Below are positions 1 through 64,000 of a stretch of 64,000 nucleotides of DNA, piece by piece. The stretch's first letter is position 1. Each line of letters opens with the position of its first letter. The notes under the pieces were generated by a model. The model had not been told where the DNA came from and did not search any database. It was given only the letters and a program-made list of their open reading frames with translations. The translations under genes and the position numbers were made by a program. The DNA is from Bacteroidales bacterium (lineage in GTDB: Bacteria; Bacteroidota; Bacteroidia; Bacteroidales; VadinHA17). Location: positions 128,947 through 192,946 of the forward strand of contig JALONT010000001.1 of assembly GCA_025454795.1 (NCBI GenBank). The letters are read 5' to 3'.

Positions 1-459
1 GGTCAGTTTCATGTATGAACCAAGACCAAGATTCAGACCAATAGCATTATCGCTCTCTTTATATATGGCAGGATTAGGTCCTGTATATTTATCTTTCTTC
101 CAGGCAAGCAGGATATCAAGACCTGCAAGTCCGTAAAACTCAAACCTGTCGAGAGAATTGAATACGTAATGACCATTTATGTCAAGCATCATGGTGGTGA
201 CTGTGGTTTTTGATTCAAATTCCTTTGTAACGTGAGGATATAGGAAAGTAAAAGAGGGAGATATATGAAGCGGTAATGAAATTTCATAAATTCCCGTCAG
301 GAACAGGGGAATGTGCCCGCTTTTATTATAATCATTATTCATTTCATGGAAGAAGTACCCGGACGAAAACCCGGTTCCGCCTCCGACCTTTGTAAACTGG
401 GCATTCAGGGTAGAAATCCACAATACAATAGTTAACAGGCTGAATAAAATTTTTTTCAT
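1..459 (-). CDS. Outer-membrane beta-barrel protein, C-terminus cut by window edge
   Basis: An open frame of 153 codons runs from an ATG at 459 leftward through the window edge without a stop. It begins with a Sec signal peptide (MKKILFSLLTIVLWISTLNA, cleavage likely after residue 20). Alternating hydrophobic/polar strands rich in Gly and aromatic residues follow, as in small outer-membrane barrel proteins of Bacteroidota (porin-family or OmpW-like). The exact family cannot be named from this part. It is divergent from atpD, with a 200-bp AT-rich gap between them. Function is unknown beyond a likely outer-membrane location. Confidence 0.75.
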   Translation of the reverse strand, partial: MKKILFSLLTIVLWISTLNAQFTKVGGGTGFSSGYFFHEMNNDYNKSGHIPLFLTGIYEISLPLHISPSFTFLYPHVTKEFESKTTVTTMMLDINGHYVFNSLDRFEFYGLAGLDILLAWKKDKYTGPNPAIYKESDNAIGLNLGLGSYMKLT

Positions 460-614
460 AGGATAGTCTTTTAATTGTTATTTTTATGGAACTGCTATAA
501 AGATAAACCAATATTAAATATCTGACAAATACAATAAGGAAGAGTTTTATTAAAAATAGATATTAATAATTACTGAATTTATAAGGCAGGAACTCTATCA
601 TCTCCAAAAATCAT

Positions 615-622
615 TAAATTTG
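615..622 (+). promoter_or_regulatory. Candidate -7 promoter box for atpDC
   Basis: TAAATTTG matches the Bacteroidota primary sigma factor -7 consensus TAnnTTTG exactly and lies 37 bp before the atpD ATG. No convincing -33 TTTG is seen at the usual spacing, so the call rests on the -7 box and its position. The rest of the 460-659 gap shows nothing else I can support. Confidence 0.45.
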
Positions 623-635
623 TATCTTCTTGTGA

Positions 636-2168
<1,533 letters not shown>

Positions 2169-2180
2169 TTACTTAGCAGG

Positions 2181-2426
2181 ATGAAAATAGAAATCATCAC
2201 TCCTGATAAAAAAATATTCGAAGGGGATATTAAATCGATAAGGGTTCCCGGAAAAAAAGGATCCTTTCAGGTTTTGAAGGACCACGCCCCAATCATATCA
2301 ACTCTTGAAAACGGACCTGTAATAATGGTTGACCAGGCCGGGACAGAGACACGGTATGAGATAAACGGAGGAGTGATTGAAGTCAAGCAGAATAAAATCA
2401 TTTTGCTTGCCGAATCGGTAAAATAA
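2181..2426 (+). CDS. atpC: F-type ATP synthase subunit epsilon (short form)
   Basis: This is the epsilon subunit of the F1 central stalk. The 81-residue protein contains only the N-terminal beta-sandwich domain (pattern 'EIITPDKKIFEGDI', then 'GSFQVLKDHAPIISTL'). The C-terminal helical hairpin that inhibits ATP hydrolysis in many bacteria is absent; the family's full form is about 130-140 aa. Short epsilon subunits are common in Bacteroidota, so this is probably not a truncation. It is co-transcribed with atpD, with a GGATG start context. Confidence 0.95.
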   Translation: MKIEIITPDKKIFEGDIKSIRVPGKKGSFQVLKDHAPIISTLENGPVIMVDQAGTETRYEINGGVIEVKQNKIILLAESVK

Positions 2427-2436
2427 TCCATTTGCC

Positions 2437-3849
2437 ATGACTCCCGATGAATTCCGGAAACATGCCCATGACCTGGTCGAATGGATGGCAAGGTATATGG
2501 AAAATGTTGAGAAATATCCGGTTAAATCAAAATCAAAACCAGGGGAGATATTTAACAGAATTCCGGCATCCCCGCCGGAAAAGGCTGAACCATTCTCTTC
2601 TCTGATCCAAGATCTTGATGAAATAATCATGCCGGGAATCACACACTGGCAAAATCCAAATTTTTTCGCCTATTTTCCTGCAAATACCAGTCCTCCGTCA
2701 ATCCTGGCAGAAATGGTAGTTGCTACCCTTGGAGCACAGTGCATGAACTGGGAAACATCCCCGGCAGCTGCCGAGCTTGAAGAAAAAATGATGATATGGC
2801 TCAGAGGAATGATCGGACTCCCGGATAATTTTGAAGGAGTTATTCAGGACACTGCATCTACCGCAACCCTTGCAGCAATCATCGCGGCAAGGGAAAAATC
2901 AACTGGTTTTACCTTCAACAATGAGGGTGGTAATAAATCCCTAATCCTGAGAGTATATTGCTCGGAACAAGCCCACTCGTCTGTTGAGAAGGCAGTAAAG
3001 ATCTGCGGCATCGGGAGAAGAAACCTTGTTAAAATTCAGGTGCGCGACGACTTTTCTATGGACCCGGAAAAGCTTGATGAAGCAATTATTGCTGATAAAA
3101 GCCAAGGATTTATTCCCTGCTGTGTTGTTGCCACAATCGGCACAACCGGAACGACCGCTGTTGACCCTTTAAGAGCCCTGGGAGAGATTTGCAGCAGAAA
3201 CAGCCTCTGGCTTCATGTCGATGCTGCTATGGCAGGGACGGCCCTTATTCTGCCCGAATTTCAATGGATGCTCGACGGCAGGGAATATATCGACAGTTTT
3301 CTTTTCAATCCTCATAAATGGATGTTCACTAATTTCGACTGCACTGCATTCTTCATTAAAGATGCTGATACTTTGATAAAGACATTCGAAATACTTCCGG
3401 AATACCTTAAAACAAGAACCCGTGGACAGGTAAATGATTACCGCGACTGGGGCATACCACTGGGCAGGAGATTCAGAGCACTGAAGCTTTGGAGTGTGAT
3501 CAGATCCTACGGGACAGAAGGTCTCCGTGAGAAGATAAGACAACATATTCTCTTTGCATCAAAACTGAAGGGGATGATATTAAATGAACCTGATTTTGAA
3601 ATACTTGCACCTGTAATAATTAATGTTGTCTGTTTCAGGTATAAACCTGCAGGTCTTGATGAAAATAAGTTAAATGAAATAAATGAAAGGCTGAACCATA
3701 CTCTGAATGATTCAGGAAAAATATATTTGTCACATACAGTGCTCAATGGTAAATACACTCTGAGGATGGTAACAGGGCAGACAAATGTGACATTTAATCA
3801 TGTCGAAAAAGCCTGGAACCTGATAATGATGACAGCGCGACTTCTTTAA
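2437..3849 (+). CDS. Group II pyridoxal-phosphate decarboxylase (aromatic L-amino acid type)
   Basis: This is a PLP enzyme of the DOPA/tyrosine/tryptophan decarboxylase family, which turns aromatic amino acids into amines and CO2. The Schiff-base lysine is K294 in NPHKWM, the ring-stacking histidine is about H180 in EQAHSS, and the cofactor aspartate is in HVDAAMAG. The length of 470 aa is typical. It starts only 10 bp after atpC, so it may be transcribed with atpDC although there is no obvious functional link. Substrate choice (Tyr, Trp, Phe or DOPA) cannot be read from sequence alone. Confidence 0.92.
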   Translation: MTPDEFRKHAHDLVEWMARYMENVEKYPVKSKSKPGEIFNRIPASPPEKAEPFSSLIQDLDEIIMPGITHWQNPNFFAYFPANTSPPSILAEMVVATLGAQCMNWETSPAAAELEEKMMIWLRGMIGLPDNFEGVIQDTASTATLAAIIAAREKSTGFTFNNEGGNKSLILRVYCSEQAHSSVEKAVKICGIGRRNLVKIQVRDDFSMDPEKLDEAIIADKSQGFIPCCVVATIGTTGTTAVDPLRALGEICSRNSLWLHVDAAMAGTALILPEFQWMLDGREYIDSFLFNPHKWMFTNFDCTAFFIKDADTLIKTFEILPEYLKTRTRGQVNDYRDWGIPLGRRFRALKLWSVIRSYGTEGLREKIRQHILFASKLKGMILNEPDFEILAPVIINVVCFRYKPAGLDENKLNEINERLNHTLNDSGKIYLSHTVLNGKYTLRMVTGQTNVTFNHVEKAWNLIMMTARLL

Positions 3850-3860
3850 AAGAGATCAAA

Positions 3861-6740
3861 TCATAATCTCCTCCTGCCGATACTCATTCCGTAAATGTCG
3901 ATACTAAACAGCAATTCATATGATGGAAATTCCCCGAATTTTTTCCAGGCAGCCTGAACTCCGCTTGATATCATGTATGGGATTCTGAACAGATAAAAAT
4001 CAGAGAGAAGCTCTATTCCAAACGAGCTGAATGTTTCGGTTCCCCTGTTTCTGATTTTTGTATCCAGATGATAATTGTCTGTACCCTGTGCATAATCAAA
4101 GAAGAATCCGGATCGTATTCTTGTAAGGTAAAACAATGATGAGATATTAAGGTCTGGATAAAGAAGAGGCATTGAATAATCAAATGAAAAGAAATCAAGC
4201 TTTGTGGATATTATATTCAAATAACTTCGCGGGTAATGTATCCTGTTACCCGAATAGAATTTTTCAAATTCCTGTTTTTCAGTCTCATACCTGATACGGA
4301 TTGAATTGTTCGGGAAGATACCAGGGAAATAGAAGGCTGTCCTCAAAGCAAGATCATGTCCGTATATTATCTTATCAAATGGTGCAAATGTATATGACAG
4401 ATCAAAGACCTGTGCCCACCTGGTATTTATATCACGATATGCAAATCTGTAATAGTTTGCAAAATATAACCGTCCAGTCATCTGGAACTGCCCGTAATCA
4501 TATGTATTTCTTTCCTTCAAATAAATATATCGGTTTAAATAGTCTACAGAAAAGGAAGAATAAATTGTCTGTGAAAATTGTCCCGGAGAGAATGAAAGCG
4601 GAATAGAAATAGTGTTTGTAAATTTTGTCAGGGGATTCGGATTTAAAGGAGTCCAGAGCACGTTTTCCCCGACCTTATCAATGTATGGTGAGTATCCGTA
4701 ATCAATTCCGGATTCAAATACAGGATACCACCCTTTCCATGCTACCCTGGAATGAAGAATGTGTCTTTTATCTGCAGAATACTCATATCCGGCAGAGGCA
4801 ATCAGAGTGCTGAGCTGATTCTGGGACATTACAGTAATTCCGGGCCGCACTGAAACAGGGTCAGACTGAATTTCTTTAATATCTGCATAAAACGGCATCC
4901 AGCTGTGAATCCCAAACAGGTGCTGCCACTTTCTGTATGGCTGAGGCGAATATTCGCCGGCAGAAGGCTCTTCCTCCTTGCTCATGTTAAAGTTAAACCT
5001 GTCAGCCAGGTAAGAAACAGGCCTGACGGGAGAAGAGGTATTTTCTGAAATTTCAGAGAGAGAGACCACACATATGTTATTCCCTGATGAAGAATAATCG
5101 CTGAACATTAGGGAAGATCCGTTTATGCTAAGATCAGTTGCTCCGAAACGTGAACGGGTGACAGGTACTATTTTATTACCCGGGGTGCGAAGAAAGATAT
5201 TATCACTTCCTGAAGCTGAAGAGACATAGAAAAGAGAATCATTTCTCAGAAATGAAGATTGCAGGTCATTTCTTCCGGCTTCAACCAGGATCTTCCAGAC
5301 TTTTTCCCGGGTATTATATGACATGATCCCTTCTCCCGCATCTGTTAAAAATATAACAGTAATGAAACGGCCATCATCAGACCATTGAGGTCGCTGAAGT
5401 GAGACATTCCCGGGAGAGGGAATACTCTCCAGGCGGCTTCCATCTTTCGGACTGATTATTACGATGGAGTTTTTATCATCCGGGCTGTTTTCATATGCTG
5501 CAATTAAGCTGCCATCAGAAGAAATGGAAGCTGCCAGATACCTTGATTTTGTTGTCAGTTGTTTTACTACACCCGATTTTATATTCTTCAGTTTAATAAC
5601 AGAATATTCTCTGTTTTCCCACCTTGGATCACCATGTGTCTCAACCCAGACAATTTTACCTCCGCCCAGTGAGAAAAAATATGGAAAGATCTGTCCTGGA
5701 GAGAAAAGCTTTTTCTCAGATATCTCAGATGGCCGTATAAGTACAAATGAAGGAGGATCAGACAATGAAGTCTTGATTGCAATAACGGAATCAAAACCGG
5801 CAGACACAGGAGAATAATAATTCACATAATCCTTTTTCTTTGGAGGATTTACCGGCTCGTAAGATAGTGGTCTGCTTCGCAATATATCTTCTTTCCATAG
5901 CGTCCTGAGACTGTCGAAGGTCTGGGTGAAAAGCCTTTCTTTTGTCAGACGGGCATCTCTGGTGAGACTGATATTTACAGGATTTAGTGTAAATGGCTGG
6001 TTTGCAGTAAATTTCAATGCCCTGTTCCAAAGCTGCAAATCATTTTTTACAAAAGACCAGGCCACCATCTGGTAACCGTACTGATAATGATCCGGCGTAT
6101 AATCCCTGAAAGAACTGTTAAGCATTTTGTCATATTTATAGAGATGGTCATTTTCAATGACAATTGCTTTAAGCTCTTTCTGGAATGAAGGAATTCTTCC
6201 CCTTCCCGATTCAGTAAGCACAGATTCAGCAAATACGGCATCACCTTCCATGTACCAGAGCGGCAGGAGAGAAGCAATGACCCCTTGAAATTGCTGGCCG
6301 AGAACAAAAGACAGAATTCTTGAAAAACCGGTATTCAGTGATTCCATTTGCATAACATGTGTGAGCTCATGCAGGGCAAGCTGCCTGTTCTGATCAAGCG
6401 GTATTGTGTTTTGATCCGGGGTAGGGTAAAGCTCCATCCTTTTTGGAGCCCACGCAACATACCCGTTAGACCGAATAGTATAATTATGAATTATAACAGG
6501 GATTTTTAATTTTCTTTCAGGAAAAAGTATTGAAAGGTCATTGGTTGACTTTTCGAGTTCCTCAGCATATTTGAGTCCCTCTATGCCATAACTCTCAGGG
6601 TAGATTACCCGAAAATTTTTGGTTTTAACCTGAAGCCATTTAAGATTAGCCGGATCCTGGCCGGTATTATAATACTGACCGGAAACGGCAAACGATAAAC
6701 AAATAAATAGGGCAGAACAGTATATTCTAAGGGGCTGCAT
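3861..6740 (-). CDS. Secreted gluzincin-like peptidase / TolB-like propeller / outer-membrane barrel protein
   Basis: A 959-aa exported protein with signal peptide at residues 1-20. The N-terminal part carries a zinc-peptidase-like motif HELTH at 124-128, then WYMEGDAVFAES at about 162-173 as a possible third-ligand segment. The middle has PD40/TolB-like propeller repeats (for example PQWSDDGRFITVIFL). The C-terminal 300 residues look like transmembrane beta-strands rich in Tyr/Phe. The architecture recurs in Bacteroidota and suggests surface anchoring. Whether it is an active protease is not shown. It converges with the decarboxylase (11-bp gap) and diverges from the DUF2723 gene. Confidence 0.8.
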   Translation of the reverse strand: MQPLRIYCSALFICLSFAVSGQYYNTGQDPANLKWLQVKTKNFRVIYPESYGIEGLKYAEELEKSTNDLSILFPERKLKIPVIIHNYTIRSNGYVAWAPKRMELYPTPDQNTIPLDQNRQLALHELTHVMQMESLNTGFSRILSFVLGQQFQGVIASLLPLWYMEGDAVFAESVLTESGRGRIPSFQKELKAIVIENDHLYKYDKMLNSSFRDYTPDHYQYGYQMVAWSFVKNDLQLWNRALKFTANQPFTLNPVNISLTRDARLTKERLFTQTFDSLRTLWKEDILRSRPLSYEPVNPPKKKDYVNYYSPVSAGFDSVIAIKTSLSDPPSFVLIRPSEISEKKLFSPGQIFPYFFSLGGGKIVWVETHGDPRWENREYSVIKLKNIKSGVVKQLTTKSRYLAASISSDGSLIAAYENSPDDKNSIVIISPKDGSRLESIPSPGNVSLQRPQWSDDGRFITVIFLTDAGEGIMSYNTREKVWKILVEAGRNDLQSSFLRNDSLFYVSSASGSDNIFLRTPGNKIVPVTRSRFGATDLSINGSSLMFSDYSSSGNNICVVSLSEISENTSSPVRPVSYLADRFNFNMSKEEEPSAGEYSPQPYRKWQHLFGIHSWMPFYADIKEIQSDPVSVRPGITVMSQNQLSTLIASAGYEYSADKRHILHSRVAWKGWYPVFESGIDYGYSPYIDKVGENVLWTPLNPNPLTKFTNTISIPLSFSPGQFSQTIYSSFSVDYLNRYIYLKERNTYDYGQFQMTGRLYFANYYRFAYRDINTRWAQVFDLSYTFAPFDKIIYGHDLALRTAFYFPGIFPNNSIRIRYETEKQEFEKFYSGNRIHYPRSYLNIISTKLDFFSFDYSMPLLYPDLNISSLFYLTRIRSGFFFDYAQGTDNYHLDTKIRNRGTETFSSFGIELLSDFYLFRIPYMISSGVQAAWKKFGEFPSYELLFSIDIYGMSIGRRRL

Positions 6741-6756
6741 TTTTCTGAATATTGCT

Positions 6757-6764
6757 CAAAAATA
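6757..6764 (-). promoter_or_regulatory. Candidate -7 box for the gluzincin/barrel gene
   Basis: On the minus strand TATTTTTG fits TAnnTTTG and lies 17 bp before the ATG at 6740, so the leader would be very short. No -33 box is seen at proper spacing. Weak evidence. Confidence 0.3.
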
Positions 6765-6864
6765 GGAAAATAAGTGAGTTGAAGAGTTGTGACAATGAAA
6801 AGAAAAATAAGTATTTTCGTCGTCTGATCCGAAATCGAGGGTCTTCAGTTAAACAAGAGAATTG

Positions 6865-9800
6865 ATGAAAAAATACAGGCTGATAAATAATATAACAGGA
6901 TGGGTGGTTTTTGCCATTGCAGCATTTACCTATCTCAGGACAATTGAACCGACAGCCAGCCTCTGGGATTGCGGTGAATTTATTGCATCAGCATTCAAGC
7001 TGGAGGTAGGACATCCCCCCGGAAACGCTGTCTTCATGGTTTTTGCAAGGTTCTTCACCTTGTTTGCTGGAGGCAATGTATCGCATGTTGCAGCAATGGT
7101 AAATGCAATGTCAGCAATTGTCAGTGCGTTTACGATCCTTTTTCTTTTCTGGACAATAACTCATCTTGCACGCAAAATCGTTGTAAAAGATGAATCCGGA
7201 TTCACACAGGCAAGAATAATTGCTGTAATGGCTGCAGGAATTGTGGGAGCCCTTGCTTTTACATTTTCTGATTCATTCTGGTTTTCTGCAGTTGAAGGTG
7301 AAGTATATGCAACTTCATCCCTCTTTACAGCTACTGTATTCTGGGCAATTCTGAAATGGGAAGATGAAGCTGATCAGGAATTTGCCGACAGGTGGATAAT
7401 TCTGATTGCATTCCTTATGGGTCTTTCAATAGGTGTCCATCTTCTCAATCTGCTTACTCTTCCGGCTATTGTGCTTGTATATTATTTCAAAAAATTTAAT
7501 TTTTCCTGGAAAGGATTCATCTATTCCATTGCCCTGTCATTCATAATTCTTGCGCTGTTGATGTGGGGCATCCTGCCTGGAATAGTAAAGATCTCATCAA
7601 GGTTTGACCTCTTTTTTGTAAACAGGTTAAGGCTTCCTCAGAACAGCGGAATGATCTTTCATATAATCCTGACAGCCGCTCTTTTCATTACCGCTATAAA
7701 ACTATCACTGAAATCCGGGAACAATAGCAGGAATGCATTAATTGCAATAGCAGCTCTTTTCTTTACCGGAATCTGGGTTGTTTCAGAATCGGCATTTATT
7801 AATGTACTGATTCTTGCAGCTGTATCAGGAGTCGTATGGTACATTGCCGCAAAGGACAGAGTTATTCTAAATACCCTGCTGACAGCAGTTACAGTCATTC
7901 TCATAGGATATTCATCCACTGCCATCATTGTGATCAGATCAACAGCTGATACCCCGCTGAACGAAAATAATCCATCCAATCCGTTCAGCCTTTTATATTA
8001 TCTGAACAGAGAACAATACGGGCAACGGCCCCTGATTAAAGGTCCATATTATAATGCACCTGTTCTGGATTATAAAGACGGGAAACCGGTATATGTACTT
8101 GAAGACGGTAAATATGTGATAACACACAGAAACCTTGAAAGGATTTATGATGAAAGATTTATCACTCTCTTCCCGAGGATGTGGAGCGAACAGGGCGATC
8201 ATGCAGCGGTATATAAGGAATGGGGCGGATCAGAAGGGATTCCATTACAGGTTACTGATCAATCGGGACAAAAGGCGACAGTAAGAAAGCCAAAATTCAG
8301 AGAGAACCTCAGGTACATGCTCTCCTATCAGTACGGATATATGTACTTCAGATATTTTATGTGGAATTTTTCGGGGAAGCAGAATGATACGCAGGGTACA
8401 GGAGGTGCTGTCAACGGAAACTGGATAACGGGAATAAAGTTCATTGATGAACCAAGGTCGGGAACTTACGATCTTCCTGCTGATCAGAAAAATGACACTT
8501 CGAGAAACAGATATTTTCTTCTGCCGTTCATTCTTGGAATTGCAGGGCTTTTTTACCAGCTTAATAAGGATAATAAGAACTGGTGGATAGTAATGCTTTT
8601 ATTTATTATGACAGGCATTGCCATTGTTTTCTACCTCAATCAGTATCCGAACCAGCCCAGGGAGCGTGATTATGCATATGTGGGATCATTTTATTTTTTT
8701 TCTGTCTGGATCGGGCTTGGAGTCCTCGCAATTTTTGAGCTGCTGGCAAAGTTGACCGGAGAAAAAGCAGCTGCCCCGCTTGCGGGTATACTTTGCTTAT
8801 TTGCAGTTCCTGTTATAATGGGTTCGGAAAACTGGGACGACCATGACCGGTCCGGACGTTACCTGGCAAGAGATGTTGCATTTAATTATCTTGAGTCGTG
8901 TGCACCAAATGCAATCCTGTTTACAAACGGAGATAATGACACTTTCCCTCTCTGGTATGCCCAGGAGGTTGAAGGAAAGAGAACAGATATGCGTGTCTGC
9001 AATCTGATGCTGCTAAATACCGACTGGTACATCGACCAGATGAAAAATAAAGTATATGAGTCGGATCCACTTCCGGTTACGCTTCCTTCTAAAAAATACT
9101 ACGACGGAATTAATAACCAGGTTTTCATCGTTGAAAAAACAAAAGATCCCGTTGATATATCGACAGTCATTGACTGGGTGAATAGCGAAAATAAAGGAAC
9201 CAAAGTACAGATTTCAGCAACAGAGGTCCTTGATATAATTCCAACCAGGACCATTCGTATCCCGGTTGATAGAAAGAAAGTTCTTGAATCCGGGACTGTA
9301 AAGCCTGAAGATTCTTCCAGGATCGTTCCTTATATTGATATCCGGCTTAAAGGGAACTCAATTCTCAAGAGTCAGCTGATTGTCCTCGATATTCTCGCTC
9401 ATAACGACTGGAAGCGGCCAATTTATTATGTAACAGGTTATCATAATGATGCGCTTGGGCTTGAGGAATACTTCCAGCTCGAGGGTCTTGCTTTCCGTTT
9501 AATTCCGATTAGGTCAGCCAATAAAAGCTGGCTCGATTATGGACGCATTGATACAGATATCCTGTACGGGAACATTATGAATAAATTTGTCTGGGGTGGA
9601 GCAAATGATAAAAAAGTAAATATTGATCATAATCATAAGCGGACAATCATTGTTATAAAAGCACGGCTGAATTATGCAAGGCTTGCCAAAGCTCTTGCAG
9701 GAGAAGGAAAAAATGAAAAGGCCCTTGCTGTCCTTGACCGGTGCATGGAAGTGCTTCCTCTGGAGAGGATTCCATATGATTCATATGTACCGGATCTGAT

Positions 9801-10077
9801 TGAAGCCTATTTTGCTTCAGGAAGTACAGGGAAAGCAGTAGAGATGACACGGGCTTTGTGCGATCATTATTATGAACAGCTCGATTATTACCTTAAACAG
9901 AGTCCTTATGTAATATTTTCGGCTGAATATGAGATCCAGTCAGCAATTCAGAATTCATCAAGAGTTGCAAATTTCTGCATGACTTATGATAATAAGGAGC
10001 TGTCTGACGAAATCAATAAGAAACTGGAGAAATATTATTCAACCTATATTGGAATACAGAAACCCGGGTTGAAATAA
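6865..10077 (+). CDS. DUF2723 family membrane protein (POMT/TMEM260-like) with C-terminal TPR-like region
   Basis: A 1070-aa polytopic protein. The N-terminus carries the DUF2723 signature: a transmembrane segment, 'RTIEPTASLWDCGEFI', then 'GHPPGNAVFM'. The Asp/Glu pair resembles that of GT-C glycosyltransferases such as protein O-mannosyltransferases, and the eukaryotic relative is TMEM260. Several membrane helices lie at about 10-350 and again at about 545-660. A soluble region follows, and the last about 150 residues form helical TPR-like repeats. A likely role is envelope protein or glycan glycosylation, but donor and acceptor are unknown. The frame can extend one codon to a TTG at 6862; I prefer the ATG at 6865. 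Confidence 0.9.
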   Translation: MKKYRLINNITGWVVFAIAAFTYLRTIEPTASLWDCGEFIASAFKLEVGHPPGNAVFMVFARFFTLFAGGNVSHVAAMVNAMSAIVSAFTILFLFWTITHLARKIVVKDESGFTQARIIAVMAAGIVGALAFTFSDSFWFSAVEGEVYATSSLFTATVFWAILKWEDEADQEFADRWIILIAFLMGLSIGVHLLNLLTLPAIVLVYYFKKFNFSWKGFIYSIALSFIILALLMWGILPGIVKISSRFDLFFVNRLRLPQNSGMIFHIILTAALFITAIKLSLKSGNNSRNALIAIAALFFTGIWVVSESAFINVLILAAVSGVVWYIAAKDRVILNTLLTAVTVILIGYSSTAIIVIRSTADTPLNENNPSNPFSLLYYLNREQYGQRPLIKGPYYNAPVLDYKDGKPVYVLEDGKYVITHRNLERIYDERFITLFPRMWSEQGDHAAVYKEWGGSEGIPLQVTDQSGQKATVRKPKFRENLRYMLSYQYGYMYFRYFMWNFSGKQNDTQGTGGAVNGNWITGIKFIDEPRSGTYDLPADQKNDTSRNRYFLLPFILGIAGLFYQLNKDNKNWWIVMLLFIMTGIAIVFYLNQYPNQPRERDYAYVGSFYFFSVWIGLGVLAIFELLAKLTGEKAAAPLAGILCLFAVPVIMGSENWDDHDRSGRYLARDVAFNYLESCAPNAILFTNGDNDTFPLWYAQEVEGKRTDMRVCNLMLLNTDWYIDQMKNKVYESDPLPVTLPSKKYYDGINNQVFIVEKTKDPVDISTVIDWVNSENKGTKVQISATEVLDIIPTRTIRIPVDRKKVLESGTVKPEDSSRIVPYIDIRLKGNSILKSQLIVLDILAHNDWKRPIYYVTGYHNDALGLEEYFQLEGLAFRLIPIRSANKSWLDYGRIDTDILYGNIMNKFVWGGANDKKVNIDHNHKRTIIVIKARLNYARLAKALAGEGKNEKALAVLDRCMEVLPLERIPYDSYVPDLIEAYFASGSTGKAVEMTRALCDHYYEQLDYYLKQSPYVIFSAEYEIQSAIQNSSRVANFCMTYDNKELSDEINKKLEKYYSTYIGIQKPGLK

Positions 10078-10085
10078 GAGCAGGA

Positions 10086-10508
10086 TCAACCGGTTATGGA
10101 TGTCGCAACCTCATGTCTGAGATATTTTTCCAGCAGGAAGAATATCTTTTCTGGATAAATCGGTTTAAGGACGTATTCATTGCAGCCTGCGAGATAAGCT
10201 TCCGTTTTACACTGCTCAGAGGAATATGCTGTAAGCATCAGGACCGGTATGTTCTTCCTTTCTTTACGGAATATCCTGAGGCATTCAATACCATTTATGA
10301 GAGGGATCAGGAAATCCATAAATACAAGGTCAATTTGCCCGGGATCCTGTTTTAAATAATCTATAAATTCCTTTCCGTTGCGAAAGATCTTTACCCCGGC
10401 CCCTGAACTTTTTAAAAGAGTTTCATAATATCTGATCGAGGGCATATCATCTTCAACAATAACTATGTTTTTGCCAGTCAGATGTAAATCATTGATATTC
10501 AAGGCCAT
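10086..10508 (-). CDS. Single-domain response regulator (CheY-like receiver)
   Basis: A stand-alone receiver domain of 140 aa. The acidic pocket is E19-D20-D21, the phospho-acceptor is D65 (LVFMDFLIP), and the switch residues are T93 and K115 (VLKPIY). No output domain follows, so it would act by protein contact. The open frame extends upstream to a TTG at 10577, but the ATG at 10508 sits just before the first conserved strand and is a better start. It converges with the DUF2723 gene and diverges from the YfiR-like/SpoIIE phosphatase gene, a plausible partner. No histidine kinase is adjacent. Confidence 0.88.
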   Translation of the reverse strand: MALNINDLHLTGKNIVIVEDDMPSIRYYETLLKSSGAGVKIFRNGKEFIDYLKQDPGQIDLVFMDFLIPLINGIECLRIFRKERKNIPVLMLTAYSSEQCKTEAYLAGCNEYVLKPIYPEKIFFLLEKYLRHEVATSITG

Positions 10509-10676
10509 TTTAGGGTAGAATTTTACTTGTATAAAATTACGATAAGAAACAGAGCGACATGTTTTACCAGAGGGCAATTATTAACATTTTATCAACAACA
10601 TTTCTGTCAGATGAAGAAATGAATTTGCTTTCTTGGATAAAAAGTTGCAATTTCGTAAAGATTAAAACCTGAATAT

Positions 10677-12569
10677 ATGGATAAGCATACCGGATTTCTC
10701 AGATCAGGAATTCTGATACTTATACTGTTTCTCACAGTAAATAAAATTTCCGGACAGGAAGGATTTGAAAATCCTACAAGGGCTGTCTACGTATTTGATA
10801 TGGCAAGATATATTGATTACGGACCCGGTTTTGCAGATTCATCTGTATTTAAAATAGGACTCCTGGATAACAATTACGAACTTTTCTATGAGATGGGTAA
10901 CCTGAAGATGACCCGTAAAACGATTCAGAACAAACCTGTCCAGCTTGTTTTATTCAGAAGCGAGGATAAGATAATTCATACCCAGATATTATATGTAAAC
11001 AAAACCAGCGGCTTTAATCTGAACAAAATAAAAGAGAAGCTGGAAGGACATCAGACAATGCTGATCACTGAAGGTTATGAATTTCGGGAATCCATGATAA
11101 ATTTTGTGGTATTTAACGGGAAGCCAAGGTTTGAAGCAAATGAAGATATGATTAAAAAGGCCGGGATGTCAGTAAATCAGAATTTCTTGTTTTCTGCGAT
11201 AAAAACCAAGGAGGACTGGGAAAATCTGTTTGTTATAACCGATGCGGATCTTCAGGTACAGAAGGAAACTGTAAGGCAGCAACAGCTTGAAATTGAAAGG
11301 CAGAAGGCTGAGATCCTCAGGCAAAAAGCGCTTCTCGATAGTCTTGACAAAGAGATAACCTTAAAAGAAAAGACTCTCCTCGAAAAGCAAAAAGTTCTTA
11401 ATGCCCAGATGGTTCAGATATCAAAACAAAAGGGAGAAATATCTGTCCAGCAAAAAACTATTATTGTTCAGCAGCAGGAAGTACAGGTTCAGAAAGATAC
11501 TCTGACAGATCAGAGACAGAAGATAGGACTTCAGATTGCTAAGATTAATGACCAGCTTAAAAAGATCTCCGACCAGGAAAGCAAAATTAAATTACAACTG
11601 GCCACCCTGGAGAAGCAGAAGCTGATCCTTTACTTTGTACTTCTCGCACTTCTTCTTGTCAGCTTTCTCGGGTATTACATCTACCGTGGATATAAGATCA
11701 AGAAAGAGGCAAACATTAAGCTTGAAGAAAAAAACAGGACAATATCTCTCCAGAAAGATGAAATTGAAGAACAAAAAAATCTTGCTGAAGCCCAGAGAGA
11801 TCAGATTGCTTACCAGAAAAAGCATATCACCGACAGTATAATGTATGCCAAAAGAATACAGACTGCTCTTATACCATCTCTTGAGCTTTTCAGCGATAAG
11901 CTTGAACACTTTGTCCTGTATAAACCGTTAGCTATTGTCAGCGGTGACTTTTACTGGGTCAGTTCGCAGGGAAGCAAGCAGGTGATAATTGTCGCCGATT
12001 GCACGGGTCATGGTGTCCCCGGTGCATTCATGAGCATGCTTGGGGTGACCATGCTGAACGAAATAGTTAATGGGAAGCATATTTTAGTACCTGACCAGAT
12101 AATAGAACATCTCCGTCAGGGTGTTATCAAATCACTCAATCAGGTAGCTGATGAGGATTCTGTAAAAGACGGGATGGATATCTCAGTCTGTGTTGTTGAT
12201 TTTAGTGAAAATACACTTTTATATGCCGGGGCAAATAATCCCCTTTACGTGGTACGCGGAGGCGAACTTGTACATTACCGTGCAGATAAGATGCCGGCAT
12301 CAATACATTACAGAATGCTTCCTTTCACCCTTCATAAGATAGATCTTCATAAAGGTGATTCGTTTTATATCTTTTCCGATGGTTTTGCTGATCAGTTTGG
12401 AGGTCCTGTACAAAAGAAATTCATGTCAATGAAGCTGAAAGAGACACTTGTGGCAATGGCCGGTCAGCCAATGCTTAAGCAGGGAGAAAGACTGAATGAA
12501 ATATTTGAGGGATGGCGTGGCGAAAGCCCTCAGGTCGACGATGTAACGTTATTAGGAGTGCGCTATTAA
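10677..12569 (+). CDS. YfiR-like sensor / coiled-coil / SpoIIE-type PP2C phosphatase membrane protein
   Basis: A 630-aa protein with signal peptide at about 1-26. A YfiR/DUF4154-like domain spans about 35-175; its typical elements are a family-like start, 'KIGLLDN', and a closing 'MINFVVFNGKPRFEAN' segment. A Gln/Lys-rich coiled coil covers about 195-315, a transmembrane helix about 318-337, and a second helical linker leads to a SpoIIE/PP2C serine phosphatase domain from about 400 (SGDFYWV, ADCTGHGVPGAFMSML, FSDGFADQFGG). In the family such phosphatases drive partner-switching or SiaA-like pathways. The periplasmic domain presumably senses envelope state. Its stop overlaps the next, convergent gene by 3 bp. 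Confidence 0.88.
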   Translation: MDKHTGFLRSGILILILFLTVNKISGQEGFENPTRAVYVFDMARYIDYGPGFADSSVFKIGLLDNNYELFYEMGNLKMTRKTIQNKPVQLVLFRSEDKIIHTQILYVNKTSGFNLNKIKEKLEGHQTMLITEGYEFRESMINFVVFNGKPRFEANEDMIKKAGMSVNQNFLFSAIKTKEDWENLFVITDADLQVQKETVRQQQLEIERQKAEILRQKALLDSLDKEITLKEKTLLEKQKVLNAQMVQISKQKGEISVQQKTIIVQQQEVQVQKDTLTDQRQKIGLQIAKINDQLKKISDQESKIKLQLATLEKQKLILYFVLLALLLVSFLGYYIYRGYKIKKEANIKLEEKNRTISLQKDEIEEQKNLAEAQRDQIAYQKKHITDSIMYAKRIQTALIPSLELFSDKLEHFVLYKPLAIVSGDFYWVSSQGSKQVIIVADCTGHGVPGAFMSMLGVTMLNEIVNGKHILVPDQIIEHLRQGVIKSLNQVADEDSVKDGMDISVCVVDFSENTLLYAGANNPLYVVRGGELVHYRADKMPASIHYRMLPFTLHKIDLHKGDSFYIFSDGFADQFGGPVQKKFMSMKLKETLVAMAGQPMLKQGERLNEIFEGWRGESPQVDDVTLLGVRY

Positions 12570-12793
12570 TTACATTCCCAGGTTGTACGCAAATTACCGG
12601 AAACAAAATCCTCCATGGTTTCAATACCTAACAATGTTGCGCCGCAATATTCTGCAGGATCGCCCTCATGGTCATATGAACCATCGATATATGTAACCTG
12701 CTTGCAGGTTTTGCAACCGGACAGAGATTCGCATGAGTTAAAAGCCCATGCTATTAAAATAAGAGCACCGGCGAATAATAGTTTTCTTTTCAT
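12566..12793 (-). CDS. Small cysteine-containing lipoprotein
   Basis: A 75-aa product with a Lys/Arg-led hydrophobic signal and lipobox ending AFNSC at about residues 17-21, so it is probably a lipid-anchored outer or periplasmic protein. The mature part has six further cysteines (GCKTCKQ, EYCGA, the C-terminal WECN and others). That pattern suggests disulfides or metal binding, and similar short lipoproteins occur in Bacteroidota. I recognise no named family. Its 3' end overlaps the end of the phosphatase gene on the opposite strand by 4 bp. Confidence 0.65.
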   Translation of the reverse strand: MKRKLLFAGALILIAWAFNSCESLSGCKTCKQVTYIDGSYDHEGDPAEYCGATLLGIETMEDFVSGNLRTTWECN

Positions 12794-12963
12794 TATTATT
12801 AAGTTTTCAAATCAAATTTATGAAACTCTTTTATATTAGAACATAATTTTGCCTAAAAGGTTGCTTTGGTACAACTTTTTGAATAAACAATGCATCAATT
12901 CATTAAATTGCCAGTCATTTGATCAGGAATGAAATTAATTTAACAGGATTAAAATCAAACATC

Positions 12964-13341
12964 ATGGAAGATAATAAAATGAAAAAACATGTAACCGTGG
13001 TAGGAGCCATCCACATAGGCTTTGGCATACTCGGTCTGATCGGTGCACTTGCGGTTTTCTTCGCTCTTCATTTTGCAAAAGGATTTGTTGCGAATGAGGA
13101 AGTACCAACAGCGGTACTGAGCTTTCTCTCAATAAGCATTCCATTACTGGTCGGGTTTCTATCAACTCTGGGTCTGGTTGGAGGAATCGGACTGCTTTCG
13201 CACCAGACCTGGGCCCGTTATCTGGTAATTGTTGTTGCAGCGTTGGGCTGCCTCAATATACCTATCGGTACACTGAAAGGAGTCTATTCACTGTGGGTTT
13301 TGCTCCAGGATGAAACAGTAAGACTTTTCGAAAAGCAATAA
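12964..13341 (+). CDS. Small integral membrane protein, unknown function
   Basis: A 125-aa protein with three to four hydrophobic helices: about 10-35, 50-80, 88-115 in the MEDNK numbering. The pattern 'WARYLVIVVAALGCLNIPIG' near the end is common in uncharacterised Bacteroidota membrane proteins. The open frame extends to a TTG at 12919. I chose the ATG at 12964 because the extra 15 residues are not hydrophobic or conserved-looking; an ATG at 12979 is also possible. No neighbour explains its role. Confidence 0.6.
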   Translation: MEDNKMKKHVTVVGAIHIGFGILGLIGALAVFFALHFAKGFVANEEVPTAVLSFLSISIPLLVGFLSTLGLVGGIGLLSHQTWARYLVIVVAALGCLNIPIGTLKGVYSLWVLLQDETVRLFEKQ

Positions 13342-13369
13342 ATATATTTTAAAATGTTTTTGTATTGAA

Positions 13370-13397
13370 GTAGGGACGTTGCATGCAACGTCCCTAC
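13370..13397. repeat. 28-nt perfect palindrome, possible terminator or REP-like element
   Basis: The sequence is a perfect inverted repeat with half-site GTAGGGACGTTGCA and no loop spacer, followed by ATGTTTTT. It starts 28 bp after the small membrane protein gene and precedes ettA. The T-run fits a rho-independent terminator for the upstream gene. The exact, spacer-free symmetry is also typical of dispersed palindromic repeats. Confidence 0.7.
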
Positions 13398-13465
13398 ATG
13401 TTTTTATGATAATAATTTGACAGGCCAGTCAGGATTGTTTAAATTGTCAAAAAAATTCTGAGCAT

Positions 13466-15148
13466 ATGGCTGACGACAACAAGATCATCTTTTCGATGTC
13501 CCGGGTAGGGAAAACCTTTCCTCCTCACCGGCAGGTGCTTAAAGATATTTCTCTCTCGTTTTTCCTTGGAGCCAAAATCGGTATAATAGGTCTTAACGGC
13601 TCCGGGAAATCGACCCTTCTGAAGATCATTGCCGGTAAGGAAAAAGAGTTTCAGGGGGAGGTAACATTCCTTCCGGGATACACAGTGGGACATCTGTCCC
13701 AGGACCCGCTTCTTGAGGAAAAGCGGACTGTAAGAGAGATCGTTGAAGAAGGAGTCATGGAGATAATGGATATTATCAAGGAATATGAAAAGATAAATGA
13801 AAGCTTCGGGGAACCGGAAATTTATGAGAATCCTGATAAAATGCAGCAGCTTATGGACCGGCAGGCATTGCTTCAGGAAAAGATTGATTATCATGACGGC
13901 TGGAACGTAGAGCATAAGCTTGAACGGGCAATGGATGCGCTACGATGTCCCGAAAGCGATGTTAAGGTAGACATACTATCAGGTGGAGAACGGAGAAGGG
14001 TGGCATTATGCCGGTTGCTGCTCCAGCAACCAGATGTCCTCCTGCTGGATGAGCCCACAAACCACCTTGATGCCGAGTCAGTGCAGTGGCTCGAGACAAC
14101 ACTTAAGCAATATCATGGTACAGTAATTTGCATAACCCACGACAGGTATTTTCTGGACAATGTTGCGGGATGGATACTTGAGCTAGACAGGGGTGAAGGA
14201 ATTCCATGGAAAGGCAACTATTCATCATGGCTGGAGCAGAAAACAAAACGGCTTGAAGTTGAAGAAAAGGGAAATATCAGAAGGAGAAAAATACTTGAGC
14301 GTGAGCTTGAATGGGTGAGAATGTCTCCCAAAGCGCGACATGCCAAATCAAAAGCCAGGCTTGGCGCTTATGAAAACCTTCTGAACCAGGATGTAAAGCA
14401 GAAAGAAGAGAAACTTGAAATATTTATTCCCAACGGTCCCAGGCTTGGTGATAAAGTAATAAAAGCATCTGATGTAGCCAAGTCATATGGAGAAAAGCTT
14501 CTTTTCGAAGACCTTGATTTTAATCTTCCTCCAAATGGAATTGTAGGGGTCATAGGTGCAAACGGCGCGGGGAAAACTACCCTGTTCAGAATGATAATGA
14601 AACAGGAAAATGCAACAAAAGGTATTTTCGAAATCGGAGATACTGTCTCTCTCGGTTATGTTGACCAGGCTCATTCATCAATAGATCCCTCAAAAACAGT
14701 TTATGAAGTTATCTCAGGCGGGCAGAACGATATTATGGTTGGCAACAGGCTTGTTAATGCAAGAGCATATGTTGCAAGATTTAACTTCACAGGAGCTGAC
14801 CAGGAGAAGAAATGCGGAGTCCTCTCCGGTGGTGAAAGGAACAGACTTCATCTCGCCCTTACCCTTAAATCAGGAGCTAATGTTCTTCTCCTTGATGAAC
14901 CGACAAATGATATTGATGTCAATACATTGAGGGCACTTGAAGAGGGACTTGAGAATTTTGCCGGATGTGCTGTTATAATATCCCATGACAGGTGGTTTCT
15001 CGATCGTGTAACAACACACATGCTGGCTTTTGAAGGCAACTCGAAAGTTGTATGGTTCGAAGGGAATTACTCAGACTATGAAGAAAGCTTTAAGAAGAGA
15101 GTCGCAGATACAACACCGGTGAGAATTAAGTATAAGAGGTTGGCTTAA
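13466..15148 (+). CDS. ettA: Energy-dependent translational throttle protein EttA (ABC-F ATPase)
   Basis: An ABC-F protein of 560 aa (E. coli EttA is 555) with two ATP-binding cassettes and no membrane part. It acts at the ribosomal E site and gates early elongation according to ATP/ADP. The first Walker A is GLNGSGKST (42-50), followed by LSGGERRRVALCR and LLLDEPTNHLD. The second cassette has GANGAGKTT, LSGGERNRLHLA and LLLDEPTNDID. The linker contains the P-site tRNA interaction region near ELEWVRMSPKARHAK. A degenerate second copy of its last about 33 codons lies 5 kb downstream at 20213-20307. Confidence 0.96.
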   Translation: MADDNKIIFSMSRVGKTFPPHRQVLKDISLSFFLGAKIGIIGLNGSGKSTLLKIIAGKEKEFQGEVTFLPGYTVGHLSQDPLLEEKRTVREIVEEGVMEIMDIIKEYEKINESFGEPEIYENPDKMQQLMDRQALLQEKIDYHDGWNVEHKLERAMDALRCPESDVKVDILSGGERRRVALCRLLLQQPDVLLLDEPTNHLDAESVQWLETTLKQYHGTVICITHDRYFLDNVAGWILELDRGEGIPWKGNYSSWLEQKTKRLEVEEKGNIRRRKILERELEWVRMSPKARHAKSKARLGAYENLLNQDVKQKEEKLEIFIPNGPRLGDKVIKASDVAKSYGEKLLFEDLDFNLPPNGIVGVIGANGAGKTTLFRMIMKQENATKGIFEIGDTVSLGYVDQAHSSIDPSKTVYEVISGGQNDIMVGNRLVNARAYVARFNFTGADQEKKCGVLSGGERNRLHLALTLKSGANVLLLDEPTNDIDVNTLRALEEGLENFAGCAVIISHDRWFLDRVTTHMLAFEGNSKVVWFEGNYSDYEESFKKRVADTTPVRIKYKRLA

Positions 15149-15154
15149 TGGTGC

Positions 15155-15178
15155 AAAGGCACAAAGGCACAAAGGCAC
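15155..15178. repeat. 8-bp tandem repeat, three copies
   Basis: AAAGGCAC is repeated three times exactly, just after the ettA stop, followed by an A-run. The rest of the 15149-15370 gap is AT-rich and shows nothing else. Similar 7-9 bp reiterations occur in other gaps of this window. Confidence 0.8.
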
Positions 15179-15370
15179 AAAAAAAATAAAATCAGCAATA
15201 CGGTGCACATTTATTTAGAAATGCTATGGTTTACTAATTGACCAACCGCGTTATTTTGTTGATATATGATATGACAATGTCCGGGGAAAAGATATATTTT
15301 TGAATGATATAATATTCTTTACTATTACGTTTTCACATTTTTAATAACTCATAACTAAACCAAACTTAAA

Positions 15371-16750
15371 ATGAAAAAATTATTTTTTCTGATTTTTCTG
15401 GGATCATTTTTAGTTTTTATGATCTCATCCTGTAATGAAGACAAGGATACAGCTGAAAAGTTCAGTAAGCTGAGCGTTGAGGAGAATAAGACTGTTGTTG
15501 AAGATGCCGGCATTGATTTTGTCCAGGTTATGGACAGGATGAGACCGCTTAAGACAATTGATGCAGTTGCAAATCTTGCTGATATCATGTCTTCTTCGGA
15601 TTCAAAAGGGATCGGATTTTTCAGGGATTCGAAACTCTTTTCAGCCTTTAAAGCGGCAACTTCTACCGCTAAAGGAAACAAAAAAGTTAATGATGTATTT
15701 GATGCGATGATCTCATGTAAAGGAGATGATCCGGAAAGTATTAAACAATTCTGGGATGAAAATGTAGGTACTTATACATGGAATCCATCACTGGATGATT
15801 GGGATATAGTGTTGGGCGGAAATAAATTCATTATATATTTTCCATCATCAGATGTGGCCACTACAAATGATGCAATTTTTACGATCTCAAATTATACAGG
15901 AGTCATCATAGCCAATCCTATTGATGATGATTATACAGGAGATTTACCGGCAACTGTAAATGCTGACCTGAAAGTCGGCAGTAAGACGCTCATTACATTT
16001 GTTTTTGGAGCTGAATATAACACTGATGGGGTTCCAAATAAAATTGCAGCAGACCTTGATATTGAGGGTTTTAAATTTGAGATTGATATAGCCAATACAA
16101 CTAAGGTTGTTTCAGCTTCATACAAGTTTCTTGAGGGAGCTGATGTTATAATGAAGTTGACTGCATCAGGAGAGGGTTTATTCACTGAGGATAATTATAA
16201 TGATAATACTACCACATATTCAGAAACAAATTACTATTATGATTTAGTGTATAATCCTTATACATATATGTGGGAAGAAGTTCTTGTCCCCTACACCGAT
16301 ACCTGGGAAGAGACAGACTTTGAAGAAATTTTACATTCAGCATCTGCTGATTTCCAGCTTTTCAATATTGCTATTAGAGGTAATATTGATGTTAAAAATC
16401 TTGTGGATCAGATCAAGATAATTGATAAGGATTGGGATAATGAAGTTATTAATGAAAGTACGGCTAAAGACCGCTATGTTGAAAAAATAAATCAATATTT
16501 GAACCTCAGGCTTGTCAATGTATCGAATAATGAGATAATGGCAAAAGTTGAAGCATATGTAGTTCATGAGACTAACTATAGTTATGAAGACATATATGTT
16601 GATTTCAGATTGACATTTAGTGATGGATCCCCTATTGATGTTGAAACATATTTTGACAACGGATTTGACAGTTTTGTTAATGAACTCAATGGACTGATAA
16701 ATGATTTGAACTCAGAATACGAACTTGATATGGATCCGGTTGAATATTAA
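15371..16750 (+). CDS. Lipoprotein of unknown function
   Basis: A 459-aa exported lipoprotein. The signal has a Lys-led hydrophobic core and lipobox FMISSC ending at about residue 21. The acidic mature protein is rich in Asp, Asn, Tyr and Thr and predicted mostly beta, with a run of Tyr/Asn/Thr around residue 275-300 (NYNDNTTTYSETNYYYD). No catalytic motif or known domain is recognised. It is followed by a clear terminator, so it appears to be a single-gene unit. It lies in the segment between ettA and the displaced ettA tail. Confidence 0.75.
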   Translation: MKKLFFLIFLGSFLVFMISSCNEDKDTAEKFSKLSVEENKTVVEDAGIDFVQVMDRMRPLKTIDAVANLADIMSSSDSKGIGFFRDSKLFSAFKAATSTAKGNKKVNDVFDAMISCKGDDPESIKQFWDENVGTYTWNPSLDDWDIVLGGNKFIIYFPSSDVATTNDAIFTISNYTGVIIANPIDDDYTGDLPATVNADLKVGSKTLITFVFGAEYNTDGVPNKIAADLDIEGFKFEIDIANTTKVVSASYKFLEGADVIMKLTASGEGLFTEDNYNDNTTTYSETNYYYDLVYNPYTYMWEEVLVPYTDTWEETDFEEILHSASADFQLFNIAIRGNIDVKNLVDQIKIIDKDWDNEVINESTAKDRYVEKINQYLNLRLVNVSNNEIMAKVEAYVVHETNYSYEDIYVDFRLTFSDGSPIDVETYFDNGFDSFVNELNGLINDLNSEYELDMDPVEY

Positions 16751-16777
16751 TATGATAATTTACCCGATATGATTGTG

Positions 16778-16808
16778 GAGAGCCGTTTCAATGAGACGGC
16801 TCTCTTAT
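16778..16808 (+). terminator. Rho-independent terminator
   Basis: A 9-bp GC-rich stem (GAGAGCCGT / ACGGCTCTC, 16778-16786 with 16796-16804) encloses a short loop and is followed by TTATTT. It sits 28 bp after the lipoprotein gene and just before the stop of the convergent DUF4249 gene. Confidence 0.8.
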
Positions 16809-17668
16809 TTAATTATCAAAGTATAGTAACTTACGCCATAACCACCCCACACTCCAAGTCCGTCACCCTGAACATTTGATTTTATTCCAGATAATGATGA
16901 AGCAAAAGGATTGCTGGAATTCAGCACTTCATCCTGGAAGGAACTCCAGAATTCATAATGAGCTTTATCGATTGTACAGAATTTTATGCTGACAGTATCT
17001 CCGATCTTAAAATATTCATTCCCATGTGATGAAAGAAACGATTCAGGCCCCCTGCTCATTGTAAAACCAAACTTCTGACCACTGAAGAAATTGTCATCCA
17101 GTCCCATCAGCATCGGGGATAGGTACCTTTTATCTTTACCATTACGCTTTGTCAGAATCCTGTAATAGTTCTTGTTTTCAGGGGGATCAGTAAATTCCAT
17201 GTAGATGTTCCCGAGGCTGTCATTATTTTCATTTAACATAAAGGAGATGGCATCAAGATTAACTTTTTTGGGAATGGTAGTATTTGCCCGGGCAGTTTTC
17301 CCTCCGTACTCAGCAGTCAGGGTATACGTTTTCCCGGTATCCCCTTTTATTTCGTTTCCCTCAAAAATGTAGGGAGGAAAATAATTTTTGTTTTTTCTAA
17401 GTATCAGGATCTCTGTCTTATCGCCATCAGTTAGTGTCACTTTCGCGGTGGTCAGAACCAGATCTCTTAAAGATGCTGAATCAATGGAAGAAAAGTAAGG
17501 TGAATTTCGGGTAAGTAAAACCCTGGCATACTGACCCCCATCAATCCATCCGTCAATAACTATTTTATCATCAGGCTGGGGTAGGTTCATGTTAAGTTCA
17601 TCGTTGCAGCTGAATGCAGAAATAAAGCAGATCACAAAAAGTATCAATTTGAAATTCCGTTTCGTCAT
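16805..17668 (-). CDS. DUF4249 domain lipoprotein
   Basis: A 287-aa lipoprotein with lipobox ISAFSC at about residue 16-21. The sequence 'IVIDGWIDGGQYARVLLTRNS' style opening, a PYF-D-D block and beta-rich middle are typical of the DUF4249 family. These are surface lipoproteins almost always encoded with a TonB-dependent receptor, and here the receptor gene is 5 bp upstream on the same strand. It probably acts as a partner or plug-side lipoprotein of that transporter. The ligand is unknown. Confidence 0.88.
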   Translation of the reverse strand: MTKRNFKLILFVICFISAFSCNDELNMNLPQPDDKIVIDGWIDGGQYARVLLTRNSPYFSSIDSASLRDLVLTTAKVTLTDGDKTEILILRKNKNYFPPYIFEGNEIKGDTGKTYTLTAEYGGKTARANTTIPKKVNLDAISFMLNENNDSLGNIYMEFTDPPENKNYYRILTKRNGKDKRYLSPMLMGLDDNFFSGQKFGFTMSRGPESFLSSHGNEYFKIGDTVSIKFCTIDKAHYEFWSSFQDEVLNSSNPFASSLSGIKSNVQGDGLGVWGGYGVSYYTLIIK

Positions 17669-17673
17669 AACAA

Positions 17674-20076
17674 TTAAAAGTTAAAATTCCAGCTTACTGA
17701 AGGGATCACCGGAAAGAGGCTTACCTGAACCGCTCTGACTTCAAGCGAATATTTGTCTATATCGCCAATAGCTTCAAAATAAATAAAATATGGGTTTGGC
17801 CTGCTATAAACATTATATACCGAAAAAATCAATTCAGATGACCAGTTTTTTCGTGTAATTACTTTTCTGTTAAATGAAACATCCAATCTGTGATATGGTG
17901 GCATCCTGAAACTATTAACACTGCCGTATTCATTTATAATATTTCCCTGTATGATGTAACGCCCCACAGGCATGGTAAATGCATTCCCGGATATGAAGAT
18001 GAAAACCGCAGAACCTGACCATTTTTCATTAAATTTTCTTACTAATGCCAATGAGATTTCATGTCTCCTGTCATATTTGGCCGGATAAAAGAATCCTTCA
18101 TTTATCTCATCGAATTTTTGCTCTGTCCGTGACAATGTATAACTGAGCCACCCGGTTGTTTTCCCGGTCAGTTTACGGAGATATAATTCCATCCCATATG
18201 ACTGTCCGCTTCCGACTACCATGTTTTCTTCAAGATCTCCGTCAATAGAATTATTAATAATTCCTCTGAGGAATTCCAATGTGTTATCCATTTTTTTAAA
18301 ATAGACCTCAGAGGTGAATTCAAGACTTTTTAGCGGAAAGTTTCTGAAATATCCGATACTTACCTGGTTGCCAATCTGTGGCTTTATTCCAGAAGTGCTG
18401 GGTATCCAGATGTCGGTGGGAAGAGATGCAGAAGCTGAAGTAGCCAGATGGATGTATTGGGCGATCCTCATATAAGAAGCCTTAACCGAGGTGTTATTGT
18501 TCACCTGATATTTCAATACCAGACGGGGCTCAGGGTTGCAAAAGAACGCCAGCGATTTTCCCTGTTGATGATAAATCGTATCACTGTTTTGATCCGATAA
18601 ATCTCTTTTATATTCAATAAACGGGCCATAGTGATTAAAAAACGAGAACCGTAATCCTGCTGAGATTGTAAAATCTGGTGAAAGATCAAACACATCATCC
18701 AGAAAAATTCCGCCTTCAAGTGCATGCATAGTGCCAAATTGTCCGATATTCACTATAAAATTTCCCGCCTGTGCATCGATCCTGTTTGGAATAAAGCTAT
18801 GATCAGTCAGTTCAATTCCTGCTTTAGCTGTATGTTCATCAACCTTAAATGAAATATCGTTTTTCAGGGCATAATCTTCTACTCCCGAAAATAATTTAAA
18901 ATAATAATCCGACTGTGAACCAAGAAGTTCAAATTTATAATGAGTTCTGGAAATGCTTGAGTTCAATTCTATTTCCCTGGCAATCTGATGATTCCAGGAA
19001 AGGGAATACAAAGAATTTCCCCATTTAAGAGAATTTTCCTGTTTAATTCCGGGTCTGTCTATTGTGAATTTATCATGTCCAAAATAGCCAGAGAATGATA
19101 TATTGCTACGACTGGAAATATTAAGTTTCATACCTGCATTGAAATCTGCAAAATTATAAGTGCTGTTATTTTTAAAAAATGCAGTATTCTTCACGACACT
19201 TTTAACCAGAGGCAGCATAAGCAACTCAAGATAAGTCCTGCGAGCCCCGAAAATAAAAGAGCCGTTTTTTTTGAATACCGGTCCACCAATAGTAATTCTG
19301 GATGAAATAAGCCCCAGGCTTCCCATAATCTCTACTGAATCTTTATTCCCTTTATAGCTATTCAGCGTGACCACAGATGACAATTTCCCTCCGTATTGGG
19401 CTGGAATCCCTGATTTTATAATATTTGCATCTTTGATTAGGTCCGGATTAAAAACCGAGAAAAAGCCAAGAAGGTGCCCCGGGTTATAAACAATGTTATT
19501 ATCATAAAGAATTAAATTCTGATCAGTACCTCCTCCTCTGACATAAAATCCGATATTACCTTCTGATCCGGCCTGTACTCCCGGGGTAAGCTGAAGTATC
19601 TTTAAAGGATCCGTTTCACCTAGCAAAGACGGTAATTCTTTCATCTCAACATTAGTAAGTGAAAAAGTGCTCATCTGCGAAGAGGAAACATGATCAATAA
19701 GATTTCTGGCTGTGATCACTACCTCTTTCATAGTAACAGTGAAAGGGGTAAGAAAAACCGTCATTTTAAGATCTCCGGATATTCTGCAGGCTGTATCAAT
19801 CCGCAAATATCCGGTATACGAAAAAGCCAGATTATGCAGCCCTTCGGACATAGAAATTTCAAAGAAACCTGAATCATTTGTATGTGTTCCCCTTAATGAA
19901 TTAATATCATAAACCGAAACATAATTCAAAGCCTTCTTTGTGGAATTATCATATACATTCCCTGTAATTTTATGCTCCTGCGGGAAAATATTCAGTTCAA
20001 AAACAAATACCAGTAAGGCCGACAATACTAATCTGCCAGGAATTCTAATGAAAGGTTTTGAAAAAGTATTTATCAA
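17674..20076 (-). CDS. TonB-dependent receptor with carboxypeptidase-like N-terminal domain
   Basis: An 800-aa outer-membrane transporter: signal peptide about 1-32, a carboxypeptidase-regulatory-like beta-sandwich about 35-115 (KITGNVYDNSTKKALNYVSV), a plug domain about 125-235 (GSEGNIGFYVRGGGTDQNLI), then the barrel. The only plausible start is a TTG at 20076. It is preceded at 7-nt spacing by a perfect Shine-Dalgarno AGGAGG, unusual in Bacteroidota, and there is an in-frame stop just upstream. With DUF4249 it forms a two-gene operon. The substrate is unknown; nothing suggests polysaccharide utilisation (no SusD). Confidence 0.93.
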   Translation of the reverse strand: MINTFSKPFIRIPGRLVLSALLVFVFELNIFPQEHKITGNVYDNSTKKALNYVSVYDINSLRGTHTNDSGFFEISMSEGLHNLAFSYTGYLRIDTACRISGDLKMTVFLTPFTVTMKEVVITARNLIDHVSSSQMSTFSLTNVEMKELPSLLGETDPLKILQLTPGVQAGSEGNIGFYVRGGGTDQNLILYDNNIVYNPGHLLGFFSVFNPDLIKDANIIKSGIPAQYGGKLSSVVTLNSYKGNKDSVEIMGSLGLISSRITIGGPVFKKNGSFIFGARRTYLELLMLPLVKSVVKNTAFFKNNSTYNFADFNAGMKLNISSRSNISFSGYFGHDKFTIDRPGIKQENSLKWGNSLYSLSWNHQIAREIELNSSISRTHYKFELLGSQSDYYFKLFSGVEDYALKNDISFKVDEHTAKAGIELTDHSFIPNRIDAQAGNFIVNIGQFGTMHALEGGIFLDDVFDLSPDFTISAGLRFSFFNHYGPFIEYKRDLSDQNSDTIYHQQGKSLAFFCNPEPRLVLKYQVNNNTSVKASYMRIAQYIHLATSASASLPTDIWIPSTSGIKPQIGNQVSIGYFRNFPLKSLEFTSEVYFKKMDNTLEFLRGIINNSIDGDLEENMVVGSGQSYGMELYLRKLTGKTTGWLSYTLSRTEQKFDEINEGFFYPAKYDRRHEISLALVRKFNEKWSGSAVFIFISGNAFTMPVGRYIIQGNIINEYGSVNSFRMPPYHRLDVSFNRKVITRKNWSSELIFSVYNVYSRPNPYFIYFEAIGDIDKYSLEVRAVQVSLFPVIPSVSWNFNF

Positions 20077-20212
20077 TAAGAGTCCTCCTGAAGCTTATGG
20101 AATATTTAACTTTATCTTAAAATTAAGCAAAATCTGTTTGCCCAAAGATAATTCAAAAAAACTGCGATGTATCACAGTTTTTATAGCACTGCATGAATGA
20201 CTTAATGTGCCA

Positions 20213-20307
20213 ATTTGGTTAGACAATTTCTCAGACCGGGAGAAAGCTATAAGAAGAAAGTTGCAGATACAACACCAAAGAGGATTAGATATAAAAAATT
20301 GGCTTAA
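20213..20307 (+). pseudogene. Degenerate second copy of the ettA 3' end
   Basis: Over the last 66 bases up to a TAA at 20305-20307, about 54 bases match the end of ettA at 15083-15148 by eye. The translated tail ESYKKKVADTTPKRIRYK mirrors EttA ESFKKRVADTTPVRIKYK. Upstream the homology continues in another frame (IWLDNFSD versus VWFEGNYSD) with a one-base deletion and a lost codon, so the fragment is frameshifted. No start or ATPase domain remains. It lies 5 kb downstream of the intact gene on the same strand, which suggests an old duplication or insertion event. Confidence 0.85.
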
Positions 20308-20421
20308 GGGCTTAATGGCGCAGCGGCGTAAAGGTTAACTAATTGAAATCTTATCAACGGGAGTTAAATTCAACGTGATCACTGACATCCCGGTTTTATT
20401 TGAGCTTTTCTTGTAATCAGT

Positions 20422-20526
20422 TTATTTCTTAATAACCTTATTAGTCTGCTTACATATTCCGTCCTGATTGGTAACTTTCAGGTGTAATAAGTAAATGCCT
20501 GATTGTAACCTTATATCTATTTTCAT
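20422..20526 (-). pseudogene. Remnant of a type IX secretion C-terminal sorting domain
   Basis: A 34-codon open frame on the minus strand encodes a peptide with 'LQSGIYLLHLKVTNQDG', then KQTNKVIKK and a stop. This is the classic end of a type A T9SS sorting domain (a 'SGIY-L-hydrophobic' strand followed by a basic K-hydrophobic-K tail). The frame is closed upstream by a stop about 24 bases before the ATG, and no cargo gene is attached. I read it as the leftover 3' end of a deleted secreted-protein gene. Confidence 0.65.
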
Positions 20527-20652
20527 AGTTTTTTGAATTAAGAAAATTTACTATCAGCAAGTCAATAGTAAAAGTGATGGAAGAAATATGCTCATGTTAA
20601 TAAAATATTGTAAAATACCCTTTTGTTTAAAAAAGTAATTTGCTTAGTTTTA

Positions 20653-20681
20653 TGACACGATTTATACAAATGATAACACGA
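20653..20681 (+). promoter_or_regulatory. Candidate NikR operator: two direct repeats 21 bp apart at the nikR start
   Basis: TGACACGA (20653-20660) and TAACACGA (20674-20681) are spaced 21 bp start to start, two helical turns. The second overlaps the nikR ATG. The same box at the same spacing occurs before the next gene (21104-21132). The RTAACAC core resembles half-sites described for NikR in some lineages, though here the repeats are direct rather than inverted. Autoregulation is inferred. Confidence 0.5.
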
Positions 20682-21082
20682 TGGCATTAGCACGATTTGG
20701 AGTAAGTTTAGATGAAGACCTCCTTAAAGCCCTGGATGGCTTTGTAATTGATAACAGATTGCCGAATCGTTCTCAGGCAATCCGACATTTGATAGAAAGG
20801 AATCTGGTAGAGAAAAAATGGCAATGCAATCAAATAGTAGCCGGTGCAATTGTTATGCTATACGACCATCATAAGGGAGACATAACCACTAAATCGAATA
20901 ATATTCAGCACGAATATTATGATGCAATACTATCCTCACAACATTTTCATTTAAGTCATGATAATTGTCTTGAAATTGTTGCTGTAAAAGGAACAGCAAA
21001 AAGATTAACGGAACTCTCAGATAAGCTAATCAGTATTAAAGGTATTATCCATGGTAAGTTGGTAATGAGTAGGACGGAATAA
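20681..21082 (+). CDS. nikR: Nickel-responsive regulator NikR
   Basis: A 133-aa ribbon-helix-helix repressor with a C-terminal ACT-like metal-binding domain. The DNA-binding strand is ALARFGVSLDEDLLKALD. The nickel ligands line up with those of E. coli NikR (H76, H87, H89, C95) shifted by one: H77, H88, H90, C96 in SSQHFHLSHDNCLE. The GHHKGDIT-like segment is YDHHKGDIT. It sits directly upstream of a TonB receptor, and shared direct repeats precede both genes, so it probably represses itself and that receptor when nickel is plentiful. Confidence 0.93.
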   Translation: MALARFGVSLDEDLLKALDGFVIDNRLPNRSQAIRHLIERNLVEKKWQCNQIVAGAIVMLYDHHKGDITTKSNNIQHEYYDAILSSQHFHLSHDNCLEIVAVKGTAKRLTELSDKLISIKGIIHGKLVMSRTE

Positions 21083-21103
21083 TATATTTTTTTCTCAATA
21101 TAG

Positions 21104-21132
21104 TAACACGAAAATAGAAATTAGTAACATTA
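21104..21132 (+). promoter_or_regulatory. Candidate NikR operator before the TonB receptor
   Basis: TAACACGA (21104-21111) and TAACATTA (21125-21132) repeat the box seen at nikR with the same 21-bp spacing. They end 12 bp before the receptor ATG. The paired occurrence next to the regulator and its neighbour supports one regulon. Confidence 0.5.
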
Positions 21133-21144
21133 ATTTTGACCTCC

Positions 21145-22992
21145 ATGAAAAGAAGTGTTTTACTTTTTATAATTGCAGTTGTGATGACTACGTATCCAGG
21201 ATTCTCACAACAACAAAAAAGTATCTTAAAAGATACCATTAATATTGATGAAGTGGTAATAACAGGAACGAAGACATCTGTGAACCGAAATAATATTCCG
21301 TTAACGGTTTCAGTGATCTCGAAAGAGAAAATTGAAAATAGTTCCGAGTCTGCTTTGTTGCCTGTATTGTCAGAGCAAGTAGCAGGTTTGTTTGTAACCC
21401 AACGTGGTATTACTGGTTTTGGTGTTTCTACAGGATCAGCAGGTCAAATCTCTCTGAGAGGTATTGGTGGAAATCCAAACACACAAGTTCTGATATTACT
21501 TAATGGGAATCCCCAGTATATGGGCATTATGGGACATCCATTGGCGGATGCATATGTGGCATCCGATGTCGAAAAGGTAGAAGTAATTCGTGGTCCTGCT
21601 TCAACTTTGTATGGAACAAACGCCATGGGTGGAGTAATCAATATTATAACAAAAGAGCAAAAAGAAGATGGTTTCAAAGCCAGTGCCCGTGCCATGTATG
21701 GTTCTCATAATACTCAAAAATATATGGTTAACGGGGGATTTAAGAAGAAAGGATTTAATGTTTTTACATCTTTTAACCACGATCAAACCAATGGTCATCG
21801 TGATTCATCTGATTTTAAGATAGACAATGGATACTTACATGCAGGATACAACATTAACAAACATCTCAATATTAGTGGTGATTTCAGTCTAGCAAATTTC
21901 GATGCTACCGACCCGGGTCCTGAAGATTCTAAGGCAGGCTACACAATTGATATTACCCGTGGTATGGGAGCAGTTGCTCTTGACAACAAGTTTGATAAAA
22001 CAAGTGGTTCACTACGATTCTTTTACAATTTTGGGGAGCATAAAATTACAGATGGGTTTCATTCAAAAGACAAAAACTATGGTATTGTATTATATCAGGC
22101 TCTAAACCTCTTCAAAGGAAATACAATTACTTTCGGCACTGATTACAAAAAATATGGTGGGATTGCAGAAAACGTGAAAGCCATGAACGGTAATGGAATG
22201 GTATTTGGAGACACAACAGTTTGGGAGATGGCAGGCTATGCATTTGTTCAACACGAATTTTTTGAAAAACTGGTTTTAAATGCAGGTTTCAGGCTGGAAC
22301 ACAATAGTGTATTTGGTAACGAGCCTGTACCAACAGGAGGATTAGCATATAATCCCACACCCGCTACAACACTAAAAGCTTCAGTAGCAAAAGGATTTCG
22401 AAGTCCTACCATCCGTGAACTTTATTTGTGGACTCCCGCTAATGCCAATTTAAAACCAGAGAGAATGATGAATTATGAAGTTGGCATTCTGCAAAAGTTT
22501 TTTAACAGCAAATTATCACTCGAATTAACTTTATTTAGAGCCAAAGGTGACAACCTGATACAGACTGTTATGGGTGCAACCGGCCCTAAAAACCAGAATA
22601 CTGGTGAATTTTCTAACACTGGAGTAGAATTTGCAGGTACTTTTAAGCCAACCAGTATGTTCACCCTGAACGCTAATTACAGTTATATTTCAATGAAAGA
22701 ACCCATTGTTGCCTCTCCTGAACAACAATTGTTTTTAAGTGGAACTTATAAATGGAACAGACTTACCATTAACCTTTCGGTACAGTACATACACAATCTT
22801 TATACACAAATAAAACCTCAGGAAGAAAAGGACAATTATACATTACTAAACTCAAGAATAGCATACATGTTAAACAAGTACGTTGATATATTTGTGAAAG
22901 GAGAGAACCTGACTAATACGAAATATTATATAAACTACGCTTACCCAATGCCAAAAATCATAGTTTTTGGAGGGTTTAATTTGCACCTTTAA
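21145..22992 (+). CDS. TonB-dependent outer-membrane receptor, probably for nickel chelates
   Basis: A 615-aa TonB receptor without a carboxypeptidase-like domain. Signal peptide about 1-22; TonB box region about 'INIDEVVITGTK'; plug about 35-150 (SLRGIGGNPNTQVLILLNG, then EVIRGPASTLYGTNAMGGVI); barrel to the C-terminal aromatic 'GGFNLHL'. The ORF can be read from a TTG at 21136, but the ATG at 21145 has better context. Its position next to nikR and shared repeats suggest uptake of Ni(II) or a nickelophore, as for FrpB4-type receptors. Cobalamin or siderophore cannot be excluded. Confidence 0.9.
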   Translation: MKRSVLLFIIAVVMTTYPGFSQQQKSILKDTINIDEVVITGTKTSVNRNNIPLTVSVISKEKIENSSESALLPVLSEQVAGLFVTQRGITGFGVSTGSAGQISLRGIGGNPNTQVLILLNGNPQYMGIMGHPLADAYVASDVEKVEVIRGPASTLYGTNAMGGVINIITKEQKEDGFKASARAMYGSHNTQKYMVNGGFKKKGFNVFTSFNHDQTNGHRDSSDFKIDNGYLHAGYNINKHLNISGDFSLANFDATDPGPEDSKAGYTIDITRGMGAVALDNKFDKTSGSLRFFYNFGEHKITDGFHSKDKNYGIVLYQALNLFKGNTITFGTDYKKYGGIAENVKAMNGNGMVFGDTTVWEMAGYAFVQHEFFEKLVLNAGFRLEHNSVFGNEPVPTGGLAYNPTPATTLKASVAKGFRSPTIRELYLWTPANANLKPERMMNYEVGILQKFFNSKLSLELTLFRAKGDNLIQTVMGATGPKNQNTGEFSNTGVEFAGTFKPTSMFTLNANYSYISMKEPIVASPEQQLFLSGTYKWNRLTINLSVQYIHNLYTQIKPQEEKDNYTLLNSRIAYMLNKYVDIFVKGENLTNTKYYINYAYPMPKIIVFGGFNLHL

Positions 22993-23261
22993 TTACTGCA
23001 AACCTTCTGTCGGATTTATATACCACTTATAAATATCATCCGAATAGTATTATTAATGAAGCAAACTTTTGTTTCAATGTTAAGTATATTCATCACGCAA
23101 AGCACATGATCCCAACCGCTACCAACAAAGACAAGACACTCCATCATTTTTGATAAAGACTGTGGAATTGATGATATGAATGCTATGAATATATTGCGGG
23201 CACCACCTTTGATAACCATAAAAGCAGTATTATCTTCAAATGGTTCATTATCCAGGAAACC

Positions 23262-23319
23262 CGGGATATATAAACATAATAACTTAACCTATGTGAATAT
23301 TCCAGTACAGTTTCAGTAG
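23262..23319 (+). pseudogene. Possible remnant of an outer-membrane protein C-terminus
   Basis: In the 22993-23330 gap one frame reads KHNNLTYVNIPVQFQ and stop at 23317-23319. The 'LTYVNIPVQF' string is the strand typical of small outer-membrane barrel proteins of Bacteroidota. No start or longer frame remains. The rest of the gap shows nothing I can name. Low confidence because the segment is short. Confidence 0.3.
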
Positions 23320-23330
23320 TAACAAATAAG

Positions 23331-23362
23331 AAAGCCTTGATATTGTTGATTATCAAGGCTTT
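23331..23362 (-). terminator. Rho-independent terminator, tRNA-Arg side
   Basis: AAAGCCTTGATA (23331-23342) pairs perfectly with TATCAAGGCTTT (23351-23362) around an 8-nt loop. On the minus strand it follows the tRNA-Arg 3' end by about 15 nt and runs into a T-rich stretch. It could also end transcription from the left. Confidence 0.8.
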
Positions 23363-23377
23363 ATGTGTTTATTTGTG

Positions 23378-23449
23378 TAGCCCCACCGGGAATCGAACCT
23401 GGATTTAAGGTTTAGGAAACCTCCGTTCTATCCATTGAACTATAGGGCC
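23378..23449 (-). tRNA. tRNA-Arg (anticodon CCU)
   Basis: Read on the minus strand, the acceptor arms GGCCCTA and TGGGGCT pair, with a G-T closing pair. The D-arm region has AGTTCAATGGATAGAAC, the anticodon loop is TTCCTAA (anticodon CCT, decoding AGG), and the T-loop is GTTCGATTC. One A-C mismatch is visible in the T-stem. CCA is not encoded. The 72-nt length is normal. Confidence 0.95.
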
Positions 23450-23530
23450 GGATAGAAGCGCAAAAGTATTGTTTTTTTTTCTCATTACAAACACTGCAGA
23501 GAGTGTCTGACGAAAAGTCTCAGGGAGTTT

Positions 23531-23585
23531 AAGAAGTTGAAGAAGTTGAAAAGGATTTACACCGTTATGCCGTTATGCCGTTGCA
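23531..23585. repeat. Short tandem reiterations (9 bp x2, 8 bp x3)
   Basis: AAGAAGTTG is repeated twice at 23531-23548. CCGTTATG, CCGTTATG, CCGTTGCA follow at 23562-23585. Both sit in the gap between tRNA-Arg and cvpA. Confidence 0.75.
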
Positions 23586-23654
23586 CCGTCATAAATACTG
23601 TTAAACTACATTTCTCAAAATAAACTATATTTGATACTGTCAATTTTGTAAACA

Positions 23655-24209
23655 ATGAACTGGATAGACCTCGTCATAATCATTTTACTTGTATTTTCTG
23701 TAATATCAGGCTTTACAAACGGATTTGTAAAAGAGGCTGCCTCTCTTGCAGGTCTGATACTTGGCATATGGGGAGCAATAAAATTTTCATCGTTCACATC
23801 AGAAAAACTTTATGACTTGTTCGATATGACAGGCCAGTATGTGGGAATTATATCTTTCCTTGTAACTTTTTGTGTGATTGTTGTGATAATACATTTCATC
23901 GGGATAATAGCTGACAAAATTGTGGATGCAATATCCCTGGGTTTCCTGAACAGAATTCTTGGTATGGTCTTTGGCCTTATTAAATCTGTACTGATAATGA
24001 GCGTGATTTTTGTTGTGATTAATGCCATAGATGCACGCAGACCATTTTTACCCAGGGTGAAAATTGAAGAATCAAGGTTCTATAGTCCGATTTCGGATAT
24101 AGCACCGGCAATCTTCCCGGTAATCGGAGAAGGTAATTTCAACCAGAGCTTTGACAGGTTTAAGAAAAAACCTGAGCCGGCTGAAAAACCGGAAAATATC
24201 ATAATTTAA
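23655..24209 (+). CDS. CvpA family membrane protein
   Basis: A 184-aa inner-membrane protein with four predicted helices in about the first 120 residues and a charged C-terminal tail. The opening WIDLVIIILLVFSVISGFTN followed by GFVKEAASLAGLILGIWGA matches the CvpA (colicin V production) family, whose members affect envelope stress tolerance and, in E. coli, purF-linked colicin V production. Exact function in Bacteroidota is unknown. It lies 39 bp before the tyrS ATG and may share transcription, although tyrS has its own -7 box. Confidence 0.9.
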   Translation: MNWIDLVIIILLVFSVISGFTNGFVKEAASLAGLILGIWGAIKFSSFTSEKLYDLFDMTGQYVGIISFLVTFCVIVVIIHFIGIIADKIVDAISLGFLNRILGMVFGLIKSVLIMSVIFVVINAIDARRPFLPRVKIEESRFYSPISDIAPAIFPVIGEGNFNQSFDRFKKKPEPAEKPENIII

Positions 24210-24219
24210 TCCTGTTTGT

Positions 24220-24227
24220 TATCTTTG
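24220..24227 (+). promoter_or_regulatory. Candidate -7 box for tyrS
   Basis: TATCTTTG is an exact TAnnTTTG match 21 bp before the ATG at 24249. It supports the ATG at 24249 over the upstream TTG at 24216, which would put the promoter inside the coding region. Confidence 0.5.
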
Positions 24228-24248
24228 CAATTCTCAAAAAATGCGGTT

Positions 24249-25541
24249 ATGAATTTTGTCGAAGAACTGAAATGGAGAGGCATGATCCATGATATCATGC
24301 CCGGGACTGAAGAACTACTTAACAAAGAGATTACCACCGGATATATAGGATTTGACCCAACGGCCGACTCACTTCATATAGGACACATGGTACAGGTAAT
24401 GCTGCTGGTTCACTTTCAGCGAGCCGGGCATGTTCCCGTAGCTCTCGTAGGTGGCGCAACAGGGATGATAGGTGACCCGTCTGGAAAGTCAGAAGAAAGA
24501 AATCTCCTGGATGAAACAACTCTCCGGAATAACCAGGAGGGAATCAAAAACCAGCTGGCTAAATTCCTTGATTTTCAATCGGATAAGAAGAACAGGGCGC
24601 TTATGGTCAATAATTACGACTGGATGAAGGAGTACTCTTTCCTTGGCTTTATCCGTGATATAGGAAAGCACATTACGGTAAATTATATGATGTCTAAAGA
24701 CTCGGTAAAGAAGAGGCTCGGATCAGATGCAAAAGAAGGGATGTCCTTTACAGAATTTTCGTACCAGCTTGTCCAGGGGACAGATTTTCTTCACCTTTTT
24801 AATAAATATGGATGCCGTCTTCAGATGGGGGGATCCGATCAGTGGGGAAATATTGTGACAGGCACCGAATTGATCCGCCGAAAAACCGGAGGGGAAGCCT
24901 TCGCACTTACATGTCCGCTAATAACCAGATCGGACGGATCAAAATTCGGAAAGACAGAATCCGGTAACGTCTGGCTTGATCCGGAAAAGACTTCACCGTA
25001 CCATTTTTACCAGTTCTGGCTGAACGTTTCAGATAAGGATGCTGCAAAGTATATTAAGATATTTACCTTAATAGGCCGTGATGAGATTGACGAACTGATA
25101 GCTGAGCATAATAAATCGCCGCATGATCGTTTGTTACAGAAGCGTCTTGCTGAGGAAGTAACAGTCATGGTGCACTCACGGGAAGAATTTGATATGGTAT
25201 TTGAGGCATCACAGATACTTTTCGGAAAAGGGACCACAGAATCCCTAAGGAAAATAGATGAAAATACATTTCTCTCCGTATTTGAAGGTGTTCCCACCTT
25301 TGATGTTGGGAAGGAGATTTTCTGCGAAGGGATTTCCTTTACAGCTCTTTGTGCAGACCACGCCCGGGTATTCACTTCAAAGAGCGAGCTGAGGAGGTTG
25401 ATCCAGGGTGGAGGTGTAAGCATAAACAAGAAAAAAGTTGAGAATCCGGAGATGGTTATAACCCCTGAAATGACGCTTAATAATAAATACCTGCTCGTGC
25501 AGAAAGGGAAAAAGAACTATTTCCTGATAAGGATAATCTGA
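24249..25541 (+). CDS. tyrS: Tyrosyl-tRNA synthetase
   Basis: This class Ic synthetase charges tRNA-Tyr with tyrosine. The 430-aa protein has the HIGH motif at 43-46 (SLHIGHMV), a KMSKS-type motif KFGKT at 232-236, the tyrosine-site pattern 'MGGSDQWGN', and a C-terminal S4-like RNA-binding domain ([15 protein letters not shown]). The open frame begins at a TTG 33 bases earlier; the ATG at 24249 gives the standard N-terminus. It converges with the PP2C gene, 2 bp apart. Confidence 0.97.
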
Positions 25542-25543
25542 AG

Positions 25544-26767
25544 CTACCTGAGATCGGCAGCAATTATTGAAACATCATCAAAAAGATAAGGATTTGTATC
25601 GGGTATTCCCAGGAACCTGATCATCTCCTGTAAATTCTTCTCTACAGGGTCTTTATTTGAGATATAGCGTATTATCTCCTTCGTACCTATGTCTGCCCCG
25701 TCCTCACCTTTTAACTCCGAAAGACCGTCAGTATAGCAAACGATTTTTGAAAAGTTTTTTATCGGGATATCAGTCACATTAACTGCAGGGATCTCATCAA
25801 GCATTCCTATACCAACACATGAGGATTTCAAATGGTAAACCTTATTTGTTGCAGTATCTAAAAGAACAGGAGAGTTATGAGCAGCATTAATATATTCAAG
25901 CACCTTATTCTTATGGTCATAACGGGCTATGAAGAAGGTAATAAACTTCTCTCCCTCAGCATTTGAAACTACTATTTTATTCAGCTTTTGAATTAAGGAG
26001 TCAAGCTTAATATCTTCAGTCAGAAGCGCTCTCAGGCTAGCCTGAAAATTTGACATAAGGATGGCAGCAGATATTCCTTTGCCGGAAACATCAGCAATAC
26101 AGATACCTGTTTTTGTTTCCGAGAGCTTAACGCAATCGTAATAATCACCACCGACTTCATAATGAGGATAATAGAATCCACTTACGATCATTTCCGGATT
26201 TTTAGGCATACTACGGCTGTCCGGAATAAGCATTTTTTGCATCCTTGCCGCCAGCTCAAGCTCTTTCTTCAGGGCTTCCTGCCTGAGGCTCTCTTTATGA
26301 AGCCTTATATTTTCAATTGCAACAATTATAATACTTGAAATGGTCTGGATAAAATTAAGATGCTTGATTACGGGACTCATTCCTTCCCCCTCTTCTTCAA
26401 TATCTCCGATAAAGAGAAATGCAAGATGTTCATTATTGTTATAAACAGGAACAATAATGTCAACCCCTTCGAACCCCATATCGGCTGATACGTATGTAAT
26501 TTCGTTAAAGTCAAGAAGGCGTGATTTAACATCTAATGTTTCAAAATTTTTAGGGAAACCACCGTTAAGAAGACATTCCCAGGTTGCTGAACGCTTGAAA
26601 ATAAGTATCTTCCCAATTCCAAGGTCGTTCCTGAGAATCGATTCATATTTGGAAAGAAGGTCTTCTGTAGGAAGGTTGGCATTGATCGATAATGTGATAT
26701 CAAGCAGGGAATCCAGTTTGAACCTGGATAATTTTAACCTGTCATTAGAGACCTTTTTTTCTTCCAT
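25544..26767 (-). CDS. GAF domain / SpoIIE-type PP2C serine phosphatase (RsbU-like)
   Basis: A 407-aa cytosolic protein. The N-terminal about 25-165 region is GAF-like (short strands, then 'GVDIIVPVYNNNEHLAFLFIG'). A helical linker (about 165-185, LAARMQKMLIPD) leads to a SpoIIE/PP2C catalytic domain with SGFYYPHYEVGGDYYDC, CIADVSGKGISAAILMS and CYTDGLSELKG metal-site motifs. Such proteins dephosphorylate anti-sigma-antagonist or SiaC-like partners. It is the last gene of a six-gene minus-strand run and starts 8 bp after efp. A SiaC homologue lies about 7 kb away at 33420. Confidence 0.9.
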   Translation of the reverse strand: MEEKKVSNDRLKLSRFKLDSLLDITLSINANLPTEDLLSKYESILRNDLGIGKILIFKRSATWECLLNGGFPKNFETLDVKSRLLDFNEITYVSADMGFEGVDIIVPVYNNNEHLAFLFIGDIEEEGEGMSPVIKHLNFIQTISSIIIVAIENIRLHKESLRQEALKKELELAARMQKMLIPDSRSMPKNPEMIVSGFYYPHYEVGGDYYDCVKLSETKTGICIADVSGKGISAAILMSNFQASLRALLTEDIKLDSLIQKLNKIVVSNAEGEKFITFFIARYDHKNKVLEYINAAHNSPVLLDTATNKVYHLKSSCVGIGMLDEIPAVNVTDIPIKNFSKIVCYTDGLSELKGEDGADIGTKEIIRYISNKDPVEKNLQEMIRFLGIPDTNPYLFDDVSIIAADLR

Positions 26768-26775
26768 TTCAGAAC

Positions 26776-27342
26776 TCAGCTTTTAACCCTTTCAATATAT
26801 GCCTTGTTTGCTATGTCAACTCTGATTTTATCACCGGTATTTATGAACAGAGGAACCATTATACTGGCTCCTGTCTGTACTTTAACCTGTTTAAGAGTAT
26901 TGGTTGCTGTATCACCTCTAAGTCCGGGTTCTGAATAAATCACTTCAAGAACAGCAAACTGAGGAAGTTCGACAGAGAGGATATTCTCTGTATCAGCATG
27001 TACAACAACCTCAACATTCGTATCATCAAGTAAAAACTCAGGATAATCGATAACGTGCTCTTCAACATGGATCTGTTCATATGTCTCAAGATGCATAAAA
27101 TAGTAGCCCATGTCATCTTTGTACAGATACTTATAAGGACGCCTCTCCACTCTTGCCACATTTACTTTCGTGCCGGAGGAGAAGGTGTTGTCCAACACTC
27201 TTCCGCTTTTTATATTCTTTAGCTTGGTCCTTACAAAAGCCGGTCCCTTACCGGGTTTTACATGCTGAAATTGCACTATCGTATAAAGATCATTGTTAAA
27301 TTCAATGACCAGTCCATTCCTGAAATCTGCAGTACTTGCCAT
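26776..27342 (-). CDS. efp: Translation elongation factor P
   Basis: EF-P relieves ribosome stalling at polyproline stretches. The 188-aa protein has the KOW-like domain I with the tip lysine K32 in HVKPGKGPAFV, the site modified in many bacteria, and two OB folds ending near YIERVKS. No epmA, epmB or earP modification gene is in the window. It is within the tolC-adaptor-tsaB-DUF3108-efp-PP2C run. Confidence 0.97.
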   Translation of the reverse strand: MASTADFRNGLVIEFNNDLYTIVQFQHVKPGKGPAFVRTKLKNIKSGRVLDNTFSSGTKVNVARVERRPYKYLYKDDMGYYFMHLETYEQIHVEEHVIDYPEFLLDDTNVEVVVHADTENILSVELPQFAVLEVIYSEPGLRGDTATNTLKQVKVQTGASIMVPLFINTGDKIRVDIANKAYIERVKS

Positions 27343-27369
27343 AAACGTTTTACTAATTCTAAATTAAAT

Positions 27370-28152
27370 CTATTTCTTTTTAATATCAAGCGGGTAAACC
27401 AAACCTTCGTAGTTCACGATTTCAACTGTGAACGCCCCGACAAAGATATCAAAACGAACCTTAACCGGTAAATAATTTTTATCAGCAGAAAACCAGAATG
27501 AAACATCTTCTTCAGTTTTAAAGAGTCTTCCGGTTTCAGTCACCGGATTAAATTTATGGCATTTGATCTTACCCGCCCTTGTTTTGATCTCTTCAGGTCC
27601 TATATACTTCATTCTTATCGGATAGAATTCATCCGTGAACCAGGTTATGATGGTTATCGTTTCTCCCTTTTTTATATTCTCAATATCGGGCAGAATATGG
27701 TTCCGGAACCAATAGAAGCATGATAGTATATCATGGATACCACGGGTAGTTATGTGCACTCCGGTGAGATCACTGGTGAGAATAGCAGAATCATTCCGGG
27801 AAACATGATCGAACATCACTTCATTGTATTTCCTGTATCTGCCTTCACTTATGTTACGGATTGATTTTACAGGTAATTCCGTTTCAGGGTTCATATAGCT
27901 CTCATAAATATCTCTGACCTTAAATATGGCATCAGCCATACCTGTTGTTTTTGCGAGTAAATAAGAATGCCAGACCTCTTTCCCGTTAATTGTATCTGTT
28001 TTAAGTTCCAGGGTACCTGTCCCTCCTGTTATTAATCCATAATGAACGGTATAATTAATTTTTTCCCCCGGCTGATATGAAGAGATCTGCCCTGTGCCCC
28101 TTGAAATTACCAGAAATAGGAAAACAGATATCAGCAGCAACTTTTTCATCAT
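27370..28152 (-). CDS. DUF3108 family exported protein
   Basis: A 260-aa protein with signal peptide about 1-21 (ending near SRGTGQ). It is mostly beta with the DUF3108 pattern: 'YQPGEKINYTVHYGLITGGTGTL' near the mature N-terminus and 'FWFSADKNYLPVKVRFDI' near the end. Family members are periplasmic or outer-membrane associated and of unknown role. Two tandem ATG codons start the gene. It is 26 bp downstream of tsaB. Confidence 0.88.
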   Translation of the reverse strand: MMKKLLLISVFLFLVISRGTGQISSYQPGEKINYTVHYGLITGGTGTLELKTDTINGKEVWHSYLLAKTTGMADAIFKVRDIYESYMNPETELPVKSIRNISEGRYRKYNEVMFDHVSRNDSAILTSDLTGVHITTRGIHDILSCFYWFRNHILPDIENIKKGETITIITWFTDEFYPIRMKYIGPEEIKTRAGKIKCHKFNPVTETGRLFKTEEDVSFWFSADKNYLPVKVRFDIFVGAFTVEIVNYEGLVYPLDIKKK

Positions 28153-28178
28153 TATTAATAAAACAATTTACGGGCCAA

Positions 28179-28883
28179 TTATTTCCCTGACAGATTTTTA
28201 ACAGGTTTAGAAGTCAGAAAATCTTTGAGATAAAAGGGTTCAAAATATGCGACATCTTCAAAACGATGCTGATTAAGTGCCTCATATGCAGGTTTCTGCA
28301 TAAATGAAGCTGATATCCTGAAATCAGCATCAAAGAGAATATTACTCCGGGTAATTACATCTCTGCATTTGATTGCTCCGTCACCGAAAAATATAATTCT
28401 GGAAGTTTCCGGAATATCGGAAAAAGAGTTTTTATCCATTATCTCTGCCCTGATGCTTCTGATTGCATCGCCATGCACATCAAATAAAGAATAATAAATC
28501 TCCATTCTGCGTGCATCAAGAGACGGGCAGAATAGATCTGTACCTTCCAGGCCATATTTTTCTGCATGTATTTCCATGAATCCATAAAACATTGAAAGGG
28601 TTGTATCAACACCTATCAGGGGAACGGAAGCGGCATAGGCAATTCCTTTTCCGGCAGAAACTCCTATCCTCAGTCCGGTATATGATCCGGGACCCTTACT
28701 TACAACTACAGCATCAAGATCTCCGGCCCTGATGCCGGTCTCATTCAGAAGATCCTGAATGAAAACTGTAAGGAGGGAGGCATGAGACCTGCCCTTGTCG
28801 CTTTCTCTGATGGCTATCACTCCGCTTCTTTCGCACAATGCGACAGAGCAGAGATCCGTTGCTGTTTCAAGACATAATATCAT
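28179..28883 (-). CDS. tsaB: tRNA threonylcarbamoyladenosine biosynthesis protein TsaB
   Basis: TsaB is the ASKHA-fold partner of TsaD in making t6A37 on ANN-decoding tRNAs. The 234-aa sequence begins ILCLETATDLCSVAL and contains GRSHASLL and SKGPGSYTGLRIGVSAGKG, the family hallmark. The length is normal. It is located between the efflux adaptor gene and the DUF3108 gene on the minus strand with short gaps. Confidence 0.95.
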   Translation of the reverse strand: MILCLETATDLCSVALCERSGVIAIRESDKGRSHASLLTVFIQDLLNETGIRAGDLDAVVVSKGPGSYTGLRIGVSAGKGIAYAASVPLIGVDTTLSMFYGFMEIHAEKYGLEGTDLFCPSLDARRMEIYYSLFDVHGDAIRSIRAEIMDKNSFSDIPETSRIIFFGDGAIKCRDVITRSNILFDADFRISASFMQKPAYEALNQHRFEDVAYFEPFYLKDFLTSKPVKNLSGK

Positions 28884-28905
28884 TTTCCCGGGAGATTCTT
28901 TCAGG

Positions 28906-30162
28906 CTATTTCACCTTGTAAAGATCCTCTTTCTTTACGATCTCGATCAGAGTACTGTCAGATAATTTCTTGCTTATTGCGCTGAATGGTGATGAGATTA
29001 CACGTGCGCTGTCTTCGACACCGGATAATATCTCAATATAGTTGTTATCCTGGATCCCGGTCTTCACGTCTTTTGCAATAGCATAAGTGCCGTCGGTGAC
29101 AAATACCAGGGTCCGTATCTCCTCATCAGAAACAGTTTTTGATACTTTAGTGGTATCTGAACGTGTTGTGACTGACTGTATCGGCACTGTCAGGATATCA
29201 GGTTTTGATTCAGTCTGGATATCTACTGTGGCAGACATCCCTGGTCTGAAGGGATTAGTACTGTTCAGAGCCAGTTTTTCATATGATTGGGGAATTAAAA
29301 GGATCTTAACGTCAAAGTTTGTTACCTGGTCGGCTGATACGCCTGTAGTTTTTGCGGAGTTAGCAATCTCGGTCACCAGACCTTTGAATTTCTGATCGAG
29401 GTAAGCATCTACTTCTATAAGTGCAGTATCGCCAAGGTTCACTCTTACGATATCGTTCTCATTGACTTCTACCTGGGCTTCCATGCGCGACAGGTCGGCG
29501 ATCCGCATAATTTCAGTTCCGGCCATCAGGTTTGTTCCTGCGACTCTCTCTCCAAGCTCTACAAGCAGCATGGAGACCGTACCTGTCATGGGGGCATAGA
29601 TTGATGTTTTAATAAGATTTTCATTTGCCTCTTTAAGTGAAGCCTCCGTGCTTACCACGGAGAATTTTGCAGCATCAACTTCTGCCTTTGCAACGTTGTA
29701 GGAGGCTTCGGCCTGTTCAAATTCTGATTTGGAAATGGTCTGTTCCCCGTACAGCTGTTTTGTTCTTTTGAATGATAATTCTGCCTGGGTAAACTGGGCT
29801 TCAGCCTGTGCAAGTCGGGCCCGTGCAGAGCTGATGGCTGCAATTGAGCGATCTTTCTGTGATATGTAAATATCAGGCTTGATCCTGAGCAGGAGCTGTC
29901 CCTTATCGACATTGTCACCTTCTTTTACTGTAAGCTCAACAATTTCACCTGAAACATCAGGAGTTATTTTTACTTCCTTTTCTGGTTGTATTTTGCCATT
30001 GGCAGTTATTGTCTCGGTTATCAGGCGTTTTTCGGCATATTCAACTACAACTTTAACTGTGGCTGCTTTACCAAACCAACCGGCTTTTTTACCAATAACT
30101 GCAAAGATCAGAAGAACTACAACTACCGGAATCAGGATCTTTAATAACTTATTGCTTTTCAT
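28906..30162 (-). CDS. Periplasmic adaptor (membrane fusion) protein of a tripartite efflux system
   Basis: A 418-aa HlyD/MacA/AcrA-type adaptor. One N-terminal transmembrane helix (about 7-24), then a lipoyl half-motif, a coiled-coil hairpin rich in Ala/Glu/Gln (about 100-180), a second lipoyl half (YAPMTGTVSMLLVELGERV) and beta-barrel. The features fit MacA-like adaptors. It sits 24 bp downstream of the TolC gene. The expected ABC or RND inner-membrane pump gene is not adjacent; tsaB follows instead, so the pump must be encoded elsewhere. Confidence 0.9.
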   Translation of the reverse strand: MKSNKLLKILIPVVVVLLIFAVIGKKAGWFGKAATVKVVVEYAEKRLITETITANGKIQPEKEVKITPDVSGEIVELTVKEGDNVDKGQLLLRIKPDIYISQKDRSIAAISSARARLAQAEAQFTQAELSFKRTKQLYGEQTISKSEFEQAEASYNVAKAEVDAAKFSVVSTEASLKEANENLIKTSIYAPMTGTVSMLLVELGERVAGTNLMAGTEIMRIADLSRMEAQVEVNENDIVRVNLGDTALIEVDAYLDQKFKGLVTEIANSAKTTGVSADQVTNFDVKILLIPQSYEKLALNSTNPFRPGMSATVDIQTESKPDILTVPIQSVTTRSDTTKVSKTVSDEEIRTLVFVTDGTYAIAKDVKTGIQDNNYIEILSGVEDSARVISSPFSAISKKLSDSTLIEIVKKEDLYKVK

Positions 30163-30186
30163 GATAATCTACCTTATGATGTGAAT

Positions 30187-31563
30187 TTATTGATTCAGAT
30201 TTAGTGGTACCCCTTTGTAAAAATCGAGGACTTTTGTTTTGAATATGTACTCATATTTTGCCTGCGACATGTCCGACTGGGCATTTAAAAGCTGTGTCTT
30301 CGCAGCATTATAATCGACCGGAGTAATCATACCGACATTGAATTTCTGCTCGGTATACCTGAATGACTCCTCCATTGAAGTCACTGCCTTTATGCTGGCA
30401 TTATATTTTTTAAGAGCGGCAACAGCATCTGCATAGGCCTGCTGGATATTCTTGTAGAGCTGTTTCTTTGTTCCATCAAGTGCATACCGGCTATTTTCAT
30501 TTGCAAGTTTTGAATTTGAAATGTCTTTATTAACCTGCCACCCGTTAAGGATTGGTATATCAAGTGAAAAACCGATTCCATAGTTTATATTATCATTTAC
30601 CTGGTCCTGGAATGTATATTTTCCATAGATGGGATCTCCTGTTCCGGGATCCAATCCCAGAAGTTTTTTTCTTATGCTGGAATATCCTGTACTGAATGAA
30701 TGGTTCATCGAAAGACGCGGACTTCTGCCTCCCTGTGACGTTTTAAGGTCAAACTGGCTTGCTATCAGCTTATATTCAGAGCTTTTTATTTCAGGTCTTG
30801 TTTCTGATGCAACCTTAAATATTTCATCAATATTTCCGGTAATTATCGAATTTGAATCAACAAGAATATCAGGAACTATAACCTCAAATCCTTCAGGTGT
30901 TTTAAGCTCCAGCAACTGGGTAAGGTTCAGAAGAGAAATATCGAGCTGATTTTTAAAGTTAATATGCTGGAGTTCCTCCTGGGCTGCCTGGGATTGAATT
31001 TGTAAGAGATTTCCACGTGCGACACTTCCGGCATCTACCAGTTTTTTTGTTTTTTCTATCTGCTGAAGTGTTATCCCAAGCTGATTTCCTGCTGCTGAAA
31101 CCAATTCTTTATTGAGAAGAATCTGCAGGTAGCCAAGGGCTACATTCAATGAAATATTGTCACTTATATTCTTCAGATCTTCCTGGCTTGCAAGCAGGTC
31201 GTATTTGTTCTTTTGTATTGTATTATAGTTTTGAAGTCCACTGAAAAGTGGAAGGCTGCCTCCAAAATAGAACTGGTCTGACTGACCATTCTGGTCTACG
31301 TATTGATAGGTCTGCTGGTCCAGCGTCCGGTTAAAGGAATAATTGTGTGATGCCGAGCCATTAAGTGTAGGCAGCAATTTAAGCCTGGCAAGATCCAGGG
31401 TATTCTTCTGAAACTCTGTCTGAATAACCTGTTGCTTTATCTGAATATTATTTTCAATGGCATATTTAATGCACTCCTCGAGAGTCCATACCTTCTTCTG
31501 GGGCCAGCCAGATTCCTGGAATAACAGGAACAAAACTGTTATGAAGAATAGAATCTTTTTCAT
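30187..31563 (-). CDS. TolC family outer-membrane efflux protein
   Basis: A 458-aa protein with signal peptide about 1-21, then 'WTLEECIKYAIENNIQIKQQ', the usual first helix of TolC-like trimers, and a second repeat (for example 'FDLKTSQGGRSPRLSMN'). It would form the outer-membrane duct for the adaptor encoded next. It is the first gene of a possible six-gene transcript. Confidence 0.92.
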   Translation of the reverse strand: MKKILFFITVLFLLFQESGWPQKKVWTLEECIKYAIENNIQIKQQVIQTEFQKNTLDLARLKLLPTLNGSASHNYSFNRTLDQQTYQYVDQNGQSDQFYFGGSLPLFSGLQNYNTIQKNKYDLLASQEDLKNISDNISLNVALGYLQILLNKELVSAAGNQLGITLQQIEKTKKLVDAGSVARGNLLQIQSQAAQEELQHINFKNQLDISLLNLTQLLELKTPEGFEVIVPDILVDSNSIITGNIDEIFKVASETRPEIKSSEYKLIASQFDLKTSQGGRSPRLSMNHSFSTGYSSIRKKLLGLDPGTGDPIYGKYTFQDQVNDNINYGIGFSLDIPILNGWQVNKDISNSKLANENSRYALDGTKKQLYKNIQQAYADAVAALKKYNASIKAVTSMEESFRYTEQKFNVGMITPVDYNAAKTQLLNAQSDMSQAKYEYIFKTKVLDFYKGVPLNLNQ

Positions 31564-31888
31564 CGTTATTTATTTGAATAACTGCGACCGGGATCAAAAT
31601 TCAATTATAAATACGTAAATTCTCATCCGGTGCTGCATTTCTTTGTTTAAATCCTTATAAAAAATAAGGTTACGAAGATAATTATAATCTTAGTTTTAAG
31701 GAGTGATTTTCCTGAAAAGATGATATACAGTCACTATTTTAATGAACATACCGACACTGAGACATACATTATTGTCAGGTCATTTAAACAATATTTTTAA
31801 ATTCAGAGGCTGGTTTAAAAAACAAATTTCTGTTTTTATGCAGTAAACATTAACAAAATTCGTTAAAAGGTCAGATTTTATCAAATAT

Positions 31889-31920
31889 TTTTGACACAAA
31901 AGCTAAATTAACTATCTTGT
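31889..31920 (+). promoter_or_regulatory. Candidate promoter of fba
   Basis: TTTTG (31889-31893) and TATCTTGTG (31913 onward) fit the Bacteroidota -33 TTTG and -7 TAnnTTTG boxes with one shift and a 19-bp spacer, about 26 bp before the ATG. The remaining 31564-31888 gap is AT-rich and shows nothing further. Confidence 0.5.
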
Positions 31921-31945
31921 GCGCCCTATATAAAACCAATAAATT

Positions 31946-32917
31946 ATGTTACATTATAAAGAATTAGGATTAGTAAATTCGAAGGAATTATTCAGGAATG
32001 CTGTCAGGGGAGGCTATGCCATACCGGCTTTTAATTTCAACAATCTTGAACAGTTGCAGGCTATCATCAGCGCCTGTGTAGAAACTAAATCTCCTGTGAT
32101 CCTGCAGGTATCAAAAGGTGCACGTAAATATGCGAACCAGACCCTGCTCCAGTACCTTGCAAAAGGTGCAGTAGAATATGCAAAAGAACTTGGTTATGCA
32201 ATTCCGATAGTTCTCCATCTTGACCATGGTGATTCATTTGAGACATGCCAGTCATGCATTGAGACCGGTTTTTCGTCAGTGATGATTGATGGTTCACATT
32301 TCCCTTATGAAGAGAACGTGAGGTTAACAAAACAGGTTGTGGAGTATGCACATAAGTTCGATATTACAGTAGAAGGCGAGCTTGGTGTATTGGCAGGTAT
32401 CGAGGATGAAGTTTCATCAGAGCATACGTCTTACACAAGACCCGAAGAAGTTGAGGATTTTGTCAGGAAAACCGGAGTTGACTCATTAGCCATATCAATA
32501 GGAACATCACATGGTGCTTTTAAATTCAAGGTTAAACCGGGAGAGCTTCCACCTCCTTTACGTTTTGATATACTCGAGGAGTGCGAAAGAAGAATCCCTG
32601 GTTTCCCAATTGTTCTTCATGGTGCATCTTCTGTACCACAGGATATTGTCGCGGAGATCAATAAGTATGGAGGGAAGATGGAAAATACAGCCGGCGTATC
32701 TGAAGATCAGTTGCGCAGGGCTGCCAAATCAGCAGTTTGCAAAATAAACATCGACAGCGATGGCCGTCTTGCCATGACCGCAGCTATCCGTAAGGTATTT
32801 GTTGAGAAACCAGGAGAATTTGATCCGCGTAATTACCTTGGTCCTGCCCGCGAAAAGCTGAAAGAACTTTATAAACATAAAGTCGTAAATGTACTTGGCA
32901 GCGCCGGGAAAGCTTAG
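31946..32917 (+). CDS. fba: Class II fructose-bisphosphate aldolase
   Basis: This zinc-dependent aldolase interconverts fructose 1,6-bisphosphate with glyceraldehyde 3-phosphate and dihydroxyacetone phosphate. In the 323-aa sequence the zinc site begins with HLDHGDS, followed by EGELGVLAG and the phosphate-binding 'LAISIGTSHG' and LHGASS motifs. The length and motifs fit the class II B type. It is a single-gene unit with its own promoter and terminator. Confidence 0.95.
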   Translation: MLHYKELGLVNSKELFRNAVRGGYAIPAFNFNNLEQLQAIISACVETKSPVILQVSKGARKYANQTLLQYLAKGAVEYAKELGYAIPIVLHLDHGDSFETCQSCIETGFSSVMIDGSHFPYEENVRLTKQVVEYAHKFDITVEGELGVLAGIEDEVSSEHTSYTRPEEVEDFVRKTGVDSLAISIGTSHGAFKFKVKPGELPPPLRFDILEECERRIPGFPIVLHGASSVPQDIVAEINKYGGKMENTAGVSEDQLRRAAKSAVCKINIDSDGRLAMTAAIRKVFVEKPGEFDPRNYLGPAREKLKELYKHKVVNVLGSAGKA

Positions 32918-32954
32918 GGATAATACATAAAGTTGTCAATACCGTAATATACAC

Positions 32955-32983
32955 AAAGCCAGTCTTTTATGGACTGGCTTTTA
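32955..32983 (+). terminator. Rho-independent terminator of fba
   Basis: AAAGCCAGTC (32955-32964) pairs with GACTGGCTTT (32972-32981), followed by TTAATTT, 38 bp after the fba stop. Confidence 0.88.
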
Positions 32984-33070
32984 ATTTATGTTTAAAAACT
33001 GTCACCGGCAGGACGTCCATGTGATGTTCCTATTTCATATTTTAGCCGTCAGATAAGCTTACTTCAGGAA

Positions 33071-33310
33071 GTGAGGCATTTAGTATATAAAGAGGATCAT
33101 TTACGGCGTACCAACAGGCTCTCTGTAATGCTGAACAACCGGGAGATGAGAGCCCTTGGAATATATTGCACCCGGTACCGGGTAAAGAATAAATCAGAAT
33201 TTTTAAGGGAGACAGTCATGAAAGCCATTCTGAAAAGGTTCGAGGAGGAACATCCCACCTTATGGGAGGAACCAGAACCAACTCTTTTTAATCAGGATGC
33301 GACTAAATAA
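33071..33310 (+). CDS. Small ribbon-helix-helix-like protein
   Basis: A 79-aa product with a basic strand (RTNRLSVMLNN) followed by helices 'REMRALGIYCTRY' and 'NKSEFLRETVMKAIL', the pattern of ribbon-helix-helix DNA-binding proteins. The start is a GTG at 33071; the frame is open further upstream but has no ATG. It might be an antitoxin-like or mobilisation-type RHH regulator, but no toxin or relaxase is adjacent. It lies 110 bp before the SiaC-like gene. Confidence 0.55.
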   Translation: MRHLVYKEDHLRRTNRLSVMLNNREMRALGIYCTRYRVKNKSEFLRETVMKAILKRFEEEHPTLWEEPEPTLFNQDATK

Positions 33311-33419
33311 AATTTGTATTATAGCCTACATTTTTTAATTTTACGAACTGAGAAAGTTAATTTCAGCAGTCCGGAATTGATATTGAACACAAGCTTATTT
33401 TGGAATCAGGAAGAGAGAA

Positions 33420-33842
33420 ATGTACCCTGACAAATTAATTATCGAACCCACAAAAAGATCTCCCTGGATCGTTCTGGAACCGGGCAGGATATTTATCATG
33501 GGAAGATCAATTATTGAAAATCCTTCTGCTTTTTATGAGCCGGGACTCAGGTGGCTGTCAGATTATTCGAAAAGCTGGACAGGAAAAACAAGAATCGATC
33601 TGGGATTTGAGTATATAAATACAGGTTCAATGAAGTGGCTCTATATTCTTCTGAAGCAGATGGCAGAGATCAGGGAAATAGCCGAAAATGTCGTGATAAC
33701 ATGGTATTATGAGGAGGGCGATGATGATATGTGTGAGCTTGGGTTTATTCTCCGGTCGCTTGTTGAGTGCCCGTTCACAATCGTTGAAGTTAATGAGATG
33801 AACCAGAAACTGTATGGAGATTTTCTTGCAAAGAATAAATAG
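33420..33842 (+). CDS. SiaC family regulatory phosphoprotein (DUF1987)
   Basis: A 140-aa single-domain protein of the DUF1987/SiaC family. Key elements are 'IFIMGRSIIENPSAFYEP', EYINTGSMKWLY with the candidate phospho-threonine T68, and WYYEEGDDDM. In Pseudomonas, SiaC is phosphorylated by SiaB, dephosphorylated by the SpoIIE-like SiaA, and activates a diguanylate cyclase. Here no SiaB or cyclase is adjacent, but two SpoIIE-type phosphatases occur in the window (10677 and 25544). Function by analogy is inferred. Confidence 0.85.
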   Translation: MYPDKLIIEPTKRSPWIVLEPGRIFIMGRSIIENPSAFYEPGLRWLSDYSKSWTGKTRIDLGFEYINTGSMKWLYILLKQMAEIREIAENVVITWYYEEGDDDMCELGFILRSLVECPFTIVEVNEMNQKLYGDFLAKNK

Positions 33843-33930
33843 CTAATCCCGTCAGTCAGCCTCTAATAATCAACGGGAGTAAATGCAATCAAAATTTTAT
33901 TTAGTTTTGCAGCGGCAACAAATAAAATAT

Positions 33931-34003
33931 TGACCCATGGTGTAATTGGCAACACGTCGGATTTTGGTTCCGCAGAGTCCTGGTTCGAGCCCAGGTGGGT
34001 CAA
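33931..34003 (+). tRNA. tRNA-Gln (anticodon UUG)
   Basis: The acceptor arms TGACCCA and TGGGTCA pair fully. The D-arm is GTGTAATTGGCAACAC, the anticodon loop is TTTTGGT (anticodon TTG), and the T-arm is CCTGG-TTCGAGC-CCAGG. It is 73 nt long without encoded CCA and is followed by a terminator hairpin. Confidence 0.96.
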
Positions 34004-34028
34004 CAGAAACCGATCTCATTCTTTTTAC

Positions 34029-34066
34029 AACCGCTTAAAATCAAGGATTTCAGGCGGTTTCTTTTT
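34029..34066 (+). terminator. Terminator after tRNA-Gln
   Basis: AACCGC (34029-34034) pairs with GCGGTT (34054-34059) and is followed by TCTTTTTC. The loop is long (19 nt) but the position just after the tRNA fits. Confidence 0.6.
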
Positions 34067-34143
34067 CTACAGGTACTCAAAATGTACGCCAGAACTCATG
34101 GAAAAGGGCACACGACGCAAGACGCAAGGTTAAAACCGAGTGT

Positions 34144-34164
34144 CGTGAGTCGTGAGTCGTAAGT
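34144..34164. repeat. 7-bp tandem repeat, three copies
   Basis: CGTGAGT, CGTGAGT, CGTAAGT occur in tandem, with a related ACGCAAG pair just upstream at about 34114-34128. The rest of the 34067-34410 gap shows no gene I trust. Confidence 0.7.
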
Positions 34165-34410
34165 CTTTTTTACTCCTTGTACTTAAGATAAGCTCAATAA
34201 TTTCAGATGGGAGTTGTTCATTTTGCCATTCTCTTTCTGCGTTTGTCGATTTACCGGTATTTTTCACGGCTTTCAGTGCGTACATCGCTGCTCTTTTGTC
34301 AGATGTCCACCCCGATGTTCTGCAATGAATCTTTTATCTCGCATTTTGTCTTTTGTCGGCTCCCGATTAACGGGCTGGTTTCCATTATTGTCTTAATAGC
34401 CAAAGAAATA

Positions 34411-34791
34411 CTATTTGTTTATTTCAAATTCGATAAGTTCAACCGGTACTCCATTATGTTCAATCATTGCAACCCTTATCCCGTCAGAGTTTGATTCAGG
34501 TTCTGAAATCACATTAAAATCATGGGTAGCAAGTTCATAGTCTATATCCTTGACTTCAAATGCAATATGTGGAACAGTCTGGATTAATTTGCTGACAGGG
34601 CTATCCTTTTCAAATCTCATCCATTCAATTCCAAAAGGGCTGGTGTCAAAGCCGGATACATAAAATTTAAATTTGGGTAAATAGGTTTCCCCGGGCATTT
34701 TCTTTTTCGTGGGAATTCCCAGGTGATGATATTTCCATCCCCAGTCACCAGCGGATATCGGCTGTTCATGATCCAATCTTAGTTTGTTCAT
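34411..34791 (-). CDS. VOC (glyoxalase/dioxygenase-fold) family protein
   Basis: A 126-aa small protein of the vicinal oxygen chelate superfamily. It has 'WGWKYHHLGIPT' at the start of the first beta-alpha-beta-beta-beta module, 'PHIAFEVKDIDYELA' in the second, and a closing glutamate strand 'PVELIEFEIN'. The enzymatic reaction is unknown; the family includes glyoxalase I, fosfomycin-resistance proteins and dioxygenases. The sequence suggests one full VOC domain, probably acting as a dimer. It starts 10 bp after the DUF3795 gene on the same strand. Confidence 0.8.
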   Translation of the reverse strand: MNKLRLDHEQPISAGDWGWKYHHLGIPTKKKMPGETYLPKFKFYVSGFDTSPFGIEWMRFEKDSPVSKLIQTVPHIAFEVKDIDYELATHDFNVISEPESNSDGIRVAMIEHNGVPVELIEFEINK

Positions 34792-34801
34792 TGGAATATT
34801 T

Positions 34802-35218
34802 CTAATTTAAATTTATCTTACAGGCAATACAAAAGGAACGATGAACACTTAAAGCAGACCCGCAATTTGGGCAAGTCCTTCTTTCAGATTCAAAGGAGAG
34901 AAAGTTTTTAATCCCCTTTTCTTTTATCATTAAAAGATTTTCAATAAAACTGGTTTTGTATTTTGTTCTGTACCGTTTATCAAGCTGTTTCAATCTTTTG
35001 CATGGATATTTTTCACACTCATAGCAGAATTTTGAGGTTGTTTTGACAAGGTGAACGCACTTTGGAATTATGCACCGTTGAATTGAAATAGCTTTATCTG
35101 CAGAGTAAATCCGACAGCCGGGGCACCTGTTTTTTTCTCTCAGGTACGCAATACAGGTTCCACAATTCATTCCACAAGGAGCAATCAGGATTTTGTCAAA
35201 TTTTACCAGGGTACTCAT
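34802..35218 (-). CDS. DUF3795 cysteine-rich protein
   Basis: A 138-aa protein beginning with the DUF3795 signature 'IAPCGMNCGTCIAYLREKN', then CPGCR, and ending in a rubredoxin-like pair of CxxC motifs (CPNCG and CIACK). Twelve or more cysteines suggest zinc or iron-sulfur binding. No function is known for the family. It is co-oriented with the VOC gene. Confidence 0.85.
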   Translation of the reverse strand: MSTLVKFDKILIAPCGMNCGTCIAYLREKNRCPGCRIYSADKAISIQRCIIPKCVHLVKTTSKFCYECEKYPCKRLKQLDKRYRTKYKTSFIENLLMIKEKGIKNFLSFESERRTCPNCGSALSVHRSFCIACKINLN

Positions 35219-35276
35219 TGAAAACAGCTTTTATTATAAAAATTTAAGTCAGGAGCGGTCATCTAATTGCCTTTTT

Positions 35277-35400
35277 ACGGCCAGGCAATAAATTGAGATT
35301 GCGTTTCGCCAGCCTTGCTCCGCTACCTTCATCGGCCGCAGGTCGACTTTGGCGACCGAAGGACGAAGCGGCTGTGCGAAGGCGATGCTGGCGTATGGCA
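35277..35400. repeat. Dispersed GC-rich palindromic element, copy 1
   Basis: A GC-rich block (35304-35393) stands out in this AT-rich DNA. It starts CGCCAGCCTTGC and ends GATGCTGGCG, so its ends are inverted repeats, with an internal GGTCGACTTTGGCGACC hairpin. A second copy is at 58711-58800 with about ten differences over 90 bases by eye. The left flank ACGGCCAGGCAATA matches the family of elements that bound gene packages at 46-59 kb. Confidence 0.8.
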
Positions 35401-35494
35401 CGTTTTTATGCAATTTTCAACAAATGCATTAAACTCACAATTTGTTAATGCCTTTGCCCTTTTTTTGACAGAAATATTATTTTAAGGTTGTTGT

Positions 35495-36586
35495 TCAAAC
35501 AGCCATACTCCTTCTGATCGGAGGATCAGGATTATAATCTTCTACAACAAAATCATCAATAGTCAGCTGATCAAAGGGTTTTTTTGTAATGTGTAATTTT
35601 GGTAAAGGTTTGGGTACTCTTGACATTTGTTCAAGAATTGCAGTTACATGATCATATTTTTCTTCATTGCCGTCACTGGGAGCATTTTTATTAATCCAAT
35701 CAACTACTTCTAAATATTCTTCTTTTGCAGAAACATTTCTTATTCTTTTTTGCAGTTCCCTGAAATTATCTCTGTGCCATTGAGTTCTCTTCCCAATACT
35801 GGCATAAAAATGTGAATCTCCGAAAGTATGGATAAATGTTTTAGGAACCATCCCCGCTTCCTGAGCAATTACCTGGGTAAGAGCAGCATAACTGGCTATA
35901 TTAAAAGGAACACCCAGAAATTGATCACAACTTCTCTGGTAAAGTTGCAATTCTAACTCGCCTTCTTCATTAGCAGTTGCCTGATATAAAACATGACATG
36001 GAGGCAAAGACATTTTTGGAGTGTCTCCGGGATTCCATGAATCAACAATATGTTTTTTCCCGGTTGGTTTCTTTCTTAGACCATTTATCAATTGTTTCAG
36101 TTGATCTATTTCAACAAACTCCTCTTTGTCATGATCAAAATATTCCCATCTCCTCCATTGTTTCCCATAAATTGGTCCGGCATCGCCCCATTTTTCTGCA
36201 AACGCAGGGTCTTCTTTTATTCTCTGACCATAATCTTCCATTGCTTTGTCCCAATCAGGAGAATACTTTGCAATACCTTCAGGAAAAATTCCTTCTTTTT
36301 GCATCCCGGGAAGATTGCCCTGAAAAGCATCGGGTCTCCAGATAGGGGCGTTATTGTCTTCAAGATATTTAATATTTGTATCCCCTCTTAAGAACCATAT
36401 TGTTTCATGAAACATAGATCTTGTAGCCATCTTTTTAGTAGTTAATAATGGGTACCCTTCTCTAAGATCATATTCGTTTTGATACCCGAATAAAGAGATA
36501 ATCCCGGATTCTTTGCTTCCCCCTTTAAAATTTGAACGATCAGAGGTTAAAATTGCTTTTGCATGATCTAAATATTGTTGCGCCAT
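35495..36586 (-). CDS. thyA: Thymidylate synthase, enlarged form
   Basis: ThyA methylates dUMP to dTMP using methylenetetrahydrofolate. The catalytic cysteine is C197 in LPPCHVLYQ, and the dUMP site has QRSCDQFLGVPFNIASYA. At 363 aa it is about 100 residues longer than E. coli ThyA (264). Extra segments lie before GPIYGKQWR (about 85-135) and between the folate region and PLPKLHI (about 290-335). Both regions look well formed and the frame is intact. No folA neighbours it. Confidence 0.93.
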   Translation of the reverse strand: MAQQYLDHAKAILTSDRSNFKGGSKESGIISLFGYQNEYDLREGYPLLTTKKMATRSMFHETIWFLRGDTNIKYLEDNNAPIWRPDAFQGNLPGMQKEGIFPEGIAKYSPDWDKAMEDYGQRIKEDPAFAEKWGDAGPIYGKQWRRWEYFDHDKEEFVEIDQLKQLINGLRKKPTGKKHIVDSWNPGDTPKMSLPPCHVLYQATANEEGELELQLYQRSCDQFLGVPFNIASYAALTQVIAQEAGMVPKTFIHTFGDSHFYASIGKRTQWHRDNFRELQKRIRNVSAKEEYLEVVDWINKNAPSDGNEEKYDHVTAILEQMSRVPKPLPKLHITKKPFDQLTIDDFVVEDYNPDPPIRRSMAV

Positions 36587-36925
36587 TTCTTATTCAGTTA
36601 AACATCAATACTATTTACTAAGGATAATTGTAGTCTGGTTATTTTTTTAAAAGTAGTTATTATTCCTGTTTGTTATCAGACTCCAATGTTTACTGAACAG
36701 AAAATTATTAACAAGAGACGTTAATCGTTGTTCTTAAATCACCCACTGCACTAAATTTCTTTATAAGGGCATTATTCAGCTTTGATTATTTGGTTCATTT
36801 TGGTTTCGCCGAGCTCGCCCCTCTAATGCACTCTAATAATAATGTGGCTCACAAATTCGGGTTTCGGTTGTATCAAGACAAAAGAACAGAAACCTTTAAC
36901 ATTTGATATTATCCAGGGAATGCAA

Positions 36926-37015
36926 CATAACGGCCAGGTAATAAAAGGAGGTTGTGTTACCCGACGACAGAACCGGGCATGATCCCGGTACTTTAGCTCA
37001 GCCAGCCGTGTATTT
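36926..37015. repeat. Cassette-boundary-like element in the 36587-37248 gap
   Basis: CATAACGGCCAGGTAATA followed by GGAGGTTGTGTTAC matches the left part of the elements at 46269, 51648 and 58679. An internal hairpin ACCGGG-CATGAT-CCCGGT is present. No clear right-hand GTTAGC box was found, so the element may be degraded. The rest of the 662-bp gap contains no supportable gene. Confidence 0.5.
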
Positions 37016-37248
37016 CTTCACAATAAAGGGAACAGTTAATATATTTGATTTTATAAACTTTTGCCATGACAAAGACAGAATAGTTAAGGAGATTCTTAAT
37101 TTTATAATTTTAGAAAACTTAAGGTTTATTACTTGTAATTACAGTGAATTTTTAAGAATATAATACTGAAAACAGGGTAGTGTTTTTGTGCATCTGGTCA
37201 GTTATAGTCTGGAATATTAAAGAATAATAAAATTTCATTGGTAACTTG

Positions 37249-37713
37249 TCAGGAGGAATCAAGATCGTGTTCTGTAATCCACCTTATGTCATTTATCCCA
37301 TATACAACCTGATATGATTGAGCAATAACCCGAATGAGAGCACAATCCAATGAAAGCATGAATGATTCCATTTCGGGATGCCGCTTCAGATGTGCCTGGT
37401 AAGTTGCTTCATTCTCTTCTATACTGATCTCTTCAGCATGTCCAATAATAGTCAGGACGATGCTTTCCTGCAGATCTTTCATATTAAAATCTCCTTTTTC
37501 AATGAGGAGCGCCACTTTGCTGTTCTGTGCAAGATTTCGATACTTAAGTGTATTCCGATAAGTCGCAAAGATCAGTTGCCCGAATCTTCCATGTGGTGTT
37601 ATCGCTATCAGACTCGTATGTGGCTGTCCATTACTTTCTGTTGCCAGAACAGCGAACCGGCTGGTCTGAAGGACGCCCTCGATATATTCTTTTATTGTGC
37701 TCTGTTTATCCAT
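37249..37713 (-). CDS. Pyridoxamine 5'-phosphate oxidase-like flavin-binding protein
   Basis: A 154-aa split-barrel protein. It opens with IKEYIEGVLQTSRFAVLATE and continues with 'HTSLIAITPHGRFGQLIFAT' and TLKYRNLAQNSKVALLIEKG, the pattern of PNPOx/FMN-binding split barrels. Members bind FMN, F420 or heme; the substrate is unknown. The frame can be read from a TTG at 37770, but that overlaps the end of the upstream gene and the ATG at 37713 begins the fold. It is probably co-transcribed with the SDR/DUF2867 gene. Confidence 0.8.
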   Translation of the reverse strand: MDKQSTIKEYIEGVLQTSRFAVLATESNGQPHTSLIAITPHGRFGQLIFATYRNTLKYRNLAQNSKVALLIEKGDFNMKDLQESIVLTIIGHAEEISIEENEATYQAHLKRHPEMESFMLSLDCALIRVIAQSYQVVYGINDIRWITEHDLDSS

Positions 37714-37759
37714 GTATCTATGAAACTGGTTAGCCTTAATTCTTTGGGTGTTTTGTTCA

Positions 37760-39181
37760 TTAGCTGGCAATATTTCTTAACATTCCCCTGAAAATAAAAC
37801 CATGAAAAGGGAGAATACTATACCAGTAAATCCTGCCCCATAGTCCTAAAGGTCTGAATGTTGCAGTTTGATGCAAAACATTATTATTATCGATTCTGAA
37901 TTCGAGCCAGGCCTCTCCGGGTAGTTTCATTTCAGCAAATAACAGCAATCTTTTTTCTGTTCTGTCGGCGATCAGAACACGCCAGAAATCGAGGGCCTCT
38001 CCCGGTGAGATTTCAGTCTGGTTTTTTCTGCCTCTCCTTAACCCGACACCACCGAATAGCTTATCAACAAATCCACGAACTCTCCAAAGCCAGTCTGCGT
38101 AATACCAACCGGTACTGCCACTAATTGACCAGATTTTATTGAGGACTTTTTCACTATCAATGATGTGAAGTTTCCTGTCATCAAAATAGCATCCATTAAC
38201 AGGAACTTCAGCATAACGTGAAATTCCATAATTCAGAGTATTGGATGTTAGTGCATCTTTCCAGCTTGATGGTACCTGATTCAGCTCAATCTTCTCGAAT
38301 GCTTCACTTATTGCATCCTCATAACTTACAGGCATAATTCCAAGGATCTCTTTCAGGTTGTTCTCTTTGCATACCACCTCAACTTTCATGCTGTCAACAA
38401 GGTTTTGAGCTAGCGAGTAGGAGGTTGAGGTGATAAAGTAGAGCCAGTAGGATGATAGTTTTGGAGTCATGACCGGTACAATTCCTATCCATCGTCTAAG
38501 CCCCCTGACCTTTGCAAATCTTAACAGCATCTGCTTGTAGGTCAGAATATCAGGACCGCCAATATCGTAACTTTGATTAAATGTGGTTTCATTTATTAAT
38601 ACGCCTGACAGGAATTCAATTACATTCCGGATTGCAATAGGTTGCGATTTTGTATCAAGCCATCTGGGAGCAATCATGACCGGCAATTTCTCAACCAGAT
38701 CGCGGATTATTTCGAAGGAAGCACTTCCTGAACCAATAATGATTCCGGCCCTGAGTGTTGTTAATGAGTAAGACCCAGAACCTAATATCCTTTCTACATT
38801 CCTGCGACTGGCAAGGTGCTTTGATAGTATTTTCTCATTTACTATCCCGCTGAGATAGATTACCTGACGTGCATTGGTTTGTTGGATACAATTTTTAAAA
38901 TTGATGGCTGAGATCTCCTCCATTTTCTCAAAATCACCTGTTGAAGTTGACATGGAGTGAATAAGGTAATAAGCCGCATCAATGTCGAAAGGAATACTCT
39001 TAAGTGTCTCTGTTTTTAAAAAATCAACCTCAAGTACTGATAAGGAGGGTGACCTGTACTTATTTGAATCAAAACGTGCTTTGTCGCGGACACAACAGAT
39101 TACCTCATGTCCACTACTTAATAATACAGGTAATAATCTCTGGGCAATATAACCGGTTGCCCCTGTTAAAAGTACTCTCAT
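37760..39181 (-). CDS. NAD(P)-binding SDR-like protein with C-terminal DUF2867
   Basis: A 473-aa two-domain protein. Residues 1-290 form a Rossmann domain of the extended/atypical SDR type (VLLTGATGYIAQRLLPVL; no clear YxxxK catalytic pair). Residues about 310-470 are DUF2867 ('ALDFWRVLIADRTEKRLLLFAEMKLPG' region). This fusion is widespread in bacteria and annotated as NAD-dependent epimerase-like, function unknown. It ends 46 bp before the PNPOx-like ATG. Confidence 0.88.
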   Translation of the reverse strand: MRVLLTGATGYIAQRLLPVLLSSGHEVICCVRDKARFDSNKYRSPSLSVLEVDFLKTETLKSIPFDIDAAYYLIHSMSTSTGDFEKMEEISAINFKNCIQQTNARQVIYLSGIVNEKILSKHLASRRNVERILGSGSYSLTTLRAGIIIGSGSASFEIIRDLVEKLPVMIAPRWLDTKSQPIAIRNVIEFLSGVLINETTFNQSYDIGGPDILTYKQMLLRFAKVRGLRRWIGIVPVMTPKLSSYWLYFITSTSYSLAQNLVDSMKVEVVCKENNLKEILGIMPVSYEDAISEAFEKIELNQVPSSWKDALTSNTLNYGISRYAEVPVNGCYFDDRKLHIIDSEKVLNKIWSISGSTGWYYADWLWRVRGFVDKLFGGVGLRRGRKNQTEISPGEALDFWRVLIADRTEKRLLLFAEMKLPGEAWLEFRIDNNNVLHQTATFRPLGLWGRIYWYSILPFHGFIFRGMLRNIAS

Positions 39182-39423
39182 TTGATATTTAAATTAAACA
39201 TAACTATCATTTTTTGGAAAAGGTTCTGGTGGACTTGTGGGATTCCTTATAAAAGAAGTAAGATTCTCATAAAGGTATACAGGAAAACTCAGGAAAAACT
39301 ATTTGAGAAGGAATAATGTTCCGGACGAGATGAGATTCAAAGAAAGTTTTGATAGTCCGGGCAGTCAGGCAAGGGTTGCAAGCAGTTGAAAGACTTTATG
39401 AGATTTGCATAAATGGAGCTAAC

Positions 39424-40260
39424 TCATCTTTTCAATCCCGAGAATTGCATACTCTTTTCCCATAGAAGTTTTTGATTGGCTGAGTTAATGAACTCGTTTT
39501 TAGGCACCACAGCTTTACATTTTTCAAAATATTTTCCGGTAATGTTTCTTACTTCTTCCGATGAAGCCAGATGGACAGAAGTTTCTGCACCTTTTTTTGG
39601 TGATAACAGAAATGGTTTAAACATATTATTAATAAGTCCGAAAACTCCTTTCAATTCACCGGCAAAGTTCGTCCTCACAACTCCGGGATGTAAGGCATTT
39701 ACAGTGACACCTATTTCTTTCAATTTTTCGGCAAGCTCAAAAGTGAAGAGAATATTCAATAGTTTAGTATCACAATAAGTGGTGAATGAACTGAATTTCT
39801 TTTCGCTCTGAAGATTCTCCGGATCAAATCTTCCCGCCTTATAACCTGCTGAACTGACATTGATTATCCTGGGGTCATCGCTATTTTTTAACAGATCCAA
39901 TAGCTTATTTGTAAGCAGGAAATGCGAAAGATGATTAATCTGGAACATCTCCTCGAATCCATCCACGGTAATTTTTCTTTCCGGTAAGCATACGCCGGCA
40001 TTATTTATCAATATATCAAGTTTTTGATACCTCTCTTTAAACAATTCAGCACTTTTGCGAACATCAGTCAACGATAGAAGATCTGCGATAATAAAATCAA
40101 CATTGCTATTCCCTGAGGAAGATATAATTTCATTCTTAACTGCCTCAGCCTTTTGAAGGTCCCGGGCAATAAACACTATCTGGTAACCTTTCGCAGAAAG
40201 TTCAGTTGCAGTTGCCTTTCCAATACCTGAGTTGGCTCCGGTGATTAATACAGTTTTCAT
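39424..40260 (-). CDS. Short-chain dehydrogenase/reductase (retinol dehydrogenase-like)
   Basis: A 278-aa classical SDR. The cofactor motif is TGANSGIG, the structural NNAG is in ILINNAGVC, the catalytic Ser is in INVSSAGY, and the catalytic Tyr/Lys are in YCDTK. The C-terminal half resembles RDH/WWOX-type SDRs (HPGVVRTNFAG). The substrate is unknown. The frame begins at a TTG four codons earlier; the ATG at 40260 is chosen. Confidence 0.9.
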   Translation of the reverse strand: MKTVLITGANSGIGKATATELSAKGYQIVFIARDLQKAEAVKNEIISSSGNSNVDFIIADLLSLTDVRKSAELFKERYQKLDILINNAGVCLPERKITVDGFEEMFQINHLSHFLLTNKLLDLLKNSDDPRIINVSSAGYKAGRFDPENLQSEKKFSSFTTYCDTKLLNILFTFELAEKLKEIGVTVNALHPGVVRTNFAGELKGVFGLINNMFKPFLLSPKKGAETSVHLASSEEVRNITGKYFEKCKAVVPKNEFINSANQKLLWEKSMQFSGLKR

Positions 40261-40351
40261 TCTTTTAGGCAAGATTATAAGAGTAAATTAAGATTAATTA
40301 GGGCTAAAATGTCAGCACATTGGCCTTTTAAAGTGATACTTATTTATTGAT

Positions 40352-40759
40352 TTATTTTGCTCTCATTTTGTTGCCTTTAACATTGTGTGTTACTTCAGCA
40401 AGTCCCAGTTTTTCCATTAATGGCGGGACGTACATTCCAAGGCGACCTCTGAGTCCTTTTTTAAGTCCATACCAACCACCAACAGGATTTTTCTCTGAGC
40501 GCCCCCAGGCTTCTACTGTTCCTTCCTTTGCAGGTTTCTGCTCGTCAGCGCTACCAAGCTCCATCCAGTCTCCGTGCTTTTTAAGCATAGTGTGAAGGTC
40601 ACAAAGACATCGATAGTCATAATATAAAACTGTCTTCCCGACTGTACATACAAGTACGTCTTTGTTGTCCTTTACTTCTTTGTGCATTTTGAAGTCAGAT
40701 GATAGCGGAGGAGTTTTAAGTGTCCAGGGATTTTCTTTTGTGCCTTGTTCTGTTGTCAT
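40352..40759 (-). CDS. Conserved hypothetical protein (DUF6855-like)
   Basis: A 135-aa soluble protein. I recognise the string 'HGDWMELGSADEQKPAKEGT' and 'PVGGWYGLKKGLRGRLGMYVPP' from highly conserved hypothetical proteins. The DUF6855 name is from memory and should be verified. No catalytic motif is evident. Strong conservation suggests a real gene. Confidence 0.7.
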   Translation of the reverse strand: MTTEQGTKENPWTLKTPPLSSDFKMHKEVKDNKDVLVCTVGKTVLYYDYRCLCDLHTMLKKHGDWMELGSADEQKPAKEGTVEAWGRSEKNPVGGWYGLKKGLRGRLGMYVPPLMEKLGLAEVTHNVKGNKMRAK

Positions 40760-40911
40760 TGTTCTGGGTTTTACTGGTTAAGGTGTCCCAGAGTAAACAA
40801 GGGTCAATAGTGTATTGTTCAAATTCACTCTTTTTTAGGTAATATGGCAATAATCTGTTTTTCACAATTTTACTGTTTGACTTTATACCTGATTATAGCA
40901 ATATCCGATAC

Positions 40912-41070
40912 ATGACAACAAACGTCTCTGTCATGGGTGCAAGAGCAAAAGTTGAGGAACTTAACGACAAAACTCCTCCTTGGCGGGAACAAGATCATGA
41001 CAACCAGGCCATCTGTAGCCCAGGCGGAGGCTGTACCTGTAATTTTATTGTCAGTGTTATTCCGGGATAA
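40912..41070 (+). CDS. Short Cys/Gly-rich peptide ORF, possible RiPP precursor
   Basis: An ATG-to-TAA frame of 52 codons, too short for usual gene calls. The first about 34 residues are polar and charged with an ELNDK stretch, like a leader. The end is Cys/Gly-rich and hydrophobic: CSPGGGCTCNFIVSVIPG, with a GG that could serve as a peptidase site. That layout resembles precursors of ribosomally made, modified peptides. No modifying enzyme of known class is adjacent, and the only near genes are a DUF6855-like gene, an MBL hydrolase and a methyltransferase. It fills most of a 323-bp gap. Its coding status is uncertain. Confidence 0.4.
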   Translation: MTTNVSVMGARAKVEELNDKTPPWREQDHDNQAICSPGGGCTCNFIVSVIPG

Positions 41071-41082
41071 TATTTTAATCTG

Positions 41083-41787
41083 TTATTTTGGTTTATTTCT
41101 TTTATTATAATCCCTTTCTACAAGGGATCTTTTATTTACTGAGCCATGGGAGGGAATAAATATTTTACATTTTGTATTAAGGAGTTTCCTCCAGCTTTTT
41201 AGGATTTGAACGTGATCAGATACAAAAGGTGGGAATACGGTCCACCAGAATATTCCGAACATAGTATCACCTACCAGGGCAACCTCATTATCTATTATTA
41301 AGCTAATTGACCCTTGAGTATGTCCTGGAGTATGAATTAAATAGGCATTGAATCCCAGATTTGAGAGGTCAAAAGTTTTATCAATTGCATTGTCGGATTC
41401 GCATGGTTGATATCTTGCAAATGACATAAACTGTCTGGCAAAAACTTTAACCAGATATTTTGTAATTGGATTTGTCGCGGCAGGAAGAATATTGTCACCG
41501 GTAGCAAGGTACTCAGCTTCAGATTTGTGAATAATTACCTGAGCATTGTATTTTTCTTTTATTCTATATGCATTTGCTGCATGATCGAAATGTGAATGGG
41601 TGAGGACTAAAAGATTAATCTGTTTAATCCTCAGTCTTTCCAGTCTCTTTTGCAGAGTTTTCCACATGAATTCCGGACTTGTGTCAATCAATATGTTAGA
41701 CTTGCCATTGGTAAGAAGAAAAACATTGCTTCGTCCTGAAAGGACCTGAATTATTTTATACTCACTGGATGTCGACCAGATTCTCAT
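41083..41787 (-). CDS. MBL-fold metallo-hydrolase
   Basis: A 234-aa metallo-beta-lactamase-fold hydrolase. The metal-binding motif is HSHFDH at 64-69, followed by HTPGHTQGS, the bridging Asp in LVGDTMFG, and a final His in IPSHGSV, so the active site is complete. Substrates in this fold range from lactams and thioesters to RNA and lactones; the sequence looks like the general hydrolase/glyoxalase II-like group. It is separated by 160 bp from the methyltransferase upstream. Confidence 0.88.
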   Translation of the reverse strand: MRIWSTSSEYKIIQVLSGRSNVFLLTNGKSNILIDTSPEFMWKTLQKRLERLRIKQINLLVLTHSHFDHAANAYRIKEKYNAQVIIHKSEAEYLATGDNILPAATNPITKYLVKVFARQFMSFARYQPCESDNAIDKTFDLSNLGFNAYLIHTPGHTQGSISLIIDNEVALVGDTMFGIFWWTVFPPFVSDHVQILKSWRKLLNTKCKIFIPSHGSVNKRSLVERDYNKRNKPK

Positions 41788-41947
41788 TTTTAGCCGATTA
41801 ACAATGTTCGATTACAGGCAGTATTTTGAACGCAACCTGAAAAACAAATGACCATTGTTCGTGTTATGTTTTCGTTGCAAATAATTCTTGTCCGGATTGG
41901 GATTTATCTATTATTAATCTGTCTCGGTTTAAACAGAGTCAAGGTTT

Positions 41948-42568
41948 TTATATCTTCTTTGCAACTATGAAGTATTGTGGTATACTTTGATGCAAACTTT
42001 CATTTTCGATAGTTTCAAAATTTCCATCAGCAATTAAATCTTCTAATTCATTGACTTTAAATGATTTTATATCTGGAATTAATCCAATTTTACTTAAAAG
42101 CGTTAACGAAATATTTAGAAATATCTTCTCTCCAATACAAGGTATAACAGAAATAATCAATCCTCCCGGTTTTAATAGGTCATTTATCCTTTGAATTGTC
42201 TTTTGGTTATCTTCCAATAAATGCAGAATATAAAAAGCTAAGATTACATCGAATGAACCACTTTTATATCTATCATCAAATATTGTTGAGTGTGTGTATT
42301 CTATATTTTGAATTTTGCGATTGTCTGCTTTATTATTTGCGATCTCAATCATTTTAGACGAGATATCAATTGCATGATTCAATTTCACATTGTCTGCGAT
42401 CTCATTGGATATTAGTCCAGTCCCGCATCCGAAATCTAATACAGTATCACTAGTCTTAAGGTATTTCTTAGTTCTGTCAATAATCTTGATGTAAGTCTGT
42501 TCATCTTTTTTTCCTTCCTGATCAAATTTGTATGCTGATTTGTCCCAGAATTTTTCTGATTTATTCAT
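41948..42568 (-). CDS. Class I SAM-dependent methyltransferase
   Basis: A 206-aa Rossmann-fold methyltransferase with motif I VLDFGCGTGLIS, the acidic loop AIDISSKMIE, and post-motif 'DVILAFYILHLLED' and 'LLKPGGLIISVIP'. It resembles UbiE/Coq5- or Methyltransf_11-type enzymes acting on small molecules. The acceptor is unknown. Its position near the Cys/Gly-rich peptide ORF is noted but not evidence of a pathway. Confidence 0.88.
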   Translation of the reverse strand: MNKSEKFWDKSAYKFDQEGKKDEQTYIKIIDRTKKYLKTSDTVLDFGCGTGLISNEIADNVKLNHAIDISSKMIEIANNKADNRKIQNIEYTHSTIFDDRYKSGSFDVILAFYILHLLEDNQKTIQRINDLLKPGGLIISVIPCIGEKIFLNISLTLLSKIGLIPDIKSFKVNELEDLIADGNFETIENESLHQSIPQYFIVAKKI

Positions 42569-42650
42569 TTTTGTCCTAATATATATATTTGGTTTAAAGT
42601 TAAATATATCATCTGCATTTAGTTTTTTTCTAAGTTAAACGAAAGTCATT

Positions 42651-42760
42651 TGTCAAGGTATACAATTATTTCCTGGCCGTTAGGTTTCTGTTGCCCTTTT
42701 TAAAGTCCCGGTAAACGGCAAGCCGGTCGTGTCACGATAAAACTGTCAATGTGGCGAGCA
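42651..42760. repeat. Cassette-boundary-like element, inverted relative to the others
   Basis: On the minus strand ACCTAACGGCCAGGAAATAA matches the left end of the 35-59 kb elements; on the plus strand the complementary box is GTTAGGT, an exact GTTRRRY. The motif TGTCAAGGTAT (42653-42663) and a variant ACTGTCAATGTGG (42744) flank it, as at other copies. The element lies in the 299-bp gap upstream of the methyltransferase and downstream of katG. Confidence 0.5.
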
Positions 42761-42867
42761 AAAATTCTGTAATACTTTAAATATTGTAAAGAAGTTCTGT
42801 GTCTATATTACCTTTTGTGATATAACTACCGATTTTCTACTTTGTTAATTTCAGATTACAGAAAAAA

Positions 42868-45087
<2,220 letters not shown>

Positions 45088-45124
45088 TTAAGTATAAACA
45101 GTTTACAAATTCACATAATTGATT

Positions 45125-45514
45125 TTAGCAATTTCTATTTGAAATACTTATAGTTGGCACAATGAAGCCCATTACTAAAGACCCGATTAACCCAATTATC
45201 GAAACTACGAGTTTTAAAGCAAGAGGTGTAATAAAGAAAAGACATGATACTGTAATCATGCCCCACATTGTGCCAATAGCTAACAGTTTGGTCCTTTTTG
45301 TCATTCCTTTATTGGTTTGAAATTCTGAAATGCATAAACCTATAAACCTGTTAGCTATAAATTTTTGATATAATTTATCAGAGCTTTTAACATATAATCC
45401 AGCAGTAAGCAAAACAAACGGAGTAGTAGGCAATCCGGGAACTATAATGCCAAGAATACCTATACAAAGAGATAAAGTACCTGATGCAATCAATATAACT
45501 TTGGAAAAATTCAT
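45125..45514 (-). CDS. YbaN/DUF454 family inner-membrane protein
   Basis: A 129-aa membrane protein with the DUF454 opening: a helix then 'ILGIIVPGLPTTPFVLLTAG', followed by a short amphipathic part and two C-terminal helices. Function is unknown. It lies 4 bp after perR and 49 bp before katG on the same strand, so it may belong to the peroxide-stress operon. Confidence 0.88.
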   Translation of the reverse strand: MNFSKVILIASGTLSLCIGILGIIVPGLPTTPFVLLTAGLYVKSSDKLYQKFIANRFIGLCISEFQTNKGMTKRTKLLAIGTMWGMITVSCLFFITPLALKLVVSIIGLIGSLVMGFIVPTISISNRNC

Positions 45515-45518
45515 AGTC

Positions 45519-45944
45519 TCATTTTTTAGTTTTTGTGAACTTACCGATTATTTGAAGTTTAATATCTTCAATCTTAAAATCGGGTATTCCCTTAGTTTCA
45601 AAATACTTTTCAAGCAATTCATTAAGTTCATTGTCGGTGTAATCCTCAATCCTGTCAGACTCTGAGCAATATAAATGATGATGGTTTTCGATTACGGCAT
45701 CATATCTCATAACATCCCTTTCTGTTTTTACTTTTTTTATTAATTCATTAGAAGCTAAAGCATCAAGAACTTTATAAACGGTTGCTGTTGCAATGTTTGG
45801 GTGGTTATTCCGGATATAGTCAATTATGTTTTCGGCAGTAGGATGATTGTGGAGTTTAATAATAGCCTCCAAAATAGCAATCCTTTGAGGAGTCACTTTT
45901 AGTTCTTTCTCAATTAGTTTATTTCTTATTTCGGTTATTTTCAT
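45519..45944 (-). CDS. perR: Fur-family regulator, PerR-like
   Basis: A 141-aa Fur-type metalloregulator with a winged helix (VTPQRIAILEAI, TATVYKVLDALASNELI) and the metal-binding HHHLYC block. The N-terminal part has regulatory-site histidines HNHPTAENI, and there are no C-terminal CxxC zinc pairs. The context with katG argues for a peroxide sensor. Fur-type iron regulation cannot be fully ruled out. Confidence 0.88.
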   Translation of the reverse strand: MKITEIRNKLIEKELKVTPQRIAILEAIIKLHNHPTAENIIDYIRNNHPNIATATVYKVLDALASNELIKKVKTERDVMRYDAVIENHHHLYCSESDRIEDYTDNELNELLEKYFETKGIPDFKIEDIKLQIIGKFTKTKK

Positions 45945-45962
45945 TATTAATAATTTTCAAAA

Positions 45963-45975
45963 GAGAATAATTCTC
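45963..45975. promoter_or_regulatory. PerR/Fur-type operator palindrome
   Basis: GAGAATAATTCTC is a perfect 13-bp palindrome 19 bp upstream of the perR ATG. Extended by one base it fits a 7-1-7 Per box (AGAGAAT-A-ATTCTCA). A second weaker match TTAGAATAATATTTTAA lies at about 45993-46009. It is positioned to autoregulate the perR-ybaN-katG unit. Confidence 0.65.
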
Positions 45976-46268
45976 ATATAATAATCAGCAAATTTAGAAT
46001 AATATTTTAAGAAAGTCAAGGTTATCCAATATTATTTTTAATTGAAGGTGGAAAGGTAGATTGCACTCTTTTGCAAACCTTTGGTTTTGAGGGTTGGCCA
46101 GCGCGGGTTTGCAGATGTGTGCAATTTGAATTTATGAATTTTAGAATTTTTTACGCGCGGGCAAAGTCATGATAAATGGAGACAATGTTAATTGTCAGGT
46201 CCTAAGTTTTTAAAGGCACAAGTCCAACCAATTGTCTCGTCTGGAAAAACTGTCAAGGTGTTCAGCTT

Positions 46269-46359
46269 GCCAATAACGACCCGGCAATATGGGGAGGTTG
46301 TGTCCCGCGCAGCGGGAAACAACTTACCCACTTGTCCGTATTATAGGCGTGTTATAGCC
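46269..46359. repeat. Cassette-boundary element A (attC-like, about 91 nt)
   Basis: It starts GCCAATAAC-GACCCGGCAATAT and ends GTTATAGCC. By eye the whole folds on itself: GTTGT..CCCGC pairs with GCGGG..ACAAC around a 3-nt loop, then GGG with CCC, and the outer CAATAAC with GTTATAG. Imperfect, bulged full-length pairing is characteristic of integron attC sites. It is followed by AGTGTTATTTT and a TTGTCA motif shared with other copies. Nothing else codes between perR and the TonB receptor (45945-46650). Confidence 0.6.
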
Positions 46360-46650
46360 AGTGTTATTTTAAAATTGTCAGTATGTGACAAATATAAAAG
46401 TCATGGTTTGCAGGATTTATTCTTTGCAAGCTCGTTTAAAAGCTTTGATTCGTGTTTCAGCTAGTGAGGCTTTTAAATGTGCTTGCAAAAAAACCAGATT
46501 GTTCTTATTATATCTTTTTTTCAATTTGCATGTCGTAATTTTTGCAGTCCAGCAGTGGAGCTGTCCGGGTTTGTCAACTGTTTTCAGGTCCCGTCTAAAT
46601 GGTACAGTGTCATGCAAAAACTAAGACTAGCAGCTTACCTTACTCGATTG

Positions 46651-48909
46651 TCAAGGTGTGTAATTGTTCTCATTTTTTGTTATTGAAAATGGGATTCTTA
46701 AATTCAATGCAATATTTCTCCCGGGATTAAATAATCCTACTTCTTTTAAAGTCGACAAATGGTCAATGTATTTTCTGTCAAAAAGGTTATTTGCACTTAT
46801 GCTGACTGACATAAGTTGGTTTTGAATTTTTATGTTTCCTCCTATACTCAGATCCAGTAGTGAGTAGCCGGAAGTGGTTGTTTCATCCGGCGCAGCATAG
46901 TTTTGGTCAAAGGCAGTGGTTGTGTAAACTGAAACAAAGGCTTTTCGCAGAAACAGTAAATTTTCTTTTTCTGCCCTTAGTTCAAAACGTAATTTGTGTG
47001 CAGGTACAAAAGGTAAATATTCACCATTGTCTTGCTTTCCGATAACTGATGAAAATGTAGTTTCAAAATGGAGCCATTCTATTTGTATTGGATGAATATG
47101 CAAACCTGATTCTCCTCCAAATAAAGTTGAATTAGCCTGCTTGTATTTGTATATATAGATCCCTGATGATGTTGTGTCTCCAGTTGGTGAAATAAATATA
47201 TAATTATTGATGATATTGTAAAAGCCTGCAATGTCGAAGGTAAAATTATCTTTATGGTAATGGATACTCAAATCTGTTTCGTAGGAATTTTCGGGAACAA
47301 GATTATTATCCCCGATTTCGTATCGCAATTCATGTGGACCGTTTGAAGTAAGTTCAGCTAAATTTGGTGTGCGGTAAGCAGCGGCAAAGTTAGCTCTGAA
47401 TAATAGTTTTTCAGATAAGTTATAAGTCGCGCCAAATGATCCGCTGAAGCTTCCAAAGTACTTTTCAAGGGCTGCACGATATGTCATAGCGTCGGTAGGC
47501 GAACCGATAGCTTGTGTTGAAATTGATTTGTTGTCGTAACGAACACCGTTTTGCAATTTTAATTTCTTTAATAAAGTATATTGCAATAACCCAAATGCAG
47601 AATAGTTGTTTGTGACAGCATCTGGCAATAGCTTTGTTTCTCTGTCATTCAGATTTGCATTTGTTTGGTTAAAACCCTGAAAGCCTATTATGTATTCTGA
47701 ATCTTCTTTCGAAGGTAAATGAAGCCTGGCTTCATAAGTAAGTGTTGAGAGCCTCATTTGGATTTCATAAACATCAACATCTCCATAATGAATCAATTCT
47801 GTATTCTGATATGCTGAATTTACATCTAACTTAAATTTGCCCAGGTACAACTTGTTCTGCGAGGAAAGTAAATGAGTATTCAGCTCCTGATACCAGATGT
47901 TGTTTTCTCTTCCTCTTTTTGTGATTTCATCAATAGCTTCGTCTTCCACCAAGCCAAGTTTTTGATTATTGAAATCGTAAAACAATTTAAATGTTCCAAT
48001 TTTATCTGTATATCCTGCATTTGTTTTAACAGACATTTCATTGAAACGCGAATTGGGAACAAAAGCGCCACCTCCCTGCAAAAAATCTGCATTTGTTTTT
48101 TGACCGACTCTTACTCCGCCAAAGAATTTCTTCGATGCTCCCTTTATTCCAAAATTATTTGTCATCCCAAGAGTGTTTGAAAAGAGTTGCAGGTTGTAAT
48201 CGCCAGTAATGCTACCAATAGGTGCTGGTTTTTCTTTGATAAAATTAATGACACCGCCAATAGCATCTGATCCGTAAAGCAATGAAGCCGGACCTTTGAT
48301 TATTTCAACATCTTCAATTCCAAATTCGTCAATTCCAAGAGGATGATGACTGGAATACTGATAATTTTCAAACCGCACGCCATTATTTAAAACCAATATA
48401 TCATTCATCGAAAGTCCACGGATAACAGGTTTAGAAACGCCGCTCCCTTTTGAAATCATATCAACTCCTGGCACCTGAGTTAGTACTTCCGAGAAATTAG
48501 GTGTAATTTTAACTGTATGTGGATCAAGTTTTAAAACGTCAATTTTTACAGCATTATCATGTTGGGTGGAATTATAAACGCCGGAAACCACTATTTCTTC
48601 CGCTTCAACTGCAGTTTGCTTTAATAAAATATTAAGTTCTATGCTTTCTCCGTTTAATTCAACTGTTTCAATATGGTTAGCGAAACCAACAAATGAATAT
48701 TGAATCCTGTTTTTCCCATTAGGTAAATTTACTAATTGATAATTCCCATTTTTATCTGAAATTGTTCCCTTGTTCATGTCTGAGATGAATATTGTCGCTC
48801 CGGGTAATGGTAAATTATTCTGGTCAGTTATCTTTCCAATTATCTTGTTTTGTGCGTTCAGTGAATGATAAAATAATATCAAAACGCATACTATGAGGAC
48901 TTTTTTCAT
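46651..48909 (-). CDS. TonB-dependent receptor with carboxypeptidase-like domain, probable metal or metallophore uptake
   Basis: A 752-aa outer-membrane transporter: signal peptide 1-19, carboxypeptidase-like domain about 22-95 (KIIGKITDQNNLPLPGATIF), plug with VKPVIRGLSMNDILVLNNG-like and EIIKGPASLLYGSDAIGGVI, then the barrel. The plug string 'YSSHHPLGID' is typical of receptors linked to metals such as zinc or copper. A His/Cys-rich small protein is encoded 54 bp upstream. The substrate is inferred, not shown. Confidence 0.92.
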   Translation of the reverse strand: MKKVLIVCVLILFYHSLNAQNKIIGKITDQNNLPLPGATIFISDMNKGTISDKNGNYQLVNLPNGKNRIQYSFVGFANHIETVELNGESIELNILLKQTAVEAEEIVVSGVYNSTQHDNAVKIDVLKLDPHTVKITPNFSEVLTQVPGVDMISKGSGVSKPVIRGLSMNDILVLNNGVRFENYQYSSHHPLGIDEFGIEDVEIIKGPASLLYGSDAIGGVINFIKEKPAPIGSITGDYNLQLFSNTLGMTNNFGIKGASKKFFGGVRVGQKTNADFLQGGGAFVPNSRFNEMSVKTNAGYTDKIGTFKLFYDFNNQKLGLVEDEAIDEITKRGRENNIWYQELNTHLLSSQNKLYLGKFKLDVNSAYQNTELIHYGDVDVYEIQMRLSTLTYEARLHLPSKEDSEYIIGFQGFNQTNANLNDRETKLLPDAVTNNYSAFGLLQYTLLKKLKLQNGVRYDNKSISTQAIGSPTDAMTYRAALEKYFGSFSGSFGATYNLSEKLLFRANFAAAYRTPNLAELTSNGPHELRYEIGDNNLVPENSYETDLSIHYHKDNFTFDIAGFYNIINNYIFISPTGDTTSSGIYIYKYKQANSTLFGGESGLHIHPIQIEWLHFETTFSSVIGKQDNGEYLPFVPAHKLRFELRAEKENLLFLRKAFVSVYTTTAFDQNYAAPDETTTSGYSLLDLSIGGNIKIQNQLMSVSISANNLFDRKYIDHLSTLKEVGLFNPGRNIALNLRIPFSITKNENNYTP

Positions 48910-48963
48910 TTTATTACGAGTTAATGTTTTACAAATAAGATGTTTTACATCCGGGAGGATGTT

Positions 48964-49284
48964 TTAAATGCTATTTGTAAATATGGGAGGAGCACGTAAT
49001 AAAAATGAGAATTGTGAGAAATTAGAAAAATATACGGAATCGTAATTATTGCAGAAATATTCTAAGGGGTTTTCTTTTTGGAAATCAATATCTCCAGTGT
49101 TTGACAAAAAGACAGAAAATTCAAAATTACATATAACACACTTATCATGAAGGACATGGTAGTGTTTCTCATTTATTGCTTTGCATTCAAAGTGTTCGTG
49201 GTGATGTTCAAGTTTAACTAATGAAGGCAGAAGGAAAACCAGCAATAGAAATAAAGAAGTAATATTTTTGAATCTTCTAATCAT
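48964..49284 (-). CDS. Small His/Cys-rich exported protein
   Basis: A 106-aa protein with a hydrophobic N-terminal signal or anchor (about 8-22) followed by HHHEHFECKA and HYHVLHDKCVICNF. The clustered His and Cys suggest metal binding in the periplasm. Such short proteins recur beside metal-type TonB receptors in Bacteroidota, as here (receptor gene 54 bp downstream). I know no formal family name. Confidence 0.7.
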   Translation of the reverse strand: MIRRFKNITSLFLLLVFLLPSLVKLEHHHEHFECKAINEKHYHVLHDKCVICNFEFSVFLSNTGDIDFQKENPLEYFCNNYDSVYFSNFSQFSFLLRAPPIFTNSI

Positions 49285-49444
49285 TAAATATTCGCTCAGT
49301 CATGCTAATGTATATTCTTTTATAAGGCACAATGTTCAAATCTAATTGTTTTGAATTGATTAAAAATATGTCGTTCGAAAATTATTTTAGATTGTATAAC
49401 TGTCTTAATTAGAAGGAGCGAGGTATAGTGTTAGCCTTAGTGTT

Positions 49445-51529
49445 TTACTTATCTGTTTCTCGATTCTTAAGATGCTTCTTTATTAATGAAAGAAGTTCAT
49501 CTTTATTTATTGGTTTTGAAATATAATCGTTGCATCCGGCTTCGATTGCCATCTCTTTGTCGCCTTTTTGTGCATAAGCTGTCTGTGCAAAAATAACTAT
49601 ATCCCTGTTTAATTGACGGATTTGCCTTGTCGCCTCATATCCATCCATTTCAGCCATTTTAATATCCATAAGTACTAAATCAGTATCAGGATTATTCAAG
49701 TATGCTTCAACTGCTTCGAGCCCGGTTTTGGCTATTAATACTTCTTTACTGATTTTTTTGATCATTCTGGAAATCAGCAATACCGATGCATCATCGTCTT
49801 CGGCGATTAATATTTTAAGGTTTTTTAATCTGAAATCTTCTTCATCTGGTGGAACAGCATTTTTATTATCGTTGCTTTTAATTTGTTCAGGATTATACGG
49901 AATTGTAAAATAGAATATAGAGCCACCTTTGTTCCGATAGCTGATTACATCACTTTCTACCCAGATTTTGCCACCAAGCATCTCTACATAATTTTTAGAT
50001 ATAAATAAACCCAGACCAGCACCTTCATAATTTCTATTAAGGGAATCACTTCCTTGCCTGAATCTTTCAAAGATGGTTTCCTTTTGTTCCAAAGTAATGC
50101 CAATCCCTGTATCTTTTACATAGAACTCAATGTTGGCTCCCTTTTTTTTATATCCAAATTCAATTGATCCTTCATTAGTAAACTTGATAGCATTTTTAAC
50201 CAGGTTGGTAAGAATGGCGAGTAGTTTTTCATTATCGGTACAAATAATTGCTTTGTTATCAGGAATATTATTTACAAAGGAAATCTTCAATCCTTTTTTT
50301 TCTGCTTCAGGTTTGAAAAAGTTGTGGATATACTCTGTTTGTTCGTTTATATTACATTCTGAAATAGAAATATTCATCTGTCCTGATTCAATCTTTGAGA
50401 CATCTATCAGGTCATTGATGATATTGAGCATTCTGACACCGCTGTTTCTTATTATATTGATATACTCGTGCATTTCGTTGCTGGCAAGCATAGGATTCTT
50501 CAACAGTTCGGCAAATCCCAGGATACCGTTCATTGGCGTTCGTATTTCATGGCTCATATTGGCAAGGAAAGCAGATTTAAGGCGGTCGCTTTCCTGAGCT
50601 TTTTCTTTGCTTTTAATTAACTCTTGTTCAATATTTTTTATATCTGATATATCCCTTAAGTGCTCTATGACATAGAGTAATTCTCCTTTTTCATTTAAAA
50701 TGGGATAAGAACGCATATCGAACCAAATATTGTATTCGGGGAAGAATTGCTGATGGATCTCCGTTTTTTTCGATAAATAACAATCGGCAGTTGAACATAT
50801 CTCGCACCTCGTATTCCTGCCAATTAAACTAAAGCATTTCTTACCTGAAACTTCTTCAGGTGTGAGATGAAGAAAATCATACCCTGCTTTATTGTATCTT
50901 ATTACTTCATGATCGTTGTTCTGTATACCAATCATATCTGGTATTGCATCAAGGATAGCGTTGAGCAATGATGCAGTCGCAATATTTCTTTCATGGCTTT
51001 CCGAAAGTTCTTCTTCTACTTTTTTGCGTTGGGTGATGTCCCTTGCCAACCCTAATACCCTACATTGATTTTTGATTTTAATCGGATAAGTGATAATTTC
51101 TACAACTACTTCTGATCCGTCTTTTCGGGTTAGTAAAAATTCATCCGGCCCGGTAGCTTGCCCTAATGAATTTTTGAGTAATAGTTTGGCTGCTAGTGGT
51201 ATCTGTTTAAAAGACAGAAGGTTCAATTTCAGGTAATTCTTTCCGATTAATTCGTTTTTACCCTGCCCAAGCAATTTTTCAGCAGCAATATTCCCGTCTA
51301 TTAAAGTGCCTTTAAGATCGCTTAGAAAATAAGCATCGGGTGCGTAATCAAACAAAATCTTAAACTGCTCTTCCGAGCCTATCAATTTGGCCTTAACCAA
51401 ATTAAGCTCTTTGATTTCTGCTTCTAGTCTTAAAACTTCAGCAGCTTTTAACTTCAAAAAATTATTTTCCTCTCGCAAATTCGCTAATTCTTTAATCAGC
51501 TGTTCTTTGCTTTTGATATTATCATCCAT
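49445..51529 (-). CDS. PAS-PAS hybrid histidine kinase with C-terminal receiver
   Basis: A 694-aa cytosolic sensor: N-terminal coiled coil about 1-50, PAS about 53-168, a second PAS about 190-300, HisKA with H327 (NMSHEIRTPMNG), HATPase with N- and G-boxes (DTGIGITLEQ, GAGLGLFISK), and a receiver with phospho-Asp in LVLMDIKM. The second PAS has four cysteines (C232, C242, C245, C250), a possible metal or Fe-S site. A strong Shine-Dalgarno AGGAGG lies 8 bases before the ATG. It may sense metal or redox state for the receptor next to it; that link is inferred. Confidence 0.9.
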   Translation of the reverse strand: MDDNIKSKEQLIKELANLREENNFLKLKAAEVLRLEAEIKELNLVKAKLIGSEEQFKILFDYAPDAYFLSDLKGTLIDGNIAAEKLLGQGKNELIGKNYLKLNLLSFKQIPLAAKLLLKNSLGQATGPDEFLLTRKDGSEVVVEIITYPIKIKNQCRVLGLARDITQRKKVEEELSESHERNIATASLLNAILDAIPDMIGIQNNDHEVIRYNKAGYDFLHLTPEEVSGKKCFSLIGRNTRCEICSTADCYLSKKTEIHQQFFPEYNIWFDMRSYPILNEKGELLYVIEHLRDISDIKNIEQELIKSKEKAQESDRLKSAFLANMSHEIRTPMNGILGFAELLKNPMLASNEMHEYINIIRNSGVRMLNIINDLIDVSKIESGQMNISISECNINEQTEYIHNFFKPEAEKKGLKISFVNNIPDNKAIICTDNEKLLAILTNLVKNAIKFTNEGSIEFGYKKKGANIEFYVKDTGIGITLEQKETIFERFRQGSDSLNRNYEGAGLGLFISKNYVEMLGGKIWVESDVISYRNKGGSIFYFTIPYNPEQIKSNDNKNAVPPDEEDFRLKNLKILIAEDDDASVLLISRMIKKISKEVLIAKTGLEAVEAYLNNPDTDLVLMDIKMAEMDGYEATRQIRQLNRDIVIFAQTAYAQKGDKEMAIEAGCNDYISKPINKDELLSLIKKHLKNRETDK

Positions 51530-51647
51530 ATTCTACCTCCTGAGTAAGTGGGTTTTGATATATCACTATGTTATCTTTGAAGATGATTTAGTGGCAAATA
51601 TAATGGAAAGTTGGTTATTTTTCATAGTTAGATATGTATCACATTAA

Positions 51648-51798
51648 GGCTAATGGCCCGGCAATATGGGGAGGTTGTGTAACACGACGCAATTTCGGCC
51701 GACCAGAAGTCCTGGTTTAATGGCAGAAGATATCTTTCGGCCGGAAAAGGAGGGTATGCCGTGACAAACCTATTTATTTTATTGACCGTGTTGTAGCC
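51648..51798. repeat. Cassette-boundary element B (about 151 nt)
   Basis: It starts GGCTAATGGCCCGGCAATAT and ends GTTGTAGCC. The outer CGG-CAATA pairs with TATTG-A-CCG (51658 and about 51779) and GAGGTTGT with ACAAACCT. The internal part holds two further small hairpins around CGGCCG. It is followed by AGTGTTATATTAGTTGTCAAG, nearly as at element A. It lies in the 332-bp gap between the kinase and the trehalose genes, otherwise empty. Confidence 0.6.
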
Positions 51799-51861
51799 AG
51801 TGTTATATTAGTTGTCAAGATGTAACAAACCTTTTTTAAGTCATGGTAAACGATTCAGATA

Positions 51862-54081
51862 TCAATTAATAGTAGCCATTGTTCTTAATAAGCTTGCAGC
51901 CCATGAATAAATATTATGTCTGACAATTATAAGTCGCATTTGTGTCATTCGTTTATTCTGTTCTTCTGTAGTCATTTCCAAAGCTAATTTTATAGCATCT
52001 GCTGTTTTTTCTATGTCATAAGGGTTAACAATAATTGCTCCCTGAAGTTCCTGCGATGCTCCGGCGAAACGACTTAGTATAAGAGACCCGTCATTGAGAT
52101 TTCGTGAAGCAACAAATTCTTTTGCGACAAGGTTCATACCATCATGCAGTGATGTAACCATGCAAAAATTTGCAGAAGAATAAAAGGGAGCTATCTCTTC
52201 GTGACTGTGATGCCGTTTTAAGAGAAGTATAGCCTTCCAGTTTTTTGATTTGAACCGCCAGTTGATTCTGTTAGATTCATTTTCAACAGCACTTACCATG
52301 TCAGAATAGCTTTTTAGTAGAGTTCGGCTCGGTGCGCCTATTTGAACAAAAGTAAATTTCCCGATATAAGAGGGATTCTTTTCCAAAAATCGTTCAATAG
52401 CAAGAAATTTTTCTATGATACCTTTTGTATAATCAATCCTGTCTACACCTATGCCCATAAATTGCGAAGTAATACCATGTTCATATAACAGTTGGGATGG
52501 TTTTATTTTTGTTGAATTATTATCGTAATCTTTTAATGTGAATGCAATGCTGATGGGAAACGATTTGACCAAAGTTGTACGGCCACCCATTTTTACTGAA
52601 AAATTCTCCCATAAAACTCTAGATTCAAGCGCATTATTTACTGTTTCAAGAAAATGGTTACAATGATACTGTGTATGAAATCCGATTAAATCAGCACCAA
52701 GCATCCCATGTAGTATTTCTCTCTGCCATGGACAAATACCAAATGATTCTGGATTTGGCCAGGGAATATGCCAGAATATGGCAACTTTAGCTTTGGGTTT
52801 TTCTTTTTTTATCAGTTCAGGTAGTAATGCGAAATGAAAGTCCTGAATTAAAATATAAGGTTGTTCTTCATTTTTTGTTTCATCCAGCACGGCTTTGGCA
52901 AAATCTTCATTAACTTTTTTGTAATAATGCCAATCATCATTTCTGAATGTAGGACGTGTATGTGCGATATGACAGAGCGGCCAAAGTCCTTCATTTGAAA
53001 AGCCATAATAAAAATGGTCTTCTTCTTCTTTTGTCAACCATAATCTTTTTAACGTGTATTTTGGTTCTTCTGGAGGAACCTCCACTTTGTCATTTTTGTT
53101 TACGGTTTCTTTATCTGCGTCCCCTGTCCCTGATGCGATCCATAGTCCACTGCATGCTTTCAATATAGGCTCCATGGCTGTAATCATTCCGCTTGCAGGA
53201 ACAATGCATTTTATTTCCTTACCTTCGTGGATGTGCATATATGGCTCACGATTGGAAACAACAATCATTTTCTTCTTTTGTAAAAGATTTTCCATTTCCA
53301 CTTTAAGTCGTTCGGGTGTCCAAATGGCTTCTGCACTTGTTCTTAACCGTGCTTCTTCTTCAGCCGTGGCCTTGGCTTCATGCATTGCTTTTGCTATGTA
53401 TTCAATCTCTTTATGCAAAGGGTCAAGAAATTTTAAATACGGTTGCGGTTTTATTTGTCCTGTGCTGCCTGTGCGCACGGCCTTTGCCCAATCTACAATT
53501 TTATTTATAGGACTAAAAATTCCCCAACGGATAATAAGTAAAGTGACAAGAGATACTAAAAATGCCTGAATAAACCATCTTATAAAATTCCGAAACCATA
53601 TTTTGCCAATGATTGTATCAATGTAGCCGGCATCAGTATAAAAGACAACAGCATTATTGGATATATCTGCCCGGTTTCCCGGTTTGATATATTGATATAT
53701 GCTTTCCCCTGCAATTGTGAAAAAATTTCCAAGAGATGTATCAGCAGTTATTGATTGTGAAATGTAGTCCATCGAATGGTTAATAAAATTACGGGTAGCA
53801 TTGTTGCTTATAATACTATCGATGTTGTAATAAACTGCAATACCCAGTAAATTGTACCGTTTGTTGATACTGTCTGCAAAACGCTCAATATTATGTTGAT
53901 CTACTATTTCAAAAAAAAAGGTATCGCCCTGAAGTATATCCTCTGTTACCTGTTCAGTGCGGATTTCAAGTTCTCGAATTAGTTTATTCCTTTCAGTTGT
54001 ACTCTGGTAAAAAGTAAATCCAAATGCTACCAGTCCAACAGCAAAAACTATTGTAAGTATGAATGCAAGTGTTAATCTCAT
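51862..54081 (-). CDS. Trehalose-6-phosphate synthase fused to a membrane sensor/HAMP module
   Basis: A 739-aa protein. Residues 1-24 and 168-188 are transmembrane helices enclosing an about 140-residue extracytoplasmic domain. A HAMP-like segment about 190-245 follows. From about 272 the rest is a GT20 T6P synthase (IVVSNREPY, HIPWPNPESF, VDRIDYTKGI, SLHDGMNLVAKEF). OtsA normally is about 470 aa and soluble, so the sensor-like front end is unusual. It makes trehalose 6-phosphate from UDP-glucose and glucose 6-phosphate. The gene overlaps otsB by 4 bp and is translationally coupled to it. Confidence 0.93.
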   Translation of the reverse strand: MRLTLAFILTIVFAVGLVAFGFTFYQSTTERNKLIRELEIRTEQVTEDILQGDTFFFEIVDQHNIERFADSINKRYNLLGIAVYYNIDSIISNNATRNFINHSMDYISQSITADTSLGNFFTIAGESIYQYIKPGNRADISNNAVVFYTDAGYIDTIIGKIWFRNFIRWFIQAFLVSLVTLLIIRWGIFSPINKIVDWAKAVRTGSTGQIKPQPYLKFLDPLHKEIEYIAKAMHEAKATAEEEARLRTSAEAIWTPERLKVEMENLLQKKKMIVVSNREPYMHIHEGKEIKCIVPASGMITAMEPILKACSGLWIASGTGDADKETVNKNDKVEVPPEEPKYTLKRLWLTKEEEDHFYYGFSNEGLWPLCHIAHTRPTFRNDDWHYYKKVNEDFAKAVLDETKNEEQPYILIQDFHFALLPELIKKEKPKAKVAIFWHIPWPNPESFGICPWQREILHGMLGADLIGFHTQYHCNHFLETVNNALESRVLWENFSVKMGGRTTLVKSFPISIAFTLKDYDNNSTKIKPSQLLYEHGITSQFMGIGVDRIDYTKGIIEKFLAIERFLEKNPSYIGKFTFVQIGAPSRTLLKSYSDMVSAVENESNRINWRFKSKNWKAILLLKRHHSHEEIAPFYSSANFCMVTSLHDGMNLVAKEFVASRNLNDGSLILSRFAGASQELQGAIIVNPYDIEKTADAIKLALEMTTEEQNKRMTQMRLIIVRHNIYSWAASLLRTMATIN

Positions 54082-54836
54082 AAGGATAACTGTTTTAAGA
54101 GAAATACAACATCGTTGATACTGGTAAATTTATATTTGGCAAAAGTATCTCCGTTTCCGACTTTAATAGTATATGCCTTGGTAATATGGGAAAAAAACTC
54201 AAACATCTCTTCATCTGTTGCGTCATCTCCAATTGATAATATGAAATCATAATTTTTTTGCTCAAATAATTTCATTACAGCTTTCCCCTTGCCAACTTCA
54301 TTAGTCATTACTTCTACCACTTTATTTCCATCCAGTATTTTTAAATCATAAGAATGAATTATTGCTTCTAAGTTATTGATTAATTTTCTTGAGTGAGCAA
54401 ATCCCGATTGCGATTCAGCATTTCTGTAATGCCATGCTAATGAAAAATCTTTTTCCTCAATAAATGATTCAGGGCATTCAGCAGTAATCTGATTCAAAAT
54501 GGGGATGACTGTTTCTTTCCAAGAGCAATTATTGTTTATCTGATTTTCCCATCTACCTCTTTCTCTAATTATTGCTCCATGCTCTGCAATAATATTAATT
54601 GGAAGATTAGCGAAGATTTTATCAGTTTCCTGATGACCTCTTCCAGTGATTATAAATATTTCTGTTTGTGGAGTGTCAAGCAGTCTTATAAGAATATCAA
54701 ATAAGTGATCAGTCAATTTGGCAGCAACAGGCATAGGCGTAAAATCAACTAAAGTCCCGTCATAGTCAAGCAGAACCATCCTGCTATCTGCGTTTCTGTA
54801 CTTTTTTATCAATTCTGCTTTTTTAAAATCGTTCAT
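54078..54836 (-). CDS. otsB: Trehalose-6-phosphate phosphatase
   Basis: A 252-aa HAD-superfamily phosphatase that makes trehalose from its 6-phosphate. The nucleophile motif is D24-Y-D26 in LLDYDGTLVDF, the motif II Thr is in FIITGRG, and the metal Asp pair is in SIGDDATDEEMF. It precedes and overlaps the sensor-linked synthase gene, giving a compact two-step trehalose operon. The divergent GH15 gene shares its upstream region. Confidence 0.93.
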   Translation of the reverse strand: MNDFKKAELIKKYRNADSRMVLLDYDGTLVDFTPMPVAAKLTDHLFDILIRLLDTPQTEIFIITGRGHQETDKIFANLPINIIAEHGAIIRERGRWENQINNNCSWKETVIPILNQITAECPESFIEEKDFSLAWHYRNAESQSGFAHSRKLINNLEAIIHSYDLKILDGNKVVEVMTNEVGKGKAVMKLFEQKNYDFILSIGDDATDEEMFEFFSHITKAYTIKVGNGDTFAKYKFTSINDVVFLLKQLSL

Positions 54837-55061
54837 AATAATTATGGGTAATTTTTTTAGCTCATTTGTTTATTAATTGGAAATAAGATTCTGACCGAAT
54901 GCAAAATTACCAATTTCCCAGAGAAAGATTGTTAATTTCCCTGTTATATGCTAAGGTCTTATTACACAATAAAATTCATTACTATCTTTGTTATAGAAAA
55001 CAATAAAATCTGTTCCTTATTGTCAGGCAAAGTATTCGGGCAATCATCAAAGGAATTTATT

Positions 55062-56855
55062 ATGGATAATTTGAATTATGGTGTAATTGGCAATTGCAGG
55101 AGTGCAGCCCTGATTTCAGATAAGGGAAGTATAGACTGGTGTTGTCTCCCCGATTTTGATTCCCCTTCCGTATTCGCGAAGCTTATTGATAACGATAATG
55201 GAGGGTATTTTAGTATTATTGCAGATGATAAATATATAATCACACAAAAGTACATAATCTGGACAAATGTTTTATGTACAGAATTTAAATCTGAACAGGG
55301 TACATTTGAGGTAATTGACTTTATGCCCCGTTACAAACTAGTTGAGAATGACTATTTTGCACCCGCTGAAATTTATCGGTATATAAAACACATTTCAGGT
55401 TCTCCAGCCTTCAGAGTAGTATACTGCCCTATGTTTAATTATGCCAGGGAGGAAGTTTCTAATGTAATTATTGATAACTATATACGGACATTTTCACGGG
55501 TAAAACCAACAGATTGCATTTATCTCTATAGCAGCTTAAACTTCGATGATATCCTGAAATCAAAAGAAATAGCAATTACAAAACACCAGTTTCTTTTACT
55601 GTCATATAACCAAAAACTGATTGATATAGATATTAAAAGGGTTTACCTGGAATTCCAGCGTACAAAAGTATACTGGCTTAACTGGACAAACCGTTCAAGA
55701 AAGTATAAGAAATATACCGAAGAAATAAACAGGAGTTTACTGGTATTAAAAGTTATGTCTTATCAACCTACCGGAGCTGTATTAGCAGCGTTAACGACCA
55801 GTATCCCGGAAACTATAGGTGAGGTACGTAACTGGGATTATCGTTTTTGTTGGTTACGCGATGCATCCATGTCGATAGATACATTACTTAAAATGGGCCA
55901 TACCAATTCCGCTCGGCGTTTTATGGTTTATTTAAAAGGAATTCTTAAATCGAAGAACGATTCATTCCAGACAATGTACGGCATTAGAGGTGAAAGGGAG
56001 CTTACTGAAACAGATCTTCCTCATCTGGCCGGGTATGAAAACTCAAAACCTGTGAGAATTGGGAATGCTGCTTTCTCCCAGAGACAAAATGATGTCTTTG
56101 GTTATTTACTGAATGTTATATACCAATATTACAAGGTTTTCCCCGGCACATTAGATGAAATTGAAGATATTTGGGAGATCGTACGCAATATTTGCAGAAC
56201 CATAACAACTCATTGGGAAAAACCGGATAAAGGTATCTGGGAGATACGGAATGAGGAAAAACATTTTGTCTTCTCAAAAGTGATGAGCTGGGTTGCAATG
56301 GACAGGGCAACTGAAATAGCAAACATACTAAATAAAACATATTATGCTGAAACATGGCGGAGTATTGCAAATGACATTAAAGAAGACGTATTAAAGAACG
56401 GCTGGAAGGAGGATTTGCAAACATTTACCCAAACCTATTGTAATTCAGATCTTGATGCCTCTTTATTGCTCATGGCTGAATATGGATTTATTGCTTATGA
56501 TGATCTGAAGTATCAAAAAACCGTGAAGGCTGTTGAAAATGCACTTTTATATAACGGATTGGTATATCGTTATATAATCCATGATGATTTTGGTAAACCG
56601 ACGTCATCATTTACAATATGTACCTTTTGGTTAATTCAAGCTCTGTTCAGAATTGGTATGAAGGAGGATGCAAAGAATATTTTTGAAAATCTCCTCGCCT
56701 GTGGAAATCATTTAGGCCTTTTTAGTGAAGATATTGATTTCTCTACAAAACGACTTTTAGGTAATTTTCCTCAGGCTTATTCGCACTTAGCTTTAATTAA
56801 TACAGCAACTATTTTTTCAGAGGAAAGGGTAATTCCTAAATTTATTAAACCGTAA
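55062..56855 (+). CDS. Glycoside hydrolase family 15 protein (glucoamylase/trehalase-like)
   Basis: A 597-aa soluble GH15 protein. It has the usual N-terminal beta-sandwich (YGVIGNCRSAALISDKGSID, CCLPDFDSPSVFAK) and an (alpha/alpha)6 barrel with RNWDYRFCWLRDAS near residue 255 and a second acidic site further on. GH15 includes glucoamylases and the mycobacterial trehalase, and the genomic neighbourhood of otsAB favours trehalose. The frame extends upstream to 54948; the ATG at 55062, with AAAGGA before it, starts the standard MDNLNYGVIG N-terminus. Confidence 0.9.
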   Translation: MDNLNYGVIGNCRSAALISDKGSIDWCCLPDFDSPSVFAKLIDNDNGGYFSIIADDKYIITQKYIIWTNVLCTEFKSEQGTFEVIDFMPRYKLVENDYFAPAEIYRYIKHISGSPAFRVVYCPMFNYAREEVSNVIIDNYIRTFSRVKPTDCIYLYSSLNFDDILKSKEIAITKHQFLLLSYNQKLIDIDIKRVYLEFQRTKVYWLNWTNRSRKYKKYTEEINRSLLVLKVMSYQPTGAVLAALTTSIPETIGEVRNWDYRFCWLRDASMSIDTLLKMGHTNSARRFMVYLKGILKSKNDSFQTMYGIRGERELTETDLPHLAGYENSKPVRIGNAAFSQRQNDVFGYLLNVIYQYYKVFPGTLDEIEDIWEIVRNICRTITTHWEKPDKGIWEIRNEEKHFVFSKVMSWVAMDRATEIANILNKTYYAETWRSIANDIKEDVLKNGWKEDLQTFTQTYCNSDLDASLLLMAEYGFIAYDDLKYQKTVKAVENALLYNGLVYRYIIHDDFGKPTSSFTICTFWLIQALFRIGMKEDAKNIFENLLACGNHLGLFSEDIDFSTKRLLGNFPQAYSHLALINTATIFSEERVIPKFIKP

Positions 56856-57061
56856 TTGTTTGAATTTCAGAATTTAATAAAGAAAAACAAGATAGATTTT
56901 AAAAACATCTATTAGGGAAAGCTACTTTTCTGGGCAGTTAGCTTCTCAAGCATGGTTTCTTTCGTTGACGAACAAATTTAATCAAAAAGAGCCAAATCAG
57001 CGGTCGCGGTTTGTTACGTAGGTGTCTCGGTGTAGTCTATCTCGCTGAAAAAGTTCATATT

Positions 57062-57121
57062 GGCTATAACGGCCCGGTGGTATGGGCAGTAAGCTTATTG
57101 CCTATAACAGCGTTGTTAGCA
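57062..57121. repeat. Cassette-boundary element E (60 nt)
   Basis: It runs from GGCTATAACGGCCCGG to GTTGTTAGCA. The central GGCAGTAAGCTTATTGCC is a near-perfect hairpin. The outer GGCTATAAC is complementary (9 of 10) to GTTGTAGCCA that ends element B at 51790-51799, so the trehalose package is bracketed by matching inverted ends. A TTTTAAAACTGTCAAGGT motif follows. The rest of the 56856-57194 gap is empty. Confidence 0.6.
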
Positions 57122-57194
57122 CATGTATTAATTTTAAAACTGTCAAGGTATTATAAATCAGGCCTGATGCAGAAATATTGATGTCGAAAATGAA

Positions 57195-57539
57195 TTAGTT
57201 GTTAATCTCCAGACAGCCAATCTCTTTATAATTCGGATCAGTTAAGAATGCTTTGATGAGCTTGTAATTCTTTCTCAAGACAGTCTCAATGTTTTGTGTA
57301 TTTGTGTTCCCAAGTCTTAGCCAGATTACTTTAGGGGAGGATCCCTTGATAAGTCCAAGATCGTAAAAGGCGCCGTCAAATGTTACGATGCAATAATTAT
57401 TTTCTTTTGCATAATTCCATAGAAAAGAATCTTTGGAATTCTCAAGTCCTAAGTCCCGAACTTGTTTAGAACCAGGAAATAAGTCCTGGATTTTACTGGT
57501 GATCCTAAATGAAATATTTTGGTCAAGAAGGAATTTCAT
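57195..57539 (-). CDS. DUF5615 family PIN-like toxin
   Basis: A 114-aa protein with the DUF5615 opening FLLDQNISFRI and later 'DSFLWNYAKENNYCIVTFDG' followed by a short beta end (KVIWLRLGNT). The fold is Mut7-C/PIN-like with acidic residues that suggest RNase activity. It is paired with DUF433 protein just upstream (frames meet within a base), as in many type II toxin-antitoxin modules. Confidence 0.85.
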   Translation of the reverse strand: MKFLLDQNISFRITSKIQDLFPGSKQVRDLGLENSKDSFLWNYAKENNYCIVTFDGAFYDLGLIKGSSPKVIWLRLGNTNTQNIETVLRKNYKLIKAFLTDPNYKEIGCLEINN

Positions 57540-57760
57540 CAGATCGTCTGAAGTTTACGTTCCCTGTCAGCTGCGAACATTAAACTAGCGTTGATATCCT
57601 CTCTTGAAAGTTCAGGATAGTCATTGAGTACTTCTTCAAAACTCATTCCTGAACCTAACCATCCAAGAATATCAAATACAGTAATTCTGGTATTTCTGAT
57701 ACAAGGTCTTCCAAATCTCTTGTCGGAGCTGATTTTGATTATCTTGTTGTATGTTTTCAT
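57539..57760 (-). CDS. DUF433 family antitoxin
   Basis: A 73-aa helix-turn-helix protein with the DUF433 pattern 'GRPCIRNTRITVFDILGWLG' and 'FEEVLNDYPELSREDINASL'. These are antitoxins partnered with DUF5615 toxins. It starts about 54 bases downstream (minus sense) of a boundary box at 57815 and probably autoregulates the module. Confidence 0.88.
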   Translation of the reverse strand: MKTYNKIIKISSDKRFGRPCIRNTRITVFDILGWLGSGMSFEEVLNDYPELSREDINASLMFAADRERKLQTI

Positions 57761-57814
57761 GGCTCAAAGATACTACAATTTTGATTTTGACATATCTGGT
57801 TTTCCCTCGTTACC

Positions 57815-57943
57815 GTTAGCACATGTATTTTTCGTCGCGTGATGGGAGAGTCCCGGTAGAAAGTACTATTGTTAATTATATAACAGCTCTTTCCGGTTAC
57901 GGCGGGAGGACTAATCGTCAGATACAGAAATATATGTGCTAAC
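57815..57943. repeat. Inverted-repeat-bounded gene-less segment (129 nt)
   Basis: GTTAGCACATGTATTT (57815-57830) faces AAATATATGTGCTAAC (57928-57943), an inverted pair. The left string is also identical over 15 bases to the sequence after element E (57115-57129). The interior has no gene. An interior GTCCCGG/CCGG-GGACT pairing is possible. It looks like an empty or decayed cassette. Confidence 0.6.
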
Positions 57944-58029
57944 AGCCCGGCAATAAAATTAGTAGACAACTGTGTCAGCAGTAACTTTAGCGAAGGCTGG
58001 ACAAATGACCTTTTTTGTCCGTGTTAGCT
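57937..58029. repeat. Cassette-boundary element F (about 93 nt)
   Basis: It starts TGCTAACAGCCCGGCAATAAAA and ends TTTTTTGTCCGTGTTAGCT. The two arms pair: GCTAACA with TGTTAGC, and CGG-CAATAAAA with TTTTTTGTCCG. The left box is complementary to the cassette start at 57115 (GTTAGCACATGTAT), while the right box GTTAGCTGGTGTA is complementary to the start of element H. This is the pattern seen between successive integron cassettes. Confidence 0.65.
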
Positions 58030-58037
58030 GGTGTACT

Positions 58038-58379
58038 TTATTCAAGGTCCAGGATTACTTTAATATTCTCTTTGACTTTTAATTGAAGATCACGAGGAAG
58101 TTCTCCTACCTTATGTGTAAGTCGTCTGTTATCAACGGCTCGAATCTGGTCAATCATTATGTCAGAGTCACTTTTAAGATTTGCAGTCCCTTTCTTTATA
58201 TGTACTCTAAGTATTTCACTTTCAGGAACTATATTAGTTGTGATAGGGCAGATAACAGAAGAAGGATGATCTTTAAGTAGGCTCGTTTGAACTATTAGAA
58301 CAGATCTTACTTTGCCAGTTTCAGTGCCACGTTGTTGTTCCAGGTCGGCAATCCAGATATCAAATTGTTTAATTTTCAT
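58038..58379 (-). CDS. PemK/MazF-type toxin
   Basis: A 113-aa endoribonuclease-type toxin. It opens MKIKQFDIWIADLEQQRGTE, followed by 'RSVLIVQTSLLKDHPSSVIC' and QIRAVDNRRL, the usual PemK/MazF beta-barrel landmarks. The frame has an upstream TTG at 58403, but the ATG at 58379 is better and overlaps the antitoxin stop by 11 bases, as is normal in these operons. Confidence 0.9.
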   Translation of the reverse strand: MKIKQFDIWIADLEQQRGTETGKVRSVLIVQTSLLKDHPSSVICPITTNIVPESEILRVHIKKGTANLKSDSDIMIDQIRAVDNRRLTHKVGELPRDLQLKVKENIKVILDLE

Positions 58380-58599
58380 CTTGAAGGCTCTCAAATTCGG
58401 CAAGTACAGCTAAGGATTCTTTTTTAACTAGTCTTGATTCTCTTGCTAGTTTTCTGGAAATCAGGTTTCTCCGGTTGATCCTATTATAATAGTCAACTGC
58501 CTCATTTATGTATCTATTCCTTGACTTTTTAACTTTAGTTAGGACGTCTTCAGTCTCGTTGAAGATATTGTCGTCGAGTTTTAGTGATAGTGTTTTCAT
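58369..58599 (-). CDS. Ribbon-helix-helix-type antitoxin
   Basis: A 76-aa antitoxin: N-terminal RHH-like MKTLSLKLDDNIFNETEDVL and helical C-terminal toxin-binding part. I chose the ATG at 58599 over 58644 because the candidate promoter and operator at 58611-58652 lie between them, and an upstream start would place the operator within the coding region. It is coupled to the PemK toxin. Confidence 0.8.
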   Translation of the reverse strand: MKTLSLKLDDNIFNETEDVLTKVKKSRNRYINEAVDYYNRINRRNLISRKLARESRLVKKESLAVLAEFESLQDEN

Positions 58600-58610
58600 G
58601 TAATATGCTT

Positions 58611-58652
58611 TAAGTATACCGCAAAGGTATATACTTAATTTCATGTGTGCAA
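58611..58652 (-). promoter_or_regulatory. Toxin-antitoxin promoter with overlapping operator
   Basis: On the minus strand TTG (58652-58650), a 20-bp spacer and TACCTTTG (58629-58622) match the Bacteroidota -33/-7 consensus. The -7 box is embedded in an inverted repeat TAAGTATACC (58611-58620) with GGTATATACTTA (58626-58637). The layout fits autorepression by the antitoxin, with a start about 23 bp before its ATG. Confidence 0.7.
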
Positions 58653-58678
58653 TAGGGCAGCGAATAGACTCGTATACC

Positions 58679-58910
58679 AGCTAACGGCATGGCAATATGG
58701 GGAGGTTGTGTTCCGCCAGCCTTGCTCCGCCGCCTTCGTCGACCGTAGGTCGACTTTGGCGACCGAAGGCCGAAGCGGCTACGCGAAGGCGATGCTGGTG
58801 GATCGCGGTACAAACTATCTCGAAGGCAGAAATTTATCACGGTGCAGAATTTTAATTATGTGCAGATGTGCGTGCATGCCCTGAGCGGAGCGAAGGGTCC
58901 GGGTTATGGT
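58679..58910. repeat. Cassette-boundary element H containing GC-rich palindrome copy 2
   Basis: It begins AGCTAACGGCATGGCAATAT and GGGGAGGTTGTGTTCC, like elements A and B, then holds the GC-rich block (58711-58800) shared with 35304-35393. TACCAGCTAAC at its start is complementary to GTTAGCTGGTG ending element F, bracketing the PemK package. A right boundary may be GTTATGGTTAGTTGATTTT at 58903-58921; GTTATGATTAGTTGAATTTT recurs at 62415-62434. Confidence 0.6.
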
Positions 58911-58988
58911 TAGTTGATTTTTACTCTTTGATTGACTCTCCTCGCTCATGTAATTATTCCTAGTGAACGGATATTATCTCATTTTTAA

Positions 58989-60230
58989 TTAGTTGGCTAA
59001 ATCTTTATGTAAAGAATCAGCTATTTCAATCACCTTATTCCAGACTCTTAAGAAATTATCAGATAATATTTTTTTTATATTTTCTTCTGTGTAACCACGT
59101 TTAAGTAACTCAAATACTATTGTAGGATAACTTGACACATCAGGTAGATCTATAGGTTGTGATGGGCCCATCCCATCATAGTCGGAACCTATGCCAACAT
59201 AATCAATACCTGCTATTTGAATTATATGTTCAATATGATCAACTACTTGTTTTGAATTTGATTTTATCGTGTGCGTTTCCTCATACTTACGTGCAAATTC
59301 AATTCCCTCTTCAGAATCCATATTTATTTTGTTTGATCTATACCAATCTAACAGATAACTGCAATTTTTCATGCAAATTGAATCAAGGAACATAGAGCAA
59401 AGATTTACCATAACAATTCCGTTTTTATCCGCAATGGCTTTAATTAAAGTGTCTGATAAATTTCTCTCCAAACCAGGCGTAAAATATCTACAAGATGAAT
59501 GAGTAGCTACTATTGGAGCGATTGAATATCGCAATGACTGAAACACAGTGCTGTCGGTCGAGTGGGAAATATCTATCATAATCCCAAGATTATTCATCTC
59601 CTTTATCATTTCCAATCCAAAAGGACTTAGTCCATGCCATTTCCGATTTTTATCAAAGTTAGAATCACTGATCTGATTTGCTTTATCATGATTTAGAGTA
59701 ATATATACGATACCTTGTCTCTTTAAATATTTTAAATACCCTAAATCGTCACCAATAGGTGTTCCGTTTTCCAGACAGAGTGGTAACGAGAATAAATTAT
59801 TTGTAAAATTCTTCTTAATATTATCAGGATTTTTGGCTATCGCAAATTTATCCGGATATGTTTTTGTGAACCCTGCAACCAATTTTATAACAGAATCAAC
59901 CAGAATACGACCTTCATCAACTTCATAATTGGAATTTATATAAGCAACAGATAAGGCAACATTCAGCCCTCCTTTCTTGGCTCTGACAAGATCAAAATCA
60001 CCTTTTAAAGTCTTTCCGGAAATGTCTTCAGGGAAGAAGAGATATTTTTCAGGCCAGTCAATATGAGAATCCAAAATTATATTGTTCTCACAGATTTTCA
60101 GAGCCATTTCCTTAAGCTCTTCGTCAGTCTTTTCTTTGACCTTACTTATGCATGAAGGAAGAATAACAAATAAAAGAATTGTTATAATATTTATCAGAGT
60201 TATTCTTTTGATAAATTTTACTGTTTTCAT
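58989..60230 (-). CDS. Membrane dipeptidase (peptidase M19) lipoprotein
   Basis: A 413-aa lipoprotein (lipobox ending ILPSC at about residue 27) of the renal dipeptidase family. The metal ligands appear in ILDSHIDWP (H), and later in MIDISHS, ATHSSCR and a closing 'YVGIGSDYDGMGPS'. M19 enzymes cleave dipeptides, sometimes D-amino-acid-containing ones, with a binuclear zinc site. It probably works at the cell surface. It is transcribed with the M1 peptidase or separately; the gap is 75 bp. Confidence 0.92.
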   Translation of the reverse strand: MKTVKFIKRITLINIITILLFVILPSCISKVKEKTDEELKEMALKICENNIILDSHIDWPEKYLFFPEDISGKTLKGDFDLVRAKKGGLNVALSVAYINSNYEVDEGRILVDSVIKLVAGFTKTYPDKFAIAKNPDNIKKNFTNNLFSLPLCLENGTPIGDDLGYLKYLKRQGIVYITLNHDKANQISDSNFDKNRKWHGLSPFGLEMIKEMNNLGIMIDISHSTDSTVFQSLRYSIAPIVATHSSCRYFTPGLERNLSDTLIKAIADKNGIVMVNLCSMFLDSICMKNCSYLLDWYRSNKINMDSEEGIEFARKYEETHTIKSNSKQVVDHIEHIIQIAGIDYVGIGSDYDGMGPSQPIDLPDVSSYPTIVFELLKRGYTEENIKKILSDNFLRVWNKVIEIADSLHKDLAN

Positions 60231-60305
60231 AGGTCAGAAGTATTAAAAGAATAAAACAAAATCCACATTTTGTGTTATTGGTTATTTAGTTTTTTGTGGT
60301 CTATT

Positions 60306-62183
60306 TCATTTTTGAAATACGTTATTTGATGGATCAATATCTGGAATTAATTTATCTCCTAATATTATTTTTTTGATTGTCTTATTGGTTTTGAGATTAA
60401 CAAGATATTCGGTAATCCCTGTTTTCCATATAGCAAGGTTTTTATAGATAGATTCTGTCGAATTATCATCATATGTAATTTCAAGTTTAATCGACACTGG
60501 AATATTACCAAGTTTTTCAATTATAATTTTGTTATTGTCAACCGACCTGATGCCCAAATCGGCATATCCATAATCAAAATAACATGCTTTCAGGAACCAA
60601 TTAATATCATCACCTGCATATTTTTTAAAAACATTGAAGAAATCATATGGGGTAGGATGTTTGCCTTTCCATGTGTTTATAAAATCTGTTGTTGCCTTTT
60701 TAAATGCTTCTTCGCCAATTAATTCCTCCAATAAGATTAAATTTATTGCTGGTTTGGTATAACTGAGAAATCTTCTGTTAAAAATACTTTCATCCATTGT
60801 TGAGCTAAACAATGGACGATCATAAATACTACCTGCAATAAAAGGATAGCTAGTGATACCAGATTCAAAATAGGAATATCCATCTCCTTTAAACTTGTTT
60901 TCAAGAAAAACTACCCAGCCTTCGTCCATCCAGCCAAAAATTGTTTCATTAAATCCCACATAAAATGGGAAATAATTATGGAATAACTCATGCGCCACAG
61001 TACCCATATGTATATCAGGATCCGGATCAATCATATCGTTTGCTATCATCGGGTATTCCATACTTACATCATTCTGTAAATCATTAAAAAATGATGTTGC
61101 ATGACTGTATGGATAAGGAATACCTGGATAACTTCCAGATGTCCAAAGAATCGCATCTTTAGCTACCTGCAACGTTTTAGAAGGAAAATTTGATTCTTTG
61201 GGATAAACTACATCAATAAAAACTCTCCTGCCGGTCTTTTGATCAACTATAACTGAGGACCCCTCCCATAAATAATTTGTTGCTGCTGCAAAAGCAAAGT
61301 CGGAAACTTGTTCTGCTTTAAAGTGCCAAATATTTCCTTTAAACAAGGTCGTTCTATATGCTTCTGGATTAACAATAGTAACATTCGAATCACTGTTTCT
61401 GGCCAGATTCAGGTTTTTGATAATGGACTTATCCAGAACATCCGGGAGATTATCACATTCTCCGGTAGCCCATACCATATAACCGTCCGGCACTTTAATT
61501 GTAACATCATAATTATTAAAATCGTTATAAAACTCCTGTAATCCAAAGTAAGGTATGATGTCCCACCCTATAATATCATCATATACTGCAATTTGAGGAT
61601 ACCACTGACCTATAAAAAAATCATCGCTATATCGTCCCATTCTTCTAGTCCATTGTGACGATGGTATCATAAAACTCCATGCTAATTCTATTACACAGGA
61701 GCCGTCTGAAACAAGTGAATCTGATAGCTGAATATATAGATCAGTGAGGAATCTATTTATAATACTCTGGTTTGCTGGTTTATTGAAAAGTATATACTGC
61801 TTGCCATTAATATTTAAACTGTCTATAAAAGTCCCATTATGAATATCTTCAACAGAAGAAGGGAAATTACGTGCAGAGCCTTGCTTATATAAATCCTGAT
61901 AAAGTCTTATATGAAGATCTCTTAAAGTAACGGGACTATTGTTGTGATATGTTATAGAACCTTTGCCTTTCAATAAGTTCTTTGAAGTGTCAATGATAGC
62001 TTCAAGGATATAATCAGAATGATTTTGCCAGTATTTACTGCCTGGTTTTCCGTTTCCAGTCCTTGATTCATTTTTAATCGCTTTCTGGAATTCCGGTAGT
62101 TCATACAATTTTATGTTCTGGGCATTTGAAAAAGAACTGAAGAAAAGGAAGGCTAAAAAAGTGAAGAAAATGTGAGTTCTCAT
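60306..62183 (-). CDS. M1 family metallopeptidase
   Basis: A 625-aa exported aminopeptidase-like protein with signal peptide 1-21. The zinc site is HELFH (in VAHELFHNYF) with the third ligand in WMDEGWVVFLENKF. The family's GAMEN substrate motif is replaced by MEYPMIAND, as in other bacterial relatives. An N-terminal beta domain precedes the catalytic domain and a helical end. It would act in the periplasm or at the surface and pairs with the M19 dipeptidase in peptide use. Confidence 0.9.
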   Translation of the reverse strand: MRTHIFFTFLAFLFFSSFSNAQNIKLYELPEFQKAIKNESRTGNGKPGSKYWQNHSDYILEAIIDTSKNLLKGKGSITYHNNSPVTLRDLHIRLYQDLYKQGSARNFPSSVEDIHNGTFIDSLNINGKQYILFNKPANQSIINRFLTDLYIQLSDSLVSDGSCVIELAWSFMIPSSQWTRRMGRYSDDFFIGQWYPQIAVYDDIIGWDIIPYFGLQEFYNDFNNYDVTIKVPDGYMVWATGECDNLPDVLDKSIIKNLNLARNSDSNVTIVNPEAYRTTLFKGNIWHFKAEQVSDFAFAAATNYLWEGSSVIVDQKTGRRVFIDVVYPKESNFPSKTLQVAKDAILWTSGSYPGIPYPYSHATSFFNDLQNDVSMEYPMIANDMIDPDPDIHMGTVAHELFHNYFPFYVGFNETIFGWMDEGWVVFLENKFKGDGYSYFESGITSYPFIAGSIYDRPLFSSTMDESIFNRRFLSYTKPAINLILLEELIGEEAFKKATTDFINTWKGKHPTPYDFFNVFKKYAGDDINWFLKACYFDYGYADLGIRSVDNNKIIIEKLGNIPVSIKLEITYDDNSTESIYKNLAIWKTGITEYLVNLKTNKTIKKIILGDKLIPDIDPSNNVFQK

Positions 62184-62438
62184 CTTTTTTCTTTTAGTTA
62201 ATAATTTGACTTATAAACTTTATAATCAAGATAATACGAATACCCAAAATCAATTTATTAAGAACAATTAAGAGCACTTAAATCAAAGTTACAGTTTGAT
62301 TAAATTATATGCAATTTTTTTTGTTAGGATTTGTCGCGGCATATTTAATTTGTCAGGAGTAAAAGTCATGTTAGAATTCCAGAAGTTGTCTCGGCTAACT
62401 GACGTTGCTTTTCTGTTATGATTAGTTGAATTTTAGGA

Positions 62439-62540
62439 TTATCTATCGTGTAGCTTAACCTTTGCATTCATTGGTGGAGCAATGATTAAAAGAAATGCTG
62501 CCATTGCTATAATTGAAGCTATTCTTTTCATTTTCACCAT
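62439..62540 (-). pseudogene. Short signal-peptide-like ORF, probably a gene remnant
   Basis: A minus-strand frame from an ATG at 62540 (or 62531) encodes a basic start and hydrophobic core MKRIASIIAMAAFLLIIAPP then MNAKVKLHDR and a stop. It looks like the 5' end of an exported protein gene cut short. The 62184-62580 gap otherwise holds boundary-like motifs (GGCTAACTGACG at about 62395, GTTATGATTAGTTGA at 62415) and no other gene. Confidence 0.3.
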
Positions 62541-62580
62541 TTTTTAATTGGTAACTCCATTTTTCTTCTGTTTCTTAATA

Positions 62581-62835
62581 TTATCCTTTAACACCCGAAA
62601 AAACATCCCTGTCGATATCATTTAAGTGAGAACTGATAATTGCTGTTCCAACTAAATCGCCAGTCACATTGCAAGTCGTATGTGCAATATCAATCAGAGG
62701 CCAAATAGTTGCCAGTACAGGAACCAACGTTAAGGGAAGGTTCATTGTCTGAAGCAAAATGATTGCCATTACAATTCCGGCACCTTTTATACCGGCTGTT
62801 TCGAGAGAAAGAACCAACCCAAGGAAAACAAACCG
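62581..62835 (-). pseudogene. C-terminal remnant of a dicarboxylate/amino acid:cation symporter
   Basis: The frame encodes the last about 80 residues of a DAACS/GltP-like symporter: helix GAGIVMAIILLQTMNLPLTL, then IDIAHTTCNVTGDLVGTAI, which corresponds to the conserved 'D-x-x-T-x-N-V-x-G-D' substrate/sodium motif. Full proteins exceed 400 aa. Upstream sequence belongs to the cyanophycinase gene, so the front of the symporter has been lost. A frame continues to 62895 but overlaps that gene. Confidence 0.75.
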
Positions 62836-62848
62836 AAGAATGAGTTCC

Positions 62849-63625
62849 TTAGCTATCCACCAACGGAATAATGTCTCCATCCTCAAAGGCATCAATTTTT
62901 ATTTCACCTTCTATCAGTTCAACACGCAACACATAAGATTTCCCAATAATTTTGTATTCGTTGTCGCAAACAACAATAGCAGTCCCCTCATCAATACCGA
63001 ACCCAATCAGTTCAGGATGAATTCGAACAGCAGCGATAAGCCTGGAAAGCCGGTTTCTTTTTAGAAAGTGCTGATCAATGATAGCACCCGGAAGCAACTC
63101 AAGTCCGGTCGAGATTTTTGGCTCCTTACCACCTCCTCCTATCATAACCCTAGACTGTATTGCTGCCCCAGCTGAGCTTCCGCCAATAACCCCACCGCGT
63201 TGCAGTAGTTGATACAATTCCTTTTCTACGGGTGTGTCGATATAGGCGTCAGCAATTCTGTTTTGTGAACCTCCGCTGAACCAAACTGCCGTCGCTGTTC
63301 TCAAAGGCTCTGTGAACTCGGTGGATGATGCGACTTCCCGGTCGTTTGTGTGCAGAACCGTAATGTTTAGGAATCCGCGAGAATGCCAAATATCCTGAAT
63401 TTCTTCAACATTAATATCATCACCAGAAGCTGTTGGAATTACTACAAGTTTTGCATTTGGGCCAGTTAATTTAAGAAATTCTTCATACATTGATTCGGGC
63501 AAATCACCCCCGCCAATAAATAATTTGGGGGCAGGCTGAACATCCTGACCACACGCCGTTGAGTTAAACTCTGGGTTTACAATTAATGTCACGATCATCA
63601 TTAGTACAGGTAAAGCTTTTTTCAT
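62849..63625 (-). CDS. Cyanophycinase-like peptidase S51 / type 1 glutamine amidotransferase-fold protein
   Basis: A 258-aa exported protein (signal about 1-26). The nucleophile elbow is in GGSSAGAAIQS, preceded by WFSGGSQNRI, and a His lies in the 'DQHFLKRNRLSRL' segment, the arrangement of cyanophycinases (EC 3.4.15.6) that release beta-Asp-Arg dipeptides. Secreted forms act on extracellular cyanophycin or isoaspartyl peptides. It sits near the M19 and M1 peptidases, suggesting peptide scavenging. The C-terminus is complete. Confidence 0.9.
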   Translation of the reverse strand: MKKALPVLMMIVTLIVNPEFNSTACGQDVQPAPKLFIGGGDLPESMYEEFLKLTGPNAKLVVIPTASGDDINVEEIQDIWHSRGFLNITVLHTNDREVASSTEFTEPLRTATAVWFSGGSQNRIADAYIDTPVEKELYQLLQRGGVIGGSSAGAAIQSRVMIGGGGKEPKISTGLELLPGAIIDQHFLKRNRLSRLIAAVRIHPELIGFGIDEGTAIVVCDNEYKIIGKSYVLRVELIEGEIKIDAFEDGDIIPLVDS

Positions 63626-63688
63626 TTGATTCAGTTTTTCACTACTGTCCTGTTTAAGAAACAGTAAGTATGTTTAAAGGTTAAATAA

Positions 63689-63979
63689 TTAATTTGTTAC
63701 AAAGATATTTTTTTCAATGATTTGATATTTTAGTATTTCGGCGAGATTTTTAAGATAATCGCCATGAATCTCGGAAGAACTGTTTTTACACAATTGATGA
63801 TTTTTAAGCCTGAATACGAATTTCATAAGGGTATTGATCATTACAAAGGTGACTGCAGGGGAAGAAAGTTTTCTTGTCGGGAGAACTTTCTTGTAATGAG
63901 TTTTGCTCAGCTCACAGGTCGTGAAAGCTTGTGTGACATCGAAACCCGTCTGACTGCATTCACCAGCAAATTGTATCAT
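63689..63979 (-). CDS. Unrecognised 96-aa ORF near the window edge
   Basis: The frame starts at an ATG at 63979 directly after an in-frame TGA. The product is basic and Lys/Leu-rich (KVLPTRKLSSPAVTFVMINT, then HGDYLKNLAEILKYQI). I know no family. Because the sequence reads well but begins abruptly after a stop, it could be the 3' part of a broken gene continuing beyond the window. Confidence 0.35.
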   Translation of the reverse strand: MIQFAGECSQTGFDVTQAFTTCELSKTHYKKVLPTRKLSSPAVTFVMINTLMKFVFRLKNHQLCKNSSSEIHGDYLKNLAEILKYQIIEKNIFVTN

Positions 63980-64000
63980 TCAGGCATCAATCTGCCGATC

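What the first reader, a model, noticed from the sequence alone, without database searches (positions are those of the whole stretch)
46269..58910. Integron-like cassette array without an integrase, bounded by attC-like palindromes
At least five related non-coding elements (A 46269, B 51648, E 57062, F 57937, H 58679) separate small functional gene packages. Each begins near GCTAAC/GGCTATAAC-GGCCCGG-CAATA and, where the right end is clear, ends near GTTAGC/GTTATAGCC. Elements A, B, E and F can be folded by eye into one bulged hairpin. The bases that follow one element are the reverse complement of those opening the next: GTTAGCTGGTGTA at 58023 versus TATACCAGCTAAC at 58673, and GTTGTAGCCA at 51790 versus TTGGCTATAAC at 57060. 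In integrons each cassette carries its own attC ends, so exactly this pairing is expected. Contents (toxin-antitoxin pairs, stress and transport genes) also fit. The boxes only loosely match GTTRRRY and no intI is in the window, so this would be a CALIN or an unrelated system. The A-B pairing is poor.
Basis: partly seen in the sequence, partly recalled or inferred. Interest (0 to 1): 0.8.

Follow-up and report, generated by a model that had tools for sequence, protein, structure and literature searches.

The report
Integron array with an unrecognised integrase
The spaced hairpins in this Bacteroidota genome mark the ends of gene packages in the way an integron does, and the enzyme found beside such arrays lacks the part that is used to define integron enzymes, which may be why such arrays have been overlooked.

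Summary
The elements are attC-like: an inner stem with compensatory changes (122 copies), unpaired spacers, and TAAC/GTTA outer boxes. The bases outside the boxes pair across each gene package: 45 of 52 package ends match in at least the first 4 bases, and mean match over 8 positions is 0.76 against at most 0.41 in 2000 re-pairings. In 48 of 48 packages with an ORF of 80 aa or more, the longest ORF lies on the same strand relative to the elements. That is integron cassette anatomy. The same genome, on another contig, carries a 513-aa tyrosine recombinase followed by attI, a cassette and an attC. In a relative the chain from attI runs through 5 cassettes; plasmids of Rufibacter and Pontibacter carry arrays too. 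The recombinase lacks the IntI insertion (GKG-to-HxxRH spacing 63-68 aa, against 107 in IntI) and has one or two N-terminal domains, found in 159 of 395 Bacteroidia genomes sampled. Not shown: recombination itself, and linkage of the window array to the integrase. Best reading: the eroded distal part of a non-canonical Bacteroidota integron.

The parts
46268..46360 (+). Element A (attC-like, bottom-strand orientation): TAAC at 46274, GTTA at 46351, outer hexamer TAGCCA 46355-46360
51645..51799 (+). Element B: head box decayed to TAAT at 51651, tail GTTG 51790-51793 + TAGCCA
51794..57066 (-). Package B-E, bounded by TAGCCA / TGGCTA (6/6 pairing, G.T at position 7): trehalose-phosphate synthase (GT20), trehalose-phosphatase and, on the other strand, a GH15 glycosidase
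57061..57124 (+). Element E (short, about 60 nt): TAAC 57067, GTTA 57115, outer hexamer GCACAT
57119..57939 (-). Cassette E-F, bounded by GCACAT / ATGTGC (6/6, G.T at position 7): DUF5615 + DUF433 pair (toxin-antitoxin type; this function is recalled, not from a call)
57934..58032 (+). Element F: TAAC 57940, GTTA 58023, outer hexamer GCTGGT
58027..58681 (-). Cassette F-H, bounded by GCTGGT / ACCAGC (6/6, G.T at position 7): PemK/MazF toxin and a small partner ORF
58676..58912 (+). Element H: TAAC 58682; right end uncertain
36922..37040 (+). Degenerate element head (TAACGGCCAGGTAATAAAAGGAGGTTGTG), no clear tail
35270..35400 (+). Degenerate element head (TTACGGCCAGGCAATA) with an H-like body (84% over 123 nt)

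Best explanation
The window holds the distal, partly eroded part of an integron-type gene-cassette array. Each element is an attC-like site. Read on the strand opposite to the genes it is N6-TAAC / spacer / L stem / variable loop / L stem / spacer / GTTA-N6, and this bottom strand is the one that mostly folds better. Each cassette is what lies between GTTA and the next TAAC, so its own two ends are complementary. A diverged tyrosine recombinase inserts or excises cassettes at attI and attC by cutting next to GTTA. Anatomy and covariation are shown here. Cutting, use of the bottom strand, and joining of contig C77 to the end of C1 are inferred. The recombinase has one or two N-terminal repeats with a weak likeness to HARP and XPB-DRD folds, and no IntI insertion. 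I infer that these repeats, not the IntI domain, help it to recognise the folded site.
For: Flank pairing across packages, 52 pairs, re-pairing control. L-stem covariation in 122 elements: first 9 bp identical in 0.90, permuted maximum 0.71, with CAATATGG, CAATAAAG and CGGTATAA types matched on both arms. Longest ORF on the same strand in 48 of 48 packages that have an ORF of 80 aa or more, out of 52. attI motif after int; its hexamer pairs >=5/6 with a candidate element within 5 kb in 17 of 30 usable loci of 48, against a permuted mean of 1.84 and maximum of 7. Chains of 2 to 5 links in 10 of 29 regions, 7 of these starting within 750 nt of the int stop; none of 2 or more in 87 shuffles. R' motif within 5 kb downstream of int in 8 of 12 genus loci given (of 26), upstream in 0 of 12. 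Plasmid arrays with 3 distinct links each in Rufibacter and Pontibacter, 0 in 5 shuffles each. Own genome: int, attI, cassette and attC on C77. One cassette in four genomes with different surroundings. Bottom strand folds better in 12 of 16, equal in 2.
Against: Window array and int lie on different contigs. Within the genus, int and elements are not significantly associated by simple motif counts (Mann-Whitney p 0.20, Fisher p 1.0). A->B pairing fails and H->J is unresolved. 7 of 52 package ends match in fewer than 4 leading bases, 6 of them mismatching at the first. Fold z-scores are modest and the top strand is better in 2 of 16. 10 of 29 int regions gave no chain and 9 only one link, which shuffles also reach. 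No recombination was observed and no empty site was found.
Confidence: 0.88

Rival explanations
1. Canonical CALIN: ordinary integron attC sites left without their IntI.
For: attC-like architecture; canonical IntI is common in other classes of the phylum (over cut-off in 105 of 395 genomes).
Against: Boxes are GTTA-N6, not GTTRRRY. No IntI over cut-off in 62 of 62 genomes of the genus. A different recombinase sits at attI beside such arrays.
Confidence: 0.06
2. Dispersed REP/MITE-like hairpins that merely sit between genes.
For: Several copies in the window lie next to ordinary chromosomal genes (35275, 36928, A, B).
Against: Flank complementarity across packages, one-sided gene orientation, and chains starting at attI are not expected of such repeats.
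Confidence: 0.03
3. Structured RNA or terminators acting between genes.
For: Stem with covariation in the L part.
Against: No Rfam match in the window apart from two tRNAs; covariation extends across the gene between different elements, which one transcript hairpin does not explain.
Confidence: 0.02

Closest known systems
Canonical integrons (IntI + attI + attC arrays, as in Vibrio)
   Same: Cassette definition, R/L box architecture, unpaired spacers (7 and 5 nt here), variable terminal structure, cassette-end complementarity, attI next to int, same-strand cassette genes, G after TAAC on the bottom strand (compared with passages of PMC2727003)
   Different: Integrase lacks the IntI insertion and has N-terminal repeats; int reads towards the array; box is GTTA/GTTG-N6 with a conserved mismatch at position 7; elements 67-497 nt
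XerA / simple Xer-like tyrosine recombinases (NF040815)
   Same: Closest solved relatives of the core are XerA 4a8e and 5hxy, then IntI4 2a3v; NCBIfam NF040815 212-220 bits against a cut-off of 220 for four members
   Different: N-terminal extension, attI and cassette arrays
'Integron-like' subgroup of tyrosine recombinases in PMC8138268 (passages seen)
   Different: No arrays, attI or such N-terminal domain in the passages seen

Membership tests
Integron (canonical, IntI-type) | Tyrosine recombinase gene beside the array | tested here: met
   In relatives int, attI and attC are contiguous; plasmids have int followed by linked elements; catalytic residues invariant in 24-row A1. For the window itself int is on another contig
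Integron (canonical, IntI-type) | IntI-specific additional domain in the catalytic domain | tested here: not met
   GKG-HxxRH spacing 63-68 aa in 63 of 63 measured members, 107 in 18 of 18 IntI; 6 members not measurable by the motif; a 290-aa IS91-linked relative has 73. In the TIGR02249 matches listed about positions 180-240 are unmatched
Integron (canonical, IntI-type) | attI next to int | tested here: met
   own genome; not identified in the Rufibacter and Pontibacter plasmids
Integron (canonical, IntI-type) | attC fold: R''-L''...L'-R' with unpaired spacers | tested here: met
   L-stem covariation, 122 elements; R pairing within cassettes
Integron (canonical, IntI-type) | R box consensus GTTRRRY (recalled) | tested here: not met
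   GTTA/GTTG followed by variable N6
Integron (canonical, IntI-type) | Extrahelical bases in the L'' arm | tested here: inconclusive
   In the window's subtype the arms are collinear, with mismatches at positions 10 and 18 and a G.T at 12 rather than bulges
Integron (canonical, IntI-type) | Precise cassette excision and integration | not testable with these tools
   Only indirect: one cassette in four genomes with different surroundings
CALIN (attC cluster without integrase) | No integrase for the array | tested here: inconclusive
   Recombinase + attI + attC on contig C77 of the same genome, but its physical link to the window array is not shown
REP/MITE-type dispersed repeat | Flanks unrelated to neighbouring copies | tested here: not met

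The most novel reading that the evidence does not exclude
Class Bacteroidia carries its own widespread lineage of integrons. Their integrases descend from a XerA-like enzyme, lack the insertion held to be essential for IntI, and recognise the folded bottom strand of attC through N-terminal HARP/XPB-DRD-like repeats. A conserved A.C (top strand) versus G.T (bottom strand) position in the R stem takes part in strand choice. Canonical integrons are then one of at least two solutions to cassette capture.
Probability: 0.4. Interest if true: 0.92.

Novelty: new variant of a known kind. Interest (0 to 1): 0.82.

Why it matters
Few integrons are on record from Bacteroidetes proper: the passages seen of PMC9024848 name one complete one, in Salinibacter ruber M1, though Bacteroidota is listed among phyla with integrons in PMC8618304, and canonical IntI turned up in many genomes of other classes of the phylum here. 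If Bacteroidia have their own type, a large pool of cassettes has gone unseen because the standard search requires the IntI-specific domain (passage of PMC9668308). It would also test whether that domain is needed for cassette recombination at all.

Tried and rejected
Rfam: two tRNAs only. Canonical IntI in the genome or genus: none over cut-off. Pattern TATAACGGCCNGG alone with 2 mismatches: 222 hits against 372 for the reversed control. TAACACGGACRRTA with 1 mismatch: 612 hits against 704 in controls over the genus, useful only in array-rich genomes. Pfam for the N-terminal domain: only weak hits, DUF5710, DTC and HARP in 5, 4 and 3 of 19 members. Fold comparison of that domain: best Foldseek hit SMARCAL1 HARP at E 0.09; VIA-align best XPB N-terminus Z 7.1, HARP Z 4.0; these may reflect only a common arrangement. 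Tree (quick method, 68 of 92 rows: 26 of the class rows and 12 of 18 IntI drawn at random, one plasmid row left out): IntI form one clade, long forms one clade; how IntI relates to the new family is unresolved, with long-branch warnings. Phage search: 83 records, none covering 80% of the query; the ten rows listed match only the core. Short recombinases beside IS91 transposases or in transposons match the core without the N-terminal domain and were not followed. Literature: nine searches; no title or abstract start among the rows listed, nor the passages seen of seven papers, describes such a system. The library holds no preprints and few subscription papers, so this is weak evidence of novelty.
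Full report
What is in the window. The window is C1:128947-192946 of a 3.29-Mb, 86-contig genome.

Are they attC-like? Over 122 distinct elements found by head and tail motifs in all loci fetched by then, the first 9 positions of the two inner arms agree in 90% of cells against 66% (maximum 71% of 1000) when arms are permuted; CAATATGG, CAATAAAG and CGGTATAA types change on both arms together. Copies within one genome are related, so these are not 122 independent events. Positions 10 and 18 of the stem are conserved mismatches and 12 a G.T pair. Element length is 67-497 nt, median 374.

Do the flanks define cassettes? In integrons the two ends of one cassette pair. Over 52 distinct tail-to-next-head pairs from the 79 loci given (duplicates with identical flanks removed, nothing else dropped) identity by position was 0.88, 0.94, 0.92, 0.94, 0.85, 0.73, then 0.02 at position 7, then 0.83, 0.79, 0.56; 45 of 52 match in at least the first four bases, one in three, and 6 mismatch at the first base. 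Re-pairing at random never exceeded 0.41 over eight positions in 2000 trials against 0.76 observed. The head base at position 7 was T in all 52 and the tail base G in 85%. On the gene strand this is A.C, on the other strand G.T, so the gene-antisense strand can pair better. Folding with DNA parameters gave a lower energy for that strand in 12 of 16 elements, equal in 2, higher in 2; only 5 of 16 had z <= -2. Of 52 packages, 48 had an ORF of 80 aa or more, and in all 48 the longest lay on the same strand. Median package length is about 1054 nt.

Where is the integrase? TIGR02249 found no IntI over its cut-off in this genome or in any of 62 genomes of the genus, but it did find a second recombinase, about 375-547 aa where complete. 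It exists in a long form with two N-terminal repeats and a short form with one. In G063, G074 and G040 it lies beside the elements and reads towards them. A conserved stretch after its stop codon ends in ATAAACAAGTTA or similar: attI. With attI chosen by a matrix on the 12 bases before GTTR, the next six bases pair at 5 of 6 or better with a candidate element within 5 kb in 17 of 30 usable loci (of 48), 6 of 6 in 10; swapping hexamers between loci gave means of 1.84 (maximum 7) and 0.53 (maximum 4). The seed strings came from these same loci and some chosen sites score poorly, but the tested bases were not used to choose the site. Chain walking gave 2-5 successive links in 10 of 29 regions, 1 in 9, none in 10; none of 87 mononucleotide shuffles gave 2 or more, though many gave 1. 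Seven of the ten start within 750 nt of the int stop (L162, L163, L200, L255, L258, L260, L261); in L259 and L201 the best chain starts further off, and in L256 inside the int gene, so its first link there is likely chance. In one region (L253) no int ORF was recognised. In the own genome, C77 carries the 513-aa recombinase, a 206-aa ORF, attI (GTTA, then GGTGTC), a partner end (GGCACC before TAACACGGATGG; the same end also occurs about 140 nt earlier) and the attC's other end GTTAGTG. The orientation fits a run from C77 position 1 into the right end of C1; this is inference.

Is the recombinase an IntI? The spacing from the GKG motif to HxxRH is 63-68 aa in 63 measured family members and 107 in 18 canonical IntI from other classes of the phylum; six members lacked the exact motif. 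The core resembles XerA most, then IntI4. In the tree IntI form one clade and the long forms another; the link between IntI and the new family is unresolved. The N-terminal domain alone is modelled well (pLDDT 89) and resembles, weakly, SMARCAL1 HARP and the XPB N-terminus, domains which I recall as reading DNA structure.

How widespread? The N-terminal domain is found in 40 of 62 genomes of the genus, 159 of 395 of the class and 64 of 395 of the phylum; not all first-look candidates were scored, and some matches are in short frames. Canonical IntI are over cut-off in 105 of 395 of the phylum; of the 108 genomes with E <= 1e-45 one is in the own class. The window's element type (one pattern, 2 mismatches) occurs in 25 of 117 genomes of the family; G066 has 47 matches, and its contigs agree in length and position with those named JALHSP, isolate PFL1. 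Plasmids of Rufibacter tibetensis (NZ_CP012644.1) and Pontibacter kalidii (NZ_CP111080.1) carry a recombinase followed by strings of mostly small same-strand genes and elements of about 60 nt with 3 distinct paired links each, 0 in 5 shuffles each; the Rufibacter protein matches the query over 95%, the Pontibacter one over its core only, and attI was not identified in either. Two Chryseobacterium plasmids have attI-like sites but weak arrays (1 and 0 links; shuffles up to 1 and 2), and a Persicobacter plasmid gave no link.

Against. Presence of int and abundance of element motifs are not significantly associated within the genus, although the ten most enriched genomes all have the N-terminal domain, and 11 of the top twelve. 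The window array is eroded: A-B does not pair, H has no clear end, and packages A-B and B-E hold ordinary receptor or metabolic genes. No excision, integration or empty site was seen. One cassette (776 nt) recurs at 73-78% identity in three further genomes; the similarity begins 0-16 nt from the left box but stops 64-73 nt short of the right one. Flanks of up to 2.5 kb share only short hits (up to 194 nt), which I take to be elements without checking each; two of the flanks are on short contigs.

Judgement. The anatomy of an integron is met; two marks of the canonical family (IntI insertion, GTTRRRY) were tested and not met. I therefore call it an integron-type system with a non-IntI integrase: a new variant of a known kind. 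Papers: passages only of PMC9024848, PMC9668308, PMC8618304, PMC2426708, PMC8138268, PMC3414803 and PMC2727003; all others only as search listings.

Noticed in passing
window 57816: GTTAGCACATGTATT, the start of cassette E-F, is repeated inside it, suggesting a decayed element or a duplicated cassette start.
   Followed up: no
window 46351-46420 and 51790-51860: The DNA following the A and B tails looks alike by eye (TAGCCAGTGTTAT..., GTCATGGT), as if two related cassette ends.
   Followed up: partly
L175 (G038:C32) 6604-6855, downstream of int: DNA similar (74% over 254 nt) to part of the F-H cassette, its small partner ORF, lies between the recombinase and attI.
   Followed up: partly
L020:1028-1648 and L164:2053-2658: ORFs that look alike by eye, with no Pfam match for the first, sit between the long-form recombinase and attI in two genomes.
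   Followed up: partly
L188 and L265: Contigs end inside the attI-like site next to the recombinase, as expected if repetitive arrays break assemblies.
   Followed up: no
JALONF, JAFGOO, JAFGSC and other MAG contigs: The same 20-nt element core occurs in contigs binned as Ignavibacteria, Methanosarcinaceae or Atribacteria; transfer or mis-binning.
   Followed up: no
window 41455-41482 and 62314-62341: Direct repeat ending GGATTTGTCGCGGCA, with no visible relation to the elements.
   Followed up: no

Follow-up and report, generated by a model that had tools for sequence, protein, structure and literature searches.

Our analysis of a 64,000-nucleotide stretch of Bacteroidales DNA (the window) identified a 739-amino-acid protein that, judged from its sequence and structural models, almost certainly joins a first transmembrane helix (TM1), a sensor domain, a second transmembrane helix (TM2), a HAMP-like relay, a helical linker, and a GT20 trehalose-6-phosphate synthase domain in one polypeptide (Table 1). 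The same evidence indicates that this protein is probably a one-component transmembrane receptor with a biosynthetic enzyme as its output.

Results

The gene is a single unbroken frame in the list of open reading frames, and hydropathy analysis of its product revealed only two hydrophobic helices, at residues 3 to 21 and 166 to 184. With Pfam Glyco_transf_20 matching residues 271 to 735 (399.4 bits, E = 2.7e-119; cut-off, 32.5), our data confirmed the first-pass annotation in placing a transmembrane module of about 270 residues ahead of a GT20 synthase. The AlphaFold model of the full protein (mean pLDDT 83, pTM 0.63; 30-row alignment) runs from a helix at residues 5 to 52 through a mixed alpha/beta domain ending at 150, a helix at 152 to 204, a loop, and helices at 217 to 252 and 256 to 267 into the catalytic domain; like all our structure models, it represents a monomer. 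The Aminobacter row was left out of our structure predictions. Between the HAMP-like segment (residues ~188 to 238) and the enzyme come a helix reaching 252/253 and the short helix at 256 to 267. The proposed outer domain is likewise present between the transmembrane helices, but at about 120 residues it is slightly smaller than the roughly 140 claimed.

Table 1. Features of the sensor-fused synthase and its neighbors (window positions; residues refer to the 739-amino-acid protein)
Feature	Position	Strand	Basis
Sensor-fused trehalose-6-phosphate synthase (putative), whole gene, 739 aa	51862..54081	-	Open frame; co-linear homologs
TM1 and beginning of long helix, residues 3-28	53998..54075	-	Hydropathy; model
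Predicted extracytoplasmic PAS/Cache-type sensor domain, residues 29-151	53629..53997	-	Model; Foldseek (WalK, Tlp3, GSU0935, other sensor domains); weak dCache_3 match
Helix with TM2, residues 152-187, hydrophobic core 166-184	53521..53628	-	Hydropathy; model
HAMP-like relay, residues ~188-238: AS1 (P191, G205), connector, AS2	53368..53520	-	hhalign; helix-loop-helix in models
Helical linker, residues 239-270: AS2 continuing to 253, then WTPERL helix	53272..53367	-	Indel-free stretch; model
GT20 trehalose-6-phosphate synthase domain (predicted), residues 271-735	51877..53271	-	Pfam; solved TPS folds; conserved catalytic residues
otsB, trehalose-6-phosphate phosphatase	54078..54836	-	Pfam Trehalose_PPase E = 1.1e-49; NCBIfam T6PP above cut-off
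Divergent GH15 trehalase-like gene	54948..56855	+	Glyco_hydro_15 and TREH_N; NCBIfam archaeal trehalase models below cut-offs

Modeled alone, residues 1 to 276 (pLDDT 77, pTM 0.53) form a long helix, a helix, two strands, a helix, three strands, and the TM2 helix, an arrangement resembling that of PAS/Cache domains. Foldseek ranked 9a5d, a model of full-length WalK, first for this segment (E = 3.0e-6, TM-score of 0.60 by query, 261 columns); the support is moderate since 9a5d is an integrative model and not a crystal structure. A McpB model comes next, followed, at E values of 1e-3 or weaker, by crystal structures of the sensor domains of Tlp3, WalK, GSU0935, DctB, and sporulation kinase D. 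On the basis of these models, we assign the outer domain a PAS/Cache-type sensor fold with moderate confidence. Pfam scans of the N-terminal half of 14 and then 26 members gave no usable family for the window protein, and dCache_3 gave weak matches to two of the 26 (E = 1.5e-4 at best). A sequence-profile search of the PDB with the same half returned only 3b42 (E = 0.058), a narrower profile returned nothing, and a search of plasmids gave no match.

The HAMP module claimed in the first-pass annotation is not detected in the window protein when Pfam HAMP (PF00672) is applied at its gathering score, with the best E value, 0.11, coming from 1 of 26 members. However, when hhalign compared the family segment spanning residues 180 to 252 with a profile built from 27 HAMP sequences of the window's genome and order, it produced a gap-free alignment of 63 columns (score 29.2, probability 83%). 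This similarity lies beyond the controls, in which 200 column shuffles reached 18.3 at best and segments without the HAMP stretch no more than 16.5. Thus, the lack of a HAMP hit, which had been named as grounds for rejection, holds literally for Pfam but is overturned by the more sensitive profile-profile comparison, and the claim stands on that comparison and on the predicted structure only. P191 and G205 sit at HAMP spacing, and helices follow TM2, while the signature is degenerate in the window's subclade. The DExG position reads K-F-L-D-P-L in the window protein, whereas several divergent members have D-[IL]-L-x-P-L there, and the simplest reading is therefore that the segment has decayed from a standard HAMP domain.

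Mean pairwise identity is 0.31 in both the outer domain and the HAMP connector, the two most variable regions, 0.59 in AS2 plus the linker, and 0.70 in GT20. Despite the 31% identity of the outer domain, residues 217 to 270 contain zero indels in 25 sequences, as expected if helix phase matters.

A single scan of genome contigs recovered 14 relatives at 63 to 94% identity, 12 of them intact over their full length and co-linear with the window protein; of the remaining two, L015 stops at a contig edge and L016 contains a frame break. The L016 copy (6001 to 8228) lies in two frames, with the break near 7176 to 7188, and may be a pseudogene or contain a sequencing error. Whole-genome searches detected additional full-length copies in other Bacteroidota genomes, 46 to 84% identical to the window protein, and more than 20 full-length relatives are co-linear with it. 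We placed 91 GT20 rows in a tree, where all 27 with the sensor fusion cluster together (SH-aLRT 95). This tree was a quick build with several long outer rows, which leaves its deep placements unsure, and it includes both L013 and L056, the same species from two collections. Near the fused clade lie soluble enzymes of about 500 amino acids that begin at a WT[RK][ED]RL helix, as well as two Aminobacter plasmid proteins with one transmembrane helix. Because the fused proteins form one clade and have co-linear relatives, the gene is not a frameshift or assembly join, and on this sequence evidence the sensor-GT20 fusion is genuine and conserved. Together with the WalK/chemoreceptor fold and the profile-profile HAMP similarity, the conserved single-clade fusion supports well the idea of a sensor-kinase input half joined to a metabolic enzyme.

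Our distribution survey, which covered the phylum Bacteroidota, found a strong match to the N-terminal half in 4 of 247 sampled genomes and the full fusion in 5 of 59 genomes of the window's own family, the window's own genome being counted in both cases; we therefore consider the fusion sparse. Apparent 200-residue extensions before GT20 in L028, L031, and L033, judged by eye, look like out-of-gene reading frame and not like other fusions. A membrane-bound or HAMP-linked trehalose-phosphate synthase was not found in the open-licence papers searched.

With respect to the enzyme, Foldseek matched the whole model to solved TPS structures, the best being 5jio (E = 3.8e-35). With the E. coli OtsA sequence as the reference, the window protein and each of the 23 fused relatives compared keep all 11 positions that we checked, which we take from established OtsA structures to serve donor binding, glucose-6-phosphate binding, and catalysis. 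The protein missed the cut-off of the NCBIfam OtsA equivalog TIGR02400 (413.7 versus 564.85 bits) and is for this reason filed as GT20 and not as an OtsA equivalog, and its exact donor and product are a matter of inference. The glucosylglycerol-phosphate synthase model scored lower, at 301.4 bits, and the clade carries its own motif variants, QD[FY]H, WHIPWP, and LHDGMN, beside the catalytic residues. We expect the GT20 domain to make trehalose-6-phosphate, with UDP-glucose as the probable donor.

The stop of otsB and the start of the synthase gene overlap by 4 nucleotides (ATGA), and the GH15 trehalase-like gene, which runs divergently from otsB, probably has its true start at Met39 (55062), judging from its relatives. 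Among 28 distinct sensor-fused loci, including that of the window (L145 is a repeat of L013), otsB is present in at least 22 and a GH15 or GH37 trehalase-like gene in at least 13, these counts being lower bounds since the flanks are unequal in length. MscS-type genes flank L010 on both sides and lie upstream of L136, making 2 of the 28 fused loci by this search, and such genes stand beside each of the four L027-type soluble-sister loci examined. By analogy with an operon of Thermoproteus tenax in which a putative mechanosensitive channel is encoded with a trehalose synthase under protein-level control (PMC3634074), the MscS neighbors suggest a possible osmotic role for the fused synthase. The synthase gene is followed, also on the minus strand, by one for a PAS-PAS-HisKA-HATPase-receiver hybrid histidine kinase (49445 to 51529), which is not a conserved neighbor in relatives.

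Elsewhere in the window, two toxin-antitoxin-like pairs lie on the minus strand at 57195 to 57760 and 58038 to 58644, the first made up of DUF5615 (PIN-like) and DUF433, the second of a PemK/MazF-like protein and, upstream of it, a small partner of no clear family. Both pairs are bracketed by short dispersed repeats around GTTAGC, located at 51649 to 51680, 57115, 57815, 57931, 58023, and 58673; with one mismatch allowed, GTTAGCNNNTGTA has 9 matches versus 2.8 expected, five of them within 57115 to 58685. These repeats may tentatively be likened to integron attC cores. A gene at 10677 to 12569 (plus strand) joins a DUF4154 (YfiR/HmsC-like) domain to a SpoIIE-type phosphatase. The thymidylate synthase encoded at 35495 to 36586 (minus strand) probably holds an insertion, since the 266-position Pfam model covers it from one end to the other although the protein, at 363 amino acids, has about 95 residues more.

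Discussion

We favor, without regarding it as settled, a mechanism in which the membrane module directly controls the GT20 enzyme. In this scenario, the protein would work as a dimer whose sensor detects or binds something on the outer side of the inner membrane, leading to a change of state in the HAMP dimer that the helical linker would pass to the GT20 domains. These would then raise or lower the synthesis of trehalose-6-phosphate from nucleotide-glucose, probably UDP-glucose, and glucose-6-phosphate. OtsB, from the overlapping gene, would turn this product into trehalose, which the GH15 enzyme may degrade. In this way, the membrane would be the place where trehalose output is adjusted, and no transcription step would be needed. 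An osmotic or envelope stimulus is our leading guess, a tentative one for which the support is circumstantial. Sensor control is supported by the intact co-linear frame, the single clade, the sensor fold, the HAMP similarity, the indel-free stretch, the active-site residues, the otsB overlap, and the MscS neighbors; against it we count the absence of Pfam HAMP, the degenerate DExG, the monomeric models, the integrative nature of 9a5d, and the missed OtsA cut-off.

Since close sister enzymes are sensor-free and the Aminobacter relatives have a bare single transmembrane helix without a sensor domain, selection may act on membrane attachment alone. The N-terminal half would then be mainly an anchor that localizes synthesis to the inner membrane (close to OtsB or to mechanosensitive channels, for instance), being derived from a receptor but no longer signaling. 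The poor conservation of the outer domain and the degenerate HAMP signature of the window's subclade agree with this reading, yet anchoring requires neither a whole PAS/Cache domain with a HAMP-like relay nor an indel-free linker, and the HAMP-like AS2 motif is retained in divergent members; we consider it unlikely. We see still less reason to doubt the output, although the missed equivalog cut-off, the clade's motif variants near the catalytic residues, and a second, conventional OtsAB in the same genome would fit a GT20 domain that no longer makes trehalose-6-phosphate but rather another glycoside phosphate, or that senses sugar phosphate as part of an inside-out receptor. The presence of all 11 OtsA residues checked, the overlap and co-occurrence of otsB, and the lower score for glucosylglycerol-phosphate synthase make such a change of function very improbable. 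That a frameshift, which the first-pass annotation had offered as a way to refute the fusion, or a fault in the assembly brought the two halves together is virtually inconceivable: nothing in the window points to it, the only break being the one in L016's own copy, and it is refuted by homologs sharing the same co-linear frame, with an indel-free joint, in many independent assemblies at 46 to 94% identity.

The outputs of HAMP receptors are kinases, chemotaxis proteins, cyclic-nucleotide enzymes, and phosphatases. A biosynthetic glycosyltransferase in that place would widen the range of what they control and, if our reading holds, would let an outside signal act on the supply of a stress protectant without transcription. 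Whether this represents a receptor class in which a Cache/PAS sensor and HAMP relay directly gate a metabolic enzyme, putting the synthesis of a compatible solute under allosteric control from the cell exterior without a kinase, second messenger, or transcription, is to our minds an evenly balanced question. The system lends itself to experiments, being a single polypeptide with a simple nucleotide-release assay and with natural soluble and single-transmembrane relatives as controls. Among open-licence papers and within our survey of Bacteroidota, what appears from the sequence to be new is the GT20 output on an otherwise known one-component HAMP receptor.

In catalytic domain, fold, and active-site residues, the protein is like E. 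coli OtsA (1UQT) and Candida albicans Tps1 (5HUV), but these enzymes are soluble and about 31% identical, whereas the 739-amino-acid protein adds a transmembrane sensor half of 270 residues. It shares the order of TM1, PAS/Cache-type domain, TM2, and HAMP-like relay with WalK-type histidine kinases, WalK being the best whole-length structural match to residues 1 to 276, and with Cache chemoreceptors; their output, however, is a kinase or chemotaxis signaling domain, while here it is GT20 and the HAMP signature is degenerate. The conventional OtsAB of the same genome (L001, 743 amino acids) belongs to the same pathway but is a soluble TPS-TPP fusion in a separate GT20 branch; beside it, at 2952 to 3815 of L001 (minus strand), lies an MscS-like gene, named from its translation only. 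The soluble sister clade (L027 and L062 to L071) falls in the same GT20 subgroup, with 45 to 50% identity over GT20, but its members start at the WT[RK][ED]RL helix and lack both sensor and transmembrane helices. Finally, the trehalose synthase of the T. tenax msc-gt-tpsp operon is under protein-level control, but there control is exerted by a separate partner protein (PMC3634074), whereas in the window protein it would come from a fused receptor.
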